The notes under the pieces: generated by a model
The model's input: the letters and a program-made list of their open reading frames with translations, nothing else
The model's database searches: none
Told to the model about the DNA's origin: nothing
From: Herminiimonas sp. CN
Lineage (GTDB): Bacteria; Pseudomonadota; Gammaproteobacteria; Burkholderiales; Burkholderiaceae_D
NCBI RefSeq assembly: GCF_000622895.1
Contig: NZ_AVCC01000001.1
Location: forward strand, 1-64,000
Length of the DNA: 64,000 nt
Direction: 5' to 3'
Translations under genes and position numbers: made by a program
Part shown: positions 1 through 64,000 of the stretch, one piece after another
Numbering within the stretch: position 1 is the first letter of the stretch
Layout: the number at the start of each line of letters is the position of its first letter

Positions 1-2
1 AT

Positions 3-575
3 GCAGGATGTGAAATCGGGCAGCGCGGGATTGTGCATTCCGGTGCCGTGATCGGCACCGATGGTTTTGGCTTTGCCAATGAGGGTGGGGCCTGGATCAA
101 GATTCCGCAAACCGGACGCGTAATCATCGGCGACGATGTCGATATCGGTGCCAATACCTGCATCGACCGCGGCGCTCTGGCCGACACCGTGATTGAAAAT
201 GGCGTGAAACTCGATAACCAGATCCAGATTGGCCACAACTGTCATATTGGCGCACATACCGCGATGGCAGGCTGCGTCGGCGTGGCCGGCAGTGCCAAGA
301 TCGGTAAGTATTGCACTTTTGGCGGCGCCGCAATGGTGCTTGGTCATCTGAGCATCGCCGATCATGTCCATGTTTCTTCCGGCAGCATGGTGTCGCGTTC
401 GATCCTGGAAGCCGGTCAGTACACCGGCTTTTATCCGCTGGCCAAGAATGCCGACTGGGAAAAATCGGCCGCCATCGTGCGCAATCTGGCGTCGATGCGG
501 GAAAAGCTGCGTAGCCTGGAAAAGACCGTGCAATTACTTACAAAATCGCTTACAGACAAGAGTAAAGAAGAATGA
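3..575 (+). CDS. lpxD: UDP-3-O-(3-hydroxymyristoyl)glucosamine N-acyltransferase, 5' partial
   Basis: Third step of lipid A synthesis in the cytoplasm: N-acylation of UDP-3-O-acylglucosamine. The reading frame is open from base 3, so the start and the N-terminal uridine-binding domain lie left of the window. About 190 residues of the C-terminal half remain. They show left-handed beta-helix hexapeptide repeats (I-G-x-x-x-x spacing), the IGHN segment expected to carry the catalytic histidine, and a terminal helical extension rich in Lys and Leu. The stop overlaps the fabZ start by four bases (ATGA), so the two are translationally coupled. Operon order lpxD-fabZ-lpxA-lpxB is the usual one. Identification is secure. 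Confidence 0.95.
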
Positions 576-1042
576 ATACCCTCGATATCAATCAAATCAA
601 ACAATATCTGCCGCACCGCTACCCGATGTTGCTAGTCGATCGCGTACTGGACTGGGAGGCCGGCAAGCGCATTACTGCAATCAAGAACGTTACGGTCAAC
701 GAAGAATTCTTCAACGGCCATTTCCCGAACAAGCCGGTGATGCCGGGCGTACTGATGATCGAGGCGATGGCCCAGACTGCGGCAATCCTGTCGTTTCTGA
801 CCATGGATGTAAAGCCGGACGAAGACACCATCGTCTATTTTCTCGGCATCGATGGCGCGCGTTTCAAGCGGCCGGTGGAGCCGGGCGACCAGCTTAGGAT
901 GGAAGTCGAAATCCTGCGCGTAGCGCGCGGCATCTGGAAATATTCCGCCAGGGCGACCGTGGACGGCCAGCTTGCAGTCGAGGGCGAGTTGATGTGCACC
1001 ATGCGCAGCGCTGCCGATGCCAGCAAGGCTGCGGGGCAGTAA
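572..1042 (+). CDS. fabZ: 3-hydroxyacyl-[acyl-carrier-protein] dehydratase FabZ
   Basis: Dehydrates 3-hydroxyacyl-ACP in type II fatty acid elongation; its substrate pool is shared with LpxA and LpxD. The 156-residue protein has the hot-dog fold signature [20 protein letters not shown], with the catalytic His and Glu, and an N-terminal [13 protein letters not shown] segment typical of the family. Length is normal. The start is fixed by the ATGA overlap with lpxD, and its TAA stop overlaps the lpxA ATG (TAATG). Cytoplasmic, co-transcribed with the lipid A genes. Confidence 0.97.
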
Positions 1043-1830
1043 TGTCGGGGATTCATGCCACGGCGCTGGTGGACGCCAAAGCGCAATTGGACAGTTCGGT
1101 CGAAGTCGGTCCCTATGCGGTCATCGGGCCGAACGTGCGGATCGCTGCCGGCACCAAAATCGGCCCGCATGTCGTGATCGAAGGCCATACCAGCATCGGG
1201 CGCGAAAATACTATTTTCCAGTTCGCCTCGATCGGGGCTGCGCCGCAGGACAAGAAATATGCGGGCGAGCCGACCCGGCTTGAAATCGGCGAACGCAATA
1301 CGATTCGCGAATTCTGCACGCTCAATCTCGGCACTGCGCAGGATGCCGGCGTCACCCGGCTGGGCAACGATAACTGGATCATGGCATACGTCCATATCGC
1401 GCATGACTGCCAGTTGGGCAACGACATCATTCTGGCCAATAATGCGACGCTGGCCGGACACGTGCATCTGGACGACTGGGTATTTCTCGGCGGCTTTACG
1501 ACAGTTCACCAGTTTTGCCGCATCGGCGCCCATGCAATGACGGCGTTCACCGCTGCCGTTAGCCAGGATGTGCCGCCGTTCGTGACAGCGGCCGGCAATC
1601 GTGCGGTACCGGCCGGTATCAATAGCGAAGGCCTGAAGCGACGCGGTTTCAGCAGCGAACAGATCATGGCGATCAAGCGCGGCTACAAATTGATTTACCG
1701 CGCCGGCTTGTCGCTCGAAGCGGCCCAGTCGGCGCTGCGGGAAGAGGAGTCGAAGACTCCGCAAGCCGCGCAATACCTGCGTTTGCTGCGTGAATTCATT
1801 GCGTCGTCCCCTCGTGGCATCATCCGCTGA
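1042..1830 (+). CDS. lpxA: Acyl-ACP--UDP-N-acetylglucosamine O-acyltransferase
   Basis: First committed step of lipid A synthesis: O-acylation of UDP-GlcNAc with 3-hydroxyacyl-ACP. The protein is 262 residues, the same length as E. coli LpxA, and begins [15 protein letters not shown]. The frame is open further upstream, but the ATG at 1042 overlapping the fabZ stop gives the family length, so it was chosen. Hexapeptide repeats form the beta-helix; [13 protein letters not shown] holds the expected catalytic His. The C-terminal helical domain is intact. lpxB starts inside its 3' end. Confidence 0.96.
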
Positions 1831-2986
1831 GATCGCAAACACCGCGATTGCGATGGTGGCCGGCGAGAGTTCCGGCGACCTGCTGGCGAGCCGCTTGCTG
1901 TCGGGCCTGCGCGTGCATCTGCCGCAAGCCCGCATGCACGGCATCGGCGGCGCCAAAATGGCCGAGCATGGCTTTGTCAGCGATTGGCCGATGGAGAAAT
2001 TGACGGTGCGCGGCCTGTTTGAAGTGATCCCGCGTTATCGCGAGATCAAGTCGATCCAGAATGCGCTGCGCGATCAGTTGCTGGCTGAAAAACCGGCGGT
2101 TTTCGTCGGTGTCGATTATCCTGGCTTCAATCTTGGCCTGGAAATGCAGTTAAAACAAGCAGGCATACCTACCGTGCATTTCATCGGCCCGCAAATCTGG
2201 GCCTGGCGCGGCGGACGCATCAAGAAAATCGCCAAGGCAGTGTCGCACATGCTGGTGGTGTTTCCGTTCGAGGAAGAGATCTATCGCCAGGCCGGCATCC
2301 CGGTGACCTACGTCGGCCATCCGCTGGCAGAAGTGATCCCGCTGCTGCCGGATGTAGCGGCGGCGCGGGTCGCGCTGAATCTGCCGGCGGCGGCAAAGGT
2401 GATCGCGATCCTGCCCGGCAGCCGCATGTCGGAACTCAAATACAACACCGCAGCCTTTATCGGGGCGGCAAAGTTGCTGGCCCGACGCGAGCCCGGCCTG
2501 CACTTTGTGGTGCCGATGGCCGGCGCGAAGCAGCGCGAGTATTTTGTGCAACTGCTGGCGCAAGCCGGTTTGACCGATGTTCCGCTACGCTTGCTCGACG
2601 GCCAGTCGCATACCGCGCTGGCGGCGGCCGATGCGGTGCTGGTGGCCTCCGGTACCGCATCGCTGGAAGTCGCGCTGTTCAAGAAGCCGATGGTGATTGC
2701 CTACCGGATGATGCGCGCTTCGTGGGAAATCATGCGCCACATGGGGTATCAACCGTGGATCGGGCTGCCAAATATCCTGGCGCGCGAATTTCTGGTGCCC
2801 GAACTGCTGCAGGATGCGGCCACGCCGCAAGCGTTGGCTGATGCGCTCTGGCAGCAGTTGAGCGACGTCAGCCTGCAAGCGTCCCTGCGGCAACGGTTTA
2901 CCGAGATGCATCATGCGCTGCTGCGCGATACCGCCAGCGCAAGCGCGCAGGCTGTGTTGCGCGTAATGAATATGGCCAAGGATTAA
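1790..2986 (+). CDS. lpxB: Lipid-A-disaccharide synthase
   Basis: Condenses UDP-2,3-diacylglucosamine with lipid X to form the tetra-acyl disaccharide at the inner face of the inner membrane (GT19). The protein is up to 398 residues. It shows the N-terminal [15 protein letters not shown] motif, [17 protein letters not shown], and the C-terminal [20 protein letters not shown] segment of the nucleotide-sugar site. The ATG at 1790 overlaps lpxA by 41 bases. A GTG at 1814 is an alternative that removes eight residues. The ATG at 1853 would cut into the first beta strand and is unlikely. Last lipid A gene of the run. Confidence 0.96.
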
Positions 2987-3085
2987 TACTGCACTTTGTA
3001 TTTTTCAATTTCACAATAATTACCTGTGGAATTATCAGTATTTTTGTCCATACTCCCTATTTTGTTTTTTATTGAATTTTTTAAA

Positions 3086-3706
3086 GTGAGCGGTGTGCAA
3101 AAATCGGAACAATTCCTGTTGTCGTTTGACCTCGATAGCCCGTTGATGTGCGGCGTTGACGAAGCAGGGCGCGGTCCGCTGGCGGGCCCGGTATTTGCCG
3201 CCGCCGTGATTCTCGACCCGGCGCAGCCAATAAAAGGCTTGCGCGATTCGAAGAAACTGACAGCATCGCGGCGCGAAGTGCTGGCGCTCCAGATCCGGCA
3301 GCAGGCGCTGGCCTGGTCGATCGCTCAGTGCTCGGAGGAGGAGATCGATCGTTTGAACATTCTGCAAGCCACCATGCTGGCGATGCGCCGTGCAGTCGAA
3401 GGATTGTCGATGATACCGACGCTGGCCCTGATCGACGGCAATCGCTGTCCTGTGATGTCGATCCGCTGCGAGGCGATCATCCAGGGCGACGACAAGGTGG
3501 CGGCCATTTCAGCCGCCTCGATTCTGGCCAAAACCGCGCGCGATGCCGCCCTGGCGACGCTGCATCAGCAACTCCCGCAATATGCATTCGACCAGCACAA
3601 AGGCTATCCGACCGCCTTGCATCTGGCGCGGCTGCGCGAACATGGGGTGTCGCCGGTGCATCGCAAATCGTATGCGCCGGTGCGCGCATTGCTCGCCTTG
3701 GAGTAG
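3086..3706 (+). CDS. rnhB: Ribonuclease HII
   Basis: Removes ribonucleotides and RNA primers from RNA-DNA hybrids. The protein carries the RNase HII signature [19 protein letters not shown], with Asp and Glu of the metal site, then [15 protein letters not shown] and the [15 protein letters not shown] block. The frame is open from a GTG at 3026, but those first residues come from an AT-rich stretch and do not resemble the family. The GTG at 3086 gives a family-sized product of about 206 residues. GTG at 3095 or ATG at 3146 are possible. It lies just downstream of lpxB, a common arrangement. Confidence 0.93.
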
Positions 3707-3708
3707 CC

Positions 3709-4491
3709 ATGAAACCGATTACCTCACGCGACAACCCGCTCTATAAAGAGCTAAAACAGCTGGCAACCAGCTCGCAAGCCCGGCGCCGGGCGCAGCGCAC
3801 GCTGCTCGACGGCGTGCATTTGTGCGAAGTCTATCTGGAGCAGGTCGGCGCGCCGCCCCTGTGCGTGGTCAGCGACAGCGCCGTGTTGCTGCATGAAGTC
3901 GCACCTATCCTGCAGCGCTGCGAACAGGACGGCGCGCAATGCATAGTGCTGCCCGACGCGCTGTTCAAGGCCATTAGCCAGGTTGAGCATGGCGTCGATC
4001 TGCTGTTCGTGATCGATACGCCGGCGCCCGATGCGTCATTGCGCCTGTGCGGCAATGCGGTGCTGCTGGACAGATTGCAAGACCCAGGCAATCTCGGCTC
4101 GATTCTGCGCAGCGCCGCAGCAGCGGGAATTACCGACGTCTTTTGCAGCGTCGGCACCGCCTTCGCCTGGTCGCCGAAAGTATTACGCGCCGGCATGGGG
4201 GCGCACTTTTTGCTGCGCATCACGGAGAATGTCGATCTGGTGCAATTATTGCAGTCGGCAACCGTACCGGGGCTGGCCACCAGTTCCCATGCAAAAACAA
4301 CCATTTACGACATCGATTTGCAGCAACCGGTGGCATGGGTGTTCGGCCACGAAGGGCAGGGGATTTCCGATTCTCTGATGGCCCTGACCACGCACCAAGT
4401 CGGCATTCCGCACCTGGGCCGGATGGAATCCCTGAATGTGGCAGCCAGCGCGGCAGTCTGCTTTTTCGAGCAGGTCAGGCAAAGGCGTTAA
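3709..4491 (+). CDS. SpoU/TrmH-family RNA 2'-O-methyltransferase
   Basis: SPOUT-class methyltransferase that uses SAM to methylate a ribose 2'-OH in rRNA or tRNA. The 260-residue protein begins MKPITSRDNPLYKELKQL, a substrate-binding L30e-like region. The C-terminal half contains the three SpoU motifs: LLDRLQDPGNLGSILRSAAA, then the VFGHEGQGIS block, then IPHLGRMESLNVAASAAVC, which form the knotted SAM site. It starts two bases after rnhB. The frame stays open upstream inside rnhB, but the start at 3709 matches family length. An RlmB/TsnR-like role is plausible; the modified nucleotide cannot be read from sequence. Confidence 0.92.
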   Translation: MKPITSRDNPLYKELKQLATSSQARRRAQRTLLDGVHLCEVYLEQVGAPPLCVVSDSAVLLHEVAPILQRCEQDGAQCIVLPDALFKAISQVEHGVDLLFVIDTPAPDASLRLCGNAVLLDRLQDPGNLGSILRSAAAAGITDVFCSVGTAFAWSPKVLRAGMGAHFLLRITENVDLVQLLQSATVPGLATSSHAKTTIYDIDLQQPVAWVFGHEGQGISDSLMALTTHQVGIPHLGRMESLNVAASAAVCFFEQVRQRR

Positions 4492-4572
4492 TTCTCGCAA
4501 GCTAAAAATCCACCGCTGCCTCCCAGGCGCGACGATGGGCTTTTCATGTCTTTTCCGCACTTGTTGAGATTC

Positions 4573-5421
4573 TCAGTACACCCGCTTCTCCAGTTTGACT
4601 TCCTGCAGGATCGTGCTGGAAATCTCTTCTATCGATTTGGTGGTGGACGATAGCCAGCGAATTCCCTCCCGCTTCATCATCGCTTCCGCCTCGTTGATCT
4701 CGAAGCGGCAGTTTGCCAGCGACGAATATTTGCTGCCGGGGCGGCGCTCATTGCGGATTTCGGACAAGCGTTCAGGCGTGATGCTCAGGCCGAAAATCTT
4801 CGATTTGTAGGTCAGCAAGGCCGAAGGAAATTTGCCACGTTCGAAATCTTCCGGTATCAGCGGATAATTCGCCGCCTTGATGCCGTATTGCATCGCCAGA
4901 AAAAGGCTGGTCGGGGTCTTTCCCGAGCGCGATACGCCCACCAGGATCACGTCGGCGGTCGACAGGTTCTTGTGCGACTGGCCGTCATCATGGATCAGCG
5001 AGTAATTGATCGCTTCGATGCGGTTTTTGTATTCTTCTGAATTGGCAATGTTGTGACTGCGGCCGATGGTATGGGTCGACTTGACTTCGAGCTCCTGCTC
5101 CAGCGGGCCGACAAAGGTCTGGATCAAGTCCATGTACATACATTTGGTATTGCGGATGATCTGCGACAGGTCGCCCTTGACCAGCGTGGAGAAAATGATC
5201 GGGCGCTTGCCCTCCTGCTCAAAGGCTTCATTGATCTTGTTCGCTGCGTGATGCGCCTTGTCGAGATCGTCAATGAAGGGCAGGCGCACTTGCCTGAAGC
5301 GCAGGCTGAACTGTGTCAGTACTGCATGGCCGAAAGTTTCGGCCGTGATGCCGGTGCCGTCGGAGACGAAGAACACGGTGCGATCGAATGCTGCCGGCTG
5401 GTTGATCAAGGTATCTGGCAT
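4573..5421 (-). CDS. ppsR: PEP synthase regulatory protein (bifunctional kinase/pyrophosphorylase)
   Basis: DUF299/PSRP family. It inactivates PEP synthase by ADP-dependent phosphorylation of an active-site threonine and reactivates it by Pi-dependent dephosphorylation. The 282-residue protein has an N-terminal [15 protein letters not shown] motif and the P-loop [15 protein letters not shown], both diagnostic. Length is normal. It is transcribed divergently from ppsA across a 173-bp gap, the classic arrangement, so the shared interval probably holds both promoters. It converges with the upstream RNA methyltransferase; the 81-bp gap between them has no convincing terminator. Confidence 0.95.
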
Positions 5422-5594
5422 GGGGCCCTAAGAGAGTGGTTGTGCTAAAAATAGACGGCTTGCAGATAAAAACCAATCGCACCATGTAAAATGTGCGAAT
5501 TGGGTTTAATCAGGTTGCTCTCATAAGAATAACAAAAAGCAGTGATCAATGAAGATGCGCACACAGATTTCTTATCATCAAACTAGAGGTTGTT

Positions 5595-8021
<2,427 letters not shown>

Positions 8022-8040
8022 ATTTTTATTGCCGACATGA

Positions 8041-8071
8041 AAACGCGAGCACGATGCTCGCGTTTTTTTTC
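8041..8071 (+). terminator. Rho-independent terminator of ppsA
   Basis: A perfect 12-bp arm (AAAACGCGAGCA) with a three-base CGA loop and its complement, ending in a run of eight T. It lies 20 bp after the ppsA stop and separates ppsA from the nfeD-like gene. Confidence 0.9.
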
Positions 8072-8152
8072 GCTTATCATGGCAATGCCTTGTTTCCCCG
8101 GGCCAACGGATTCAGGCAGTCTATTTCGCAAAACATAAAAAAGGAACATCTG

Positions 8153-8581
8153 ATGCACGACTGGATGATCTGGTTCGGCATGGCGGGCATTCTCGTCATT
8201 GCCGAAATATTCACCGGCACGTTTTATCTGCTGATGATCGCGTTGGGGATGCTGGCCGGCGGTGCGGCAGCGTTGACGGGCGTGGCTTTTGCGTTGCAAA
8301 TGACGCTGGCCGCGATCATGGGCGCAATCGCCACCTTTTTATTGCGCAAGAGCAGTTTTGCCAGAAAACATAAAGTGCCAGCCGCGCGCGACCCGAATGT
8401 GAATCTCGATATCGGACAAACCGTGGATGTCGCGCAATGGCACGGCAACCATGCGCGCGCAATGTACCGCGGCGCCATGTGGGACATCGAACTGATGCCG
8501 GGCGCCGTGGCAGTAACCGGCACTTTCGTCATTCGTGAAATACGCGGCAGTCACCTGATTGTCGCCAATACCGCTAGCTAA
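8153..8581 (+). CDS. NfeD-like membrane protein
   Basis: A short NfeD-family protein (142 aa). The N-terminal half has hydrophobic stretches (WFGMAGILVIAEIFTGTFYL, LLMIALGMLAGGAAALTG and a third), followed by a soluble OB-fold-like C-terminal domain (NLDIGQTVDVAQW). NfeD proteins pair with stomatin/SPFH proteins, and one follows 9 bp downstream. The frame is open from 8054, but that start lies inside the ppsA terminator hairpin. The ATG at 8153 preceded by AAGGAAC was chosen. Probable inner-membrane protein affecting membrane-protein quality control. Confidence 0.9.
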   Translation: MHDWMIWFGMAGILVIAEIFTGTFYLLMIALGMLAGGAAALTGVAFALQMTLAAIMGAIATFLLRKSSFARKHKVPAARDPNVNLDIGQTVDVAQWHGNHARAMYRGAMWDIELMPGAVAVTGTFVIREIRGSHLIVANTAS

Positions 8582-8590
8582 AGGACCCCC

Positions 8591-9517
8591 ATGATGTTTA
8601 ATTTCGGCAGTGTTTCGATCATCCTGTTCATTCTGGCGATCGTTTTCGTGGTCAAGACCATCAATGTGGTGCCGCAGCAGCATGCCTGGGTGGTCGAGCG
8701 CTTCGGCAAGTACCATAGCACGCTGGCGCCGGGCCTGAACATCGTTTTGCCCTTCATCGACCGCATCGCCTACAAGCATTCGCTGAAGGAAATCCCGCTG
8801 GACGTTCCCAGCCAGGTCTGCATCACCAAGGACAATACGCAGCTGCAAGTCGACGGCATTCTGTACTTCCAGGTGACCGACCCGATGCGCGCCTCGTACG
8901 GTTCTTCAAACTACATTGCCGCGGTGTCGCAGCTGGCGCAAACCACGTTGCGCAGCGTGATCGGCAAGATGGAACTCGACAAAACCTTCGAGGAGCGCAC
9001 GCACATCAACCAGAGCATCGTCAGTTCGATCGACGAGTCGGCCGCGAACTGGGGCGTGAAGGTGCTGCGCTACGAGATCAAGGATTTGACGCCGCCCAAG
9101 GAAATTCTGCATTCGATGCAGGCCCAGATCACCGCCGAGCGCGAAAAACGGGCGCTGATCGCCGCCTCCGAAGGGCGCAAGCAGGAGCAGATCAACATCG
9201 CAACCGGCGAACGGGAGGCGTCGATCGCCAAGTCGGAAGGCGAAAAGCAGGCCTCGATCAACCGCGCCGAAGGCCAGGCCGCGGCGATCATCGCCTTGGC
9301 CGAAGCCAGCGCAGATGCGATCCGCAAGACCGCTGCCGCGATCCGGGAGCCGGGTGGCGCCGATGCGGTGAACCTGAAAGTGGCCGAGCAATACGTCAGC
9401 GCCTTCGCCAATCTGGCCAAGACCAATAATTCGATTATCGTTCCGGCCAATATGAGCGATATCAGCGGCTTGATTGCAAGCGCGATGCAGGTCGTGAAGT
9501 CACAGCAAAAATCCTGA
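8591..9517 (+). CDS. SPFH/stomatin-family membrane protease-associated protein (QmcA-like)
   Basis: A 308-residue stomatin homologue. It has one N-terminal transmembrane helix (VSIILFILAIVFVVKTINVV), then the SPFH/band-7 domain beginning VPQQHAWVVERFGKYHSTLAPGLN, and an alanine- and glutamate-rich coiled coil around residues 180-250. Family members form large oligomeric rings in the inner membrane and modulate FtsH-type proteolysis or microdomain organisation. Co-transcribed with the nfeD-like gene 9 bp upstream. Convergent with smpB. Confidence 0.92.
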   Translation: MMFNFGSVSIILFILAIVFVVKTINVVPQQHAWVVERFGKYHSTLAPGLNIVLPFIDRIAYKHSLKEIPLDVPSQVCITKDNTQLQVDGILYFQVTDPMRASYGSSNYIAAVSQLAQTTLRSVIGKMELDKTFEERTHINQSIVSSIDESAANWGVKVLRYEIKDLTPPKEILHSMQAQITAEREKRALIAASEGRKQEQINIATGEREASIAKSEGEKQASINRAEGQAAAIIALAEASADAIRKTAAAIREPGGADAVNLKVAEQYVSAFANLAKTNNSIIVPANMSDISGLIASAMQVVKSQQKS

Positions 9518-9526
9518 TCCAGACTT

Positions 9527-9564
9527 GGCAGCCGTGTCGAAAACGACTGCCTGTCTCAGTTTTT
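9527..9564 (+). terminator. Candidate terminator after the SPFH gene
   Basis: GGCAGCCGT (9527-9535) pairs with ACGACTGCC (9543-9551) with one mismatch. A five-base T run follows only eight bases later, so this is weaker than a textbook intrinsic terminator. Confidence 0.35.
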
Positions 9565-9597
9565 CCGATCATGTCGGCGAATGGTTCTGTGCCAAAA

Positions 9598-9655
9598 TAT
9601 ATACACAGTCATGTATTTATTAATGTCGCAATGAGATTGCGTGAGATAGGCCATT
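9598..9655. repeat. Intergenic repeat, copy 1 (hairpin plus conserved 15-mer)
   Basis: An imperfect AT-rich palindrome (about 9598-9618) is followed by TTAATGTCGCAATGA (9620-9634), then TGCGTGA and a GGCCAT box. The same arrangement, with the identical 15-mer, recurs at 45669-45728 downstream of ldcA. Both copies lie just after the end of an operon. Confidence 0.5.
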
Positions 9656-9707
9656 TTATGGCTATACTCAAAAATAAATCACAATCGATCAGGGTACGTC
9701 TTGACGC

Positions 9708-10157
9708 TTAACGCCGATGCGTTTTCATGATTTGCTGCTGTTCGCGCTGCCAGTCGCGCGCCCTCTCGGTATCGCGCTTGTCGTGCTGTTTCTTGCCTTT
9801 TGCCAGTCCGATTTCGCATTTGACGCGACCCCGCACGAAATGCAGATTGATTGGTACCAGGGTGTATCCGGATCGTTCGACCTTGCCGATCAGCTTGCTG
9901 ATTTCGGCTGCATTGAGCAGTAGCTTGCGGGTGCGCAAGGCTTCCGGATGCACATGGGTGGAGGCGCTCAGCAGTGCGCTGATGTGGGCGCCGAACAGGA
10001 AAATCTCACCGTTGCGGGCGATTACATAGGCTTCCTTGAGCTGCACTCGGCCGGCCCGTATCGCCTTGACTTCCCAGCCATGCAGGACAACACCGGCTTC
10101 GTAGCGTTCCTCGATAAAGTAGTCATGGAAAGCTTTTCTGTTATCAACTATGGTCAT
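9708..10157 (-). CDS. smpB: SsrA-binding protein SmpB
   Basis: Binds tmRNA and delivers it to stalled ribosomes for trans-translation. The protein begins [22 protein letters not shown] and contains [19 protein letters not shown] and the basic C-terminal tail ([17 protein letters not shown]) that enters the empty A site. 149 residues from the start chosen; an ATG four codons upstream (10169) is also open, but family members begin M-[ST]-I-x-DN. No ssrA gene was recognised in the window. Divergent from ratA. Confidence 0.96.
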
Positions 10158-10220
10158 GTGATGGGGCAATAAGGCGAGTCGGTTAAAATTCGTGTAATTT
10201 TATCAAACGGTTGAGATTCA

Positions 10221-10652
10221 ATGGCTGCAGTACACAAATCAGTGATTGTAGGTTATAGCGCCGAGCAGATGTTTGCGCTGGTCGATAAGGTGGAGGATTA
10301 TCCGCGTTTTCTGCCGTGGTGCGGCGGGGTGGATGTGCGCGAGCGCGAGGCCGACCGGCTGGTTGCCACCATTGCCATACAGTATCACGGCATCAAGCAG
10401 ACCTTCACCACGGAGAACACCAATACCCGGCCGACCTCGATGCAGATGCGCTTGCTGGAAGGCCCGTTCCGGCATTTGCAGGGTGCTTGGGTATTCAAGC
10501 CGTTGCGCGAGGATGCCTGCAAGATTGAATTCGACTTGCAATATGAATTTTCCAGCAAAATTCTGGAAAAAATCATCGGGCCGGTGTTCGGCATGATTGC
10601 CAACAGTTTCGTCGATTCATTCTGTAAAAGGGCGGAGGCCGCATATGGATAA
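10221..10652 (+). CDS. ratA: RatA-type ribosome association / COQ10-like START protein
   Basis: A 143-residue SRPBCC (START-like, COQ10/PF03364) protein. The SAEQMFALVDKVEDYPRFLPW motif is typical of RatA/UPF0083. E. coli RatA was described as blocking 70S assembly, while homologues resemble the ubiquinone-binding COQ10, so the true role may be either. It overlaps the downstream RnfH-family gene by eight bases, the usual two-gene unit next to smpB. Full length. Confidence 0.92.
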   Translation: MAAVHKSVIVGYSAEQMFALVDKVEDYPRFLPWCGGVDVREREADRLVATIAIQYHGIKQTFTTENTNTRPTSMQMRLLEGPFRHLQGAWVFKPLREDACKIEFDLQYEFSSKILEKIIGPVFGMIANSFVDSFCKRAEAAYG

Positions 10653-10956
10653 GGCAACCGGCAAGTTGCAGGTGCAGGTGTGTTTCGCCAAGCCGGATTC
10701 GGTGCTGCTGCGCGACGTTTTGGTGCCGCCTGGCAGCACTTTGCAAGCCGCCATCGAGCACAGCGGGATTCTGAGTGAGATGCCGGAAATTGACTTGTCG
10801 GCTTGCCAGGTCGGTATTTATGCCAAGCTCAAGACTTTGGAAACGATTTTGCGCGATGGCGACCGGATTGAGATTTATCGGCCGCTGATTGCTGATCCGA
10901 AAGAATCGCGTCGCCGGCGCGCCGACAGAAAATCGGGTTTATCTTCGGACTCGTAA
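10645..10956 (+). CDS. ratB: RnfH/RatB family protein
   Basis: A 103-residue beta-grasp (ubiquitin-like) protein of the UPF0125/RnfH family, with VCFAKPDSVLLRDVLVPPGS and the DGDRIEIYRPLIADPKE block. The C-terminal tail is basic (SRRRRADRK). The frame is open from 10597, but the ATG at 10645 preceded by GGCGGAGG inside ratA gives the family N-terminus. Function is unsettled; it is consistently linked to ratA and smpB. Confidence 0.9.
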   Translation: MDKATGKLQVQVCFAKPDSVLLRDVLVPPGSTLQAAIEHSGILSEMPEIDLSACQVGIYAKLKTLETILRDGDRIEIYRPLIADPKESRRRRADRKSGLSSDS

Positions 10957-10989
10957 GGATGGGCTTTGTGTCCTCGCAGCTGCAAGGAT

Positions 10990-11523
10990 TTATTTGCATT
11001 CGCTGAGAATTTTCCTGGTGTCGCGCGCTTCCTGGGCCCGCTGCGCATCGCTCAGAAAAGCACGCTGACCATTTTTTTCTTGCCGCGCAATGCGCTGGCC
11101 GGAGTCGAGCGCTTTCTGGTAGGCGCTGGCGCGCTCGCAGTTTTTGCTCTTGTCGGCGGCGCGCTGGGCATCGTCGGCCGATTTTTTGTCTTTTTCAGCC
11201 TGTTCCATCCTGCGCTTCTGAAATTCGGCATTCTTCTCGGCGGTCGTCATCGGCAACTTTTTGTCACTGGCCGCTGCTGTCGGCGCACCACCTTCCGCTG
11301 CCTCGGGCGCAACGCTGGAAGCGGCTCCCCGGGACGGCGCGCGGGGAGATTTCAGGATATGGCTGTTCGGTACCGCTGCCGGTGGCGCCATGTCGGAATA
11401 CTGCTTTACCCCTTTCTCATCCAGCCATACATACTGTGCTGCAGCATGAGACGATAAACCGAGCATCAGGCTGGCAAGGGCGAATGCAGTGATGCGCTTG
11501 TAGTGCAAATGATTCATTATCAA
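10990..11523 (-). CDS. DUF4124 domain-containing secreted protein
   Basis: About 177 residues with an N-terminal signal peptide (basic HYKR, hydrophobic ITAFALASLMLGLSS, then HAAAQ with an AxA cleavage site). Immediately after comes the DUF4124 core YVWLDEKGVKQYSDMAPP. The rest is a low-complexity Ala/Lys/Glu-rich helical region containing one Cys near its middle and one at the end (SECK). Such periplasmic proteins are common in beta- and gammaproteobacteria and have no assigned function. MNHLHYK at 11517 is an alternative start. Convergent with the RnfH gene; divergent from guaB. Confidence 0.85.
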   Translation of the reverse strand: MIMNHLHYKRITAFALASLMLGLSSHAAAQYVWLDEKGVKQYSDMAPPAAVPNSHILKSPRAPSRGAASSVAPEAAEGGAPTAAASDKKLPMTTAEKNAEFQKRRMEQAEKDKKSADDAQRAADKSKNCERASAYQKALDSGQRIARQEKNGQRAFLSDAQRAQEARDTRKILSECK

Positions 11524-13251
<1,728 letters not shown>

Positions 13252-13298
13252 ATCTGTGGCCTGCGCTGGTTATACCCTTCGCTCGAACTGGAAGCCCC

Positions 13299-14342
13299 AT
13301 GGTAATGACGCATCAAGATAATATGGATGATTTTATCGGGGCCAATACCGTGCCGCTGGATGCCTCCGGATTCAGCATGCATCAGCAAATCTTACGGATT
13401 CGGCGCATCGGCAAGCGTTTGTTCGGTGTTTCAAGCTGCTTTGTCAGCATCACCGATTTGATGACGGGCGCCGCCGAGTCAGAGCGCTCGATGGAGTCGA
13501 TTGAAGCGGTGTTTGTTGATGGATTGCCGGCTCCGCAAGCCTTGTATGTGGCTAACGATGCCCGTAACGATCCATCGTTGCGCCAGCATCGGCTGGTTGT
13601 TGGTGCGCCGTACATCCGATTCTATGCAGCGCATCCGATCATGGATGCACAAAATCAGATTATCGGCAGCGTTTGCCTGGTCGATTACGCGCCACGCACC
13701 TTTAATCAGGAAGACGGACAGCTGTTGGCAGATCTGGCGTCCCTGTTCGAGCGTGAATTGCGACTCAGCAGCGCAAGCGCAACGCAGCTCGATCTGATCA
13801 AGAAGAATCGCAATTTGCGGCGGGAATCTCTGACCGACCCTCTGATCGGCACGTGGAACCGGACTGCCATCATGCGCGCATTATCGGCCGAGATGGTCAA
13901 TTGCCGTCAGGCTCAAAAATCCTTGTCGATGGTTTTTGTCGATCTGGATCATTTCAAGAAAATTAACGAAGAACACGGCCGCCCGAGCGGCGACACCTTG
14001 CTGCTCAAGGTGGTCAGCCGTCTGCGTTCCTGCATCCGTCCTCACGATGCGCTGGGCCGCTACGATGGCGATCAATTCATGGTGGTCTTGCCCGGCGCGT
14101 CGCATCTGATTTCGCTGGCGGTAGCGGAGCGGATGCGCTTGGCCATCATGGCGCATGCAGAAGCGATCGGTGCTGCCAAACTACAATTAACAGTCAGCGC
14201 CGGCACCGCATCGACCGATGCGTTTCCTGCCGCAACTGCCGAAGAATTGATCAATCATGCCGAAAAAGCGTTAGCTGCCGCTAAAAAAGCAGGTCGTAAC
14301 TGCGTCGTCCAGGCTAATCCTGGTGAATCCCTGTCGTTTTAA
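13299..14342 (+). CDS. GAF-GGDEF domain protein with degenerate GGDEF motif
   Basis: About 347 residues from the ATG at 13299 (GGAAG ribosome site five bases upstream); the frame is open back to a TTG overlapping the guaB stop. The first half is a GAF-like sensor (residues about 25-160). The second half is a diguanylate cyclase fold with VDLDHFKKINEEHGRPSGDTLL. The signature GGDEF is replaced by DGDQF (bases 14064-14078), altering the first Gly and the catalytic Glu, so cyclase activity is doubtful. It may bind GTP or act as a non-catalytic sensor. No transmembrane segment or EAL domain is seen. Its position between guaB and guaA, near GTP supply, is notable. Confidence 0.85.
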   Translation: MVMTHQDNMDDFIGANTVPLDASGFSMHQQILRIRRIGKRLFGVSSCFVSITDLMTGAAESERSMESIEAVFVDGLPAPQALYVANDARNDPSLRQHRLVVGAPYIRFYAAHPIMDAQNQIIGSVCLVDYAPRTFNQEDGQLLADLASLFERELRLSSASATQLDLIKKNRNLRRESLTDPLIGTWNRTAIMRALSAEMVNCRQAQKSLSMVFVDLDHFKKINEEHGRPSGDTLLLKVVSRLRSCIRPHDALGRYDGDQFMVVLPGASHLISLAVAERMRLAIMAHAEAIGAAKLQLTVSAGTASTDAFPAATAEELINHAEKALAAAKKAGRNCVVQANPGESLSF

Positions 14343-14366
14343 TGTCTTTTTGTAAAAGCGTCTTCC

Positions 14367-15947
14367 ATGCATTCTAAAATCCTCATCCTCGATTTCGGTT
14401 CACAGGTCACCCAATTGATTGCCCGCCGCGTGCGTGATTCAGGCGTTTTTTCTGAAGTCTTTCCTTACGACGTATCGGATGAGTTCATTCGCAACTACGG
14501 TGCGGCCGGGGTAATTCTGTCGGGCGGTCCGAACTCCGTAATGGAAGGCGATACGCCGCGTGCACCGCAGGCGGTGTTCGAGCTCGGCGTGCCGGTACTG
14601 GGCATCTGTTACGGCATGCAGACCATGGCTGCCCAGCTCGGCGGCCAGGTCGAAAGCGGCCTGGTGCGCGAATTCGGCTACGCCGAAGTGCGCGCCCGCG
14701 GCCATACTGCCTTGCTCAATGAAATCAACGATTTCGTCACGCCCGAAGGCCACGGCGTGCTCAAGGTCTGGATGAGCCACGGCGACAAGGTCAACCAGAT
14801 GCCGCCCGGCTTCAAGCTAATGGCCTCGACCGACAACTGCCCGATCGCCGCAATGGCCGATGAAGAGCGCCGCTTCTACGCGGTGCAATTCCATCCGGAA
14901 GTCACTCACACCGTGCAGGGCAAGGTTATCCTCGGCCGTTTCGTGCATGAGATTTGCGGCTGCAAGTCCGACTGGAACATGCCGGATTACATTGCCGAAG
15001 CGGTCGCAGCGATCCGCCAGAAAGTCGGCCATGACGAAGTCATCCTGGGCCTATCCGGCGGCGTCGACAGCAGCGTCGCTGCAGCCCTGATCCACCGCGC
15101 CATCGGCGATCAGCTGACCTGCGTTTTCGTCGACCACGGCTTGCTGCGCCTGGACGAAGGCAAGATGGTGATGGATATGTTCGGCAAGAACCTCGGCGTG
15201 AAAGTGATCCATGTCGATGCGACCGCCCAGTTCATGGGAGAGTTGGACGGAGTGACCGACCCGGAAGCCAAGCGCAAGATCATCGGGCGCGAATTCGTCG
15301 AAGTATTCCAGGCCGAGTCCGGCAAGCTGCAAAACGCCAAATGGCTGGCCCAGGGCACCATCTATCCGGACGTGATCGAAAGCGCCGGCAAGGGCAAAAA
15401 AGGCCACACCATCAAGAGTCACCACAATGTCGGCGGCCTGCCCGACACCATGAACCTGAAACTGCTGGAACCCTTGCGCGAACTGTTCAAGGACGAGGTG
15501 CGCGAACTCGGCGTCGCACTCGGCTTGCCGCACGACATGGTGTATCGCCACCCGTTCCCCGGCCCCGGTCTGGGCGTGCGCATTTTGGGTGAAGTGAAGA
15601 AGGAATTCGCCGACCTGCTGCGCCGTGCCGATGCGATTTTCATCGAGGAATTGCGCAATACCGTGGATGAAAACAGCGGCAACAACTGGTACCAGTTGAC
15701 CAGCCAGGCCTTTGCGGTATTTTTGCCGGTGAAGTCGGTCGGCGTGATGGGGGATGGCCGCACCTATGAATACGTGGTGGCCCTGCGCGCGGTGCAGACG
15801 CAGGATTTCATGACTGCGCACTGGGCGCATCTGCCGCACGAATTGCTGGGCAAGGTCTCGAACCGCATCATCAATGAAGTGCGCGGCATCAATCGCGTGG
15901 TCTATGATATTTCCGGCAAACCTCCGGCGACGATCGAGTGGGAATGA
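14367..15947 (+). CDS. guaA: GMP synthase (glutamine-hydrolysing)
   Basis: Amidates XMP to GMP using glutamine and ATP. The 526-residue protein has an N-terminal class I glutamine amidotransferase domain ([18 protein letters not shown]; catalytic Cys in GICYGMQ; FHPEV), the ATP pyrophosphatase P-loop [13 protein letters not shown], and a C-terminal dimerisation domain ending PPATIEWE. Full length and intact. The 3' end of guaA is a known integration target of P4-type integrases, and an integrase relic lies 168 bp downstream. Confidence 0.97.
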
Positions 15948-16114
15948 TTTTGACTATGGCAACGTAGCGCAGAGTCTGGCAGAAAATTATATTAAGCCAC
16001 TGTTTTTAAGGGACTTTTTTGCATCCCAATGTTTGGAGAAGGCAGTGACAAGCACGATGTGTTGATGGCGCAGTTGTTGGTGCGAATTCGGTCTGATGCT
16101 ATTTCAACAGGCTG

Positions 16115-16280
16115 ATGGGCACGGAACTGAAAAATATCAAGACAAAAGAAAATATATTCAAGCTGTCCGATCGGGGTGGGCTCTACGTGGCAGTCTTGGC
16201 CGCGCGTATGGTATCATTTCGGCAACAGGAACCTCAATCTGATTGGCATTTATGCAATTTTGAGCGGATGCGCTGGTTAA
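16115..16280 (+). pseudogene. Relic of a P4-type tyrosine integrase N-terminus (Arm-binding domain, frameshifted)
   Basis: From the ATG at 16115 the frame reads GTELKNIKTKENIFKLSD and then RGGLYVAV, matching the PF13356 (DUF4102) Arm-DNA-binding domain consensus (KPKEKPYKLSDGGGLYLLV). After about 30 residues the match moves to the next frame, where VWYHFGNRNLNLIGIYA fits the W-R-x-R-F-x-G-K-x-x-x-L-S-L-G-x-Y-P part, and a stop follows at 16278-16280. No catalytic domain remains. It lies 168 bp after guaA, a classic attachment locus for this integrase family. Confidence 0.6.
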
Positions 16281-16307
16281 TCAGCGTCCCGCCCGTGACA
16301 ACGCAAC

Positions 16308-17426
16308 TTAACGAGGTTCATTGCGGCGGTCACGCGCATTACCCCAATCCTTGGTCACCAATTCGGATACGTGCTGCATTTTGCCGTTACGATCCACGCT
16401 GTAATCCTTAAAGACGATTTTTTCGTCCAGTTGCACGTCTGGCCCTATCCGTGTGTATTCAAACAGTACACTGCGTATTACCCGCGCACTGGCACATATA
16501 TGACTGCCATGCCCGATCCAAGTCGGGCCGATGATTGTGCAACCGGCCTCGATATGACTCCCCGCGCCGATATACACGGGTCCTTTTATGATGGTACCTT
16601 TCCAATCAATCCGCGTATTAAGCCCGGTCCAGATCCCATCATCAATCTGTATTCCCGGGATATGCATCTGTGCGAGATCACCCATCATCACGCTTTGCGA
16701 TACCGACCAGTAGTCCTTCATGCTGCCGATGTCGATCCAGTTGAATTTTCGATTCTGTGCAAAAAACGGGATGCCTTTTTCCACCAGTAAGGGAAACAGC
16801 TCTGAGCCGATATCGAACACTGTGTTTGCCGGAATCATGTCCACCACTTGCGGTTCAAAGATATAGATGCCGGTGCTAACATGGTTCGACAGTGCTTTGT
16901 CCTGCTGTGGCTTTTCCTGGAAGGATTGAATACGACCGTCCTGATCCGCCACCACCACGCCATAGTCGGATACCTTGTCCCATGGAACCTCCTTGGTAAT
17001 GATGCTGGCCAGCGCGCCCTTGCGCTTGTGTGCAAACAGGGCAGACTGAATGTCGAGGTCAATCACCGCATCACCGCATAAGACAATCGTGGTCTCATCA
17101 AAGAAACCGCCAAATTCCTGAATCTTCTTCATCCCGCCAGCAGAACCCAGTGGTTGCGCTATCACATCCCCGGCGTCGTTGGTATAACCCTCAAAGGAAT
17201 AGCCAATCTGCACCCCGAACTGATGTCCGTCGCCGAAGTATTCTTCAATTTTTTCGTGCAGGTAACTGACGTTGACCATGATCTCGCGCACGCCGTATTT
17301 GGCGAGATGCTCAATCAGATACGCCATTACCGGTTTGCCGAGGATGGGGATCATCGGCTTGGGCAGATCGTAGGTCAGCGGCTGAACGCGGGTTCCTTTA
17401 CCCGCTGCGAGAATCATGGCTTTCAT
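16308..17426 (-). CDS. Sugar-1-phosphate nucleotidyltransferase with C-terminal beta-helix
   Basis: 372 residues. The N-terminal NTP-transferase domain has the signature MKAMILAAGKGTRVQPLTYDLPKPMIPILGKP, with GSAGGMKK, LCGDAVIDLD and FQEKP. The C-terminal third is a hexapeptide-repeat beta-helix (IIKGPVYIGAGSHIEAGC). This architecture is shared by mannose-1-phosphate guanylyltransferase-like and glucose-1-phosphate thymidylyl/uridylyltransferase-like enzymes; base and sugar cannot be fixed from sequence. It lies downstream of the glucan synthase on the same strand (207-bp gap), so making the UDP-glucose donor is an attractive guess. Confidence 0.85.
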   Translation of the reverse strand: MKAMILAAGKGTRVQPLTYDLPKPMIPILGKPVMAYLIEHLAKYGVREIMVNVSYLHEKIEEYFGDGHQFGVQIGYSFEGYTNDAGDVIAQPLGSAGGMKKIQEFGGFFDETTIVLCGDAVIDLDIQSALFAHKRKGALASIITKEVPWDKVSDYGVVVADQDGRIQSFQEKPQQDKALSNHVSTGIYIFEPQVVDMIPANTVFDIGSELFPLLVEKGIPFFAQNRKFNWIDIGSMKDYWSVSQSVMMGDLAQMHIPGIQIDDGIWTGLNTRIDWKGTIIKGPVYIGAGSHIEAGCTIIGPTWIGHGSHICASARVIRSVLFEYTRIGPDVQLDEKIVFKDYSVDRNGKMQHVSELVTKDWGNARDRRNEPR

Positions 17427-17633
17427 AATTTTCTTTACAAATAGGGGTTGATGGAGCAGCGGAGTGTTAGCGTGTCGACCTAATCAACTTCCAATTATTT
17501 CAAGTTCAATTGGAATATAGGGCTGCGATAACGGTACGTCGAAAAATTCCGATGGACAGTGGGGCGTTGATATCTGGAAAAAATCACATGCTGGGAAATT
17601 GCCTGCTTGTTTATAGTTGCCAGAAGGAGGCTA

Positions 17634-20600
17634 TCAAAATTGGGGTGGCGTCAACACCAGTATCGCCACTGTATGCTGATGCTTATCATCAAGCAGTGGA
17701 ATCGTCCCATCCATTTGTTCAATGCCGTCCAGTTTTACATTGCCCTTTGCACCAAGGACACTGCTTTGCGTCACCTCGATCCTGTACATTGTGTCGCGAT
17801 ACCGATAGTGCATTGCATATGTACTCCAGTCAGCCGGCAAGCACGGCATGATAGTTAGTTTGTCGCCTTCCAGCTTCAAGCCCAACAGTGATTCCACAAT
17901 CAAGCGGTACATCCATCCCGCCGATCCGGTGTACCAGGTCCAGCCACCGCGGCCCACGTGCGGCGTTACCGCATACACGTCGGCAGCAATGACATAGGGT
18001 TCGACCTTGTAGGTGGCGATATCAGTGGCAGTTTTGCCGTGGTTGACCGGATTGATCATCTGCAGCAATTCCCATGCGCGCCGGCTGTCTCCCATTTTGG
18101 CAAACGCCATCGCACTCCAGATCGCCGCGTGCGTGTACTGTCCGCCGTTTTCACGTACGCCTGGAACGTAGCCGCGAATATAGCCGGGATTCAGATCGGA
18201 TTTATCGAAGGGCGGATCGAGTAATTGGATGATCGAATCTGCACGCCGCACCAGTCGGCGATCGACTGCCTGCATCGCCATCCTCACACGTTCCAAATTG
18301 CCGGCGCCGGACAATACAGCCCAGCTTTGGGAAATTGAATCGATTTGACATTCGACGTTTTGTGCAGAACCAAGTGGTGTTCCGTCATCGAAATATGCCC
18401 GGCGATACCATGCGCCATCCCAACCGTTTTTCTCAATGTTCTGACGTAGCTGAGCCGCTTCGGCATGACAGCGATCCGCGAAAGTCTGGTCGTTGTGGTT
18501 TGTTGCCACTTCGGAAAAACACATCAATACTTCATAAAGAAAAAAGCCAAGCCAGATGCTTTCGCCTTGACCATGCTCGCCGACCTTGTTCATGCCATCG
18601 TTCCAATCACAGGAACCGATCAATGGGAGGCCATGCACACCGAACTTCAATCCTCGCTCAATCGCACGCACGCAATGCTCGTACAACGTCGCGATCTGCG
18701 CCGAACGGTTCGGCAGGTCATAGTAAGAATCTTCCTCCGGATTCACGGAGCGGCCCTCGATAAAGTGCGCCATCTCATTCAATACACCGGTATCTCCGGT
18801 GCTGATCACATAACGATGAACCGCAAGCGGCAGCCACAGGTAATCGTCAGAACAATGCGTGCGAACGCCACGCTCGGTCGGTGGATGCCACCAGTGCAGC
18901 ACATCGCCTTCGATAAATTGATGTGCTGCACACAGCAGCAGGTGTGCGCGCATCAGTTCCGGGTGGCTGTGCACCAGTGCCATCGTGTCCTGCAACTGGT
19001 CGCGAAAGCCGAATGCGCCACCGGACTGGTAGTAACCGCTGCGCGCCCACAGACGGCAGGCAATGGTTTGGTACATCAGCCAGCCGTTGGCCAGGATATT
19101 CAGGGAATGGTCCGGGGTCTCGACCTGTACTGCGCCCAGCGTACGATCCCAGTAGGTATGCACGGCTTCCAGCGCATCCCACGCAGCAGTCGAGCCGCGC
19201 AAACGCCGCACCAGATTGCTGACATCGGTGTGGCGGGTATCTGCCATGCCGAGCATGAACACGATTTCGCGTTGCTGTCCATGGAGTAATTCGAACTGTA
19301 CCTGCATTGCAGCACATGGATCGAGACCGGCACCGACCTTTCCGGATAAGCGTACACGCTTCATCGCGACGGGATTTTGCAGCGATCCGTTGCGGCCAAT
19401 GAATTCATTGCGGTCGCCGCTGATGGTGCGCGACGTTGCATCGACATCGAAGAACGCAGTGCGTTCGGTGAACTCGGTGTTGTAGGGATTGCGTGCAAAC
19501 AGTGCGCCGGTGGCAGGATCGGTTTCGGTGATGATATGCATCGTCGATTTTGGACCCAGGTCGCCAAGTACCCATTCGACATAACCGGTGGCGGACAGCG
19601 TGCGCATCGTGTCGGAATCGTTGCGTATGCGCAATATCGAATATTTAACCGACGCATCCAGCGCGACACACACGGTCAGTTCGGATGTTATGCCGTCCTC
19701 GGCATGTTCAAACACGCTGTAACCGAAGCCATGTCGCGTGACATAGTCACCTTCGCCGCGGCGGGGCAACGGCGTCGGCGACCAGTAGCGGCCAGTTTTT
19801 TCATCGCGCAGATAAAATACTTCGCCGCCGGTGTCGCACACCGGATCATTGTCCCAAGGCGTCAGCCGGAATTCATGTGCGTTCTCACCCCAGGTATACG
19901 CTTGCCCGCTTTCGGAAATGACGGTGCCAAATTGCGGATTGGCTATCACATTAACCCATGGCGCAGGCGTGACCTGACCGGCTGCGGTAGTGATCACGTA
20001 TTCGCGCCCATCCGGCGTAAATCCACCAATGCCGTTCGACAGGATCAGATTGCGCGTGGGCAGGACATCGCCCTTGCTTATGTTCTTATTGGCGATGGCT
20101 GGTTGGAGATTGCCGGTTGCTGTCAGTCGCGGTATGCGCACGCCCCGCAGGTCGCGGCGGTTGATCTGTTCGGCCAGTGTGCCGCGGCTGTCGGTGAGGA
20201 TCACCCGCGCCACCGACTGGAATAGTACACGGTCCTCATTGGAAATCTGATCGAGCAGTCGGACGAAAATGCCGCCTGGGCGATCAATCGCGTGGGCGCC
20301 GATGACCGATGCAATCAGCCCCATGATCTGTTCGTGTAAGCCATGCCGGTAACCGTTATGCTCTTCGTTCCAAATCACAAGATCGACCGCCAGCCCTTTC
20401 GAACGCCAATACGCATGCGCCTGTATCAACTGACGCACCAGTCCGATGTTTTCCTGGTTCTTGATCTGCACTAGCACGATCGGCAGGTCGCCGGAAATGG
20501 CGAAGCTCCACAAGCCGGACTGTCCGCGGTAATTGCGGAGAAGAACACTGGCCTCGGCACGCAACAGCGGATTGACAAAAATGATTGAGCTGGCCAGGCG

Positions 20601-23600
20601 TGCATATAGTTGCGCATCGGCTTCGCTGGCGTTCAGTTGACGCAGCACCACCTGGCTGTGGGTCCACGATAGTTCGATCACGCGATCTGCCAGATGACGG
20701 TCCTGATATGTATCTATCAGGCCGAGACAGAGTTCGCGCGATTCTCCAATGCCGGTCACCATGTCTATGATGATCGATTGTTCTGCGTCAAGCGTGATCT
20801 GATAACGGATCGCGACGATCGGATCGAGTACGGAGCCCTGGGCGCCTGTCAGCGGCGCGGGGTCGAACATCGCTTGCGGTGCAGCGATGGTATTGCCGCG
20901 ACCGATGAATTGCATGCGGTCGGTTTCATACGATACGGCATTGATATCGACGCCATGCACCGCCATCAGATGGAACATCCACGGCATTTTTTCATGTATC
21001 GAACGCGGCCGACGGGTACACAGGATGGCACGGCGCAGATGCAGGATTTCGGTCTGAACGAACAGGTTGCCAAATGCTGGATGCATCGCATCTGCGGCTG
21101 CCGGTGCCAGCACCACTTCCGCATAGCTGGTGATTTCTATGGTCCGGCGCGAGCGCGAGGAATTGATAATGCGGGTACGACGCAGTTCGATATCGTCTTC
21201 CGGCGACACGACGATTTCGGTGTGCATGTCGAAATCGTTGTCGTTGCGGCGGAATTCGGCGCGGCCTTCTGAGAAAAACACTTCGTAAGTCTGTGGCTGT
21301 GCCAGTGTCGGCTGGAATGCGGTCGACCAGAAATGGCCATCCTCCATGTCGCGCACGTAACAGAACGTGCCCCAGTTGTCGCGCGTGCTGTCTTCACGCC
21401 AGCGGGTGATCGAAAGGTCGTTCCAGCGGCTGGAGCTACCACCGCCGCTGGTGACCATTACATGGTAACGACCGTTGGATAACAGCTGCACTTCCGGTGT
21501 GCGGGAGTCGGGTCGCTGCAGTACACGCATCTGCTTTCCCTGATCGGTCGATACGGTACGGATGTCGGCCAACTCGGTTGTGTTCGAATAGGTCGCAGAG
21601 GCTTTGGGCACCCGTTCATGCAGCAGCAACATTGTCGCCTGGAACAGGGGGTCGGATGCGAAACGCTTTTGCAGCGGACGGTCGAGCAGCAGATACGCCA
21701 GCGACAAGAAGCTCATGCCCTGATGATGGGTCATGAACGAGCGCACCGTCACATTGCTCTGCCCGTACGGCAGGCGTGACGATGTGTAATCGATTGCTTC
21801 ATAGAATCCGAATTTGCCTTCAAAGCCTTGGGCTGACAATTGCTGCAGGTTGGCACATGCCGCTTCCGGCACCACCATCAGGGCCATCATCGATGCATAC
21901 GGTGCGATTACCAGATCGTCACCGAGACCGCGCTTGAAGCCGATTCCTGGCACGCCAAATGCGCGGTATTGATAATTCAAGCTGGCATCGAAAGCGTTAT
22001 AACCTGATTCTGAAATGCCCCATGGCACACCGCGCTGTGTCCCGTATTCGATCTGCCGTTCCACGGCGGAATGATAGGTCTGGTCAAGCAGGGTATTTTT
22101 AAACGTCGGCATCACCAGCAATGGCATCAGGTATTCGAACATTGACCCGTTCCACGACAATAGGATCGGTTCACCACTGGCGATAGTAAGCTGGCGTCCG
22201 AGTGCAAACCAGCTTTCCTGCGGTAGTTGTCCTTGTGCGATGGCGACGAAGGTGGTTAGCCTTGCTTCGGAAGCCAGCAGGTCATAGGAGCTGGCATCGA
22301 GGCGCCGTTCTGTGACGTTGTAACCGATCGCCAGCAGGTACGTCGCAGGGTCGTACAGGAAGCCGTATTCCATTCGTGCGAACTCTGCAGATTGCAGCGC
22401 GAGCTGGTCGATCAACAGCATGCGTTGGGTAACGTTGTGACTGCCTTCGGACACCAGTTGATTGAGGGCAGACACTTGTTGCGCATCGTTCGGATTGGTT
22501 TGGTCGGCAAGCCATTGTTTAAAAACCGGTGCCAGATTGGCATGGAGCTGAGCCAGCTGACGTAGCGTTGGTATTTCGTCCAGTGCGGGGAAGTGAGTGC
22601 GCCATTCGGCCGGTGTGGGCATCTGTGTCCAGGGCGCCAGCAAGCTGAGTTCATTCAACGCTGCATGGCACTGGCTTGCCAGCGCACGTGCCCAACCATT
22701 GAGCTGCAGATTGGGCTGTAAGGAGGGAGCAGCTTCGAGGCCTGCAAGGAAGCTCGCGGCGCTGTGGCTTAGCCGCTCTAGGCAATCGTGAGCGAGCATC
22801 AGTGTGCAAGGTGCAGACTGGCAGGTGGATTCGAGATCTTTCTCGAACTGAAGCAATGTCGCCAGCGGCGTATTACCTGCATTCTCACACAGGATTTCGT
22901 AAGTATCTCGGATGCCGGCGAAGACACGGGCAGCGAGGATCGGTGTATCGAGTAATCCGGTCAGGCCTGGCCCAAGCGTAAGCAGATGGCCGGCAAGGTT
23001 GCCGCTGTCCACCGTCGATACATACATCGGGTGCAGTGGCTCCAGGTCTTTAGTGCCGTACCAGTTGTAGAAATGCCCCTGATAACGTTCCAGAAAAGCC
23101 ATGGTCTGCAAGGTCTTTTGGGACCGTTCAATCAATTGTCCGGCATGAATGTAGCCGAAATCATACGCGGCAAGATTAGCCAGCAGCGACAGGCCGATAT
23201 TGGTGGGCGATGTGCGGTGCGCCACAACCGCGACCGGATGCTCCTGCACGTTGTCGATCGGAAGCCAGTTGTCTTCCGGGCCGACATAGGTTTCAAAAAA
23301 TAACCACGTTTTGCGCGACAGCGATTTCAGGAACAGAGTCTGCTCATCTGATAAATGCGCGGTGCGGCGCGGGACCGGCTGGCTGATCCAATATGCAATG
23401 ATGGGGGAAACCAACCACAGCAGCAGAATCGGCGCAGCCGCTCCTATTGCAATCGGATTGTCAGCGATCAGATAGGCAGCGCTGGCCAGGGCCGTCATCG
23501 GTGCGATCCACATCGATCGATAAGTGGCATACAGTCCACGGCTTGACTGCCGATTTGTCTGGCTCGATGGATTCCATTCCAGCAGTTTTCGGTGCGAGAC

Positions 23601-26411
23601 CAATACCCGCCATTGTGTCCGGAGGATTGCATCAAGGCTGATCCAGGCTTCATACGGCATGAAGCTCAGGGACAGTGCGGCATGGATGAAGTGTTGCGTA
23701 GTCGATCGCAGCAATGTCGAAAAATGCTGATGGAACAGCATGTCGTTCGGTTTGCGCGCAAGATCTAGAATGAAGGAGCAGATCGATGGAATCAGCACGA
23801 TGCCAAGTGCCGTACCGGTCCAGAACCAGGCCGCTGACAAGGATGGCGACAAGGCAGTCCAGCCTGTTAATAATAATGCCGCCAGAGCGCACGGTACGAC
23901 GCTGCGGCGCAGATTGTCGAATAGCTTCCAGCGCGACAATGCCGATAGCGGATTGCGGTGGAGCACCATTTTGCCGGTGGATGAATCGCGAACGCCTGGC
24001 ACCATCGGCAGCAGCCAGGAGGCGATCTGCCAGTCGCCGCGGATCCAGCGATGTTGGCGGCTGATGTCGGCGCTGTAGCAGGAGGGATATTCTTCATAAA
24101 GTTGCACATCATTCAACAGACCGGCACGTGCATAACATCCTTCCAGCAAATCATGGCTGAGAATACGGTTTTCCGGCATGCGGTCGCGCAGGGCACGTTC
24201 GAATGCGTCGACGTCGTAAATGCCTTTGCCGATGAAGGAGCCTTCACCGAATACATCCTGATAGACATCCGACACGGTGCGCGTATAGGGATCGATACCT
24301 GCTTCGCCGCCGCACAGCAGGGCATAACGCGATGCCTCGGCGCCGGGAAAGCTGACTGCCACGCGTGGCTGCAGGATGCCGTAGCCCTCGCAGATGCGCT
24401 GGCGTTGCTCGTCAAACTGCGCCCGGTTCAGCGGATGTGCCATCGTGGCCGCGAATTTGCGTGCGGCGTCGCGCGGCAATTGCGTATCGGTGTCGAGCGT
24501 GATCACATACCTGACATTGCTCAGGCCTTCGGTGTTACCAACAATCAGCGAGAACGCATCGGTCGCGCCGCCGCGCAAGAAGGCGTTGAGGTCGCCCAGT
24601 TTGCCGCGTTTTCGTTCGTAGCCCATCCAGGTTTTTTCCTGCGCGTTCCAGCGCCGCGGCCGATGCAGCAGCAGGAAATAGTCATTTTTGGCGCCGTGAT
24701 ATTTTTGGTTTAGTTCATCAATGTTCTTCTTTGCGCGTTCCAGCAGGATTGCATCGGCCGGTGTGGTTTCTGTTTCCGCATCGGCGAAATCGCTCAGCAG
24801 GCAAACGCGCAGATTGTCGTCGCGGTTGGCGAGAAAGCGGACCTCGAGCGCTTCAGTCAGGCTGTCAATATTTTGTGTCGTAAACAGCATCGTCGGCACA
24901 ACGATGAGGGTGCGCGATTCGAGTGGAATGCCATCCGAAAAATCCATGCGGGGAAGTGGATGGGGCAGGCTGATCAAGGTGGCAAACCAGTTGACCATGG
25001 ACAGCGCAAGCTGGCTGCTGGCAACCAGTGTGATCAATGCGACCAGCGCAAGCAGCCATTCATCCACGCCATCGGCACCGGCTTTGGCAACGATGGCACC
25101 GGTGGCGGCCAAGGTCAGCAACAGTATGCTGCCAAGATAGATAGTCAAGGGCGCGCTTCTGCCCGCGCGCTGCAGTGCTTCCAGCATTGGCAGCTGAAAA
25201 TTTGCCGATCGTTCCAGCTCCGGAAGACCGTTGCCAATCAGGTAATAACCAATATGCGCGGTGCGCTCTTCGGCCCCGGCCTGGCTTGCAGTGGCGCTGG
25301 CGAGTCGAAATGCATTGTCGGCGACTTCCACTTCGGACAGGCGGCTATGCTTGGCAATTTTTTCCACCACATGCCGATAGTGATCGCGCGTCGCGAAATC
25401 CATTCTGGTGTAGACGCCGGCCGGGTCTTTGCGCAAAGTGTGCTCGACCACGCTCAAGGTTTCGACAAACACGCGCCAGTCCATGGCAAGGAGGAAGCGC
25501 AGGCTGCCGATACTGTTGCTGATCGATACCTGTTCGGCGGCTTGCTGTTGGGTTTCGAGCTGGATCAGATGCTCAATGGTTTGGCCAGACTCTGCCAGCC
25601 GTTGCGATAGCCAGGTTAGCGGCAGTGTCAGGCCGTGCTCTTGCAAGCGCTGCACCAGTTCTGCGACGAATGCGCTATCTATTGGCGGATCGGAGCGTGC
25701 CATGTCAGCGACCAGCAGAATCAGATTGCTTGGATCATGTTCGGCGGTCTCCGCCATTTTTTCTGCCCAGTCATATGCCAGGTTGCGGTTGCAACGGGTT
25801 GTTGCCAGACGGGTGGCGACGCGTCGCAGGTTTTCGAGCAGTGCGAGCCGCAACATGATCGGGATCGCCCACAATTCTCCGAGCTTGAGGGTGGTGACCT
25901 GCTGGTAGGCCGTGACGAAACGGGTCAAACTCTCAGGATCAACCCGGCCATCACCATGTGAAATGGTTTCCAGTGCGATGTCATATACACGCGGTTTGCC
26001 GGCGGATGCGCCGCGCAGCAAGCGTGGCAATTCCTTGCTGTAATTTTTGGGAAAATGCCGCTTGGCGGTGCAGATATGTTCTTCGATCATGTAGAAATTA
26101 TCGAGGAGCCACTCCGCTGCAGGCGTCACTTGCCGGCCGGCCTTGATGGCCTCGGTCAACTGATTGCAGGCATCGATGATGACAGTTTCATTGTCGGCGA
26201 GGCGCGATAACAACTGGTCGCGCCCGCGCCCAATGCTGATCTTGTGGGCATTGGCCAGGATGCGGCCGTGTTGTTCCATTTGCAATGCGCTGAATAACTC
26301 AGCGCGCAGCGGCAATCCATCATCCGCATGCCGGCCTGAAAAATTGTTTTTCAGCAATACGCTCTTGGCTTTACGTAAATTGCCGCGCAAAAAATCACGA
26401 TCAGGTTTCAA
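17634..26411 (-). CDS. ndvB: Cyclic beta-1,2-glucan synthase (NdvB/Cgs type)
   Basis: A giant inner-membrane enzyme that uses UDP-glucose to initiate, elongate and cyclise beta-1,2-glucan. At 2925 residues it is close to Brucella Cgs and rhizobial NdvB. Order: cytoplasmic helical N-terminus; transmembrane helices near 410-480; GT84 glycosyltransferase (LDTDTQLPRDAARKF near 639; QHRWIRGDWQ near 788); more transmembrane helices near 845-1040; a PF10091 glucoamylase-like domain (GVPWGISESGYNAF near 1460); GH94 sandwich domains near 1600-1850 and 2080-2330; and a GH94 (alpha/alpha)6 catalytic barrel (GSCDWNDGMNKVGEHGQG near 2600), which controls chain length by phosphorolysis. No frameshift seen. 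No NdvA exporter nearby, so export or an intracellular fate is open. Confidence 0.93.
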   Translation of the reverse strand: MKPDRDFLRGNLRKAKSVLLKNNFSGRHADDGLPLRAELFSALQMEQHGRILANAHKISIGRGRDQLLSRLADNETVIIDACNQLTEAIKAGRQVTPAAEWLLDNFYMIEEHICTAKRHFPKNYSKELPRLLRGASAGKPRVYDIALETISHGDGRVDPESLTRFVTAYQQVTTLKLGELWAIPIMLRLALLENLRRVATRLATTRCNRNLAYDWAEKMAETAEHDPSNLILLVADMARSDPPIDSAFVAELVQRLQEHGLTLPLTWLSQRLAESGQTIEHLIQLETQQQAAEQVSISNSIGSLRFLLAMDWRVFVETLSVVEHTLRKDPAGVYTRMDFATRDHYRHVVEKIAKHSRLSEVEVADNAFRLASATASQAGAEERTAHIGYYLIGNGLPELERSANFQLPMLEALQRAGRSAPLTIYLGSILLLTLAATGAIVAKAGADGVDEWLLALVALITLVASSQLALSMVNWFATLISLPHPLPRMDFSDGIPLESRTLIVVPTMLFTTQNIDSLTEALEVRFLANRDDNLRVCLLSDFADAETETTPADAILLERAKKNIDELNQKYHGAKNDYFLLLHRPRRWNAQEKTWMGYERKRGKLGDLNAFLRGGATDAFSLIVGNTEGLSNVRYVITLDTDTQLPRDAARKFAATMAHPLNRAQFDEQRQRICEGYGILQPRVAVSFPGAEASRYALLCGGEAGIDPYTRTVSDVYQDVFGEGSFIGKGIYDVDAFERALRDRMPENRILSHDLLEGCYARAGLLNDVQLYEEYPSCYSADISRQHRWIRGDWQIASWLLPMVPGVRDSSTGKMVLHRNPLSALSRWKLFDNLRRSVVPCALAALLLTGWTALSPSLSAAWFWTGTALGIVLIPSICSFILDLARKPNDMLFHQHFSTLLRSTTQHFIHAALSLSFMPYEAWISLDAILRTQWRVLVSHRKLLEWNPSSQTNRQSSRGLYATYRSMWIAPMTALASAAYLIADNPIAIGAAAPILLLWLVSPIIAYWISQPVPRRTAHLSDEQTLFLKSLSRKTWLFFETYVGPEDNWLPIDNVQEHPVAVVAHRTSPTNIGLSLLANLAAYDFGYIHAGQLIERSQKTLQTMAFLERYQGHFYNWYGTKDLEPLHPMYVSTVDSGNLAGHLLTLGPGLTGLLDTPILAARVFAGIRDTYEILCENAGNTPLATLLQFEKDLESTCQSAPCTLMLAHDCLERLSHSAASFLAGLEAAPSLQPNLQLNGWARALASQCHAALNELSLLAPWTQMPTPAEWRTHFPALDEIPTLRQLAQLHANLAPVFKQWLADQTNPNDAQQVSALNQLVSEGSHNVTQRMLLIDQLALQSAEFARMEYGFLYDPATYLLAIGYNVTERRLDASSYDLLASEARLTTFVAIAQGQLPQESWFALGRQLTIASGEPILLSWNGSMFEYLMPLLVMPTFKNTLLDQTYHSAVERQIEYGTQRGVPWGISESGYNAFDASLNYQYRAFGVPGIGFKRGLGDDLVIAPYASMMALMVVPEAACANLQQLSAQGFEGKFGFYEAIDYTSSRLPYGQSNVTVRSFMTHHQGMSFLSLAYLLLDRPLQKRFASDPLFQATMLLLHERVPKASATYSNTTELADIRTVSTDQGKQMRVLQRPDSRTPEVQLLSNGRYHVMVTSGGGSSSRWNDLSITRWREDSTRDNWGTFCYVRDMEDGHFWSTAFQPTLAQPQTYEVFFSEGRAEFRRNDNDFDMHTEIVVSPEDDIELRRTRIINSSRSRRTIEITSYAEVVLAPAAADAMHPAFGNLFVQTEILHLRRAILCTRRPRSIHEKMPWMFHLMAVHGVDINAVSYETDRMQFIGRGNTIAAPQAMFDPAPLTGAQGSVLDPIVAIRYQITLDAEQSIIIDMVTGIGESRELCLGLIDTYQDRHLADRVIELSWTHSQVVLRQLNASEADAQLYARLASSIIFVNPLLRAEASVLLRNYRGQSGLWSFAISGDLPIVLVQIKNQENIGLVRQLIQAHAYWRSKGLAVDLVIWNEEHNGYRHGLHEQIMGLIASVIGAHAIDRPGGIFVRLLDQISNEDRVLFQSVARVILTDSRGTLAEQINRRDLRGVRIPRLTATGNLQPAIANKNISKGDVLPTRNLILSNGIGGFTPDGREYVITTAAGQVTPAPWVNVIANPQFGTVISESGQAYTWGENAHEFRLTPWDNDPVCDTGGEVFYLRDEKTGRYWSPTPLPRRGEGDYVTRHGFGYSVFEHAEDGITSELTVCVALDASVKYSILRIRNDSDTMRTLSATGYVEWVLGDLGPKSTMHIITETDPATGALFARNPYNTEFTERTAFFDVDATSRTISGDRNEFIGRNGSLQNPVAMKRVRLSGKVGAGLDPCAAMQVQFELLHGQQREIVFMLGMADTRHTDVSNLVRRLRGSTAAWDALEAVHTYWDRTLGAVQVETPDHSLNILANGWLMYQTIACRLWARSGYYQSGGAFGFRDQLQDTMALVHSHPELMRAHLLLCAAHQFIEGDVLHWWHPPTERGVRTHCSDDYLWLPLAVHRYVISTGDTGVLNEMAHFIEGRSVNPEEDSYYDLPNRSAQIATLYEHCVRAIERGLKFGVHGLPLIGSCDWNDGMNKVGEHGQGESIWLGFFLYEVLMCFSEVATNHNDQTFADRCHAEAAQLRQNIEKNGWDGAWYRRAYFDDGTPLGSAQNVECQIDSISQSWAVLSGAGNLERVRMAMQAVDRRLVRRADSIIQLLDPPFDKSDLNPGYIRGYVPGVRENGGQYTHAAIWSAMAFAKMGDSRRAWELLQMINPVNHGKTATDIATYKVEPYVIAADVYAVTPHVGRGGWTWYTGSAGWMYRLIVESLLGLKLEGDKLTIMPCLPADWSTYAMHYRYRDTMYRIEVTQSSVLGAKGNVKLDGIEQMDGTIPLLDDKHQHTVAILVLTPPQF

Positions 26412-27166
26412 TTCTGACGTTTCTTTCTATTCAGCGAATCTGGATGACCCGGATCGCCGAGGAGGCGTAGCGTTGGCGGAACTCCGATTCTGGTATTGCC
26501 GGAGATCGATAAGCTACTGGATTGATTCAGGAAAAACGGGAACGCTGCGTCTGTCTTTTGGCGTGCTGCTGAAATTAACCTTTAAACATTATCGTTTGGG
26601 CGATGGACTGGATTTTGCGTTACCGCATAGGGAAGATCTTTATCCGTTGTCTTCTTGAAGTTTCTTGAAAAACGTGCCAGGAATGCAAGTTGTACGGTGT
26701 GCGCCGCGACAGGGTCATTGCTGCCCGGTGTCGCCAGTGCAGTTCAATGGAGCCCGGATATAAAAAATATCTTCTGTGCTAGTTACTCCCATGTGTATTT
26801 ATAATGCGCACATAAAAATAGGCGGTTAATGATGCGTTTTTGCACATACTCAATTTATTGCTCTTTATTATTGGCAACTGCGTATTCCGCGATGGCGCGG
26901 CTTTCGCGTTTGCCTTGTTCATCGCGGCGCGCAAGCCGACGCCGCCCCGGAAAGTTCAAAAAACACCCACAGACTTCCGTGGCGCGCCTATTTTTAGATG
27001 CGACTTGTGCAATTACTATCTTTTTGGCGCACACTGAGCGTTGTGGAATGTCGTGTTTAGCCAAGTTTTACTCAAGTGCCCGGCGCGCGTTAGTGCATAG
27101 ACAGCGAAGAGTGTTCCCGTCGCTGCATGCCGCCGGTGCAAGGCGCGCCCAAACGAGGAAATCGTC
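26412..27166. other. Divergent intergenic region between ndvB and tal
   Basis: About 755 bp. Open frames at 26164-26658 and 26829-27170 on the plus strand show no family features and no good start, and are not called. A TATAAT at 26800-26805 with a poor -35 could serve the rightward tal operon. I see no repeat or RNA gene. Confidence 0.5.
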
Positions 27167-28273
27167 ATGAACGCTATTGAAGATCTTCATGAACTGGGGC
27201 AAAGCCTGTGGCTCGACAACATCACGCGTGAATTGTTGAGCAGCGGCACCTTGCAACGCTATCTGAGAGACTTTGCCATCACCGGGCTCACTTCGAATCC
27301 GACAATTTTCGATAAGGCGATTCGCAATACGTATTTTTATGATGCGGCGATTCTCGCAAAGGCCGCCGAAGAAAAGTCAGGAGAGGCGCTGTTTTTCGAA
27401 CTGGCGCTGGAAGACCTGACCCGGGCCGCCGACCTGTTTCTTCCGATTCACACGGCGACGCGCGGCGTTGATGGCTGGGTTTCGCTCGAAGTGTCGCCCT
27501 TGCTGGCGAACGATGCGATTGGCACGGTGCGGGAAGCTGCGCGACTCCACGCACGCGCACAACGGGTCAATCTATTCATCAAGATTCCGGGCACGTCCGC
27601 TGGCCTCATAGCCATTGAAGAATCGATTTTCGCCGGTGTGCCGGTCAACGTCACGCTGCTATTTTCGCGCGAACAATACCTGGCAGCCGCCGATGCGTAT
27701 ATGCGCGGTATCGAAAGGCGGATCGCTGCGGGACTGAATCCAAAGGTCGGTTCGGTTGCTTCGATTTTCGTCAGTCGCTGGGATGTTGCCGTCAAGGATG
27801 CCGTTCCTGTAGCACTGCGCAATCAACTTGGCATCGCCATTGCACGACGCGCATATCGGGCCTATCGCAAACTATTAGTCTCGCCGCGCTGGCGCAAGCT
27901 GACAGAAGCAGGCGCTGGCGAGCAGCGCCTGCTGTGGGCGAGCACCGGCACCAAAGATCCTTTAGCACCCGATACGCTCTATCTGCAGGCGCTAGCCGCG
28001 CCCGATACCATCAACACCATCCCGGAAAAGACGTTACTTGCTTTCGCCGATCACGGCGCGGTGAGCGGCAGCATGCCGGCGGACGGCGGCGATGCCGAAA
28101 ATGTTATCGCTGCCTTTGTGCAGGCGGGCGTGGACGATGCCGTGCTGGCCACCCAGTTGCAGCGGGATGGCGCCGCAGCGTTCAGCACGTCGTGGCGCGA
28201 TTTGATGGCATGCATTGCAACCAAGAGTGCAAGGCTTGCAAAAGCCGAAACGGGCAGGGACGACCGGTCATGA
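27167..28273 (+). CDS. tal: Transaldolase
   Basis: Transfers dihydroxyacetone between sugar phosphates in the non-oxidative pentose phosphate pathway. The 368-residue protein has the N-terminal [18 protein letters not shown] and [13 protein letters not shown] blocks, the Schiff-base lysine motif [13 protein letters not shown], and ASTGTKDP near the C-terminal third. It belongs to the longer class often linked or fused to pgi. It begins an operon: its stop overlaps the pgi ATG by four bases (ATGA). Confidence 0.94.
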
Positions 28274-29922
28274 GTTACACCAAAGCCACGCCTTACCCGC
28301 GACTTACCGAGCGGCCCGCGTGGCAGGCCTTGGCGAAGCACTACCGGCAAGTGCACGATCTGCATTTATGGCGGCTTTTTTCCGACGATCCACAGCGCGG
28401 CGAGCGCCTGACTGCTGAAGGCGCTGGTCTCTACCTCGATTACTCGAAAAATCGCGTCACCGACGAGACGATTAAGCTGCTGCTGCAGTTGGCTGGGGAA
28501 TGCGGCCTGGCTGGGCGTATCGATGCCATGTTCAGCGGCCAGAAGATCAACACCAGCGAGGAAAGAGCGGTGCTCCACGTCGCCCTGCGTGCGTCGGCGA
28601 GCGAGCGGATCGAAGTCGATGGGGTGAACGTGGTGCCAGAGGTGCATGCGGTTCTCGCGCATATGGCAACGTTTTCCGACAGCGTGCGCAGCAAAAGCTG
28701 GCTGGGGCATACCGGCCGGGCCATTCGTAATGTGATCAATATCGGTATCGGCGGTTCCGATCTCGGCCCGGTCATGGCATATGAAGCGCTGCGGCATTAC
28801 AGCCGGCGCGACATGACGTTTCGCTTCATTTCCAACGTCGACGGCACGGATTTCGCGGAAGCCACGCGTGATCTGGACCCGGAAGAGACGCTGTTCATCA
28901 TCTGTTCCAAGACCTTCGCGACGCTTGAAACGCTAACCAATGCGCACTCTGCCCGGGCCTGGTGCCTGCGCAAGCTCAAGGACGAGCGGGCGGTGCAGCG
29001 CCATTTCGTTGCCGTATCGACAAATGCAGAAGGGGTGGAGGAGTTCGGCATTGACACCGCCAACACGTTTGGTTTCTGGGATTGGGACGGTGGACGTTAT
29101 TCGATGGAATCGGCGATCGGGCTATCGACCATGCTTGCCATCGGGGCGGAAAATTTTTATGCCATGCTGTCCGGCTTTCATGCGATGGATACGCATTTCC
29201 GGAGTACCCCGTTCGACCGGAACCTGCCGGTGCTGATGGGCTTGCTGGCGGTCTGGAACAATGATTTTCTGGGTGCAAATACGGTCGCAGTGTTGCCTTA
29301 TGAACACTACCTGAAGCGTTTCCCTGCGTATCTGCAGCAGTTGGCGATGGAAAGCAACGGTAAACACGTCACCCTGGAAGGTGCCCAAGCCGAGGTGCCG
29401 ACTGGACCGATCTACTGGGGCGAGCCAGGCACCAATGGCCAGCACTCATTCTATCAATTGATCCATCAGGGAACCGCACTCGTGCCCTGCGACTTTATCG
29501 GTTTTTGCCAGTCGCTCAATCCAATGGGCCGCCATCACGATTTGCTGCTGGCCAACTTGTTCGCACAGACCGAAGCGCTGGCATTCGGCAAGACAAAAGA
29601 GCAAATTGCGGCCGAAGGCACGCCGTCCTGGCTGGTGCCGCATCGTGTGTGCGAGGGCAATCGTCCGACCAATACCATTCTCGCTGAACGCCTGACCCCG
29701 GGCACGCTTGGACAACTGGTTGCACTGTATGAACATAGTGTTTTTACGCAGGGAGCGATCTGGAATATCGATTCCTTCGATCAGTGGGGCGTCGAACTCG
29801 GCAAGGTTTTGGCGCAACGCATCATTCCTGAACTGGAAAGTGCGGATGAGCCCAAGCTTGGGCACGACAGTTCAACCAATGCATTGATCCGGCGCTACCG
29901 ACGCCTGCGAAAAGAGCCATGA
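28270..29922 (+). CDS. pgi: Glucose-6-phosphate isomerase
   Basis: Interconverts glucose-6-P and fructose-6-P. The 550-residue protein has [13 protein letters not shown], the phosphosugar-binding [29 protein letters not shown] with its conserved Arg-Tyr-Ser, and the C-terminal signature [10 protein letters not shown]. The frame is open upstream to 27934, but the ATG at 28270 overlapping the tal stop gives the family length. Its stop overlaps the pgm start. Confidence 0.96.
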
Positions 29923-31580
29923 TGAAAATCAGCCTATTGGCCGGAAAACCGGCCCCACCTGAAATACTGGTGGATGTGCCCAGACTCATTACGGCTTACT
30001 ACACGGATATGCCAGATCTGTCGGTACCCGGGCAGCGTGTGATATTCGGTACCTCGGGCCATCGCGGCTCTTCATTCGAGGCCAGCTTTAATGAATGGCA
30101 CGTACTCGCCATAAGCCAGGCCATTTGCGAGTATCGGGCCAGACAGGGCATCAATGGCCCGTTGTTCATGGGAATTGACACGCACGCATTGTCGGCACCC
30201 GCTTGCGCCAGCGCGCTAGAAGTGTTGGCCGCCAACGGCGTGAACGTCATGCTTGCGCCGCACGACGAATACACGCCGACGCCCGCGATTTCGCTCGCCA
30301 TACTCATGCATAATCGCGCCCGCACTACCGGTTTGGCCGATGGCATCGTCATCACGCCTTCGCACAATCCGCCCGATAACGGTGGATACAAGTACAACCC
30401 GCCGCACGGCGGGCCGGCTGGTACCGGCGTGACGGTCTGGATTGAGGCAAAAGCCAACGAATTTCTGAAAAATGGCCTGAATGACGTCAAGAGAATGTCC
30501 TACCAGCAGGCGCTATGCGCGGACACCACGCACCGCTACGACTATCTGGATGCATACGTGCGTCAACTCGACCGGATTATCGATATGGCAGCGATTCGCA
30601 GCGCCACTATCCGTCTTGGGGTGGATCCGCTCGGCGGTGCCGGTGTGCACTACTGGGTGCGGATAGGCGAACGCTACGATCTGAACCTGTGCGTGATCAG
30701 CGACGAAGTCGACCCGACATTCCGGTTCATGACTGTCGACTGGGATGGCCGCATTCGCATGGATCCGTCATCGTCCTATGCAATGCAGCGTCTTATCGGG
30801 TTGAAGGATCGCTACGATATTGCATTCGCATGCGATACCGATCACGACCGGCATGGCATCGTTACCCCAGGTGCCGGTTTGGTGCGTCCCAATCACTATC
30901 TTTCCGTTGCAATTGATTATCTGTTCCAGAACCGGCCGCAATGGTCCAAAGAGGCAGGTGTGGGGAAAACCGTCGTCAGTAGCCAAATGATCGATTGCGT
31001 GTGCGCACGACTGGGTCGGAAACTGTATGAGGTTCCGGTCGGCTTCAAGTGGTTTGCAGCTGGTTTGCGCGACGGTTCCTTGGGTTTCTGCGGTGAAGAA
31101 AGTGCGGGTGCATCATTTTTGCGTATCGACGGTTCGGTCTGGACTACAGATAAAGACGGACTGGTCCCGGCCTTGCTTGCGGCGGAGATCACAGCGCGCA
31201 GCGGGCGCGATCCGGGCGAGATCTATCGCGAACTTTCACGGGAATGCGGCGATCCTGTCGCTGACCGAGTCGATGCGCCCGCCACGCCGGCGCAAAAGAA
31301 AATGTTGTCGAAGCTCTCGCAGCAGCAGGTGCAATGCAGCGAGCTTGCCGGCGAAAAAATTCAGAGTGTTCTCACTAAAGCGCCTGGGAACGGCGCCTCG
31401 ATCGGGGGAGTGAAGGTTTCCACCGACGGCGGCTGGTTTGCGGCGCGCCCATCCGGAACGGAAGATGTTTACAAAATTTATGCAGAGAGCTTTCATGGGG
31501 AAGATCATTTGCGCCGCATCATGAAAGAAGCGCAGGCGATTGTGGATGCCGTGCTTGCTCAAGGGAAAGACGGCCAGTAA
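29919..31580 (+). CDS. pgm: Phosphoglucomutase (alpha-D-glucose phosphate-specific)
   Basis: Interconverts glucose-1-P and glucose-6-P. The 553-residue protein has [20 protein letters not shown] at the N-terminus, the phosphoserine loop [19 protein letters not shown], the metal loop [11 protein letters not shown], the sugar loop [12 protein letters not shown], and the phosphate-binding [13 protein letters not shown]. Starts within the pgi stop (ATGATG, two candidate ATGs). In this context it links glucose-1-P released from glucan by GH94 phosphorolysis to glucose-6-P. Confidence 0.96.
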
Positions 31581-31669
31581 TCGCCGTCTGAAGAAAGCAG
31601 AGCGGGAAACGCATAACGGGATCGCAGCATAAAAATCGTCGGATTTGTTTTTTAACTCGGAAATACAAC

Positions 31670-32977
31670 GTGCGTAAAAAAAAACTGACCACCGAAGCCG
31701 AGTTGAGCATGCTCCAACGGGAATCCTTCAGTTATTTCATGCATGAGACCAATCCGGCAAACGGTCTGGTGATCGACAAGACCGCGCCGAATTGGCCGGC
31801 CAGCGTCGCTGCGGTGGGTCTCGCGCTGGCAGCGTACCCGGTTGCGCTGGAACGCGGTTTCATCTCGCGTGCTGTAGCTGTCGAGCGTGTGCTGACGACG
31901 TTGCGATTTTTCTGGAATAGTCCGCAGGGACCCGAGGCCGACGCCACCGGATACAAGGGGTTTTACTACCATTTTCTGGATATGCAAACGGGCCTGCGTG
32001 CCTGGAATTGCGAACTTTCGACGATTGATAGTGCCTTTTTTCTGGCCGGTGCCTTGATGGCGGGCAGATATTTCGGAGCGACGACGGCGGACGAGACTGA
32101 AATCCGCACATTGGCCGATGCGCTCTATCTGCGCGCCGATTGGCCCTGGGCGCAGGCGAACGGTGTAGCGGTGTCGCTCGGATGGAAGCCTGAGAGCGGT
32201 TTCCTGTCCTATCGCTGGAAGGGATATGACGAAGCACTGTTGCTTTATATCATCGGCCTCGGCTCGCCTTCGCATCCATTGCCCCCAAGCTGTTACGAGG
32301 CGTGGGTCTCGGGCTACCAATGGGAGCACAGCTACGGTATCGATTATCTCTACGCCGGCGCATTATTCACACATCAGCTTTCGCATATCTGGGTGGATTT
32401 TCGTGGGATACAGGACGCGTTCATGCGCACCAAAGCCATCGACTATTTCGAGAACAGCCGCCGTGCGACGATGGTTCAGCAACGCTATGCGATTGACAAT
32501 CCGCACGGCTTCGCGGGTTATTGCGACTGTTGCTGGGGCGTTACTGCAAGCGACGGCCCTGGTCCTGCGATTCTTGAGATTGACGGCGTCAAGCGTGAAT
32601 TTTTCGATTACGTGGCGCGCGGCGTGCCACATGGTCCCGACGATGGCACTGTCGCACCGTGGGTGGTGGTGGCGTCACTGCCATTCGCGCCGGAAATCGT
32701 GCTGCCGGCCATCGACTATTTTGTCTACCAGCTCGATTTGAAAGGCGAGCATCCGTATGGTTTCAAAGCAACCTACAACGCCACCTATCCGAGCAAAAAA
32801 CGTAATCCGTACGGTTGGGTATCGCGCTGGCATTTTGGCATTAATCAAGGACCGATCATCCTGATGGTCGAGAACTATCGTAGCGGATTGCCGTGGCGCC
32901 TTATGCGAGACTGCCCTTACATCGCAGATGGTTTGCGGCGGGCCGATTTTACCGGCGGCTGGCTGAGTAAAGGCTGA
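31670..32977 (+). CDS. Glucoamylase-like (PF10091) / GH144-type beta-1,2-glucanase
   Basis: 435 residues from a GTG start. The segments LQRESFSYFMHETNPANGLV, GYKGFYYHFLDMQTGLRAWN and CELSTIDSAFFLAGALMAG are the PF10091 signature; GH144 endo-beta-1,2-glucanases belong here. The C-terminus carries WHFGINQGPIILMVENYRSG. There is no signal peptide, so it is probably cytoplasmic or periplasm-independent. It lies 89 bp after pgm and about 5 kb from the beta-1,2-glucan synthase, whose own middle domain is from the same family. Substrate beta-1,2-glucan is inferred from this context. Confidence 0.8.
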   Translation: MRKKKLTTEAELSMLQRESFSYFMHETNPANGLVIDKTAPNWPASVAAVGLALAAYPVALERGFISRAVAVERVLTTLRFFWNSPQGPEADATGYKGFYYHFLDMQTGLRAWNCELSTIDSAFFLAGALMAGRYFGATTADETEIRTLADALYLRADWPWAQANGVAVSLGWKPESGFLSYRWKGYDEALLLYIIGLGSPSHPLPPSCYEAWVSGYQWEHSYGIDYLYAGALFTHQLSHIWVDFRGIQDAFMRTKAIDYFENSRRATMVQQRYAIDNPHGFAGYCDCCWGVTASDGPGPAILEIDGVKREFFDYVARGVPHGPDDGTVAPWVVVASLPFAPEIVLPAIDYFVYQLDLKGEHPYGFKATYNATYPSKKRNPYGWVSRWHFGINQGPIILMVENYRSGLPWRLMRDCPYIADGLRRADFTGGWLSKG

Positions 32978-32984
32978 AATGCCT

Positions 32985-35054
32985 CTATCCGCGCAGCAAA
33001 GCAATGGCGCGCTGGCAAACATTTTCAACCGTAAAGCCGTATTCACGCAGCACTATCGCGCCGCTCGCCGACGCTCCAAAACCGTCGACTGCGAGCACAT
33101 CGCCACGCTCTCCCACATAACGATGCCATCCTTGCGCCACGCCGGTCTCGACCGCGAGTCGGATGCCTAGCGCCGGCGGCAACACCGCATCGCGATATTC
33201 CTGCGACTGCTGCTCGAACAGCTCCCAGCTCGGCATCGAGACGATGCGCGCCTGAATATCCTGTGCCAGTAGTTGATGTTGTGCAGACACGATCAGCGGG
33301 ACTTCCGAGCCGCTGGCAATCAGGATCATTTCCGGTTTGCCGTTCGGGGCTTCTGCCAGAGTGTAAGCACCGCGCTGCAAGCCACTGGCGTCGGCAAATT
33401 GCGCACGATCGAGGGTGGGGACATCCTGCCGCGTCAACACCAGCGCCACCGGCCGTTCGCATGTTTCGACCGCAACGCGCCAGGCGACTGCTGTTTCGTT
33501 AGCATCGGCCGGTCGAATCACGATCAGGCGTGGCACAGCGCGAAGGCTGGCGAGCTGCTCTACCGGCTGATGGGTGGCGCCATCCTCACCCAGCGCTATG
33601 CTGTCGTGAGTGAAAACATAGACCACATGCAGACCCATCAAGGCGGCAAGCCGGATAGACGGACGCATGTAATCGGAAAAAACTAAAAAAGTCGCACCGA
33701 ATGGCAAGGTGCCGCCATGCGCGGCCATGCCGTTGATGATCGCGCCCATCGCATGCTCGCGTACGCCAAAGTGCAGATTGCGACCGGAGGGGCGCCAGCC
33801 GCCGCCGTCGGAGCCTTGCCGGTCGCTGGCGGCAGTCTCTGCTGGCTGGAAATCTCCCCATCCCGCCAGCGCGGTATGGGTAGACGGGTCCAAGTCCGCC
33901 GAGCCGCCGATGAGTGCAGGCAAATGCGGTGCGATGGCATTCATGATTTTGCCCGATGCAACGCGCGTGGCCATGCCTTTGGTATCGGCCGGAAACTGCG
34001 GGATGTCTTTATCCCAACCGGAGGGCGGGGCGTCGCTGCGCATCAGCTGCAGCAACTCCAGCCCGAGTGCCGGAAATTGCGTTTTGTAGGCAGAAAATTT
34101 ATCGAGCCATTCCCTCTCGCCTTGCGCGCCACGCCCGACCGTTTCAAGGAAGTGCACGCGTGCCGGTTCGGGAATGTAAAACATCGGTTCCACTGGCCAG
34201 CCGAGGTTGCGCTTGGTCAAACGCAGCTCTTCCACTCCGAGCGGCGAACCATGCGCTTCAAACGAGTCCTGTTTATTAGGCGAGCCATACCCAAGATGCG
34301 TACGCACCAAAATCAGCGAAGGCCGCCTTGTTTCAGCCCGAGCCGCATCCAGCGCCAGCCCGATCGCTGTCAGGTCATTACCGTCGTCCAGCGACTGAGT
34401 ATGCCAACCATAGGCCTCGAAACGGCCCGACTGATCCTCGGTAAAAGTCATGTCGGTGCTGGCGGAAAGCGTGGTGTGATTGTCGTCGTACAGGTAAATG
34501 AGCTTGCCCAATTGCAGATGGCCCGCCAGCGACGCAGCTTCCGATGCGACGCCTTCCATCAGGTCGCCGTCGCTCACGATGCCGTAGGTAAAATGGTTGA
34601 TCACATCAAAGCCATCGCGGTTGTAGCGTGCAGCAAGATTCATTTCAGCCATCGCCATACCCACGCCATTGCCAAAACCTTGGCCCAGCGGCCCCGTTGT
34701 CACCTCTACGCCCGGCGTCAGGCCGCGTTCCGGATGGCCGGGCGTGATGCTGGCCCATTGGCGAAATTGCTGGAGTTGCTGGAGCGGCAGCGCATAACCG
34801 GTGAGGTGGAGCAGGCTGTACAGCAATGCCGAACCATGTCCGGCTGAGAGCACAAAGCGATCGCGGTCGAACCAGTGCGGATTGGCAGCATGGTGCTTGA
34901 GAAAACGTGTCCACAGTACGTAGGCCATCGATGCCGCACCTAATGGTAAGCCAGGGTGGCCGCTATTGGCTTGCTGCACCGCATCGACCGATAGAAAACG
35001 CAGCGTGTTGACGCATAACGCATCCAGAGCGGAGGCGGGAAGCGGAGTATCCAT
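32985..35054 (-). CDS. tkt: Transketolase
   Basis: ThDP-dependent transfer of two-carbon ketol units between sugar phosphates. The 689-residue protein has [13 protein letters not shown], the [21 protein letters not shown] region, the ThDP/metal motif [20 protein letters not shown], and the pyrimidine domain with [16 protein letters not shown] and [15 protein letters not shown]. The start at 35054 follows GAGGAG by seven bases; a second ATG five codons upstream lies before that ribosome site. Convergent with the glucanase gene, leaving only seven bases between stops. Confidence 0.95.
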
Positions 35055-35679
35055 GTCATAACTCCTCAATCAAGATAGTCGATCGTAAAAGACGAGATCA
35101 ACATTTTCCGGCGGACGCAACAGCCAGTTGCCGGTGCCGACTGCGGGACAGCGGGCGACCCATGTTTCGTCATAGAAATAAAATTCTTATCAGGACTTAC
35201 GCAAAATACGGCTGTTTAAGTAGTGCAAGCCTGCACTACTGGGATTGCGTAAGTCCTATAAGTTCTACTTATGTGCTCAATGGTGTGCCGTCAGTCGCAC
35301 GGATCGCGAATTGTCGTTTCTGCAACTGTAGTTGAGCATCTGTTGAATGCATAACCTAATTTTTCCGACAACGCGCGTAAATCGCACTCTTGTTTGTGAT
35401 TCGACAAAGTGCACTATAAGGAACATGCAAATATCGCAATATTATTCTAGGCATGTCTTGAAATAAAATCGCAATGCGTTAGCAAAAGTGTTTTCACCTG
35501 CCATTGCTTTTACGCATTTTCGACAATTCGAACTGTCCATTGCCGGAAGCTTATTTATTGCCGAATGAGAATAGTCATTTTTTGGTCAAGAGCAAGGGCG
35601 CCGGATACTGAATCAGCGACAGCAGCATTCGGTCTGGTTCAGCGCACATGGTGTAGATCGATAAAAAAGGAAATTCCAG
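35055..35679. other. Divergent intergenic region between tkt and gnd
   Basis: About 625 bp without a supported gene. It contains a 66-bp inverted-repeat element (listed separately). The remainder is comparatively AT-rich and presumably holds the tkt and gnd promoters, but no clear -35/-10 pair was picked out. Confidence 0.5.
35192..35257. repeat. MITE-like inverted-repeat element, copy A
   Basis: The ends AGGACTTACGCAA (35192-35204) and its complement (35245-35257) form a 13-bp perfect inverted repeat. Inside, AGTAGTGCA (35219-35227) and TGCACTACT (35232-35240) form a second hairpin with an AGCC loop. The same termini bound copy B at 38151-38268, which has a different interior. Confidence 0.7.
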
Positions 35680-36702
35680 GTGAATCTGGGGATGATCGGA
35701 TTAGGGCGTATGGGAGCCAGTTTGGTGCGGCGCTTGACCAGGAATGGCCACAAGTGCGTCGTCTACGATGTGAACCCAGCCATCACCAAAAAAATCGCAG
35801 GTCACGGCATTCGAGGTTCCGGTTCAATCGAAGAGTTGGTCGCGAAGCTGACCAAGCCTCGCATAGTCTGGGTGATGGTTCCCGCTGGCGTAGTCGGTGC
35901 GACCGTCGAGGAGCTGGCTTCCCATATGGAGGCCGGAGATATCATCATCGACGGCGGCAATAGTTATTACCGGGATGATCTTTTGAGAGCGGAGACGCTC
36001 AAGCCAAGAGGGATACATTATGTCGATTGCGGCACCAGCGGCGGGGTATTAGGGCTCGATCGCGGTTACTGCCTGATGGTCGGCGGAGCGGCGCAGATCG
36101 TTAAGTATCTGGACCCAATTTTCAAGAGTATCGCGCCCGGGGTAGAGGCTGCGCCGCGAACTCCAGGCAGGAAGGGCACTGCTGGCGCTGCCGAGCATGG
36201 GTATCTGCATTGCGGCCCGACCGGGGCCGGACATTTTGTGAAGATGGTTCACAACGGCATCGAGTATGGCGTCATGGCGGCGTATGCCGAAGGATTGAAT
36301 ATCTTGGAAGGCGCCAACGCCGGCATGCGCGCTGGCGATGTGAACGCCGAAACGGCGCCGTTACGAAATCCTGAGTTTTACCAATATGACCTGGATCTGC
36401 CCCAAATCGCAGAAGTCTGGCGCCGCGGCAGCGTGATCGGGTCCTGGTTGCTGGATCTGACGGCTGCGGCACTTCTGCAGGATCCGCATCTGAAGAGTTA
36501 TGCTGGCCGGGTGTCGGATTCCGGCGAAGGGCGCTGGACGATCGCAGCTGCAATCGATGAAGCGGTGCCGGCCCCTGTTCTCAGTGCCGCGCTCTACGAA
36601 CGGTTCAGTTCGCGTGGCGACGCGGATTTTGCCAATCGCTTGTTATCTGCAATGCGCAAGCAGTTTGGCGGACACGACGAAAAGGAAATCGGGAAAGGCT
36701 GA
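35680..36702 (+). CDS. gnd: 6-phosphogluconate dehydrogenase (short, NAD-type, GndA/YqeC-like)
   Basis: Oxidatively decarboxylates 6-phosphogluconate to ribulose-5-P. The 340-residue length marks the short class found in many bacteria, not the 470-residue E. coli type. It shows the Rossmann motif [15 protein letters not shown], the [22 protein letters not shown] substrate block, and the catalytic [19 protein letters not shown] with Lys and Asn. The GTG start is preceded by AAAAAGGAA. Only one base separates its stop from zwf, so gnd-zwf form an operon. Confidence 0.94.
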
Positions 36703-36703
36703 G

Positions 36704-38116
36704 ATGAACCAGACAGATGGCAGGGCACAATCGGATGCGCTGGTCCTGTTCGGCGTGACCGGCGACCTGGCATACAAGAAAATTTTCCCTGCGCTCTATG
36801 CGCTGGCAAGGCGGGGAGCTCTCAACGTCCCGCTGGTTGGCATCGCTTCCTGTCCAATCAGTCTGGCGCAATTGCGCCAGCGCGCCGGGGCAGCCATAAA
36901 AAGTGCAGGAAAAATCGATGACAAGCCAGCTTTGCGCCATCTGCTCTCACTTCTTCGCTATGTTAACGGCGACTACAACGACCCGGCTACCTTCATCGCT
37001 CTCAAGGAGGCGCTGGGTGGCGCCCGGCGGCCGGCGCACTACCTCGCCATCCCGCCTGCGCTGTTCGCAACGGTGATTAATGGGCTCGGCACCGCCGGCC
37101 TGGCAGATCAGGCGCGCGTCATCGTTGAAAAGCCCTTCGGCCGCGACCTGGCCTCGGCGCGCAAGCTCAACCGCGATGCGCGGCGGATATTCCCGGAAGA
37201 CGCAATCTTCCGCATCGATCATTACCTCGGGAAAGAGGCGATCATGAACATCCTCTATTTCCGTTTTGCCAATTCTTTCCTGGAGCCGATCTGGAACCGC
37301 AACTACGTGGCTAGCGTTCAGATAACCCTTGCTGAAGATTTTGGCATTAATGGCCGGGGTGCCTTCTACGAAAGTGCCGGCTGCCTGCGCGACGTTATTC
37401 AGAACCATTTGTTCCAGATCGTTGCGCTGCTTGCCATGGAGCCGCCAGCGTATCAGGGCTTTGGCGCCGTCCACAGCGAGAAGGCCAAGGTATTTCAGGC
37501 CATGCGACCGCTGCATCCTGACGATGTGGTGCGCGGGCAGTATATTGGTTATCGGAAAGAATCGGGCGTGGGAAGTGAGTCCGATGTCGAGACCTTCTGC
37601 GCGCTGCGGCTGTCAATCGACTCCTGGCGCTGGAATGGCGTGCCGTGGTACTTGCGTTCCGGCAAATGTCTGGCTGTGACTGCCGCCGAGGTCCTGGTCG
37701 AGTTAAAGCCGCCGCCGCAAAAGCTTTTCGACGATTCAACGCCGGTGACCGGGCGGGCCAATTATTTGCGCTTCCGGCTCGCGCCTGACTCGGCAGTTGC
37801 TTTGGCTGCCCGTGTTAAGCGTGCAGGCAAGGAGTTCGTCGGCGACCAATGCGAGCTCTACCTGCTGGAGGAACAGGCGGGCCAGGAAACCCCCTATGAG
37901 CGTTTGCTGGGTGACGCCATGGCCGGAGATGGCGCTCTGTTTACGCGTGAGGACGCGGTGGAGGCAGCTTGGGCGGTGGTCGATCCCGTTCTGGCAACAC
38001 ACCACGTGGCTTACCGCTATAAACCTGGCAGTTGGGGGCCGAAACAAGCTGATGCGCTGATTGCGTCAGACGCGGGCTGGTACAACCCCAAGCCAGGCGG
38101 TGTTTCAGCAGGATGA
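36704..38116 (+). CDS. zwf: Glucose-6-phosphate 1-dehydrogenase
   Basis: Oxidises glucose-6-P to 6-phosphogluconolactone, entry to the oxidative pentose phosphate branch. 470 residues from the ATG at 36704; the frame is open upstream within gnd, but this start gives [20 protein letters not shown] with the Rossmann [15 protein letters not shown] near the N-terminus. The active-site motif [15 protein letters not shown] is intact, as is VEKPFGRDL. Slightly shorter than the E. coli enzyme. Followed by an inverted-repeat element and xfp. Confidence 0.95.
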
Positions 38117-38150
38117 ATACATCAGGAAAAACCGCAAGAGGTTCACTATC

Positions 38151-38268
38151 AGGACTTACGCAAAACCAATATATGTGTAGGGTGCGCCATGCGCACCACA
38201 GTCAGCCGTAAATGTATTGGTGGGTGCGCATGGCGCACCCTACAGCGTAACGTGTTTGCGTAAGCCCT
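38151..38268. repeat. MITE-like inverted-repeat element, copy B
   Basis: Left end AGGACTTACGCAAA (38151-38164) matches the complement of TTTGCGTAAGCCCT (38255-38268) with one mismatch. Within it, TGTAGGGTGCGCCATGCGC and the following CACCA (38176-38198) pair with a near-perfect complement at 38221-38244, so the whole 118 bp folds into a long stem. The termini match copy A at 35192-35257. It lies in the zwf-xfp gap, so it could affect readthrough between them. Confidence 0.75.
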
Positions 38269-38282
38269 AAATATAAAACAAC

Positions 38283-40655
38283 ATGAAATCCAGCACACTC
38301 ACACCGGAACTGCTGCATAAGATCGACGCCTACTGGCGCGCCGCCAACTATCTGTCAGTCGGGCAGATTTATCTCTTTGATAACCCATTGCTGAGACGGC
38401 CGCTGATTCTTGCAGATATCAAGCACATGCTACTGGGGCATTGGGGTACAACACCAGGCCAGAATTTCATTTACGCGCATTTGAACCGCGTCATAAAAAA
38501 ATACGACCTCGACATGATTTACGTCTCTGGCCCGGGGCATGGTGGCCCGGCCGTTGTCGGTAATACCTATCTTGAAGGCACTTACAGCGAGATCTATCCC
38601 GACATCAGCCAGGATGAGGCCGGACTGCGGAAGCTCTTTCTCCAGTTCTCGTTTCCCGGTGGCATTCCGAGTCATGCGTCACCGGAGTGCCCGGGCTCGA
38701 TCCACGAGGGCGGTGAACTGGGCTATTCCCTCAGCCATTCTTTCGGGGCCGTGTTCGACAATTCAGAACTCATCGTCGCCTGTGTCATCGGCGACGGCGA
38801 GGCCGAAACTGGGCCGCTGGCTACTGCCTGGCATTCCAATAAATTCCTCGATCCAGCCTCCGACGGTGCAGTGCTGCCGATCCTGCATCTGAACGGCTAC
38901 AAGATTGCCAACCCGACGATCCTTGCCCGCATCACCCGCGAGGAGCTGGCGCAGTTGCTGCGCGGCTACGGCTGGGCCCCCTTGTTTGTCGAGGGTCACG
39001 AACCGGTGCTGATGCACCAAGCCATGGCCGCAGCGCTCGATATTGCAGTGCAGCAGATCAGGCAATTCCAGCAGGCCGCCCGTGTCCATGGCGACCTGAG
39101 CCGCCCGTGCTGGCCGATGATCGTTCTTAATTCGCCCAAGGGCTGGACCGGGCCGAAGGTGGTTGACGGCCGGCAGATCGAAGGCACCTTTCGAGCGCAC
39201 CAAGTACCCATCGCCATCTCGCCCAGCGCGCCGGCCGCACACCTGAAGTTGCTGGAAGACTGGCTCAGGAGCTACCGGCCGGAGGAACTGTTCGACGCCC
39301 AGGGCCGCCTGCAGCCGGAACTGGCCGAACTGGCGCCCAAGGGGGCGCGACGCATGGGGGCAAATCCCCATGCCAACGGCGGCATGATGCTGCGCGACTT
39401 GCGCATGCCGGATTTCCGTGACTACGCTGCCGAAGTTCCCGCGCCGGGTGTGCGTGGCATCGGCGATACGCATGTGCTCGGGCCATTCCTGCGCGATATC
39501 GCAAGGCTGAACGATGTGCAAAGAAATTTCAGGGTATTCGGCCCGGACGAGACACTTTCCAACGGCCTGGAAGCCTTGTTTGAGGCGACTCAGCGTCAAT
39601 GGGATGCCGCGATGGTACCCGGCGACGAATTTCTTGCGCCGACCGGACGCGTGATGGAAATGCTTAGCGAACACCAGTGCGAGGGCTGGCTCGAAGGTTA
39701 TCTGCTCACCGGACGCCACGGGCTATTCAATTGTTATGAGGCGTTCATTCATATCATTGATTCGATGTTCAACCAGCACGCCAAATGGCTCAAGGTCACG
39801 TCGCAGTTAGCGTGGCGGCGCAAGATAGCCTCCCTGAACTACCTGCTGGCTTCGCATGTCTGGCGCCAGGATCACAATGGCTTCACGCACCAGGATCCCG
39901 GCTTCATCGATCACGTCGTCAACAAAAAGGCCGAGGTGGTGCGGGTATATCTGCCGCCCGACGCCAATTGCCTGCTGTCAGTGATGGACCATTGTCTGCG
40001 CAGCCGACATTACGTCAACGTCGTTATTGCGGGAAAACATCCGGCACCGCAGTGGTTGACGATGGATGACGCCGTCAAGCATTGCACCCAGGGCATCGGC
40101 ATCTGGCAGTGGGCCAGCAACGATCAGGGCGCCGGGCCCGACGTGGTAATGGCTTGCTGCGGCGACGTGCCCACGCTGGAGACGCTCGCCGCCGTCTGCA
40201 TACTGCGCAAGCATCTGCCCGATCTGAAAATCCGGGTAGTCAACGTGGTCGATCTCATGCGGCTGCAGCCACAAACCGAGCATCCGCACGGTTTGAACGA
40301 TATCGATTTCGATGAAATTTTCACCCGGAACAAGCCGGTAATCTTTGCCTTTCATGGCTACCCGTGGTTGATCCACCGGCTGACTTACCGGCGTACCAAC
40401 CATGACAACATCCATGTTCGCGGCTACAAGGAAGAGGGCACCATCACCACGCCCTTCGACATGACTGTGCTGAATGACCTGGACCGCTTCCATCTGGTGA
40501 TGGACACCATCGACCGCCTGCCGCAGACCGGCGACTACGGCGTCTACATGAAGCAGCAGCTCAAGGACAAGCTGATCGAGCACAAGCAGTACATCGACAA
40601 ATACGGTCAGGATATGCCGGAAATCCGCAACTGGAATTGGAGTGACATCAAATGA
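38283..40655 (+). CDS. xfp: Xylulose-5-phosphate/fructose-6-phosphate phosphoketolase
   Basis: ThDP enzyme that splits xylulose-5-P (and often fructose-6-P) with phosphate to acetyl-phosphate and a glycolytic aldehyde phosphate. The 790-residue protein has the family blocks [55 protein letters not shown] and the ThDP motif [19 protein letters not shown], with a normal C-terminus. Its stop overlaps the fba start (ATGA). Key enzyme of the cluster: it turns pentose phosphate into acetyl-P without aldolase. Confidence 0.96.
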
Positions 40656-41701
40656 ATACACAACATCTGATCGACACCGCGAGGGCGCTGGTGGCCGACG
40701 ACAAAGGTTTACTGGCGATGGATGAAAGCGATCCAACCTGCAACAAACGATTTGTCGCCGTGAAGATTCCCCAGACCGAAGAGGCACGGCGTGCCTGGAG
40801 AGAATTGATTGTAACCACACCCGGCCTCAGTGAATCCATTAGTGGTGCGATTCTTTATGACGCGACGATCCGCCAGCAAAGTAAAAATGGCATGCCCTTG
40901 ATTAAAGTTCTTGCCGAAGCAGGCATCATTGCCGGTATTAAAGTGGATGCGGGCGCCAAGGACATGGCGGCGCACCCCGGAGAAAAAATAACGAGGTCTG
41001 GACGGATTGCGCGATCGTCTCATGGAATATGCTCAGATGGGCGCCCGTTTTGCCAAGTGGCGCGCGGTAATTACCCTCGGCGAGGGTATCCCCAGTTACG
41101 CTTGCATCGAGGCCAACGCACATGCATTGGCGCGCTATGCCAGGAGTCTGGCTTGGTACCAATCGTCGAGCCAGAAGTGCTCATGGACGGCGAGCATTCC
41201 CTGCAGCGGTGCGGAGAAGTAACGGAGCAAGTCCTGCGTGCGGTCTTCCACCAGCTTTACCTGCAGCGGGTGAAACTGGAGGGAATGTTGCTCAAACCGA
41301 ATATGGTGCTGCCCGGATTGGGCTGCAGCAAGCAAGCGACGGCTGACGAAGTCGCTGCTGCCACGATAAGTTGCTTCCTGCGAGCGGTCCCCGCTGCCGT
41401 TCCGGGGATTGCGTTCCTGTCGGGAGGTCAAACCGGCGAACTGGCCTCGGCCCGGTTGAATGCGATGAATCTTCGAGTCAAGTCTGGTTTGCCTTGGGCG
41501 TTGGGATTCTCTTTTGCGCGTGCCATCCAGCAACCCGCATTGGGAATTTGGCAAGGCGAAGAGGGCAACGTGAAAGCCGCCCAGCAGGCTTTGCTGCACC
41601 GCGCCCGATGCAACCAGGCTGCGCGTCGTGGCGAATACAACGCCGCGATGGAGCTGATGCCGCATCCCGGTTCTCCGGCCAGCACAAGCGCCGCACGCTG
41701 A
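40652..41701 (+). pseudogene. fba: Class I fructose-bisphosphate aldolase, disrupted by two indels
   Basis: The frame is open for 349 codons, but the middle does not match the family. The N-terminal DKGLLAMDESDPTCNKRF and AGIKVDAGAK (Schiff-site-region Lys107) are good. From about 40992 to 41138 the aldolase sequence lies one base away, reading [17 protein letters not shown] and [15 protein letters not shown]. Then [12 protein letters not shown] (Glu187) and LLKPNMVLPG (Schiff-base Lys229) return to the first frame. Lys146 (rabbit numbering, in FAKWR) is therefore lost from the long frame. The second lesion fits collapse of a 10-bp direct repeat at 41130-41141. Either a decayed gene or two sequencing errors; the open frame would give an inactive protein. 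Confidence 0.8.
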
Positions 41702-41800
41702 AGTGCCGGTACAAATTTTTGCCCGAGCTAATCGCTTTGGCTCTGACTTTTTCGAGCAGGGCTTGGATGCATCAGTGATGGGTCTTGATCCGCTGAAAAA

Positions 41801-42595
41801 ATGAAAGATAAAATCGTTCCTTCGGCTTCCGGCGTGATTATCCCGGCGTGCGAAAGCATGGTGGATAGCACGCGCCGGCTGATGCCTTCTGCCGACATAG
41901 GCCTGTGCCGCTGGCATGAATTTTCAGATGAGCGGCAGTTGCAACAAGCGGCAACCAAAATCATTCTTGGCAGCGCGGCACAAGCTATTCATGAACGTGG
42001 TCAATTTCATCTTGTGCTTGCCGGCGGCAACACGCCGCGTGAAATTTATCGCAACTTATGTGTAGCCCAAACCGATTGGTCAGCGTGGCACATCTATTTC
42101 GGTGATGAACGCTGCCTGCCGTCGACCGACTCTGCGCGTAACTCACGCATGGCCGCGGAAGTCTGGCTGAGTCGGGTGCCGATTTCTCCCCTTCAGTTGC
42201 ATGCGATACCGGCTGAATTGGGTGCATTGCAAGCAGCCAAACTGTACGCGGAAACGCTGCGAACAGTGGGTATCTTCGATTTGGTGTTGCTCGGGCTTGG
42301 GCAGGACGGCCACACGGCGAGCCTGTTTGCGGAGCATGAGTGGGGTGTGCGGGCCGGGTCGCCGGACACGCTGGCGGTGTTCAATGCGCCGCAGCCGCCG
42401 CCGCAGCGCGTATCGCTGAGTGCTGCGCGGTTAAGCCGTGCGCGGCATGTGGTATTTCTGGTCAGCGGCGCTTCCAAGCGCCGGGCGGTGGCCGAATGGC
42501 GTGCCGGCAGCGAGATTCCGGCGCGGGCGATCATGCCGGCAGCGGGCGTTGATGTGCTGGTAGAGTCGGCATTGCTCGCGCCGTTGGCTGTCTGA
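41801..42595 (+). CDS. pgl: 6-phosphogluconolactonase
   Basis: Hydrolyses 6-phosphogluconolactone to 6-phosphogluconate. The 264-residue DevB-type protein has FHLVLAGGNTPREIYRNL, WHIYFGDERCLP and the LVLLGLGQDGHTASLF motif near residue 165. The first about 30 residues are not conserved, and the ATG at 41882 (MPSADIGLCRWHEF) would also give a family-sized product. It lies 99 bp after the broken aldolase gene and completes the oxidative pentose phosphate set with zwf and gnd. Confidence 0.94.
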   Translation: MKDKIVPSASGVIIPACESMVDSTRRLMPSADIGLCRWHEFSDERQLQQAATKIILGSAAQAIHERGQFHLVLAGGNTPREIYRNLCVAQTDWSAWHIYFGDERCLPSTDSARNSRMAAEVWLSRVPISPLQLHAIPAELGALQAAKLYAETLRTVGIFDLVLLGLGQDGHTASLFAEHEWGVRAGSPDTLAVFNAPQPPPQRVSLSAARLSRARHVVFLVSGASKRRAVAEWRAGSEIPARAIMPAAGVDVLVESALLAPLAV

Positions 42596-43143
42596 GCGGG
42601 AGTGCATGTGTTGGATTGCCCCGCCGTGTAACTTGCCGTCCCAAAGCCGGACGGATCAGGCGGAAGTTTTTTCCATCAATCAATAATCCTGGAAACTCCA
42701 GCCAACCGCTAATAGTAATAGATAAGCTATTGATTTAATTTATAATTGTTGAATTTAAGGCATTCGCCATTTGGGCGAGAGCGCTACCGGTACAACTGAG
42801 GCTTCTGGCAGGCTGTCGGACTGGAACTTCTAAAGTCTCGTCGGATAATCCGAAAGACTGCCGGAGCCCGGGTTTTTCTGAGTGCGCTCTATTTGTCGGA
42901 CTGACGGCGCCAGCGGAGTGCCGTTTAAAATGCGTGCAATGGCGTATTTTTAGGATGATGTTTGCGGGATGTTTGTTGTGATTCTGCGTAGGACAATGCG
43001 CCGCCTGGTGCGGCCATCGTCCTTGCTTTTGGCGCAAACCGCAGCGGCGCGCTACAATTCGTGCCGCAGTGCGGAATTTCCGTTTCTGGGCCTGATCCCG
43101 CTAGTAGCGCAGCCATTTCCCTTTCTCCGGTTTACACATCGCA
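42596..43143. other. Intergenic region between pgl and queE
   Basis: About 550 bp with no supported gene. The middle (about 42715-42760) is AT-rich. TGTCGGACTG occurs twice about 80 bp apart. I looked for a copy of the guaA 3' end as an island boundary and for a preQ1 riboswitch before queE and found neither. Confidence 0.5.
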
Positions 43144-43779
43144 GTGACTTACAGCATCAAAGAAATTTTTTATACCTTGCAAGGCGAGGGTGCGCACGCC
43201 GGGCGGCCGGCGGTGTTTTGCCGCTTCAGCGGCTGCAACCTGTGGTCGGGGCGCGAGGCCGATCGCGCCGGCGCCGTATGCCGCTTCTGCGATACCGAGT
43301 TTGTCGGTACCGATGGCGAGCGAGGCGGCAAGTTTGTCGACAGCGAGACCCTGGCGTGCACCATCGACAGCCTGTGGCCGCAGGCTGGATCAGCCCATAA
43401 ATACGTGGTCTTTACCGGTGGCGAACCGCTGCTGCAGCTCGATGACGCGCTGATTGCCAGCATGCACGCCCACGGATTTGCCATCGCGATCGAGACCAAC
43501 GGCACCATTGCGGTGCCGGCCGGGGTGGACTGGATTTGCGTGAGTCCGAAAATGGGTGCGCCGCTGGCGGTGCGGAAAGGCAGCGAGATCAAGGTCGTGA
43601 TCCCGCAGGACGGCCAGAATCTGGCCGACTATGCGGCGCTCGATTTCGAACATTTTTTCGTGCAGCCGATGGATGGACCGGACGTTGCCGCTCATACCCG
43701 GCTGGCGATCGAGACCTGCAAGCGCGATCCGCAGTGGAAGCTGAGCATACAGACCCATAAACTGTTGCAGATTCCCTGA
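43144..43779 (+). CDS. queE: 7-carboxy-7-deazaguanine synthase
   Basis: Radical SAM enzyme that contracts CPH4 to 7-carboxy-7-deazaguanine in queuosine biosynthesis. The 211-residue protein begins with a GTG start and has FYTLQGEGAHAGRPAVFCRF. The cluster-binding cysteines are spaced C-x14-C-x2-C (CNLW...VCRFCDT), the expanded-loop variant known from proteobacterial QueE, and the SAM-binding FTGGEPLLQ follows. queD and tadA lie downstream in the same direction. Confidence 0.95.
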   Translation: MTYSIKEIFYTLQGEGAHAGRPAVFCRFSGCNLWSGREADRAGAVCRFCDTEFVGTDGERGGKFVDSETLACTIDSLWPQAGSAHKYVVFTGGEPLLQLDDALIASMHAHGFAIAIETNGTIAVPAGVDWICVSPKMGAPLAVRKGSEIKVVIPQDGQNLADYAALDFEHFFVQPMDGPDVAAHTRLAIETCKRDPQWKLSIQTHKLLQIP

Positions 43780-43808
43780 TCCTGCAGAAATAAGATGAAA
43801 TACACATC

Positions 43809-45668
<1,860 letters not shown>

Positions 45669-45671
<3 letters not shown>

Positions 45672-45728
45672 TATACTGCAATTAGTATATTTTAATGTCG
45701 CAATGAATATGCGTGAAAATTGGCATAT
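45669..45728. repeat. Intergenic repeat, copy 2, with hairpin after ldcA
   Basis: AATATAC and GTATATT form a short hairpin around TGCAATTA, followed by four T. This could serve as a weak terminator for ldcA. The 15-mer TTAATGTCGCAATGA (45692-45706) then TGCGTGA and GGCAT follow in the same order as in copy 1 near 9620. Confidence 0.5.
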
Positions 45729-46113
45729 TTTTGCAAAATAGGATGGAGTATGTGAAATGCGGCTGGCGCCGGCGTGCAATATCCAAAAGCACATCCCGCC
45801 AAAGACACGAAAAAACGAGGCAAGGAGTGCATGCTTGCGCCGGCACTGCTTGCAGCCATCTTGCGGCGCATATATCTCGGTGAAGCCCTTTCGTGTCTTG
45901 CTTGCGCTAAACCCATCCATCCCGTGTCGGGCCGCAGCAAAGCCAAAATAAGCGCTTGACTTACAAGGTATAATAAGCAGTTATTCAGTTCACGTTTTTA
46001 AAGGCTTTCGTAGTGTTATCTACAGCAAACACACAGACAGGCTGCAGCCCTTTGTTTACGCGGGTTTCCGAAAAATTCTGAAAATTTTAGTAATAGATTA
46101 GTAATGGCCAGGC
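45729..46113. other. Intergenic region containing the left prophage border
   Basis: No supported gene. A promoter-like stretch with TTGACT (45956) and TATAAT (45969) is present, but the seven-base spacing is too short for one sigma-70 promoter, and no gene follows it before the convergent integrase. The prophage attachment site should lie between here and the integrase stop. Neither a tRNA nor a core repeat could be identified. Confidence 0.45.
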
Positions 46114-47220
46114 TCATTTTACGGCCGAAATAACCTGCCACCCGGAGCCACGCAAGTCATCATAAGTGGCTGTCATGTTGGCGTTTTTATGCCCCAACAT
46201 GGACTGCGCGAACGCCGCACCGTATTGCTCCTTGTATAACCTTTCGGACAGACTGCGGATTTCGTGGAACGATGGCGGAGTGCGTCCTTCGCCCGCCCCG
46301 ATGCCGGCGGCGATGCGGGCGCGTTTGAAAGCATCCGTCAGACCGTTCAGTGAGACAGCGTCACCCGGTTTAGCTGCGGGCCTCAAGACCGTGTGATGGA
46401 TCATGAACGGACTGACGATGCGGTCGCGGCATTGCCGTACTGCGTCGGCGATCGACATGCCGACCGCGTCGAGCCGGATCGAGGCATCCTGCTGCAGCCG
46501 GACCTTGCCTTGGGATTTGCCTTGAATCACATACAGATAACCGTCTCGCAGGTCAGCGAATTTGGCCTCGCAGATATCCTCGCGGCGTTGTGCTGTCATG
46601 AGTGCCAAGTCCATGGCGTTGACGACCCAGGAAGGGGCCTTCGCCCTGATGGCAAGATATTGCTCCAGCGACAAGCGTTCGCGTAATACCGTGCGGTCCG
46701 GCACGTACGTTGGCGCGATCGGGTTCTTGCCGACCTCGATCATGCCCAGCGTTTCTGCCATGCGGAACATATCCGACATGCGTGCGCGCATGCTGGTGGC
46801 TGCGCCCGGGCCGCTGTCTTTTTCGATGTCGGTGAGAAACACCGCGACATGCGCGGTAGTGATGTCCCTGACCGCCATCCAGGCGAAGCTGGCCTCAGTG
46901 ATGCGTCTCAAGTAGTAAGTGGCGCTGCGCAGGGTCGCGACAGACGGGTTCGTTTTCTCGGCCCACTTTACTTTGTACTGCGGCGCCCATTCCGCTAACG
47001 TAAGATGCTGCACGCCAGTAACCCAGGTAGCCAGGGTCGAGGGCGTCATGTTGGCCAGCACTGCATTGGCGGCGCGCGCTTCGCGGAACGCGGCAGCCTT
47101 GTCGGTGCCGACCCCTTTGCGCTTACCGCTCTGCGGATTGCGGTAGGAGAAGTAGCCCTTATTATCCAGGTAGAGGTTGGGCGGGAAGCCTTTGCGCCGG
47201 GCACTACGTTCGCTGCTCAT
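46114..47220 (-). CDS. int: Phage-type tyrosine recombinase (integrase)
   Basis: 368 residues. An N-terminal lambda-Int-like arm-binding region (NLYLDNKGYFSYRNPQSGKR), then a SAM-like core-binding domain, and a C-terminal catalytic domain. Catalytic residues are visible: R212 (TAQRREDICEAKF), H319 and R322 (FHEIRSLSERLY), H344 (MLGHKNANMT) and Y353 (ATYDD). The frame is open 40 codons further upstream, but MSSERSARRKGF at 47220 follows AAGGAG and gives the expected N-terminus. The upstream excisionase gene ends one base before. It probably integrates the prophage between here and ldcA. Confidence 0.93.
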   Translation of the reverse strand: MSSERSARRKGFPPNLYLDNKGYFSYRNPQSGKRKGVGTDKAAAFREARAANAVLANMTPSTLATWVTGVQHLTLAEWAPQYKVKWAEKTNPSVATLRSATYYLRRITEASFAWMAVRDITTAHVAVFLTDIEKDSGPGAATSMRARMSDMFRMAETLGMIEVGKNPIAPTYVPDRTVLRERLSLEQYLAIRAKAPSWVVNAMDLALMTAQRREDICEAKFADLRDGYLYVIQGKSQGKVRLQQDASIRLDAVGMSIADAVRQCRDRIVSPFMIHHTVLRPAAKPGDAVSLNGLTDAFKRARIAAGIGAGEGRTPPSFHEIRSLSERLYKEQYGAAFAQSMLGHKNANMTATYDDLRGSGWQVISAVK

Positions 47221-47221
47221 A

Positions 47222-47404
47222 TCAATCTCCTTGATACTTGGCGCTCCGCTCCACGAAATACAACTTGCCGTACTTGACAGGTTGTGGAGTGATACGACCC
47301 TCCCTGGCCCATCTACGCAGAGTGTTCGCGCAGGGGGCATGCTTGCCGAGCAGACTCTCGGCCCAGTCCGTGAGGGGGAGCAGGCGAGGGGGAGTATCGT
47401 TCAT
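47222..47404 (-). CDS. xis: Excisionase-like winged-helix protein
   Basis: 60 residues, basic, with a winged-helix DNA-binding pattern: LLPLTDWAESLLGKHAPCAN then TLRRWAREGRITPQPVKYGK and a wing YFVERSAKY. This matches small phage excisionases of the PF07825 type. It sits directly upstream of the integrase on the same strand, as expected for a recombination directionality factor. Confidence rests on pattern and position. Confidence 0.8.
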   Translation of the reverse strand: MNDTPPRLLPLTDWAESLLGKHAPCANTLRRWAREGRITPQPVKYGKLYFVERSAKYQGD

Positions 47405-47410
47405 GTCGTT

Positions 47411-47827
47411 CTACTTTGTCTTGATCGTGATCATCAGGCTCGGCAGGTCGATGGTGATCGTGCCGCCGTCGTCCGTGATCAAAATGTTGGGTTTGTCGAG
47501 TATTGCCCTGCGCCGACCGCCGGTCTGCGCGTTATAAATGGTCTGTACTGCTTCGGCGAAACCTCCCGCGTTTTCTGCAGCGTCCCTATTGCGCCACGAG
47601 TAGGCCCAGCGTGAGCTGTCGTTGGAGCCATGCGGAGCCTGAAATGGGCTCCGCGTAACCTTGCCCCTACGCCACAGATTCCCCAGGTAGTCCGACACCC
47701 GGTTGGCGCTGGCGGCGAGCTTGCGCACATCCTCTTTGTCGTACAAGTCGACACAGGTTAGGGGCCGATCACCTTCCTTCAACAACTCTTCAATCAACCT
47801 GTAAAGCCCTGATTCTGTCTTGCTCAT
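47411..47827 (-). CDS. Unknown phage protein, possible winged-helix N-terminus
   Basis: 138 residues, not recognised. The first half (GLYRLIEELLKEGDRPLTCV and a following basic NLWRRGKVTRSPF) has the look of a small winged-helix domain. The C-terminus is hydrophobic and repetitive (NILITDDGGTITIDLPSLMITIKTK). The ribosome site AGGGGG is in the arm of a perfect 11-bp hairpin that also takes in the first bases of the start codon (47826-47853). Confidence 0.65.
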   Translation of the reverse strand: MSKTESGLYRLIEELLKEGDRPLTCVDLYDKEDVRKLAASANRVSDYLGNLWRRGKVTRSPFQAPHGSNDSSRWAYSWRNRDAAENAGGFAEAVQTIYNAQTGGRRRAILDKPNILITDDGGTITIDLPSLMITIKTK

Positions 47828-47853
47828 AAAACCCCCTTATATGGGGGTTTTAT
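47826..47853 (-). promoter_or_regulatory. Hairpin sequestering the ribosome site and start of the 138-aa gene
   Basis: On the minus strand ATAAAACCCCC, a six-base loop ATATAA, and GGGGGTTTTAT form a perfect 11-bp inverted repeat. The 3' arm contains the AGGGGG Shine-Dalgarno and the AT of the ATG. It also resembles an intrinsic terminator (GC stem then four T). Either reading gives control of int/xis-side expression. Confidence 0.6.
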
Positions 47854-48071
47854 CACCCCCGGTAATGTTTGTCGTGTTTTTCAATACGTTCTTGGCAGGG
47901 CACGCAGTTGTAATAACCTGCGTCGACCCGGTCAGTAGGGATGGCCGCCCCGCAAGAACAGTCGCCGTCGAAATCATCAGGGCGTTTTTGACGGCTACGT
48001 GCGCCGTTAATCCCTGCCTCTATTATAGAGTTCATCAGCGCGTCTGCTATTTCTAGATACTTCTCGTCCAT
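47853..48071 (-). CDS. TraR/DksA-type C4 zinc-finger protein
   Basis: 72 residues. Four cysteines are arranged as C-x-C (GDCSCGAAIP) and C-x2-C (YYNCVPCQERIEKHDKHYRG), the short phage/plasmid TraR form of the DksA zinc finger. TraR binds the RNA polymerase secondary channel. The N-terminus is one acidic helix (DEKYLEIADALMNSIIEAG), where TraR has its active tip. No strong ribosome site precedes it; translation may depend on the overlapping small gene upstream. Confidence 0.8.
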   Translation of the reverse strand: MDEKYLEIADALMNSIIEAGINGARSRQKRPDDFDGDCSCGAAIPTDRVDAGYYNCVPCQERIEKHDKHYRG

Positions 48072-48174
48072 TATTTATTCGCTTGGTCAGGTAATATAAC
48101 AGCAGGGTGGTGGAAATAATGCGATATGTCGCTGTTACGACTCGCGCTGTGGTAAATAGTGGCTCTAATGTCAT
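48007..48174 (-). CDS. Small unknown protein overlapping the zinc-finger gene
   Basis: 55 codons from an ATG with an ideal AGGAGG six bases upstream. The product (MTLEPLFTTARVVTATYRII then a hydrophobic STTLLLYYLTKRI) may hold one short membrane segment and ends in a basic tail. It overlaps the next gene by 65 bases in another frame. The strong ribosome site is the main support. Confidence 0.5.
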   Translation of the reverse strand: MTLEPLFTTARVVTATYRIISTTLLLYYLTKRINNGREVSRNSRRADELYNRGRD

Positions 48175-48572
48175 GGCGGTCCTCCTGTGGTGTGAGCGAT
48201 CCATCGTGCTATCTCTACACGCGATCTAAGCTGTTTCTTAAAATCGGCGCAAGAGAGAGGACGTTCCCAGGCGAGGTTTTCGAGTATGACCCCGCCTTCC
48301 TTACAGCCCACGATGACGGCCAGGTTACGGCCTTCGAAGTGCCTGCCTCCGCCCCAATCTTTTTGCAGATCGGACAGAGTGACATCGACCGGCGTAGAGT
48401 CGCGCTTGGGCAGCACCACGAACTTGTACTCGACCCAGAGGTCTGCCAGACCGGAGAACCAGAAGTCCCATGTTCCCCCGCGATAAGGGTTGTGCATCTT
48501 TTCCCGGTGGAGGTCGGCAGGGAGATGCTTGTGGACCCCGGCGTAGAAAGTCGTCTCCGGTTTGGCAGCCAT
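48171..48572 (-). CDS. Phage protein, possible PD-(D/E)XK nuclease
   Basis: 133 residues, cytoplasmic. GTWDFWFSGLADLWVEYKF gives a D-x~10-E-x-K pattern expected for a PD-(D/E)XK active site. It is followed by LSDLQKDWGGGRHFEGRNLAVIVGC, a beta strand after a conserved Q/W helix as in VRR-NUC proteins. The assignment is by motif only. Adjacent to the DUF6378 gene with no gap. Confidence 0.55.
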   Translation of the reverse strand: MAAKPETTFYAGVHKHLPADLHREKMHNPYRGGTWDFWFSGLADLWVEYKFVVLPKRDSTPVDVTLSDLQKDWGGGRHFEGRNLAVIVGCKEGGVILENLAWERPLSCADFKKQLRSRVEIARWIAHTTGGPP

Positions 48573-48977
48573 CTACCGCGGAGCCTTCAGGAACGACGCC
48601 AGCACAGTCTCGTCGATAAGGAGCATGCCGATGGGCGTGCCCGTCTCGTAAAAGATGTCTTCCTTCGGGCTCTGCGCCTCGGGCTGTCGTTCGGGCTGGT
48701 TCGCCGCTTCCCGCCGGATCAAGTCGGTTTCGACCAGCCGGGCATAGCCGATGATATCGGTCCAGCTGTCGATGTAGTCTGGATCGCCGTTGAGGATGCG
48801 GCCGATCTTGTGGACGACCATCTCCAGCGCTTCCTTCTGGTCGCGCCGCAACTTGGCCCAGTTCGAGCTTGGGCTGTTGGCCATGACGTCTTTCAGCCCC
48901 TGGGTGATGTGGGCATGGCCGTCAAACTCGCCGTAGCGGGCGCCGCGTTCGGCCAGGGTGGTGTCGATACCGCTCAT
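48573..48977 (-). CDS. DUF6378 phage protein
   Basis: 134 residues. The core LAERGARYGEFDGHAHITQG, DQKEALEMVVHKIGRILNGD and YIDSWTDIIGYARLVETDL matches the phage DUF6378 family, which resembles all-alpha nucleotide-processing folds but has no proven role. Start MSGIDTTLAERG at 48977 overlaps the upstream Cro-like gene stop by four bases. Confidence 0.75.
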   Translation of the reverse strand: MSGIDTTLAERGARYGEFDGHAHITQGLKDVMANSPSSNWAKLRRDQKEALEMVVHKIGRILNGDPDYIDSWTDIIGYARLVETDLIRREAANQPERQPEAQSPKEDIFYETGTPIGMLLIDETVLASFLKAPR

Positions 48978-49198
48978 GTCGCACCCCGCAAATGTGCGAT
49001 CAGCTCGGCTTCGCCCGGGCACGCTTCCTCTGCCTTGATTTCACCGGCAGTACCCTTGTCGAGAACCAGAGCAGACTTGATGCTGACTGCCACACTCCCA
49101 TGCAGCATCTTACTGATCATCGGCGGCGTCAGCCCGGTGACCCGGCTCAACTTCGCCGCGGTGTTGCCCGGCGCACTTAACCATTGCTTCAGATTCAT
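48974..49198 (-). CDS. YdaS/Cro-like helix-turn-helix regulator
   Basis: 74 residues: MNLKQWLSAPGNTAAKLSRV then TGLTPPMISKMLHGSVAVSI is a short Cro/YdaS-type helix-turn-helix of the transcriptional regulators that pair with a CI-like repressor. The C-terminal tail is acidic. No opposing CI gene lies next to it, so its partner may lie elsewhere in the prophage. Overlaps neighbours on both sides by four bases. Confidence 0.75.
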   Translation of the reverse strand: MNLKQWLSAPGNTAAKLSRVTGLTPPMISKMLHGSVAVSIKSALVLDKGTAGEIKAEEACPGEAELIAHLRGAT

Positions 49199-49389
49199 AC
49201 CACCACCCCGTTCTCATTCAGCCATCCCAGCAAACCGGCCTTGTCGGTCGGAACGTCATGTTCAGCGGTCTGAACATTGCGGTAACCTTCTTTCTTCAGC
49301 GCTACACGCTGCTTGCTGGCATCCGCCTGGGAGCCGGCCCAGCGTGCATGGACATCGCCGTTCTCTCCGGCGGTTTGATAAAGTTTCAT
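49195..49389 (-). CDS. Small unknown phage protein
   Basis: 64 residues, not recognised: MKLYQTAGENGDVHARWAGS followed by a helix and a C-terminal DKAGLLGWLNENGVVV. Overlaps the exonuclease gene upstream and the regulator gene downstream by four bases each, which supports translation. Confidence 0.65.
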   Translation of the reverse strand: MKLYQTAGENGDVHARWAGSQADASKQRVALKKEGYRNVQTAEHDVPTDKAGLLGWLNENGVVV

Positions 49390-49937
49390 GCTGCCTCCTT
49401 CATGGTTTTGTAATATTCATGCAGCTGCTGTGCCTGATGAATGGCGTCGGTCAGTGCATTGTGTTTGAGCGCGTTCGTCAGTTTTGCCGCGTTCTTGGCG
49501 AACGGCAGTTTCTTGAACGTGCGGTAGCAGTTGGTGTTGTAGAACTTCCACGGCACGATCAGGCCGTGCGTGGAGTACGCATGCGCCAGCATCGGGATGT
49601 CGAAGTCAGCGCCGTTACTCCAGACCTGATAATCCTCGTGGTCGATCCATGCCGCGAGATCGTCCAGCGCGACACCGAGGACAACTTTCGGTTCGCGGAA
49701 TACTTGTTGCGCTTCGGCTGATTGCTTGAACCACCACAGCAGGGCGTCCTCGCTGATGTGCCGGCCCGCCTCGGTGTTACTGTCGATCGAGACCGACGCA
49801 TAGAACGCATCGTCGCCAATTTTTCCTGTATCTGGGTTGAACTTGACTGCGCCGATGCTTAAGATTACCGCGTCGGCGCGAGTGCCCAAGGTTTCAAGGT
49901 CGAACATGATTGCCGGATACTTGACTGCTTTACTCAT
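49386..49937 (-). CDS. DEDD-type 3'-5' exonuclease (PF16473-like)
   Basis: 183 residues, RNase H-like exonuclease fold. Metal ligands: D13 and E15 in MFDLETLGTRADAVILSIGA, Asp in WSNGADFDIPMLAHAY, and a C-terminal HNALTDAIHQAQQL that supplies His and Asp. It matches phage exonuclease VIII-like / Rv2179c-like enzymes. Likely acts on phage DNA or RNA ends during replication or recombination. Preceded on the strand by the Ala/Lys-rich gene 71 bp away. Confidence 0.85.
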   Translation of the reverse strand: MSKAVKYPAIMFDLETLGTRADAVILSIGAVKFNPDTGKIGDDAFYASVSIDSNTEAGRHISEDALLWWFKQSAEAQQVFREPKVVLGVALDDLAAWIDHEDYQVWSNGADFDIPMLAHAYSTHGLIVPWKFYNTNCYRTFKKLPFAKNAAKLTNALKHNALTDAIHQAQQLHEYYKTMKEAA

Positions 49938-50008
49938 TGCTTTCCTCGCGAAAAGAGTCCCTGCAGGGCAGGGACTCGTGATGCACTACGAACGGAGATG
50001 TTTCAGTC

Positions 50009-50350
50009 TTATGCGGCTGCTTGCGCTTGTGCGTCGTTGGCGGCGGCCGGTATCGCCTTCTCCGCGGCGGCGACGGCTTTCTCAGCGGCGGTGACGGCCT
50101 TGTTGAGTTCCTTGACGGTAACGGCATGGGCTTTGACAGCAGCAGCGTGTTCTTTCATATACGCTTTGATGGTGTCCTCATGAGCCTTGGCGGCAGCTTT
50201 GGTCGCAGATGCATGTGTTTTATCCGCTGCGGTGACCGCAGCGATTGCGTTCTTGTGTGCGGTCTTGGCGTCCTTCAGTGCAGAAGAGGCGGCGATCTTG
50301 ACGGCCTTGATTTCGGACTGGGACAGGATTTTCGATTGGGTGCGTGCCAT
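50009..50350 (-). CDS. Ala/Lys-rich coiled-coil phage protein
   Basis: 113 residues from MARTQSKILSQ (AAGGAAA ribosome site). Almost entirely helical and built from Ala, Lys, His, Thr and Glu, with about 7-residue periodicity (KAAAKAHEDTIKAYMKEHAA). It looks like a basic coiled coil; histone-H1-like or scaffold-type functions are conceivable but unsupported. Confidence 0.65.
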   Translation of the reverse strand: MARTQSKILSQSEIKAVKIAASSALKDAKTAHKNAIAAVTAADKTHASATKAAAKAHEDTIKAYMKEHAAAVKAHAVTVKELNKAVTAAEKAVAAAEKAIPAAANDAQAQAAA

Positions 50351-50360
50351 GATGTTTCCT

Positions 50361-50600
50361 TTAATTTTCGGTTTGTGTGCGGGATGCACGGTATTTTTCG
50401 TTGAGCGTCGACACGTACCAGAGCTCGTTGAGCCGGGCGGCTCTTGAGATAAGACGGTCTACGATCGATTTGCGACGCGAAGATTGCGATTCGAGATCGA
50501 GGCAGGCCAGGATTTCTTCCTCAGTCAGCTCAGACAGAACATTGTTCAGTTTACTGACGGAAGCAAGTGCTTGACCTACGTACCAGCTGCGAATCGCCAT
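50361..50600 (-). CDS. Small unknown phage protein
   Basis: 79 residues, helical: VSKLNNVLSELTEEEILACL then LESQSSRRKSIVDRLISRAARL. Not recognised. It lies ten bases upstream of the Ala/Lys-rich gene start on the same strand. A 93-bp non-coding gap precedes it, which could hold a promoter (AT-rich near 50630-50690). Confidence 0.6.
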   Translation of the reverse strand: MAIRSWYVGQALASVSKLNNVLSELTEEEILACLDLESQSSRRKSIVDRLISRAARLNELWYVSTLNEKYRASRTQTEN

Positions 50601-50693
50601 CTTTTACTCCGTTACGGATACTACTCCGCAGTTGCTAAAAAGAAAAGTTCTAATGTAGAACGGCTTGATCTATATTTAGAGAATAGATCGGAG

Positions 50694-51446
50694 TTACCGA
50701 CGACGCGCCGGGGCAGTTGCTTTTTTCGGCGGCGCCGACTCGAACTGCGATACGTCCGGTTCGGTCTTCAGTCGGGTCATCGCTTCCTCCTTACGGGCGA
50801 AGCAGACTTCCAGGTCTTCGTTTGGTTCCGGGTTGCCGAAACGCAGCGAGGCGTAAGTCAGCGACTCGTCGAACGAGACTTCCGTCACCACCGAGACCGG
50901 CGGCAGCTGGAATGAACGCACTACCGAGGTGACGTAGGCGTCGAACGCTTTCAACGCCGTCGGCGATACCTTTAGAATCCATAACGGTGTGTCAGCTGTG
51001 GCGCCGGGAGGCAGTACGGCCAGCACGCGGGAGTTCTTGCAGGCCTTGCCGTTGCCGGCCGAACCGAACTGGTTCATCGGGCATGCGCCGCATGCGGATG
51101 CTTGTTTCACCGGACTGTTCTCGCTCGGCACCATCTGGGTCGGGTTGGAGCCGATCGAGAAGCAGGCCGGCGGCGAGATGTTATTCGGATCGTAGGCGCC
51201 CTCGTAGAAGCTGTTGGCCGACACGAAGTCGACGATCACCAGCTTGATCGGGCCGGCCGACTTGGTGCCATCCGGGAACTCGAACTTCTTGTCCTGGGTG
51301 ACCTTGATACTGTCGCCGCCGGGGGCGCCGACGCGCGATGCCATGTCGGTGACCTCCTTGGCGAGCAGCGCGCGGATGTCGACGATGTTGCCGGCAGTGG
51401 TTTTCTTGACTGCGACTGCGGTTCCTGCTGGTTTCTTTGTGGCCAT
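50694..51446 (-). CDS. Conserved phage protein with a CxxCPxNxFG motif
   Basis: 250 residues. N-terminal Ala/Lys tail (MATKKPAGTAVAVKKTTAG), a middle block with a cysteine cluster ACGACPMNQFGSAGNGKACK that could bind Zn or Fe-S, and a C-terminal Ala/Lys/Arg tail. A fold around IKLVIVDFVSANSFYEGAYD recurs in phages beside DNA polymerase and exonuclease genes; a single-strand DNA-binding role is possible by position only. No family name can be given with certainty. Confidence 0.65.
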   Translation of the reverse strand: MATKKPAGTAVAVKKTTAGNIVDIRALLAKEVTDMASRVGAPGGDSIKVTQDKKFEFPDGTKSAGPIKLVIVDFVSANSFYEGAYDPNNISPPACFSIGSNPTQMVPSENSPVKQASACGACPMNQFGSAGNGKACKNSRVLAVLPPGATADTPLWILKVSPTALKAFDAYVTSVVRSFQLPPVSVVTEVSFDESLTYASLRFGNPEPNEDLEVCFARKEEAMTRLKTEPDVSQFESAPPKKATAPARRR

Positions 51447-51484
51447 GATGTTCTTTCAGACTGAGGGATTGAGGGGATTGAGGA

Positions 51485-51898
51485 TTAAGCCTTGACAGCC
51501 AAACTTCTCAGGTTGATACGCCGTTTTACAAAGGCCGTGAGGCCGGGAAGCTGCCCTTTGGACTCGAAGATTTCTCGAGCAGCTACTTCTGAAACCCGTC
51601 GCTGGAACAAGTGGAAGTACTTGGTCTTAGCGACGTACTTCGCAAATGCATCGAAGTCGGTGATGTTGAAACTGGTGGCGCTGGTGATGCTGACGCTGGC
51701 GGACTTACCCTTGCCGGCATCGGTCTCTTCTGCATCGAGTCTTTCGAAGAGTGTAGACTCAGCGGCGGCAATCTTCCCTTCGATCTCTTTGATCTCAGCC
51801 TCCTTGGCACGCTTGATTTCGCGCAGCTCCCATAGTGTATCGATAGCTTTGCCGAGGGTCAGGGTTTTGGCGGCGGGCCGCAGTGCAACGACTGTCAT
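51485..51898 (-). CDS. Unknown phage protein with N-terminal coiled coil
   Basis: 137 residues. First 60 residues form a charged helix (LWELREIKRAKEAEIKEIEG, KIAAAESTLFERLD); the second half has FDAFAKYVAKTKYFHLFQRR and a terminal basic RRINLRSLAVKA. Not identified. Size and layout resemble small replication-region proteins such as Gam-like inhibitors, but nothing specific supports that. The gap upstream (51899-51968) has a TAGATACGATGTAGATCGTAG stretch that may be a promoter or operator. Confidence 0.55.
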   Translation of the reverse strand: MTVVALRPAAKTLTLGKAIDTLWELREIKRAKEAEIKEIEGKIAAAESTLFERLDAEETDAGKGKSASVSITSATSFNITDFDAFAKYVAKTKYFHLFQRRVSEVAAREIFESKGQLPGLTAFVKRRINLRSLAVKA

Positions 51899-51968
51899 GA
51901 TTGTACTCCTTTATGTTATGAATCGTAAATAGATACGATGTAGATCGTAGTAGATAGTAGAGCGGTGG

Positions 51969-52616
51969 TCAAGCAAACTCCTTGAATTGGATTGATCTGA
52001 CGGCACCGATCATTCGGGCGAACCACATCGGGTTGCCGGAAACATCGACTTTGGCCGGAGCGTCGGTGTAGTCGACTTCATCCAGCGGGACGTCGAGGTT
52101 GGCGCGCAGCCAATACTCGCTACGCCCGTGCATGGACATGCCCAGCTTGGTCCGCAGCAGCACCTGGGTTGCCAGCAACTTGGCTCTGCGCGCCGCAGAT
52201 GACGCCGCTTTCGGGTTGGTGATAACGTCGAGGTCGATACCCTTGACGGAGGCCAGGTCGATCTTGCCGTCCGGGCCATACTTCAGGTATCCGCCGACAC
52301 CGTTGAACACCACGCCGTCGATGGCGAAAGCCCGCTCTTTGCTTGGCCGGCGTCCATTGAACGAAGGTAAGGTACGGCTGCCGACATATTTGCCGGTGAA
52401 CTCCATGATCCGCGCCAGCGTGGTGTTGGAGGTCCAGCCGGTGCATATCTGCATCGTGCCGTCTGGGTAGAAGCGCACGATGTCGGTGTCGAAGTGCCGA
52501 ACCGCCAGATGATCGCCACGGTCCATAACCCGGGTATTGTTGCCAACCGGCTTGCCTACAGACCGATTGCGCGCGGTCTTGAGTGCGTCTTCACAGCGCT
52601 GGTGGTTCCATGCCAT
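51969..52616 (-). CDS. Conserved phage protein of unknown function
   Basis: 215 residues, no membrane segment. RVMDRGDHLAVRHFDTDIVRFYPDGTMQIC and TGWTSNTTLARIMEFTG are a recurring beta-rich block in phage early proteins, followed by a region rich in short hydrophobic strands and a C-terminal helical part. I do not recognise a named family. A good AAGGAGAACC ribosome site lies upstream. Confidence 0.6.
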   Translation of the reverse strand: MAWNHQRCEDALKTARNRSVGKPVGNNTRVMDRGDHLAVRHFDTDIVRFYPDGTMQICTGWTSNTTLARIMEFTGKYVGSRTLPSFNGRRPSKERAFAIDGVVFNGVGGYLKYGPDGKIDLASVKGIDLDVITNPKAASSAARRAKLLATQVLLRTKLGMSMHGRSEYWLRANLDVPLDEVDYTDAPAKVDVSGNPMWFARMIGAVRSIQFKEFA

Positions 52617-52658
52617 GATGGTTCTCCTTGGGATTAAGCGGATTAAGCGGACTGAGTA

Positions 52659-53243
52659 CTAAGCGTGCGTAGCTGGCTGCACCTTGAACCCGGCAGCCAG
52701 CAACTGTGACAGCAGGTTCTCAGTCGATGCCACGATCGGGTAATCCCGGGTGATCTTCGGGATGTGCGGCTCCAGCTCCGGCATGCGCTCCAGCAGCCGT
52801 TCGGTGGTGGTGCAGGAGCGCAGGAACGCCGTCATCTCGTCCTCTAGCGCCCAGTGCGCTTCGGCGAGTTTTTCGGCGCGCTGGTAGATTGGCAAGATCA
52901 GTTCGTAGTCCTGAGCAGTCAGGTTGCAGTCGAAGATGGCTGGGGTGACAAGGCATTCGAACTGCGTCGTGCCGTCCCACATATGCCGTCCGTCTAGGCG
53001 CTCGCGGTTGAACGCATTTTCGATAGCGTGTTTACTGTTTACATTTACGCGAGCTGTCCCCTGGAACCATTCTCTCGGGGCACCGGTGGTAAGGGCTTTA
53101 AACTCATCCGGTATTTTCGCATCCATGAGCTTGCGTACCAGGGCGCTCATTTCGCGCTCGATATCTTCCTTGTCCGTTTTAAATGTCGTTGCCGCGAGTA
53201 CATTGCCGAGGATTTCTGCGCGGAGTGCTTTACTTAATTTCAT
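52659..53243 (-). CDS. Phage protein, possible Nmad5 (nucleotide-modification-associated) family
   Basis: 194 residues, mostly helical, starting MKLSKALRAEILGNVLAATT, then LTTGAPREWFQGTARVNVN and a C-terminal TENLLSQLLAAGFKV. The start and the TGAPREWF block are reminiscent of the Nmad5 phage family; this is a tentative recall. It sits between DNA polymerase and other replication-side genes. Ribosome site AAGGAACGAC precedes the ATG. Confidence 0.5.
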   Translation of the reverse strand: MKLSKALRAEILGNVLAATTFKTDKEDIEREMSALVRKLMDAKIPDEFKALTTGAPREWFQGTARVNVNSKHAIENAFNRERLDGRHMWDGTTQFECLVTPAIFDCNLTAQDYELILPIYQRAEKLAEAHWALEDEMTAFLRSCTTTERLLERMPELEPHIPKITRDYPIVASTENLLSQLLAAGFKVQPATHA

Positions 53244-53265
53244 GTCGTTCCTTATGGGTTAAAAG

Positions 53266-55347
53266 TTATTTGGAATAATTCTCAGCGAAGCCCCCCTCGG
53301 AATTGAGGGGCAGGTCCGGGCACCATGGCAGTGGAGTGCGCATGGCTTTGATCAACTCGCGGTACGCTGCTTCGGCCGAGGCCTTACGCACGCATAGGAC
53401 GACTTCGTCATGGGTCGTCATCACCACGCGGCGCTTCGCACCCGCAGCCAGCATCTGTTCCATGACTACGATCCGGGCCAACGCCTGTACGATGTTCTCG
53501 CACAGCAGCCCGCCGTAGATTTTCTTGCGCATGTCCTTCGACTGATACGACCATTCGTCCCAGCCCTTGTCGCCGATCTTCTTTTTCAAGTCCGGGTATT
53601 TCAGGCACATGCCGTTGGGCAGCCAGATGCGCTCCTTCTCCCAGCTGAGCGGACCGTGCGAGCCTTCCCGGCCGGCGGCCATGTCTTCGATGACGCCCTT
53701 GCAGATTTCCCAACCAGCGACGATCTTCCAGTTCTTGCGGCGGTAGGTGTTGACGATCGTCTTGCAGCGATCGAGGTCGAAGAACACCGGCGGGCCGCCC
53801 AGTGCGCCCTTGGCCAGGGTGATCTGGAACTTGGGTGCGCCCATCTGGAAGCCGAGGCCCAGAACGCAGACTTTGCCGACGAAGCGCTCCATCTTGTCGT
53901 CCTTGGTGATCTCCCTGCCGTAGACGTGATCGGCGAAATTGCAGTACGCGTCGCGCCCGGTGCCGGCGTCTGCGGCTACGAACGCTTGCATCAAGTCGTC
54001 CTGCCCCCACAGCCAGCCGTTGACCCGGCACTCGATCTGGCCGGAGTCGCCGACCACCAGGACATGGCCTTTCGGCGCCAGAATCGACAGGCGCAGCTCG
54101 CCGCCTCGGGTCAGGTTCTGCATGTTCATCTTGTTGTTGCCGCCCATGCGACCGGTGTGCGCGCGATAGTAGGCGTACCCGACCGGCAGCGGCATGCCGT
54201 CTGCCCCGGCTTTCAGGAACCGCTCAGCGCGTGTGACGTTGGTAGTGGACTTCACCGCCAGCCGACAGTCGACTAGATTGCGGATGCGCTCCTGGCGCAG
54301 GGCCAGCTTGGCGATGTCTTTCTTGTGGTTGAGGTTAAGGTCGCTCGCCCACTCCTCGTGCATCTCGGGCAGATTGATGAAGTCGGCGTCGTCCTTGGCG
54401 AACGCATACGAGTACTTGTCGGCGTCATCGCGCTCGGCTGCCGGCTTCTTCATCCAGGCTGGGCTGATCTTGGTCGGTGGCTCGATGCCCTCGGCGCGCA
54501 GCAGGTCGGCGAAACGCTCATTGCTGCCGATGACGCGCTTGACCATCAGCATCAGGCGCTCCTTACCTTCCAACTCACGCTCCGGCCTGGTCTTGAGCAG
54601 TTCCTTCTCCGGGTACTGGGTGACGTCGACGATGTTGCTCATCAGGTCTTCGCGGTACTTGATCTCGCGCGCCAGCTCGACCTCGACCCTCGGGATGTCG
54701 ACTTTCAGCACCGGGTCGCAGAACATGCGGATCGTCATGTCAATCAGCTTTAGCTCGGAAGCGGGGTAGACCTCCAGCATCTTTTCAAAAATCAGCAGGG
54801 TCAGCTCGACGTCCATCGCGCAGTACTCGGCCATGTCCTTGTAGAGCTGCTTAGGCAGGTTCTGCACGCCCTTGCTCTGCTCCAGTACGTCTGGGATTTT
54901 GTTGCCTACCCCATAATACTGAGCGACTTCGTCGAGAGAAGCGCCAATATCATTGCTATGAAGGCCGCGCGCCATCGAAAGCGTGTCATAGTAAGTTCGC
55001 GGAACAACACCATGATGATGGGAAAGTATAAAACCGTCAAAAGCAGTGTTATGGCAAAGGAGATCATGGGTCTTCCAGTCGATCGTTTTGAGGAGGGCGG
55101 CGATCTTCGACGTCGGCACTACCTTGGTCTTGCGCTTGCCGATCTTGATCCCGACCATGTGCGCCTTGAAACGCGGGTCGCGGATGTATTCGGAAGTACT
55201 GAGTTTCCTGAGCGTGTAATCGGCGTCCCAGTAGGTCTCGTAATCGAGCACTACGAGATGCGCCCAGTCGATCTTAGAGCGTAAGACTGCCGGGCGTGAA
55301 AAGGCGGGCTCCGGCGTAGCCTCGGATACGGCGTTAGACCAGGACAT
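53266..55347 (-). CDS. Family A DNA polymerase with 3'-5' exonuclease domain
   Basis: 693 residues from an ATG with AAGGAAAAC upstream. N-terminal DEDD exonuclease: LVVLDYETYWD (Exo I), LLCHNTAFDGFILSHH (Exo II) and YCAMDVELTLLIF (Exo III). Polymerase motifs: A, GDSGQIECRVNG near residue 432; B, ERFVGKVCVLGLGFQMG near 490; C, MTTHDEVVLCV near 647. Motif B has Leu and Phe where E. coli Pol I has Phe762 and Tyr766; motif A has SG in place of YS. The metal Asp and the steric-gate Glu are kept. No 5' nuclease domain. Phage replicase. Confidence 0.93.
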   Translation of the reverse strand: MSWSNAVSEATPEPAFSRPAVLRSKIDWAHLVVLDYETYWDADYTLRKLSTSEYIRDPRFKAHMVGIKIGKRKTKVVPTSKIAALLKTIDWKTHDLLCHNTAFDGFILSHHHGVVPRTYYDTLSMARGLHSNDIGASLDEVAQYYGVGNKIPDVLEQSKGVQNLPKQLYKDMAEYCAMDVELTLLIFEKMLEVYPASELKLIDMTIRMFCDPVLKVDIPRVEVELAREIKYREDLMSNIVDVTQYPEKELLKTRPERELEGKERLMLMVKRVIGSNERFADLLRAEGIEPPTKISPAWMKKPAAERDDADKYSYAFAKDDADFINLPEMHEEWASDLNLNHKKDIAKLALRQERIRNLVDCRLAVKSTTNVTRAERFLKAGADGMPLPVGYAYYRAHTGRMGGNNKMNMQNLTRGGELRLSILAPKGHVLVVGDSGQIECRVNGWLWGQDDLMQAFVAADAGTGRDAYCNFADHVYGREITKDDKMERFVGKVCVLGLGFQMGAPKFQITLAKGALGGPPVFFDLDRCKTIVNTYRRKNWKIVAGWEICKGVIEDMAAGREGSHGPLSWEKERIWLPNGMCLKYPDLKKKIGDKGWDEWSYQSKDMRKKIYGGLLCENIVQALARIVVMEQMLAAGAKRRVVMTTHDEVVLCVRKASAEAAYRELIKAMRTPLPWCPDLPLNSEGGFAENYSK

Positions 55348-55504
55348 TGTTTTCCTTTGCATCGATTTCTGCGTACAGTCGATTAATCTCGTCCAGCATG
55401 CCCCAGGTCTCTTCTTCGTTTGCGTCGATCTCGTCAGAGAGCAGACTGATACGAGCCTTTATCTCGTCGAGCGTCATCGCCGAGGTGGGTGTAAATTTAG
55501 TCAT
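55334..55504 (-). CDS. Small acidic helical protein between thyX and the polymerase
   Basis: 56 codons, below most length cut-offs: MTKFTPTSAMTLDEIKARIS then LLSDEIDANEEETWGMLDEI and a last helix. Acidic, coiled-coil-like. It starts three bases after the thyX stop with AAGGG nearby and overlaps the polymerase start by 14 bases. The tight packing supports it. Confidence 0.6.
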   Translation of the reverse strand: MTKFTPTSAMTLDEIKARISLLSDEIDANEEETWGMLDEINRLYAEIDAKENNVLV

Positions 55505-55507
55505 GGC

Positions 55508-56305
55508 TCAAATCCCTTCTTGGCAGCGGTAAGATTGCCAGCCGCGGAAGTTCGCGTGCTGTATGTCATTTTCAGCGTCGGCAAAGGCGACATGCTCGAA
55601 CGGCGAGGCATGGCCGCAGTCCCTGAGCATGATAGCCAGCGCTATGTCCTTGTCGATGCTCGGTGCCGAACCGTCGTGATTCAGGTAGGAGACCCGGGCA
55701 CAACGGGCCGCAGAAATTAGGCTGATGTCCTCTTCGGGCAGAGCATTTATTTCCTCGCCGGAGATGTAGGGGGCATGCCCGATGCGCTCGATCGGCACCG
55801 AAGCGTCCATCGCTTCCTTCATCGCCCGTGCCAGTTCGTGGATATTCGGATCGGCAGCGGGGTGCAGTCGCAGCCTGAAGAAGTTATCCCAGGCAGTGGC
55901 GGTGACGATCGTATGCATCCATTGGAACGGTTCGAGGATGCGGTTGACGACCTGTTTGTGCAGGCCTAGGTTAGCCATAGGGCCGGCGATGTTGGCTGCC
56001 TGCCGCGCAGCCTCCGACCAGAGCTGCTTCGCGCTTTCAAGTTTGGTTCCGACCAGTTCCACACCGGCCTGCATCCCCGGCTGATTGCTGCCCCAATGAA
56101 TCGGTATGGCCGGGTCGTTGCGCACTTGTTCAATCATCTTGGCGACCGGGATGGCGCGGGACGATGAGGCGTTGCGGGAAAATACGCGGTGGGTCATGAA
56201 CTCGCTGTGAATGAAGCGCGGATAGACTAGCTGCAGCGTGGTCAGGCGCGCACCGGTCGGCGACACGCTGTCGAGAACGACCTTGGCGGAAGTAGTAGTT
56301 TTCAT
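55508..56305 (-). CDS. thyX: ThyX-family flavin-dependent thymidylate synthase-like protein
   Basis: 265 residues. Contains THRVFSRNASSSRAIP, the phage form of the ThyX R-H-R-x7-S motif (here T-H-R), and a C-terminal GHASPFEHVAFADAEND. ThyX methylates dUMP using methylene-THF and FAD. Phage copies raise dTMP supply or, in some phages, make modified pyrimidines; which applies here is unknown. Start overlaps the helicase stop by four bases (ATGA). Confidence 0.88.
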   Translation of the reverse strand: MKTTTSAKVVLDSVSPTGARLTTLQLVYPRFIHSEFMTHRVFSRNASSSRAIPVAKMIEQVRNDPAIPIHWGSNQPGMQAGVELVGTKLESAKQLWSEAARQAANIAGPMANLGLHKQVVNRILEPFQWMHTIVTATAWDNFFRLRLHPAADPNIHELARAMKEAMDASVPIERIGHAPYISGEEINALPEEDISLISAARCARVSYLNHDGSAPSIDKDIALAIMLRDCGHASPFEHVAFADAENDIQHANFRGWQSYRCQEGI

Positions 56306-57666
56306 GCCGCTTTCTCCTCCGCAAACAAGCTCAGTAAGTTTGTCATTTTTGAATCCTTCTCCAGTAATCGTGCGTAGACTTTCTGTTCGATCGTGCCCTC
56401 GGCAAGGATCACGATGATTTCGGTTTTTTCCTTCTGACCGGCGCGCGCCTGGCGCTTGTTGCCCTGGCTGAAGTGCTCCAGGTCGTAGGTCGGCGAGGCC
56501 CAGATCGTGGTCGAGCCGCGCGTCAAGGTCAGGCCATGCGCGGCGGACTTCGGGTGCGCGAACATCACGTCATAGAATCCGGCCTGGTAATGTTTCACCA
56601 TGTCGGTGCGCTCGCGGTCGGAGGCGTTACCGTCCATCACGCAGTAGGTCAGTCCACGTTTCTCGGCCTGCTTGATCAGTTCGTCTCTTTGATGCTTCCA
56701 GAGGAAGAACACCAGAGGGTGCTTGCGGTCCTCGACCAGGTCGAGGACCAGCTCGTAACGGCCGGTGTCAACGACGTGATACGTGTCCTCGTTTTCATAC
56801 ACGGCGCCGGACGCGATCTGCAGTAGTTTGGTGGTGACGGCGGCGGCGTTGATGGCCGTTACCTTGGTATTGGCCTTGAGCGACATGATCTGGGTCTTCT
56901 CCATCTCCAGATAGGCCTTCTTCTGCTTGGCACTCAAGTGGTACTGCATCGTGTAGCTGTGGGTGGCAGGGATGTCGATGCAGTCCTCGAATTTGTGACG
57001 GATCGTAATGTCCGCGATCAGCCCGTAGATCGCTTCTTCCGAGCCGTCCTTGTCGACCCACTTGACCATGTTCGGCAGCGGCCCGACTTGCTCCGGCGCG
57101 CACACTGCGGCCCGGAAACCGAAGAACTGGCTGCCCAGGCGCTTGCCGTCGTCGAGGATTTGCACCGGGTTCCAGATGTCGCAGATGGTGTTGCTGTTGG
57201 GCGTGCCGGACATCACGCTGCGATACCTGAAATATTTTCTGATCTTGTTGAGCGCCTTGGAGCGAGCGCTGGTGTGATGCTTAAAACTTGATACTTCGTC
57301 AACTATTAATGTGTCGAACTTCTTGAAGAAGGCCGGCTTCTGCTTCAGCAGCCAGGTGACGGCGTCGATATTGGTGATGTAGACGTCGGCGTCGGCGGCG
57401 AAGGCCTTCTCGCGGTTCTCCGCATACGCGACCGAGCAGCTGATCTGCGGCGCGAACTTGCCGAAGTCGTCTTCCCACGCGGAGCGCAGCAGGGACTTGG
57501 GGGCGATGACGATCGCGCAGCCACCGGACTTTTTGCGGCGCTTGGCAAAGGCCATGATCTGCACAAATGTTTTTCCCGTACCTGGGTCGCTCATGTCGAA
57601 GATGATGTCGGACTTGTCCATGACCTTCAGGGAGAAGGTCTGGTGTTTCATCGGTTTGTAATCCAT
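56302..57666 (-). CDS. SNF2/DEAD-like DNA helicase or translocase
   Basis: 454 residues from MDYKPMKHQTFSL (AGAGGTG upstream); the frame is open 17 codons earlier. Helicase superfamily 2 core: Walker A DPGTGKT (27-33), motif Ia IVIAPKSLLRSAWEDDF, DEVS Walker B (123-126), motif III MSGTPNSNTICDIWN, and a second RecA lobe with VFFLWKHQRDELIKQ, YDVMFAHPKSAAHGLTL and the arginine-finger region GNKRQARAGQKEKTEIIVIL. Typical of phage SNF2-like remodelling helicases that act in replication or repair. Confidence 0.92.
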   Translation of the reverse strand: MDYKPMKHQTFSLKVMDKSDIIFDMSDPGTGKTFVQIMAFAKRRKKSGGCAIVIAPKSLLRSAWEDDFGKFAPQISCSVAYAENREKAFAADADVYITNIDAVTWLLKQKPAFFKKFDTLIVDEVSSFKHHTSARSKALNKIRKYFRYRSVMSGTPNSNTICDIWNPVQILDDGKRLGSQFFGFRAAVCAPEQVGPLPNMVKWVDKDGSEEAIYGLIADITIRHKFEDCIDIPATHSYTMQYHLSAKQKKAYLEMEKTQIMSLKANTKVTAINAAAVTTKLLQIASGAVYENEDTYHVVDTGRYELVLDLVEDRKHPLVFFLWKHQRDELIKQAEKRGLTYCVMDGNASDRERTDMVKHYQAGFYDVMFAHPKSAAHGLTLTRGSTTIWASPTYDLEHFSQGNKRQARAGQKEKTEIIVILAEGTIEQKVYARLLEKDSKMTNLLSLFAEEKAA

Positions 57667-57932
57667 CAATGCACCTCTCTTGGGCTGACGCGCGGTAACG
57701 TCGCGTTGATCCGGCACGACTCAACCAACGTGTCGTACATGTTCGGGGTTGCGAAGTCGGCGTGGGTTACGAATGACACCTGCATGCTGAATAACAGCAC
57801 CGCGGGGTCAGTGAGTGGGTCTTTCTCGTATAGGCAAGATTCGATGACTGCGTTGTGTAAGCCCTGTGTCAGGATCAGTAAATCGGGCGACGGGTTGCCG
57901 ACCGAGGCGAGGGCGGATGAGAAGCGGTTCAT
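57666..57932 (-). CDS. Small unknown phage protein upstream of the helicase
   Basis: 88 residues (ATG at 57932; a GTG one codon earlier is open). MNRFSSALASVGNPSPDLLI then a hydrophobic stretch VLLFSMQVSFVTHADFATPN. Not recognised. Starts inside the stop of the nuclease gene and its TGA overlaps the helicase ATG (TGATG), so it is translationally coupled. Confidence 0.65.
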   Translation of the reverse strand: MNRFSSALASVGNPSPDLLILTQGLHNAVIESCLYEKDPLTDPAVLLFSMQVSFVTHADFATPNMYDTLVESCRINATLPRVSPREVH

Positions 57933-58642
57933 CACACGCCCCGTTCACAGTGGCCGGTGCCGCTGGGACCGTATGGGCACCACTTGCAATTGAAAATGTT
58001 CGGAGAAGCTGGGAACTCGGTGCATTCCGTCATCGCGAAGCCCTTCTTGGTGAAGTTGTGCTTGAATCGCAGTCCCTGCTGGCGGGTGAAGGTGTTCTGG
58101 GTCAGGTCATCGACGTCCAGGTACCAGAGTTCGGTGTGGATCAGTTCGAGCTTCGGGTAACGCAGAAAGGACACCAGCTGGTAGAGCTGGACCTGTTCGG
58201 CATGGCTGACTTCGTTGCCGAACTTCTTGCCGGATTTGTAGTCGATGATTACCGCTTCGTATTCAGACAGATGGACGATCGCGTCGAGTTTGAGGCGTAG
58301 CCAGGCTTCCTTGGCGCGCCACTCGACCGGCTCCCAGTTGCTATCCATGGCCCACTCGCCTTCGGTAGAGACCATGCCGTCTTTGTAGAGCTTCTGTAGA
58401 GAGTCGAACTCGGCTTGGAACTTGCCCATCTCGCGGCCGAACGGACCTTGCCCCTTGACGTAGTTCTCTGCTTCGTCATGGATGCGTGAGCCGCGATCAT
58501 TGGCGTGCTCGGTCTTGCCGGGCGGTAGCGGGCGCTCCGGCTCCGGGATTTTCTGTCCGTACTGGAGTTGTGCTCGCAGCTTGCACTGGCCGAAGGTCTT
58601 GGCTTTGGAAATGCTCCACTGGGTGATCGGGATAATCTTCAT
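57932..58642 (-). CDS. Cas4/RecB-like PD-(D/E)XK nuclease with Fe-S cysteines
   Basis: 236 residues. ITQWSISKAKTFGQCKLRAQ (C20) and a C-terminal NCKWCPYGPSGTGHC (C219, C222, C232) give the four cysteines of a Cas4-type Fe-S cluster. The nuclease core has D120 (LRLKLDAIVHLS), D134-x-K136 (VIIDYKSGKK) and QVQLYQLVSFLR. PF12705-type exonuclease, probably end processing together with the adjacent helicase and the DEDD exonuclease. No CRISPR genes are present, so this is a phage recombination role. Confidence 0.9.
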   Translation of the reverse strand: MKIIPITQWSISKAKTFGQCKLRAQLQYGQKIPEPERPLPPGKTEHANDRGSRIHDEAENYVKGQGPFGREMGKFQAEFDSLQKLYKDGMVSTEGEWAMDSNWEPVEWRAKEAWLRLKLDAIVHLSEYEAVIIDYKSGKKFGNEVSHAEQVQLYQLVSFLRYPKLELIHTELWYLDVDDLTQNTFTRQQGLRFKHNFTKKGFAMTECTEFPASPNIFNCKWCPYGPSGTGHCERGV

Positions 58643-58670
58643 GTCTACTACTTTCTAAAATAGATCGAAA

Positions 58671-59381
58671 TTAGATTATCGACCCATGGGCGTCAAAAAG
58701 GCAATCATTTGCTTCAATTGCTTCGTCGACGCATTCATCACTGGTGAGCCAGTCGTGCTCTTTCTCCAGCTGGTTGTAAATCCAGTCGGCGAAGGAGGAG
58801 ACATATTCATTCATCGCTTCTTCGATTTCTTCCGGGCAGGAGCCGGGTTCGACTTTGGTGCGGTAGCATCCGCGCTCGTCCCCGCTGATCATGATGCGGG
58901 AGTCCTGCAGGACTTCGTCCTGCTCCTCATCCTCATCCATCACATAGCCGGTCAGCCGCAGTGTGACCAGCCGCAGGGTGATCAGGTCGTACAGCGCCTC
59001 GCCCTCAGCAGCCAGAGAGAATAAACGATCGTCTGTGCAGCCTCGTCCGGTATATTCCCGCAGCCGGGTCACGCAGCCCTTGAGCTGGGTGATGTACAGA
59101 TCGCCCGAATAACAGCAGCCATCGCCCTGACTCCAGAACCCGGAGAAGGAGATGTCGGGCTGCGTGTAGGACTTGCCGTTGTGTGGCCGGCTGTGCTGCA
59201 GCCCGACCTCGATGCCGATCAGCTTGCCAATCGTCACCGCATCTTCATAGACGAACTCCCACCATTCATATTCCGGATCATGCTCGCGCCATTTATCTCT
59301 GGCTTTGTTCTTGGCAGCGTTATCCAGCTCGTCGAAGGTGAACTCGGTCTTCTCTTCGACTTCAGCAATGTCTTCACTCAT
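58671..59381 (-). CDS. Conserved acidic phage protein (SGFWSQGDG type)
   Basis: 236 residues, strongly acidic. TFDELDNAAKNKARDKWREH, EYEWWEFVYEDAVTIGKLIG and ISFSGFWSQGDGCCYSGDLY recur in a widespread phage family sometimes annotated as an antitoxin-like protein; I know no proven function. Three Cys pairs are present. The start sits inside the shared flank of the repeat cassette, with AGGAGAAAGAC upstream that is identical in the second cassette copy. Confidence 0.7.
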   Translation of the reverse strand: MSEDIAEVEEKTEFTFDELDNAAKNKARDKWREHDPEYEWWEFVYEDAVTIGKLIGIEVGLQHSRPHNGKSYTQPDISFSGFWSQGDGCCYSGDLYITQLKGCVTRLREYTGRGCTDDRLFSLAAEGEALYDLITLRLVTLRLTGYVMDEDEEQDEVLQDSRIMISGDERGCYRTKVEPGSCPEEIEEAMNEYVSSFADWIYNQLEKEHDWLTSDECVDEAIEANDCLFDAHGSII

Positions 59382-59657
59382 GTCTTTCTCCTGATTTAAC
59401 TACCGCCGTCGCCGTGGCCGTCGCCGTCGCCGTCGCCGTCGCCGTAGCCGTGGCCGTGGCCGTAGCCGTGGCCGTGGCCGTGGCCGTGGCCGTAGCCGTG
59501 GCCGTGGCCGTCGCCGTCGCCGTAGCCGTGGCCGTGGCCGTGGCCGTAGCCGTGGCCGTGGCCGTCGCCGTAGCCGTCGCCGTGGCCGTCGAGGGTGATT
59601 AGACGTCCGTCGGTCAGGCCCAGCAGACGGCGGGTCAGTTTAAGGATGAGGTCCATT
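59379..59657. repeat. Gly-X repeat cassette, copy 1 (direct repeat)
   Basis: Both ends match copy 2 (62489-62749) exactly: 51 bp at 59607-59657 (N-terminal coding part plus start codon) and 21 bp at 59379-59399 (stop region plus ribosome site of the next gene). Between them is a tandem array of GGC-NAC hexamers of differing length and composition. The same orientation in both makes them direct repeats 3.1 kb apart. Confidence 0.85.
59396..59656 (-). CDS. Gly-His/Asp/Tyr dipeptide-repeat protein, copy 1
   Basis: 86 residues: a 23-residue head (MDLILKLTRRLLGLTDGRLI, then TLD) shared with copy 2 at one difference, then 31 Gly-X dipeptides and a final Ser. X is His 15 times, Asp 9, Tyr 6 and Gly once. 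All Gly codons are GGC and X codons are NAC, so the array is a hexanucleotide tandem repeat and slippage would keep the frame. The His-rich array could bind metal. Its start overlaps the 3' end of the NinX gene by 17 bases. No close match to a named family; Gly-rich proteins of this style are sometimes seen in phages. Confidence 0.75.
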   Translation of the reverse strand: MDLILKLTRRLLGLTDGRLITLDGHGDGYGDGHGHGYGHGHGHGYGDGDGHGHGYGHGHGHGHGYGHGHGYGDGDGDGDGHGDGGS

Positions 59658-60185
59658 CAGTTCTTCCGGTATCTCAACTTCATCACCGAGTTTCGATGCA
59701 ACGTAGCAACGCATGGCGGCGATCAGGGGTGTGGGGCCTCGAAAAGAGCGGTCTTTGTGCCATACAATCGTTGCTCCAGACTTTCTACAAGTCATGGCGT
59801 AGTAAGTTCCGTGCGCTGCACTGTCGGGACGATGGTACTTGCGAAAAGAAATATCCTCACGCTCAATGAGCGGCCCACTTAACGCCCAGTCAGTTGAGTA
59901 GGGTAGGAGTACCGCTTTACTATTTACAGCGTCCCATCCGGGTTCGGTGTCGAGTGCCTTCGCCACCGCCCAATCAAGAGCAGCGCCAACCAATTCTGAT
60001 GTTTTCGTTTTCATGATCTCTCCCCCAGAAGGTGCAAATAAGACAGCCTTTAAATCGCTGATGTTCTGCGCCTCTCTTACCTGTTTTCGTTGTTGTCTAT
60101 TACGCAGAATTTCCTTGGCCTGCATGAGGCTACAGTCCTTCTCGGCTACTACATGCTCGATGTCTTCTCGGGTAATCGGGTTCAT
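59640..60185 (-). CDS. NinX-like (DUF2591) phage protein with N-terminal extension
   Basis: 181 residues. The C-terminal 124 residues are the P22 NinX/PF10765 domain: MKTKTSELVGAALDWAVAKA, YSTDWALSGPLIERE, and GPTPLIAAMRCYVASKLGDE. The N-terminal 57 residues (TREDIEHVVAEKDCSLMQAK and following) look like a separate small helical protein fused in frame. The ATG at 60185 overlaps the VWA gene stop (ATGA); an internal ATG at 60014 has a strong GGGGGAGAG, so two products are possible. The last residues and the stop lie inside the repeat cassette. Confidence 0.82.
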   Translation of the reverse strand: MNPITREDIEHVVAEKDCSLMQAKEILRNRQQRKQVREAQNISDLKAVLFAPSGGEIMKTKTSELVGAALDWAVAKALDTEPGWDAVNSKAVLLPYSTDWALSGPLIEREDISFRKYHRPDSAAHGTYYAMTCRKSGATIVWHKDRSFRGPTPLIAAMRCYVASKLGDEVEIPEELNGPHP

Positions 60186-61285
60186 ACCTCAATCTCCACT
60201 GTTTCACCGAACGGCCCTTGCTGTGCGTTGGTGCAGCACCACAGAGTTGGGTAGTCCGGCACGTCGAAGTCAGTCGGGCCATACAAGTCTGTCAGGTAGA
60301 CCAGACACACCGGCCGGATACTGTTCTCTTCAACCCAGTCGAATACCGGCTTGAACGCGGTGCCGCCGCCGCCGCATGCTTCCAGCTTGAATGGGTCGTG
60401 GCGGGCGAAGGTCTTGGTACCGGCGACTTGGGCGTCGCAGTAGACGACGTGGACGTTGGCCGGCAAGGTCTCGGCAATGATGGATTCGCACTCGGCGGAA
60501 AACGCATCGAGCGTGGTCTGGTCGATCGAGCCCGAGGTGTCGACCCCGATCACGATGTCGCCCATGCTCTCGCTGTAGAGCGACGGCATGTAGACGCCAT
60601 GCACCAGCATCGCCTTGTTCGGCTTGGTCCAGGCATAGTCGTCCTTGCTGCGCTCGGTGATGAAGCGGCGTAGTGCTTCCCTCCAGTCGACCTGAGGCTT
60701 CAGCAGGCCGTCGACGAAGCGCTCCAGCGCACCGGGCAGCTTGCCCATCATCTTGGCGGCGTTGGCGGCCTGGATCGTGGCGACTTTCCATTCGCGCGTG
60801 GCTTCTGTCTGTGCTGCCGGATCGGGCTCGCCAGGCTGCATGTCATCCAGCGGAGCGCCGTGGCCGTTATTGCCGTCTTTGTCAGGTTCCGGCAGCAGGG
60901 TGTAGATGTGGTCAGCGGACATGTCCTTGAATGCCGGGTTGAGCAGGGCGGTACCTTCGAACTTGAAGCCGACGTCTTCCAGCAACCGATTGATGGCATA
61001 GTCCGCGGCTTGGTTCCAGCGCGAGTGGGTGCGTTCGCCCAGGCGAGACATGTGGTCCAGCACACAGTGCATGACCTCATGGGCGATGACCGCTTTGGTC
61101 AAGCCGGCGCTGATGCCGTTGACAAAGGCCGGGTTGTAGCTGATGGTCTTGCCGTCGACCGCCATGGTCTTGACGGAGGCATCTTCGGCCAGCTTCAGAC
61201 GTAGAGCCAGTGCGCCGAAGAAGGGCTGGTCGAGGATCAGCGTGGCTCGCGCGCGGGTGAGTTTGGTTGCGGCTTCTTGGTTCAT
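60182..61285 (-). CDS. Putative metallopeptidase with C-terminal VWA-like domain (DUF2201)
   Basis: 367 residues from MNQEAATKLTRARATL (AGGAAAAG upstream). The N-terminal domain (PF13203 type) has the zinc-peptidase motif HEVMH at 69-73 with ALALRL and HCVLDHMSR around it. The C-terminal DUF2201 VWA domain has the MIDAS DTSGS at 249-253 (GDIVIGVDTSGSID) and Thr in GGGGTAFKPVF. Such proteins usually act with a MoxR-type AAA+ ATPase as metal-dependent chaperones or maturation factors. No such ATPase lies in the window; it may be past 64000. Flanked by the two repeat cassettes. Confidence 0.88.
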   Translation of the reverse strand: MNQEAATKLTRARATLILDQPFFGALALRLKLAEDASVKTMAVDGKTISYNPAFVNGISAGLTKAVIAHEVMHCVLDHMSRLGERTHSRWNQAADYAINRLLEDVGFKFEGTALLNPAFKDMSADHIYTLLPEPDKDGNNGHGAPLDDMQPGEPDPAAQTEATREWKVATIQAANAAKMMGKLPGALERFVDGLLKPQVDWREALRRFITERSKDDYAWTKPNKAMLVHGVYMPSLYSESMGDIVIGVDTSGSIDQTTLDAFSAECESIIAETLPANVHVVYCDAQVAGTKTFARHDPFKLEACGGGGTAFKPVFDWVEENSIRPVCLVYLTDLYGPTDFDVPDYPTLWCCTNAQQGPFGETVEIEV

Positions 61286-61440
61286 GATTCTTTTCCTGTC
61301 CTTACATAGACCCAGGCTGCGACCCATGCGCCACCTTCGTCGTTAGGGCGGACTGCGGCGTTGTCATCAATCTCGATGTCGTTGTCTGAGCCGTCTGCCC
61401 AGAACTCGATCGCGAGCTGCCTGATTTCGTAGTTGTTCAT
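61282..61440 (-). CDS. Small acidic phage protein
   Basis: 52 residues, MNNYEIRQLAIEFWADGSDN then DIEIDDNAAVRPNDEGGAWV and AAWVYVRTG. Chosen start at 61440 has AAGGATG upstream and overlaps the preceding gene stop by four bases (ATGA); a longer open frame to 61584 lies in another gene. Overlaps the VWA gene start by four bases. Function unknown. Confidence 0.65.
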   Translation of the reverse strand: MNNYEIRQLAIEFWADGSDNDIEIDDNAAVRPNDEGGAWVAAWVYVRTGKES

Positions 61441-61658
61441 TTCGTCATCCTTATTTCCAAAGCCTTCATTACCAGCTCCACCGCCATCGGCGGTCCGTCG
61501 GCGGCGTGCCCCTCTATCCGCTTGATCCACCAGAGCTGGGTATCGGTGTCCCAGGAGTCGAACTTGTTTTTGTTCGAACTCCATCTGGTGTCATCAAGCC
61601 ATAAGTTTCGCAGCGCCAAGCGGTATAACTGGACCTTGACGAGGGCTTCTCCGCCCAT
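61437..61658 (-). CDS. Small unknown phage protein
   Basis: 73 residues from MGGEALVKVQLYRLALRNLW; the start overlaps the stop of the upstream gene (TGATG). Contains tryptophan-rich WSSNKNKFDSWDTDTQLWWI. Not recognised. It belongs to the tightly packed run with the 277-aa, 52-aa and VWA genes. Confidence 0.65.
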   Translation of the reverse strand: MGGEALVKVQLYRLALRNLWLDDTRWSSNKNKFDSWDTDTQLWWIKRIEGHAADGPPMAVELVMKALEIRMTK

Positions 61659-62491
61659 CACAGATGTGTGGAGATAGTACTCAGGATGCTTGCTGCTTCC
61701 TGCGCCACGCGAGCGCGGGCCTGATACGACCGGCGCAGGCAACCGGGCGGTTCGTGCAGGTCGCGCATCACGCGGATGCAGACGTCATTGAGTTCCTTGT
61801 TGTTGGTGATGTTCAGCTTGGGCAGCATTAGGGCCAGCTCGGTGACATTCTCGACGATACTGTCGCGAAAGACTGGCTTGTCCTTGAGCATCGTGGTCTC
61901 CAGCTTCGAGACCACATCAAATAGGCGTTGCCAGCACTCCCGGACTGCGCCGGCCTGGCGCTCGGCTACTGTGGCGTCGATACTAGCCTTGATCTCTTCC
62001 AGCGCTTCGTTGCCGACATCGACCCGGAAGTCCTTGGCGTCCGGTACCGGCAAGAAACTGACGTTCAGCCCAAAGCGTGACTGGATGTCGTCAGCCGGTG
62101 GATAGTCCTGGGCATCGTACATGGTACCCAAGCGCTGGCGGGCAGCGGACACCAGCTGTGGATAGTCCACGACGAATATTTTGGTCAGCGCCTCGTTGTC
62201 GCTTTTGAATTGGCGCATTGCTGCGGTGTAATCCATGTACGCCTTGGCCGGCAGCAGGCGGTCGCCGTTGTCGCCCCACGGCAGCGTCATCGTGTAGTGG
62301 TAGTCGCGGATGCGACCGGCGTGCTTGGCCAGCGGGTCGAGTGCGGACTTGTCGATCAGTAGCTTGTTGTAACGTCCGCCGTCCTGCGCGCTATGGGTGG
62401 CATCAACCTCGAGTGAGACTGCGCGGTCATGTTTGCGGGCCGTCCACTGGCGAATGTTGAGGTTCGCGATCATCGCTCGGTTCTGCAGCAT
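61658..62491 (-). CDS. Phage protein linked to VWA/AAA+ modules (DUF3150-like)
   Basis: 277 residues, mostly helical. MLQNRAMIANLNIRQWTARK and the following block resemble the DUF3150-type proteins found next to MoxR and VWA genes in phages and plasmids; a central YHYTMTLPWGDNGDRLLPAK and a helical C-terminus with ATVAERQAGAVRECWQRLFD follow. Role unknown; probable partner of the VWA protein. Its start codon and AGGAGAAAGAC ribosome site lie in the shared flank of cassette copy 2. Confidence 0.65.
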   Translation of the reverse strand: MLQNRAMIANLNIRQWTARKHDRAVSLEVDATHSAQDGGRYNKLLIDKSALDPLAKHAGRIRDYHYTMTLPWGDNGDRLLPAKAYMDYTAAMRQFKSDNEALTKIFVVDYPQLVSAARQRLGTMYDAQDYPPADDIQSRFGLNVSFLPVPDAKDFRVDVGNEALEEIKASIDATVAERQAGAVRECWQRLFDVVSKLETTMLKDKPVFRDSIVENVTELALMLPKLNITNNKELNDVCIRVMRDLHEPPGCLRRSYQARARVAQEAASILSTISTHL

Positions 62492-62749
62492 GTCTTTCTC
62501 CTGATTTAATTACCACCGTAGCCGTCGCCGTAGCCGTAGCCGTCGCCGTAGCCGTGGCCGTGGCCGGAGCCGTGGCCGGAGCCGTCGCCGTAGCCGTAGC
62601 CGTAGCCGTGGCCGTCGCCGTAGCCGTCGCCGTAGCCGAAGCCGTCGCCGTAGCCGTCGCCGTCGCCGTCGCCGGAGCCGTCCAGAGTCATCAGCCGGCC
62701 GTCGGTCAGGCCCAGCAGACGGCGGGTCAGTTTAAGGATGAGGTCCATT
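62489..62749. repeat. Gly-X repeat cassette, copy 2 (direct repeat)
   Basis: Matches copy 1 (59379-59657) over 51 bp at 62699-62749 and 21 bp at 62489-62509, with a shorter and differently composed hexanucleotide array between. The second copy has the same relation to its neighbours: head overlapping the 3' end of one gene, tail supplying the ribosome site of the next. Confidence 0.85.
62506..62748 (-). CDS. Gly-Asp/Tyr/His dipeptide-repeat protein, copy 2
   Basis: 80 residues. The head MDLILKLTRRLLGLTDGRLM is near-identical to copy 1. Then come 28 Gly-X dipeptides where X is mainly Asp and Tyr with some His and Ser, and a final Asn. It is much poorer in His than copy 1. Composition has diverged within the array while the flanks stay identical, as expected if the array slips or recombines faster. 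Starts 21 bases inside the 3' end of the preceding gene. Confidence 0.75.
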   Translation of the reverse strand: MDLILKLTRRLLGLTDGRLMTLDGSGDGDGDGYGDGFGYGDGYGDGHGYGYGYGDGSGHGSGHGHGYGDGYGYGDGYGGN

Positions 62750-63038
62750 TGGACTGGTTGCAGTCAACGGTGAACAGCACAGCTTTCAGCTGCGGGCGCA
62801 CAGTGCAGGAGGCGTCGAGCACGGTGTCTGCGACTGGGCCATCCTTGAGTTGACCGAGGCCCTCGGAGGTGCCCCACTTACGAATGCAGCGGGCTTTGTC
62901 GATGTACATTTCAGTTTCGGTACGAGTGACGTAACCGACGAAGACGAAGCCGCGGTCGAGGGCGACAATTTGGATTTGCGGGGTAGTAGGGCTCAAGTTT
63001 TCGGCTTGTTGGACTATCGGTGTTTTCTTGGTTGCCAT
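62727..63038 (-). CDS. Unknown phage protein truncated or ended within the repeat cassette
   Basis: 103 residues. IVALDRGFVFVGYVTRTETE then IRKWGTSEGLGQLKDGPVAD and a VRPQLKAVLFTVDCNQSK block resemble a recurring phage early protein with the I-R-x-W-G-T pattern. The last residues (WTSSLN) are encoded by the cassette head in another frame. So its natural C-terminus may have been replaced. Function unknown. Confidence 0.65.
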   Translation of the reverse strand: MATKKTPIVQQAENLSPTTPQIQIVALDRGFVFVGYVTRTETEMYIDKARCIRKWGTSEGLGQLKDGPVADTVLDASCTVRPQLKAVLFTVDCNQSKWTSSLN

Positions 63039-63043
63039 ATTCT

Positions 63044-63388
63044 TTATCCTTTAGAGGTTGTAGCCATTCTTCTTTTGAGGGTTCCGCGAGTATCCGTAGA
63101 GCGGTCTTTGTGTTTTTCGATCTGGGTCTGAGTGAATAGCCAACCTTCCTGAATGGCAAGTTGCAACGCTTCGATGATTTTTTCGGCATGCTCGACGGTA
63201 TCTACAGCCAGATGATTCTTACCGGCGAGAGTTTTTAAGTAGCATCCGAAGTGGTTTTCATGGTGATCACAGCCTTGTTCGAGCTGGCCGGCAGCTTCCC
63301 AGGAGTTTCCTTTATAGAACTGAATTACGGGTTGCCCAGACGTGTTGTCCGCCGGCGTTTCGGATATGTTGATTACGAACTGTTTCAT
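63044..63388 (-). CDS. Unknown phage protein
   Basis: 114 residues. MKQFVINISETPADNTSGQP, a His/Cys-containing QGCDHHENHFGCYLKTLAGK that could bind metal, and a basic C-terminal RGTLKRRMATTSKG. Not recognised. Starts with AAGGATAAAGAAC upstream on the minus strand and is followed after five bases by the next gene. Confidence 0.6.
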   Translation of the reverse strand: MKQFVINISETPADNTSGQPVIQFYKGNSWEAAGQLEQGCDHHENHFGCYLKTLAGKNHLAVDTVEHAEKIIEALQLAIQEGWLFTQTQIEKHKDRSTDTRGTLKRRMATTSKG

Positions 63389-63393
63389 GTTCT

Positions 63394-63627
63394 TTATCCT
63401 TTAAGTCTGAGTTCAATAAATCTCTGCATAATGGCCTGGGCCAGCGGGTCGCCGTCATCGGCCATGTGTTTGATCTTGACCATGCCGGAGGCTTCGAGCT
63501 TCATCGCGTTGGTAATTTTGTAGCACTGTTCGACTGTTGAGGCCCAGGCGCGTTGCTGTTCGGTAGAGTCAAAGACGATATGGCCGCGGGATGCTTGCCA
63601 CTTGCGGTTCTCTTCAGACTCGTTCAT
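63394..63627 (-). CDS. Small unknown phage protein
   Basis: 77 residues, helical: RKWQASRGHIVFDSTEQQRA, then KITNAMKLEASGMVKIKHMA. Not recognised. Overlaps the upstream gene stop by four bases. Confidence 0.6.
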   Translation of the reverse strand: MNESEENRKWQASRGHIVFDSTEQQRAWASTVEQCYKITNAMKLEASGMVKIKHMADDGDPLAQAIMQRFIELRLKG

Positions 63628-63809
63628 CCTGTCATCCTCCTCTCTACGTACATCGCCCAGACCTTCTCGGCTCTGGGTATGCCGGCTTTGGCTTCTTCCA
63701 GGCAGCGCTTGTAGCCGTTCTGGTTATCGAAGTAATACTCCAGGCCCTCTGCTTTGGGGTCTACGTACAGGGCGTACCAGGTCGTCCGCTCTTTGACAGA
63801 CCAGGTCAT
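63624..63809 (-). CDS. Small unknown phage protein
   Basis: 61 residues: MTWSVKERTTWYALYVDPKA then a helical GYKRCLEEAKAGIPRAEKVW. Not recognised. Its ATG overlaps the stop of the partial gene to its right and its TGA overlaps the next gene, as throughout this run. Confidence 0.6.
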   Translation of the reverse strand: MTWSVKERTTWYALYVDPKAEGLEYYFDNQNGYKRCLEEAKAGIPRAEKVWAMYVERRMTG

Positions 63810-64000
63810 CGTGTCAGCCTGTACTTCAAAGCGAATGCGACGATCTTCAGATTTGTCGGGTCCGTGCTGTTCATTACGTCTGCAATCCAGCGCTCGGGGT
63901 TTCTATAGAAGAGACTCAGCTTAAAGTGGTCTCTGCTTGGGCCTACACTATCGATAATCGCCCGCACCCAGCACAACTGCTCTGGTGTCTCGCGTAGCTT
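63806..64000 (-). CDS. Unknown phage protein, 5' part beyond the window
   Basis: The minus-strand frame is open from the window edge for 64 codons to a TGA at 63806-63808: TPEQLCWVRAIIDSVGPSRD then HFKLSLFYRNPERWIADVMN and a short basic tail. No family recognised. It supports the reading that the prophage continues to the right. Confidence 0.55.
   Translation of the reverse strand, partial: KLRETPEQLCWVRAIIDSVGPSRDHFKLSLFYRNPERWIADVMNSTDPTNLKIVAFALKYRLTR

Follow-up and report, generated by a model that had tools for sequence, protein, structure and literature searches.

The Sm ribonucleoproteins of Borgs carry amino-acid tandem repeats within the Sm protein (PMC9879509), and the Hfq of Acinetobacter/Moraxellaceae has a Gly-rich, repetitive C-terminus (PMC5663733). 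The phage gene pair analysed here resembles the Borg proteins in combining a predicted Sm fold with rapidly evolving, disordered tandem repeats on an extrachromosomal element, but its repeats form a separate, overlapping gene of Gly-X composition, with extra copies elsewhere. Acinetobacter Hfq is alike in description, with a long, repetitive Gly-rich tail on an Sm-like core, but the Hfq tail is host-encoded and in cis whereas the phage tail is a separate ORF. The best structural matches of the first protein of the pair, the Sm-like protein 3BY7 and phage DUF6948 domain proteins (BFVD), are silent on the Gly-X neighbour, and the phage family does not reach the cut-off of Pfam DUF6948. In Cluster K mycobacteriophages, start-associated sequences with a 13-bp non-coding consensus (PMC3203893) are also repeated at many gene starts and include the ribosome site, but here the repeated unit is an entire protein-coding gene. 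The genes that lie between the copies and around them belong to a MoxR + VWA module of the N4 gp24/gp25 type; the other MoxR/VWA/DUF3150 loci examined, except L101 and L191, have no Gly-X genes nearby, and no Gly-X proteins were found at the cassette-free VWA loci L034, L035, L037 and L038.

The window is a stretch of 64,000 nucleotides from Herminiimonas sp. CN. Its phage is called W (copies 1 and 2 being W1 and W2); A, B and J are related phages or prophages and L101 is a distant phage. An earlier note had described two direct copies of a Gly-X repeat cassette in the window. The 51-bp and 21-bp identities at the cassette ends were confirmed exactly, on the - strand (Table 1), as were the hexamer array between them, which reads GGC-NNC and differs between the copies in length and order, the common orientation at a spacing of about 3.1 kb (3,092 bp), and the bracketed genes (DUF3150, two small ORFs, DUF2201 metallopeptidase-VWA and NinX). 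In a whole-genome search the head sequence occurred only twice in the 3.38-Mb genome (E 2e-9 and 5e-9), which excludes chance, and the arrays of both copies had no match elsewhere in the same genome. Immediately after the 51 identical bases, six consecutive codons of the W1 and W2 heads differ, in the third base only, so the identity is a sharp mosaic and not a uniform similarity.

Table 1. The two Gly-X genes, their repeated segments and the neighbouring genes, in window coordinates.
Feature	Position	Strand	Content or context	Basis or identical segment
51-bp head-end identity, copy 1	62699..62749	-		= 59607-59657
51-bp head-end identity, copy 2	59607..59657	-		= 62699-62749
21-bp tail-end identity, copy 1	62489..62509	-	stop codon, ribosome site, ATG of DUF3150 gene	= 59379-59399
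21-bp tail-end identity, copy 2	59379..59399	-	stop codon, ribosome site, ATG of phrog_5162 gene	= 62489-62509
Hexamer array, copy 1	62506..62676	-	GGC + Y/D/H/S/F codons	
Hexamer array, copy 2	59396..59584	-	GGC + H/D/Y codons	
Gly-X gene copy 1 ('home' copy), 80 aa	62506..62748	-	head MDLILKLTRRLLGLTDGRLMTLDG + (GX)n + GGN stop	ORF
Gly-X gene copy 2, 86 aa	59396..59656	-	between NinX and phrog_5162 gene	ORF
DUF6948-like partner, predicted Sm/LSm fold, 103 aa	62727..63038	-		Pfam DUF6948 sub-threshold; AF2 model
DUF3150-like gene	61658..62491	-	downstream of copy 1	Pfam PF11348, E 4e-4, below curated cut-off
Small ORF, 101 aa	61437..61742	-		kept in relatives A and J
DUF2201 metallopeptidase + VWA protein (N4 gp25-type)	60182..61294	-	start placed at MNQEAATK	Pfam; N4-like note in Presley record
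NinX gene	59640..60185	-	last codons and stop inside copy 2	Pfam PF10765
phrog_5162-type gene	58671..59381	-	downstream of copy 2	PHROG match
PD-(D/E)XK exonuclease	57932..58642	-	same early region	Pfam PF12705

The cassette appears to be a small translated phage gene rather than an autonomous mobile element. Purifying selection at the protein level was shown for its 24-residue head, with a pN/pS of about 0.16 (pooled pS 0.60 and pN 0.10, 11 heads). The X residues of the tail are mostly Tyr, Asp, Ser, Asn or His, and an AF2 model of the protein has a helix at residues 2-11 and pLDDT under 50 at residues 17-80, the tail being modelled as disordered. At E 0.01 neither the Gly-X protein nor its partner matched PHROG (seven pair proteins; the two copies and the partner from the window), and the Pfam family TrAA12 (PF22807) reached 25.5 and 15.5 bits against a cut-off of 30.9, over the low-complexity part only. 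When phages and plasmids were searched with the head (tblastn, E up to 10) nothing was found, a likely reason being that heads are specific to their clades and that low-complexity masking hides the tails. Head types differ by clade (LTRRLLGL..., LWPLFSSG..., M..LTLDG...), and homology across the whole set of Gly-X proteins is therefore unproven; such low-complexity tails could have originated more than once. A putative RNA hairpin in the head was rejected, as no consistent fold was obtained (z -1.5 to +1.1).

The gene upstream of copy 1 encodes a protein modelled by AF2 with five strands (pLDDT 85.5) and predicted to adopt the Sm/LSm fold, a five-stranded bent beta sheet in a small barrel. Among its best 50 PDB matches about 49 were Sm/LSm proteins (Foldseek, VIA: nearly all). 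The best Foldseek match was 3by7 (E 3e-3) and the best VIA match had Z 8.4 with 68 residues aligned at 2.4 A. These values are of intermediate strength, and sharing a fold says nothing about function. Against Pfam DUF6948 (PF22253) the partner scored 14.6 and 14.7 bits, below the curated cut-off of 27 bits, while its structural neighbours in BFVD (35% identity) are named DUF6948; it is therefore called DUF6948-like here. No mention of 'DUF6948' was found in the papers searched.

With the DNA pattern TL-x-x-x-(GX)n, we found unrelated virus contigs in which a Gly-X gene stands directly behind a homolog of this upstream gene, and a Gly-X run was present directly downstream of every DUF6948-like HMM match in 324 loci. 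Since the Gly-X pattern itself led to many of the lineages, unbiased support for the pairing comes from six only, which were reached in the reverse test through the upstream gene alone (RcapNL, ctOK67, cthkR962, Barba18A, Barba19A and genome locus L326; by type, cultured Rheinheimera and Rhodobacter phages, two assembled phages and one bacterial genome). A Gly-X gene followed in six out of six. About 20 lineages show the pairing, which is well supported, and the border between the two genes is an old fixed site in them. The pair was found in cultured phages (115 Rheinheimera phage records and Rhodobacter phage RcapNL; gp018/gp017 in Barba18A and gp47/gp46 in RcapNL), and existing annotation calls it only hypothetical or 'lamprin'. 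Genes for RecT, ERF, Sak and YqaJ often lie near the pair. None of 368 other bacterial genomes of the class contained the pattern TLDG(XG)6. Where the two genes overlap, the start codon of the Gly-X gene is mostly placed within the partner's K-W codons (AAATGG or AAGTGG; AAATGG for copy 1); in Barba, RcapNL and cthkR962 there is no overlap. Extra Gly-X copies were found behind non-Sm-like genes (NinX, VWA, MoxR region), so the Gly-X protein is not restricted to the border with its partner.

We regard it as probable, though far from certain, that these phages encode an Sm-like protein with a separately encoded, hypervariable and disordered Gly-X partner, whose gene was locally duplicated and homogenised by recombination. 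The cassette would then be the gene for a two-part protein, with a short head and a disordered (Gly-X)n tail, and would stand second in a conserved phage gene pair, after the gene for the DUF6948-like protein of predicted Sm/LSm fold. As to the function of the pair, we infer that translational coupling yields the Gly-X protein in stoichiometric amounts with an Sm-like ring; the protein may serve as the low-complexity tail of this ring, encoded in trans, and may concentrate the ring, together with its nucleic acid, at the phage's early proteins of recombination and replication. In W and its kin the gene would have been duplicated to neighbouring borders, with homologous recombination keeping the copies alike, in W including the downstream ribosome site. 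Tentatively, and as a considerably less probable proposal, the pair could form a putative split ribonucleoprotein-like machine, in which the Sm-like ring and a trans-acting hypervariable Gly-Tyr/Gly-Asp protein would condense phage nucleic acid with recombination proteins, the hexamers turning over constantly under selection for mixed X and the dose being tuned by copies at neighbouring borders. In a conserved two-gene phage module of this kind, a predicted Sm-like fold is joined with a low-complexity protein from a gene of its own. Disordered tails of Sm proteins are relevant to RNA biology and condensates, and with the tail as a separate gene that varies by one repeat unit between isolates of one phage, its role and evolution are directly testable in a small system. 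The gene might instead encode an early host-takeover or membrane-active peptide with a host protein as target, unrelated to the Sm-like partner. A head that is short and amphipathic or hydrophobic (helix predicted at residues 2-11), the early region and the fast-evolving tail would suit such a peptide, but the gene adjoins the Sm-like gene in every lineage examined, and we consider this reading unlikely.

Copying between loci of one phage was shown. There are two Gly-X copies in W and J, three in A, four in B and seven in L101; the gene borders carrying them vary among relatives, and all copies are confined to one early-gene region. A private Gly-to-Arg unit lies in a 94-nt array block common to J1 and J2 (0 of 200 shuffles), and the W1/W2 mosaic of 51 bp and 21 bp has a P of about 1e-4. 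Head pS within a phage was 0.07-0.28 (W, J, A) compared with 0.48-0.79 for flanking genes between phages. The B copies were not homogenised (head pS 0.47), and the W1 and J1 heads are as close as W1 and W2. Copying in W carried the ribosome site over: that of copy 1, AGGAGAAAGACATG, corresponds to the one at the DUF3150 border of relative A, while its occurrence before the phrog_5162 gene (copy 2) is not common to J or B. The proposal that the cassette carries this site with it thus holds in W, where copy 2 has copy 1's site, but downstream ribosome sites differ in the relatives.

At the second border the upstream gene is NinX in W, an HNH-like ORF with a NinX tail in J and a 105-aa homolog in B, yet the cassette and the phrog_5162 gene are retained. 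Head codons 8-17 are almost identical at silent sites in W, J and B4, while other genes of these phages are near saturation. Both observations would fit a recombination joint, that is, a shared sequence for early-module exchange between phages (boundary-sequence model). However, selection acts on the protein, and far beyond W's clade the pair recurs with only one copy on each contig and would need no joint there; this explanation, too, has a low probability. Distant phrog_5162 homologs had no Gly-X neighbour.

The earlier note had favoured a modular, possibly mobile cassette. Copying within phage genomes and variation in copy number (2 to 7 copies) and border were borne out, the cassette being found partly at other gene borders in related phages. 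If the cassette were a mobile or selfish coding unit inserting at gene borders, it would give the upstream gene a stop and the downstream gene a ribosome site; the upstream stop does lie inside the cassette in W1, W2, B1, B2, B3 and J2, and W2 has the site of W1. However, no terminal inverted repeats, integrase of its own or recombinase were noticed, and the confinement to one early region, the selected protein sequence of the head, the fixed home site and the differing ribosome sites of relatives all make such a cassette improbable. When empty sites were looked up, borders varied (A versus W/B/J) together with the flanking gene content, and no clean empty site was found. Deletion of the 3.1-kb block by recombination is possible in principle but was seen in none of four related phages.

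The ORF could also be a translational spacer, merely coupling upstream to downstream translation with an incidental peptide, as its start codon overlaps the upstream gene and the next gene's ribosome site follows. The head pN/pS of 0.16 argues against this, as does a Gly-X composition kept with different codons (GGC, GGG, GGT) and with irregular codons in A2 and B2-B4, and we hold it to be very improbable. Diversification by a retroelement, for which the NNC form of the X codons with its variable first base could speak, or retention as a G-quadruplex, for which the J arrays (GGGNAC)n provide a canonical motif, is hardly credible: the two RT genes of this genome lie on other contigs, no other GGCNAC array is present in this genome as template, second-base changes are limited to tolerated residues, and G3 runs occur only in J, so that the G-quadruplex was rejected as a conserved feature.

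Growth and shrinkage of the array by hexamer units was shown. In Barba isolates whose partner genes are identical, the arrays showed differences of one hexamer unit at two separate positions, as well as AAC-to-TAC changes, and internal array duplications of 65-66 nt were found in A1 and B1; among phage A assemblies there was no array length polymorphism. The data also suggest that, in virus assemblies, tandem repeats of this kind interrupt contigs and conceal gene copies.

Both Gly-X genes of the window encode a head reading MDLILKLTRRLLGLTDGRL[IM]TLDG, followed by a (Gly-X)n tail. An earlier note had claimed that the two copies share 51 bp at their head ends and 21 bp at their tail ends, and this was confirmed exactly; the 21 bp span the stop codon together with the ribosome site and start codon (ATG) of the gene that follows. 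When the whole genome was searched, the head was found twice, and the hexamer array of these copies had no match elsewhere. Genes for a DUF3150-like protein, two small ORFs, a DUF2201-VWA protein and NinX lie between the copies, and those for a PD-(D/E)XK exonuclease, helicase, ThyX and DNA polymerase come next. The integrase gene identifies the region as a prophage, and the same locus is contained in IMG/VR record 2585427722_000007 (67.8 kb). Its early block (DNA polymerase, ThyX, helicase, exonuclease, MoxR-VWA) is similar to the one in lytic N4-like phages. PHROG 1314 and many GenBank phage records call the DUF2201 metallopeptidase-VWA protein an 'HNH endonuclease', and 'homing endonuclease' and 'DNA repair ATPase' also occur as GenBank labels; this looks like a misannotation passed on from record to record.

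Coordinates of the features discussed in the window and in related loci
Feature	Record	Position	Strand	Length
Gly-X copy 1 ORF	window	62506-62748	-	80 aa
Gly-X copy 2 ORF	window	59396-59656	-	86 aa
Head codons 8-17	window	59607-59636		
DUF2201 metallopeptidase-VWA protein	window	60182-61294		
Integrase	window	46114-47340		
Integrase-bearing prophage with early block	window	46114-63976		
HNH/AP2-like ORF, phage J	L050	2082-2783		233 aa
Regions holding the (GGGNAC)n arrays, phage J	L050	1814-2098 and 6473-6691		motif repeated over 130-200 bp
Shortened DUF3150 gene, phage B	L033	5397-5858		153 aa
Gly-X gene, phage ctOK67	L315 (MW202613.1)	2731-3045		

The same head was found in four (pro)phages: W (the window, 2 copies), A (3300029992 and siblings, 3), B (3300045972, 4) and J (a prophage in Janthinobacterium MAG palsa_998, 2). 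The border between the DUF6948-like and DUF3150 genes holds a copy in all four, as a tandem pair in B and with a 56-aa ORF in between in J. In W, J and B a copy also precedes the phrog_5162 gene, again as a tandem pair in B; A lacks one there and carries further copies at its 83aa/84aa and VWA/58aa borders. The gene upstream of the phrog_5162-side copy varies, being NinX in W, a 105-aa homolog in B and, in J, an HNH-like ORF whose end is a NinX tail. The ORF of J, judged HNH/AP2-like by eye and with no Pfam match, thereby repeats the NinX C-terminal tail (SKLGDEVEIPEEL) a second time; it looks as though an endonuclease gene had been inserted between NinX and its former tail. In B, the DUF3150 gene immediately after the tandem pair is cut to 153 aa, against 277.

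The Gly-X ORF is a protein under selection: pS was 0.60 and pN 0.10 across 11 heads. The tails retain their Gly-X composition although the Gly codon differs, being GGC in W, GGG in J and a mixture in copies B2-B4, and a tail can be as short as 9 residues (A3).

Related ORFs were found more widely. Around distant DUF3150 and phrog_5162 homologs, seven Gly-X ORFs with a different head (LWPLFSSGxLATLDG) were seen in contig L101, the seventh being incomplete because the locus stops there; they occupy almost every border of MoxR, DUF6948-like, DUF3150 and VWA genes, and L191 has two (ILWSLRLAPARTLPG) flanking a DUF6948-like gene. The DNA pattern T[LF]xxx(GX)7 recovered small ORFs 'M..LTLDG(XG)n' from at least 11 unrelated IMG/VR contigs, nearly all with a DUF6948-like homolog as the upstream gene, and a strict TLDG(XG)6 pattern matched 0 of 368 other bacterial genomes. 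A 17-sequence HMM of the upstream gene, run against all loci, gave about 20 lineages, and in every one a Gly-X run lay immediately downstream of the match. Most of these came from the Gly-X pattern search, so the unbiased test of pairing is the reverse one, with the upstream gene as entry; a Gly-X gene was present in 6/6 lineages recovered by that gene only (RcapNL, ctOK67, cthkR962, Barba18A, Barba19A and L326). The Gly-X start codon falls within the partner's conserved K-W codons (AAATGG or AAGTGG) in most single-copy lineages as well as in W, A and B; a few to about 75 bases separate the genes in RcapNL, Barba and cthkR962. In the contigs tested, RecT, ERF, Sak and YqaJ genes were no more than about 7 kb away. 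The ctOK67 Gly-X gene is annotated 'lamprin', the name of a matrix protein of lampreys, and its low sequence complexity is presumably the reason. Metagenomic contigs L212, L217, L271, L289 and L299 stop inside or beside the array, suggesting that the repeats break assemblies and that copy numbers are undercounted.

The modelled DUF6948-like partner has five strands and two short helices (pLDDT 85.5), and its top Foldseek and VIA matches were almost all Sm/LSm proteins. The first, 3by7, had an E of 3e-3 and a Z of 8.4 across 68 residues, and the tool's documentation rates a Z near 8 as middling. Next came Lsm1-7, archaeal SmAPs and spliceosomal Sm proteins, and BFVD matches included DUF6948 domain proteins and phage 'Sm-like' proteins. 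What speaks for the predicted Sm/LSm-like fold is the agreement among the matches. We consider it very probable that the repeated unit is a Gly-X gene paired with an Sm-like gene.

Several observations bear on how copies multiply. After the 51 identical bp, six consecutive codons differ between the W heads, all at the third base only; by chance, six differences would cluster within a single 22-nt stretch of the 93 nt with a probability of about 1e-4, so that recent copying replaced the ends and left the middle. A 94-nt array block with a private Gly-to-Arg unit is common to J1 and J2, which sit at different borders; none of 200 unit shuffles matched it. Head pS within a phage was 0.07-0.28 (W, J, A), against 0.48-0.79 for flanking genes between phages; the B heads have diverged within the phage, and W1 is as close to J1 as to W2. 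In W the same ribosome site precedes the phrog_5162 gene and DUF3150, and A too has it in front of DUF3150. Copy 1 of W was therefore probably the source and copy 2 the recipient, with the ribosome site carried along. Additional copies likely arose through local duplication and homologous recombination. Head codons 8-17 show almost no silent differences among W, J and B4, even though silent sites in other genes of these phages are almost saturated, a hint that the phages exchanged this segment recently.

The arrays themselves vary between isolates. In Barba isolates with 100% identical partner genes the array differs by one hexamer unit at two separate positions, and AAC-to-TAC changes occur as well. 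Where pure runs are long, most lineages use a nearly or wholly uniform Gly codon (GGC, GGG or GGT, depending on the lineage), and the X codon is likewise uniform at its third base and variable at its first (Y 0.47, D 0.30, S 0.10, N 0.08, H 0.03). Silent-site uniformity alongside first-base variation was seen in W, J, B, L198, L220, L326 and others. Codon bias alone does not account for it, since in other genes of W only 66% of Gly codons are GGC and 63-82% of Y/D/H/N codons end in C. Mutational bias is an alternative; our explanation is that the tandem units turn over rapidly while selection favours a mixture of X residues. The J arrays form a canonical G-quadruplex motif on the coding strand.

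The Gly-X protein would be produced by coupling with the Sm-like protein and would serve as its disordered tail, encoded by a separate gene, the pair being placed near phage recombination and replication genes. A role as tail of an Sm-like ring is put forward tentatively, and binding, condensation and any effect on recombination are likewise inferred. Two parallels are known: in Acinetobacter, Hfq has a repetitive C-terminus rich in Gly (PMC5663733), and the Sm proteins of Borgs bear amino-acid tandem repeats (PMC9879509); in both, however, the repeats lie in the same protein, whereas here they are encoded by a gene of their own.
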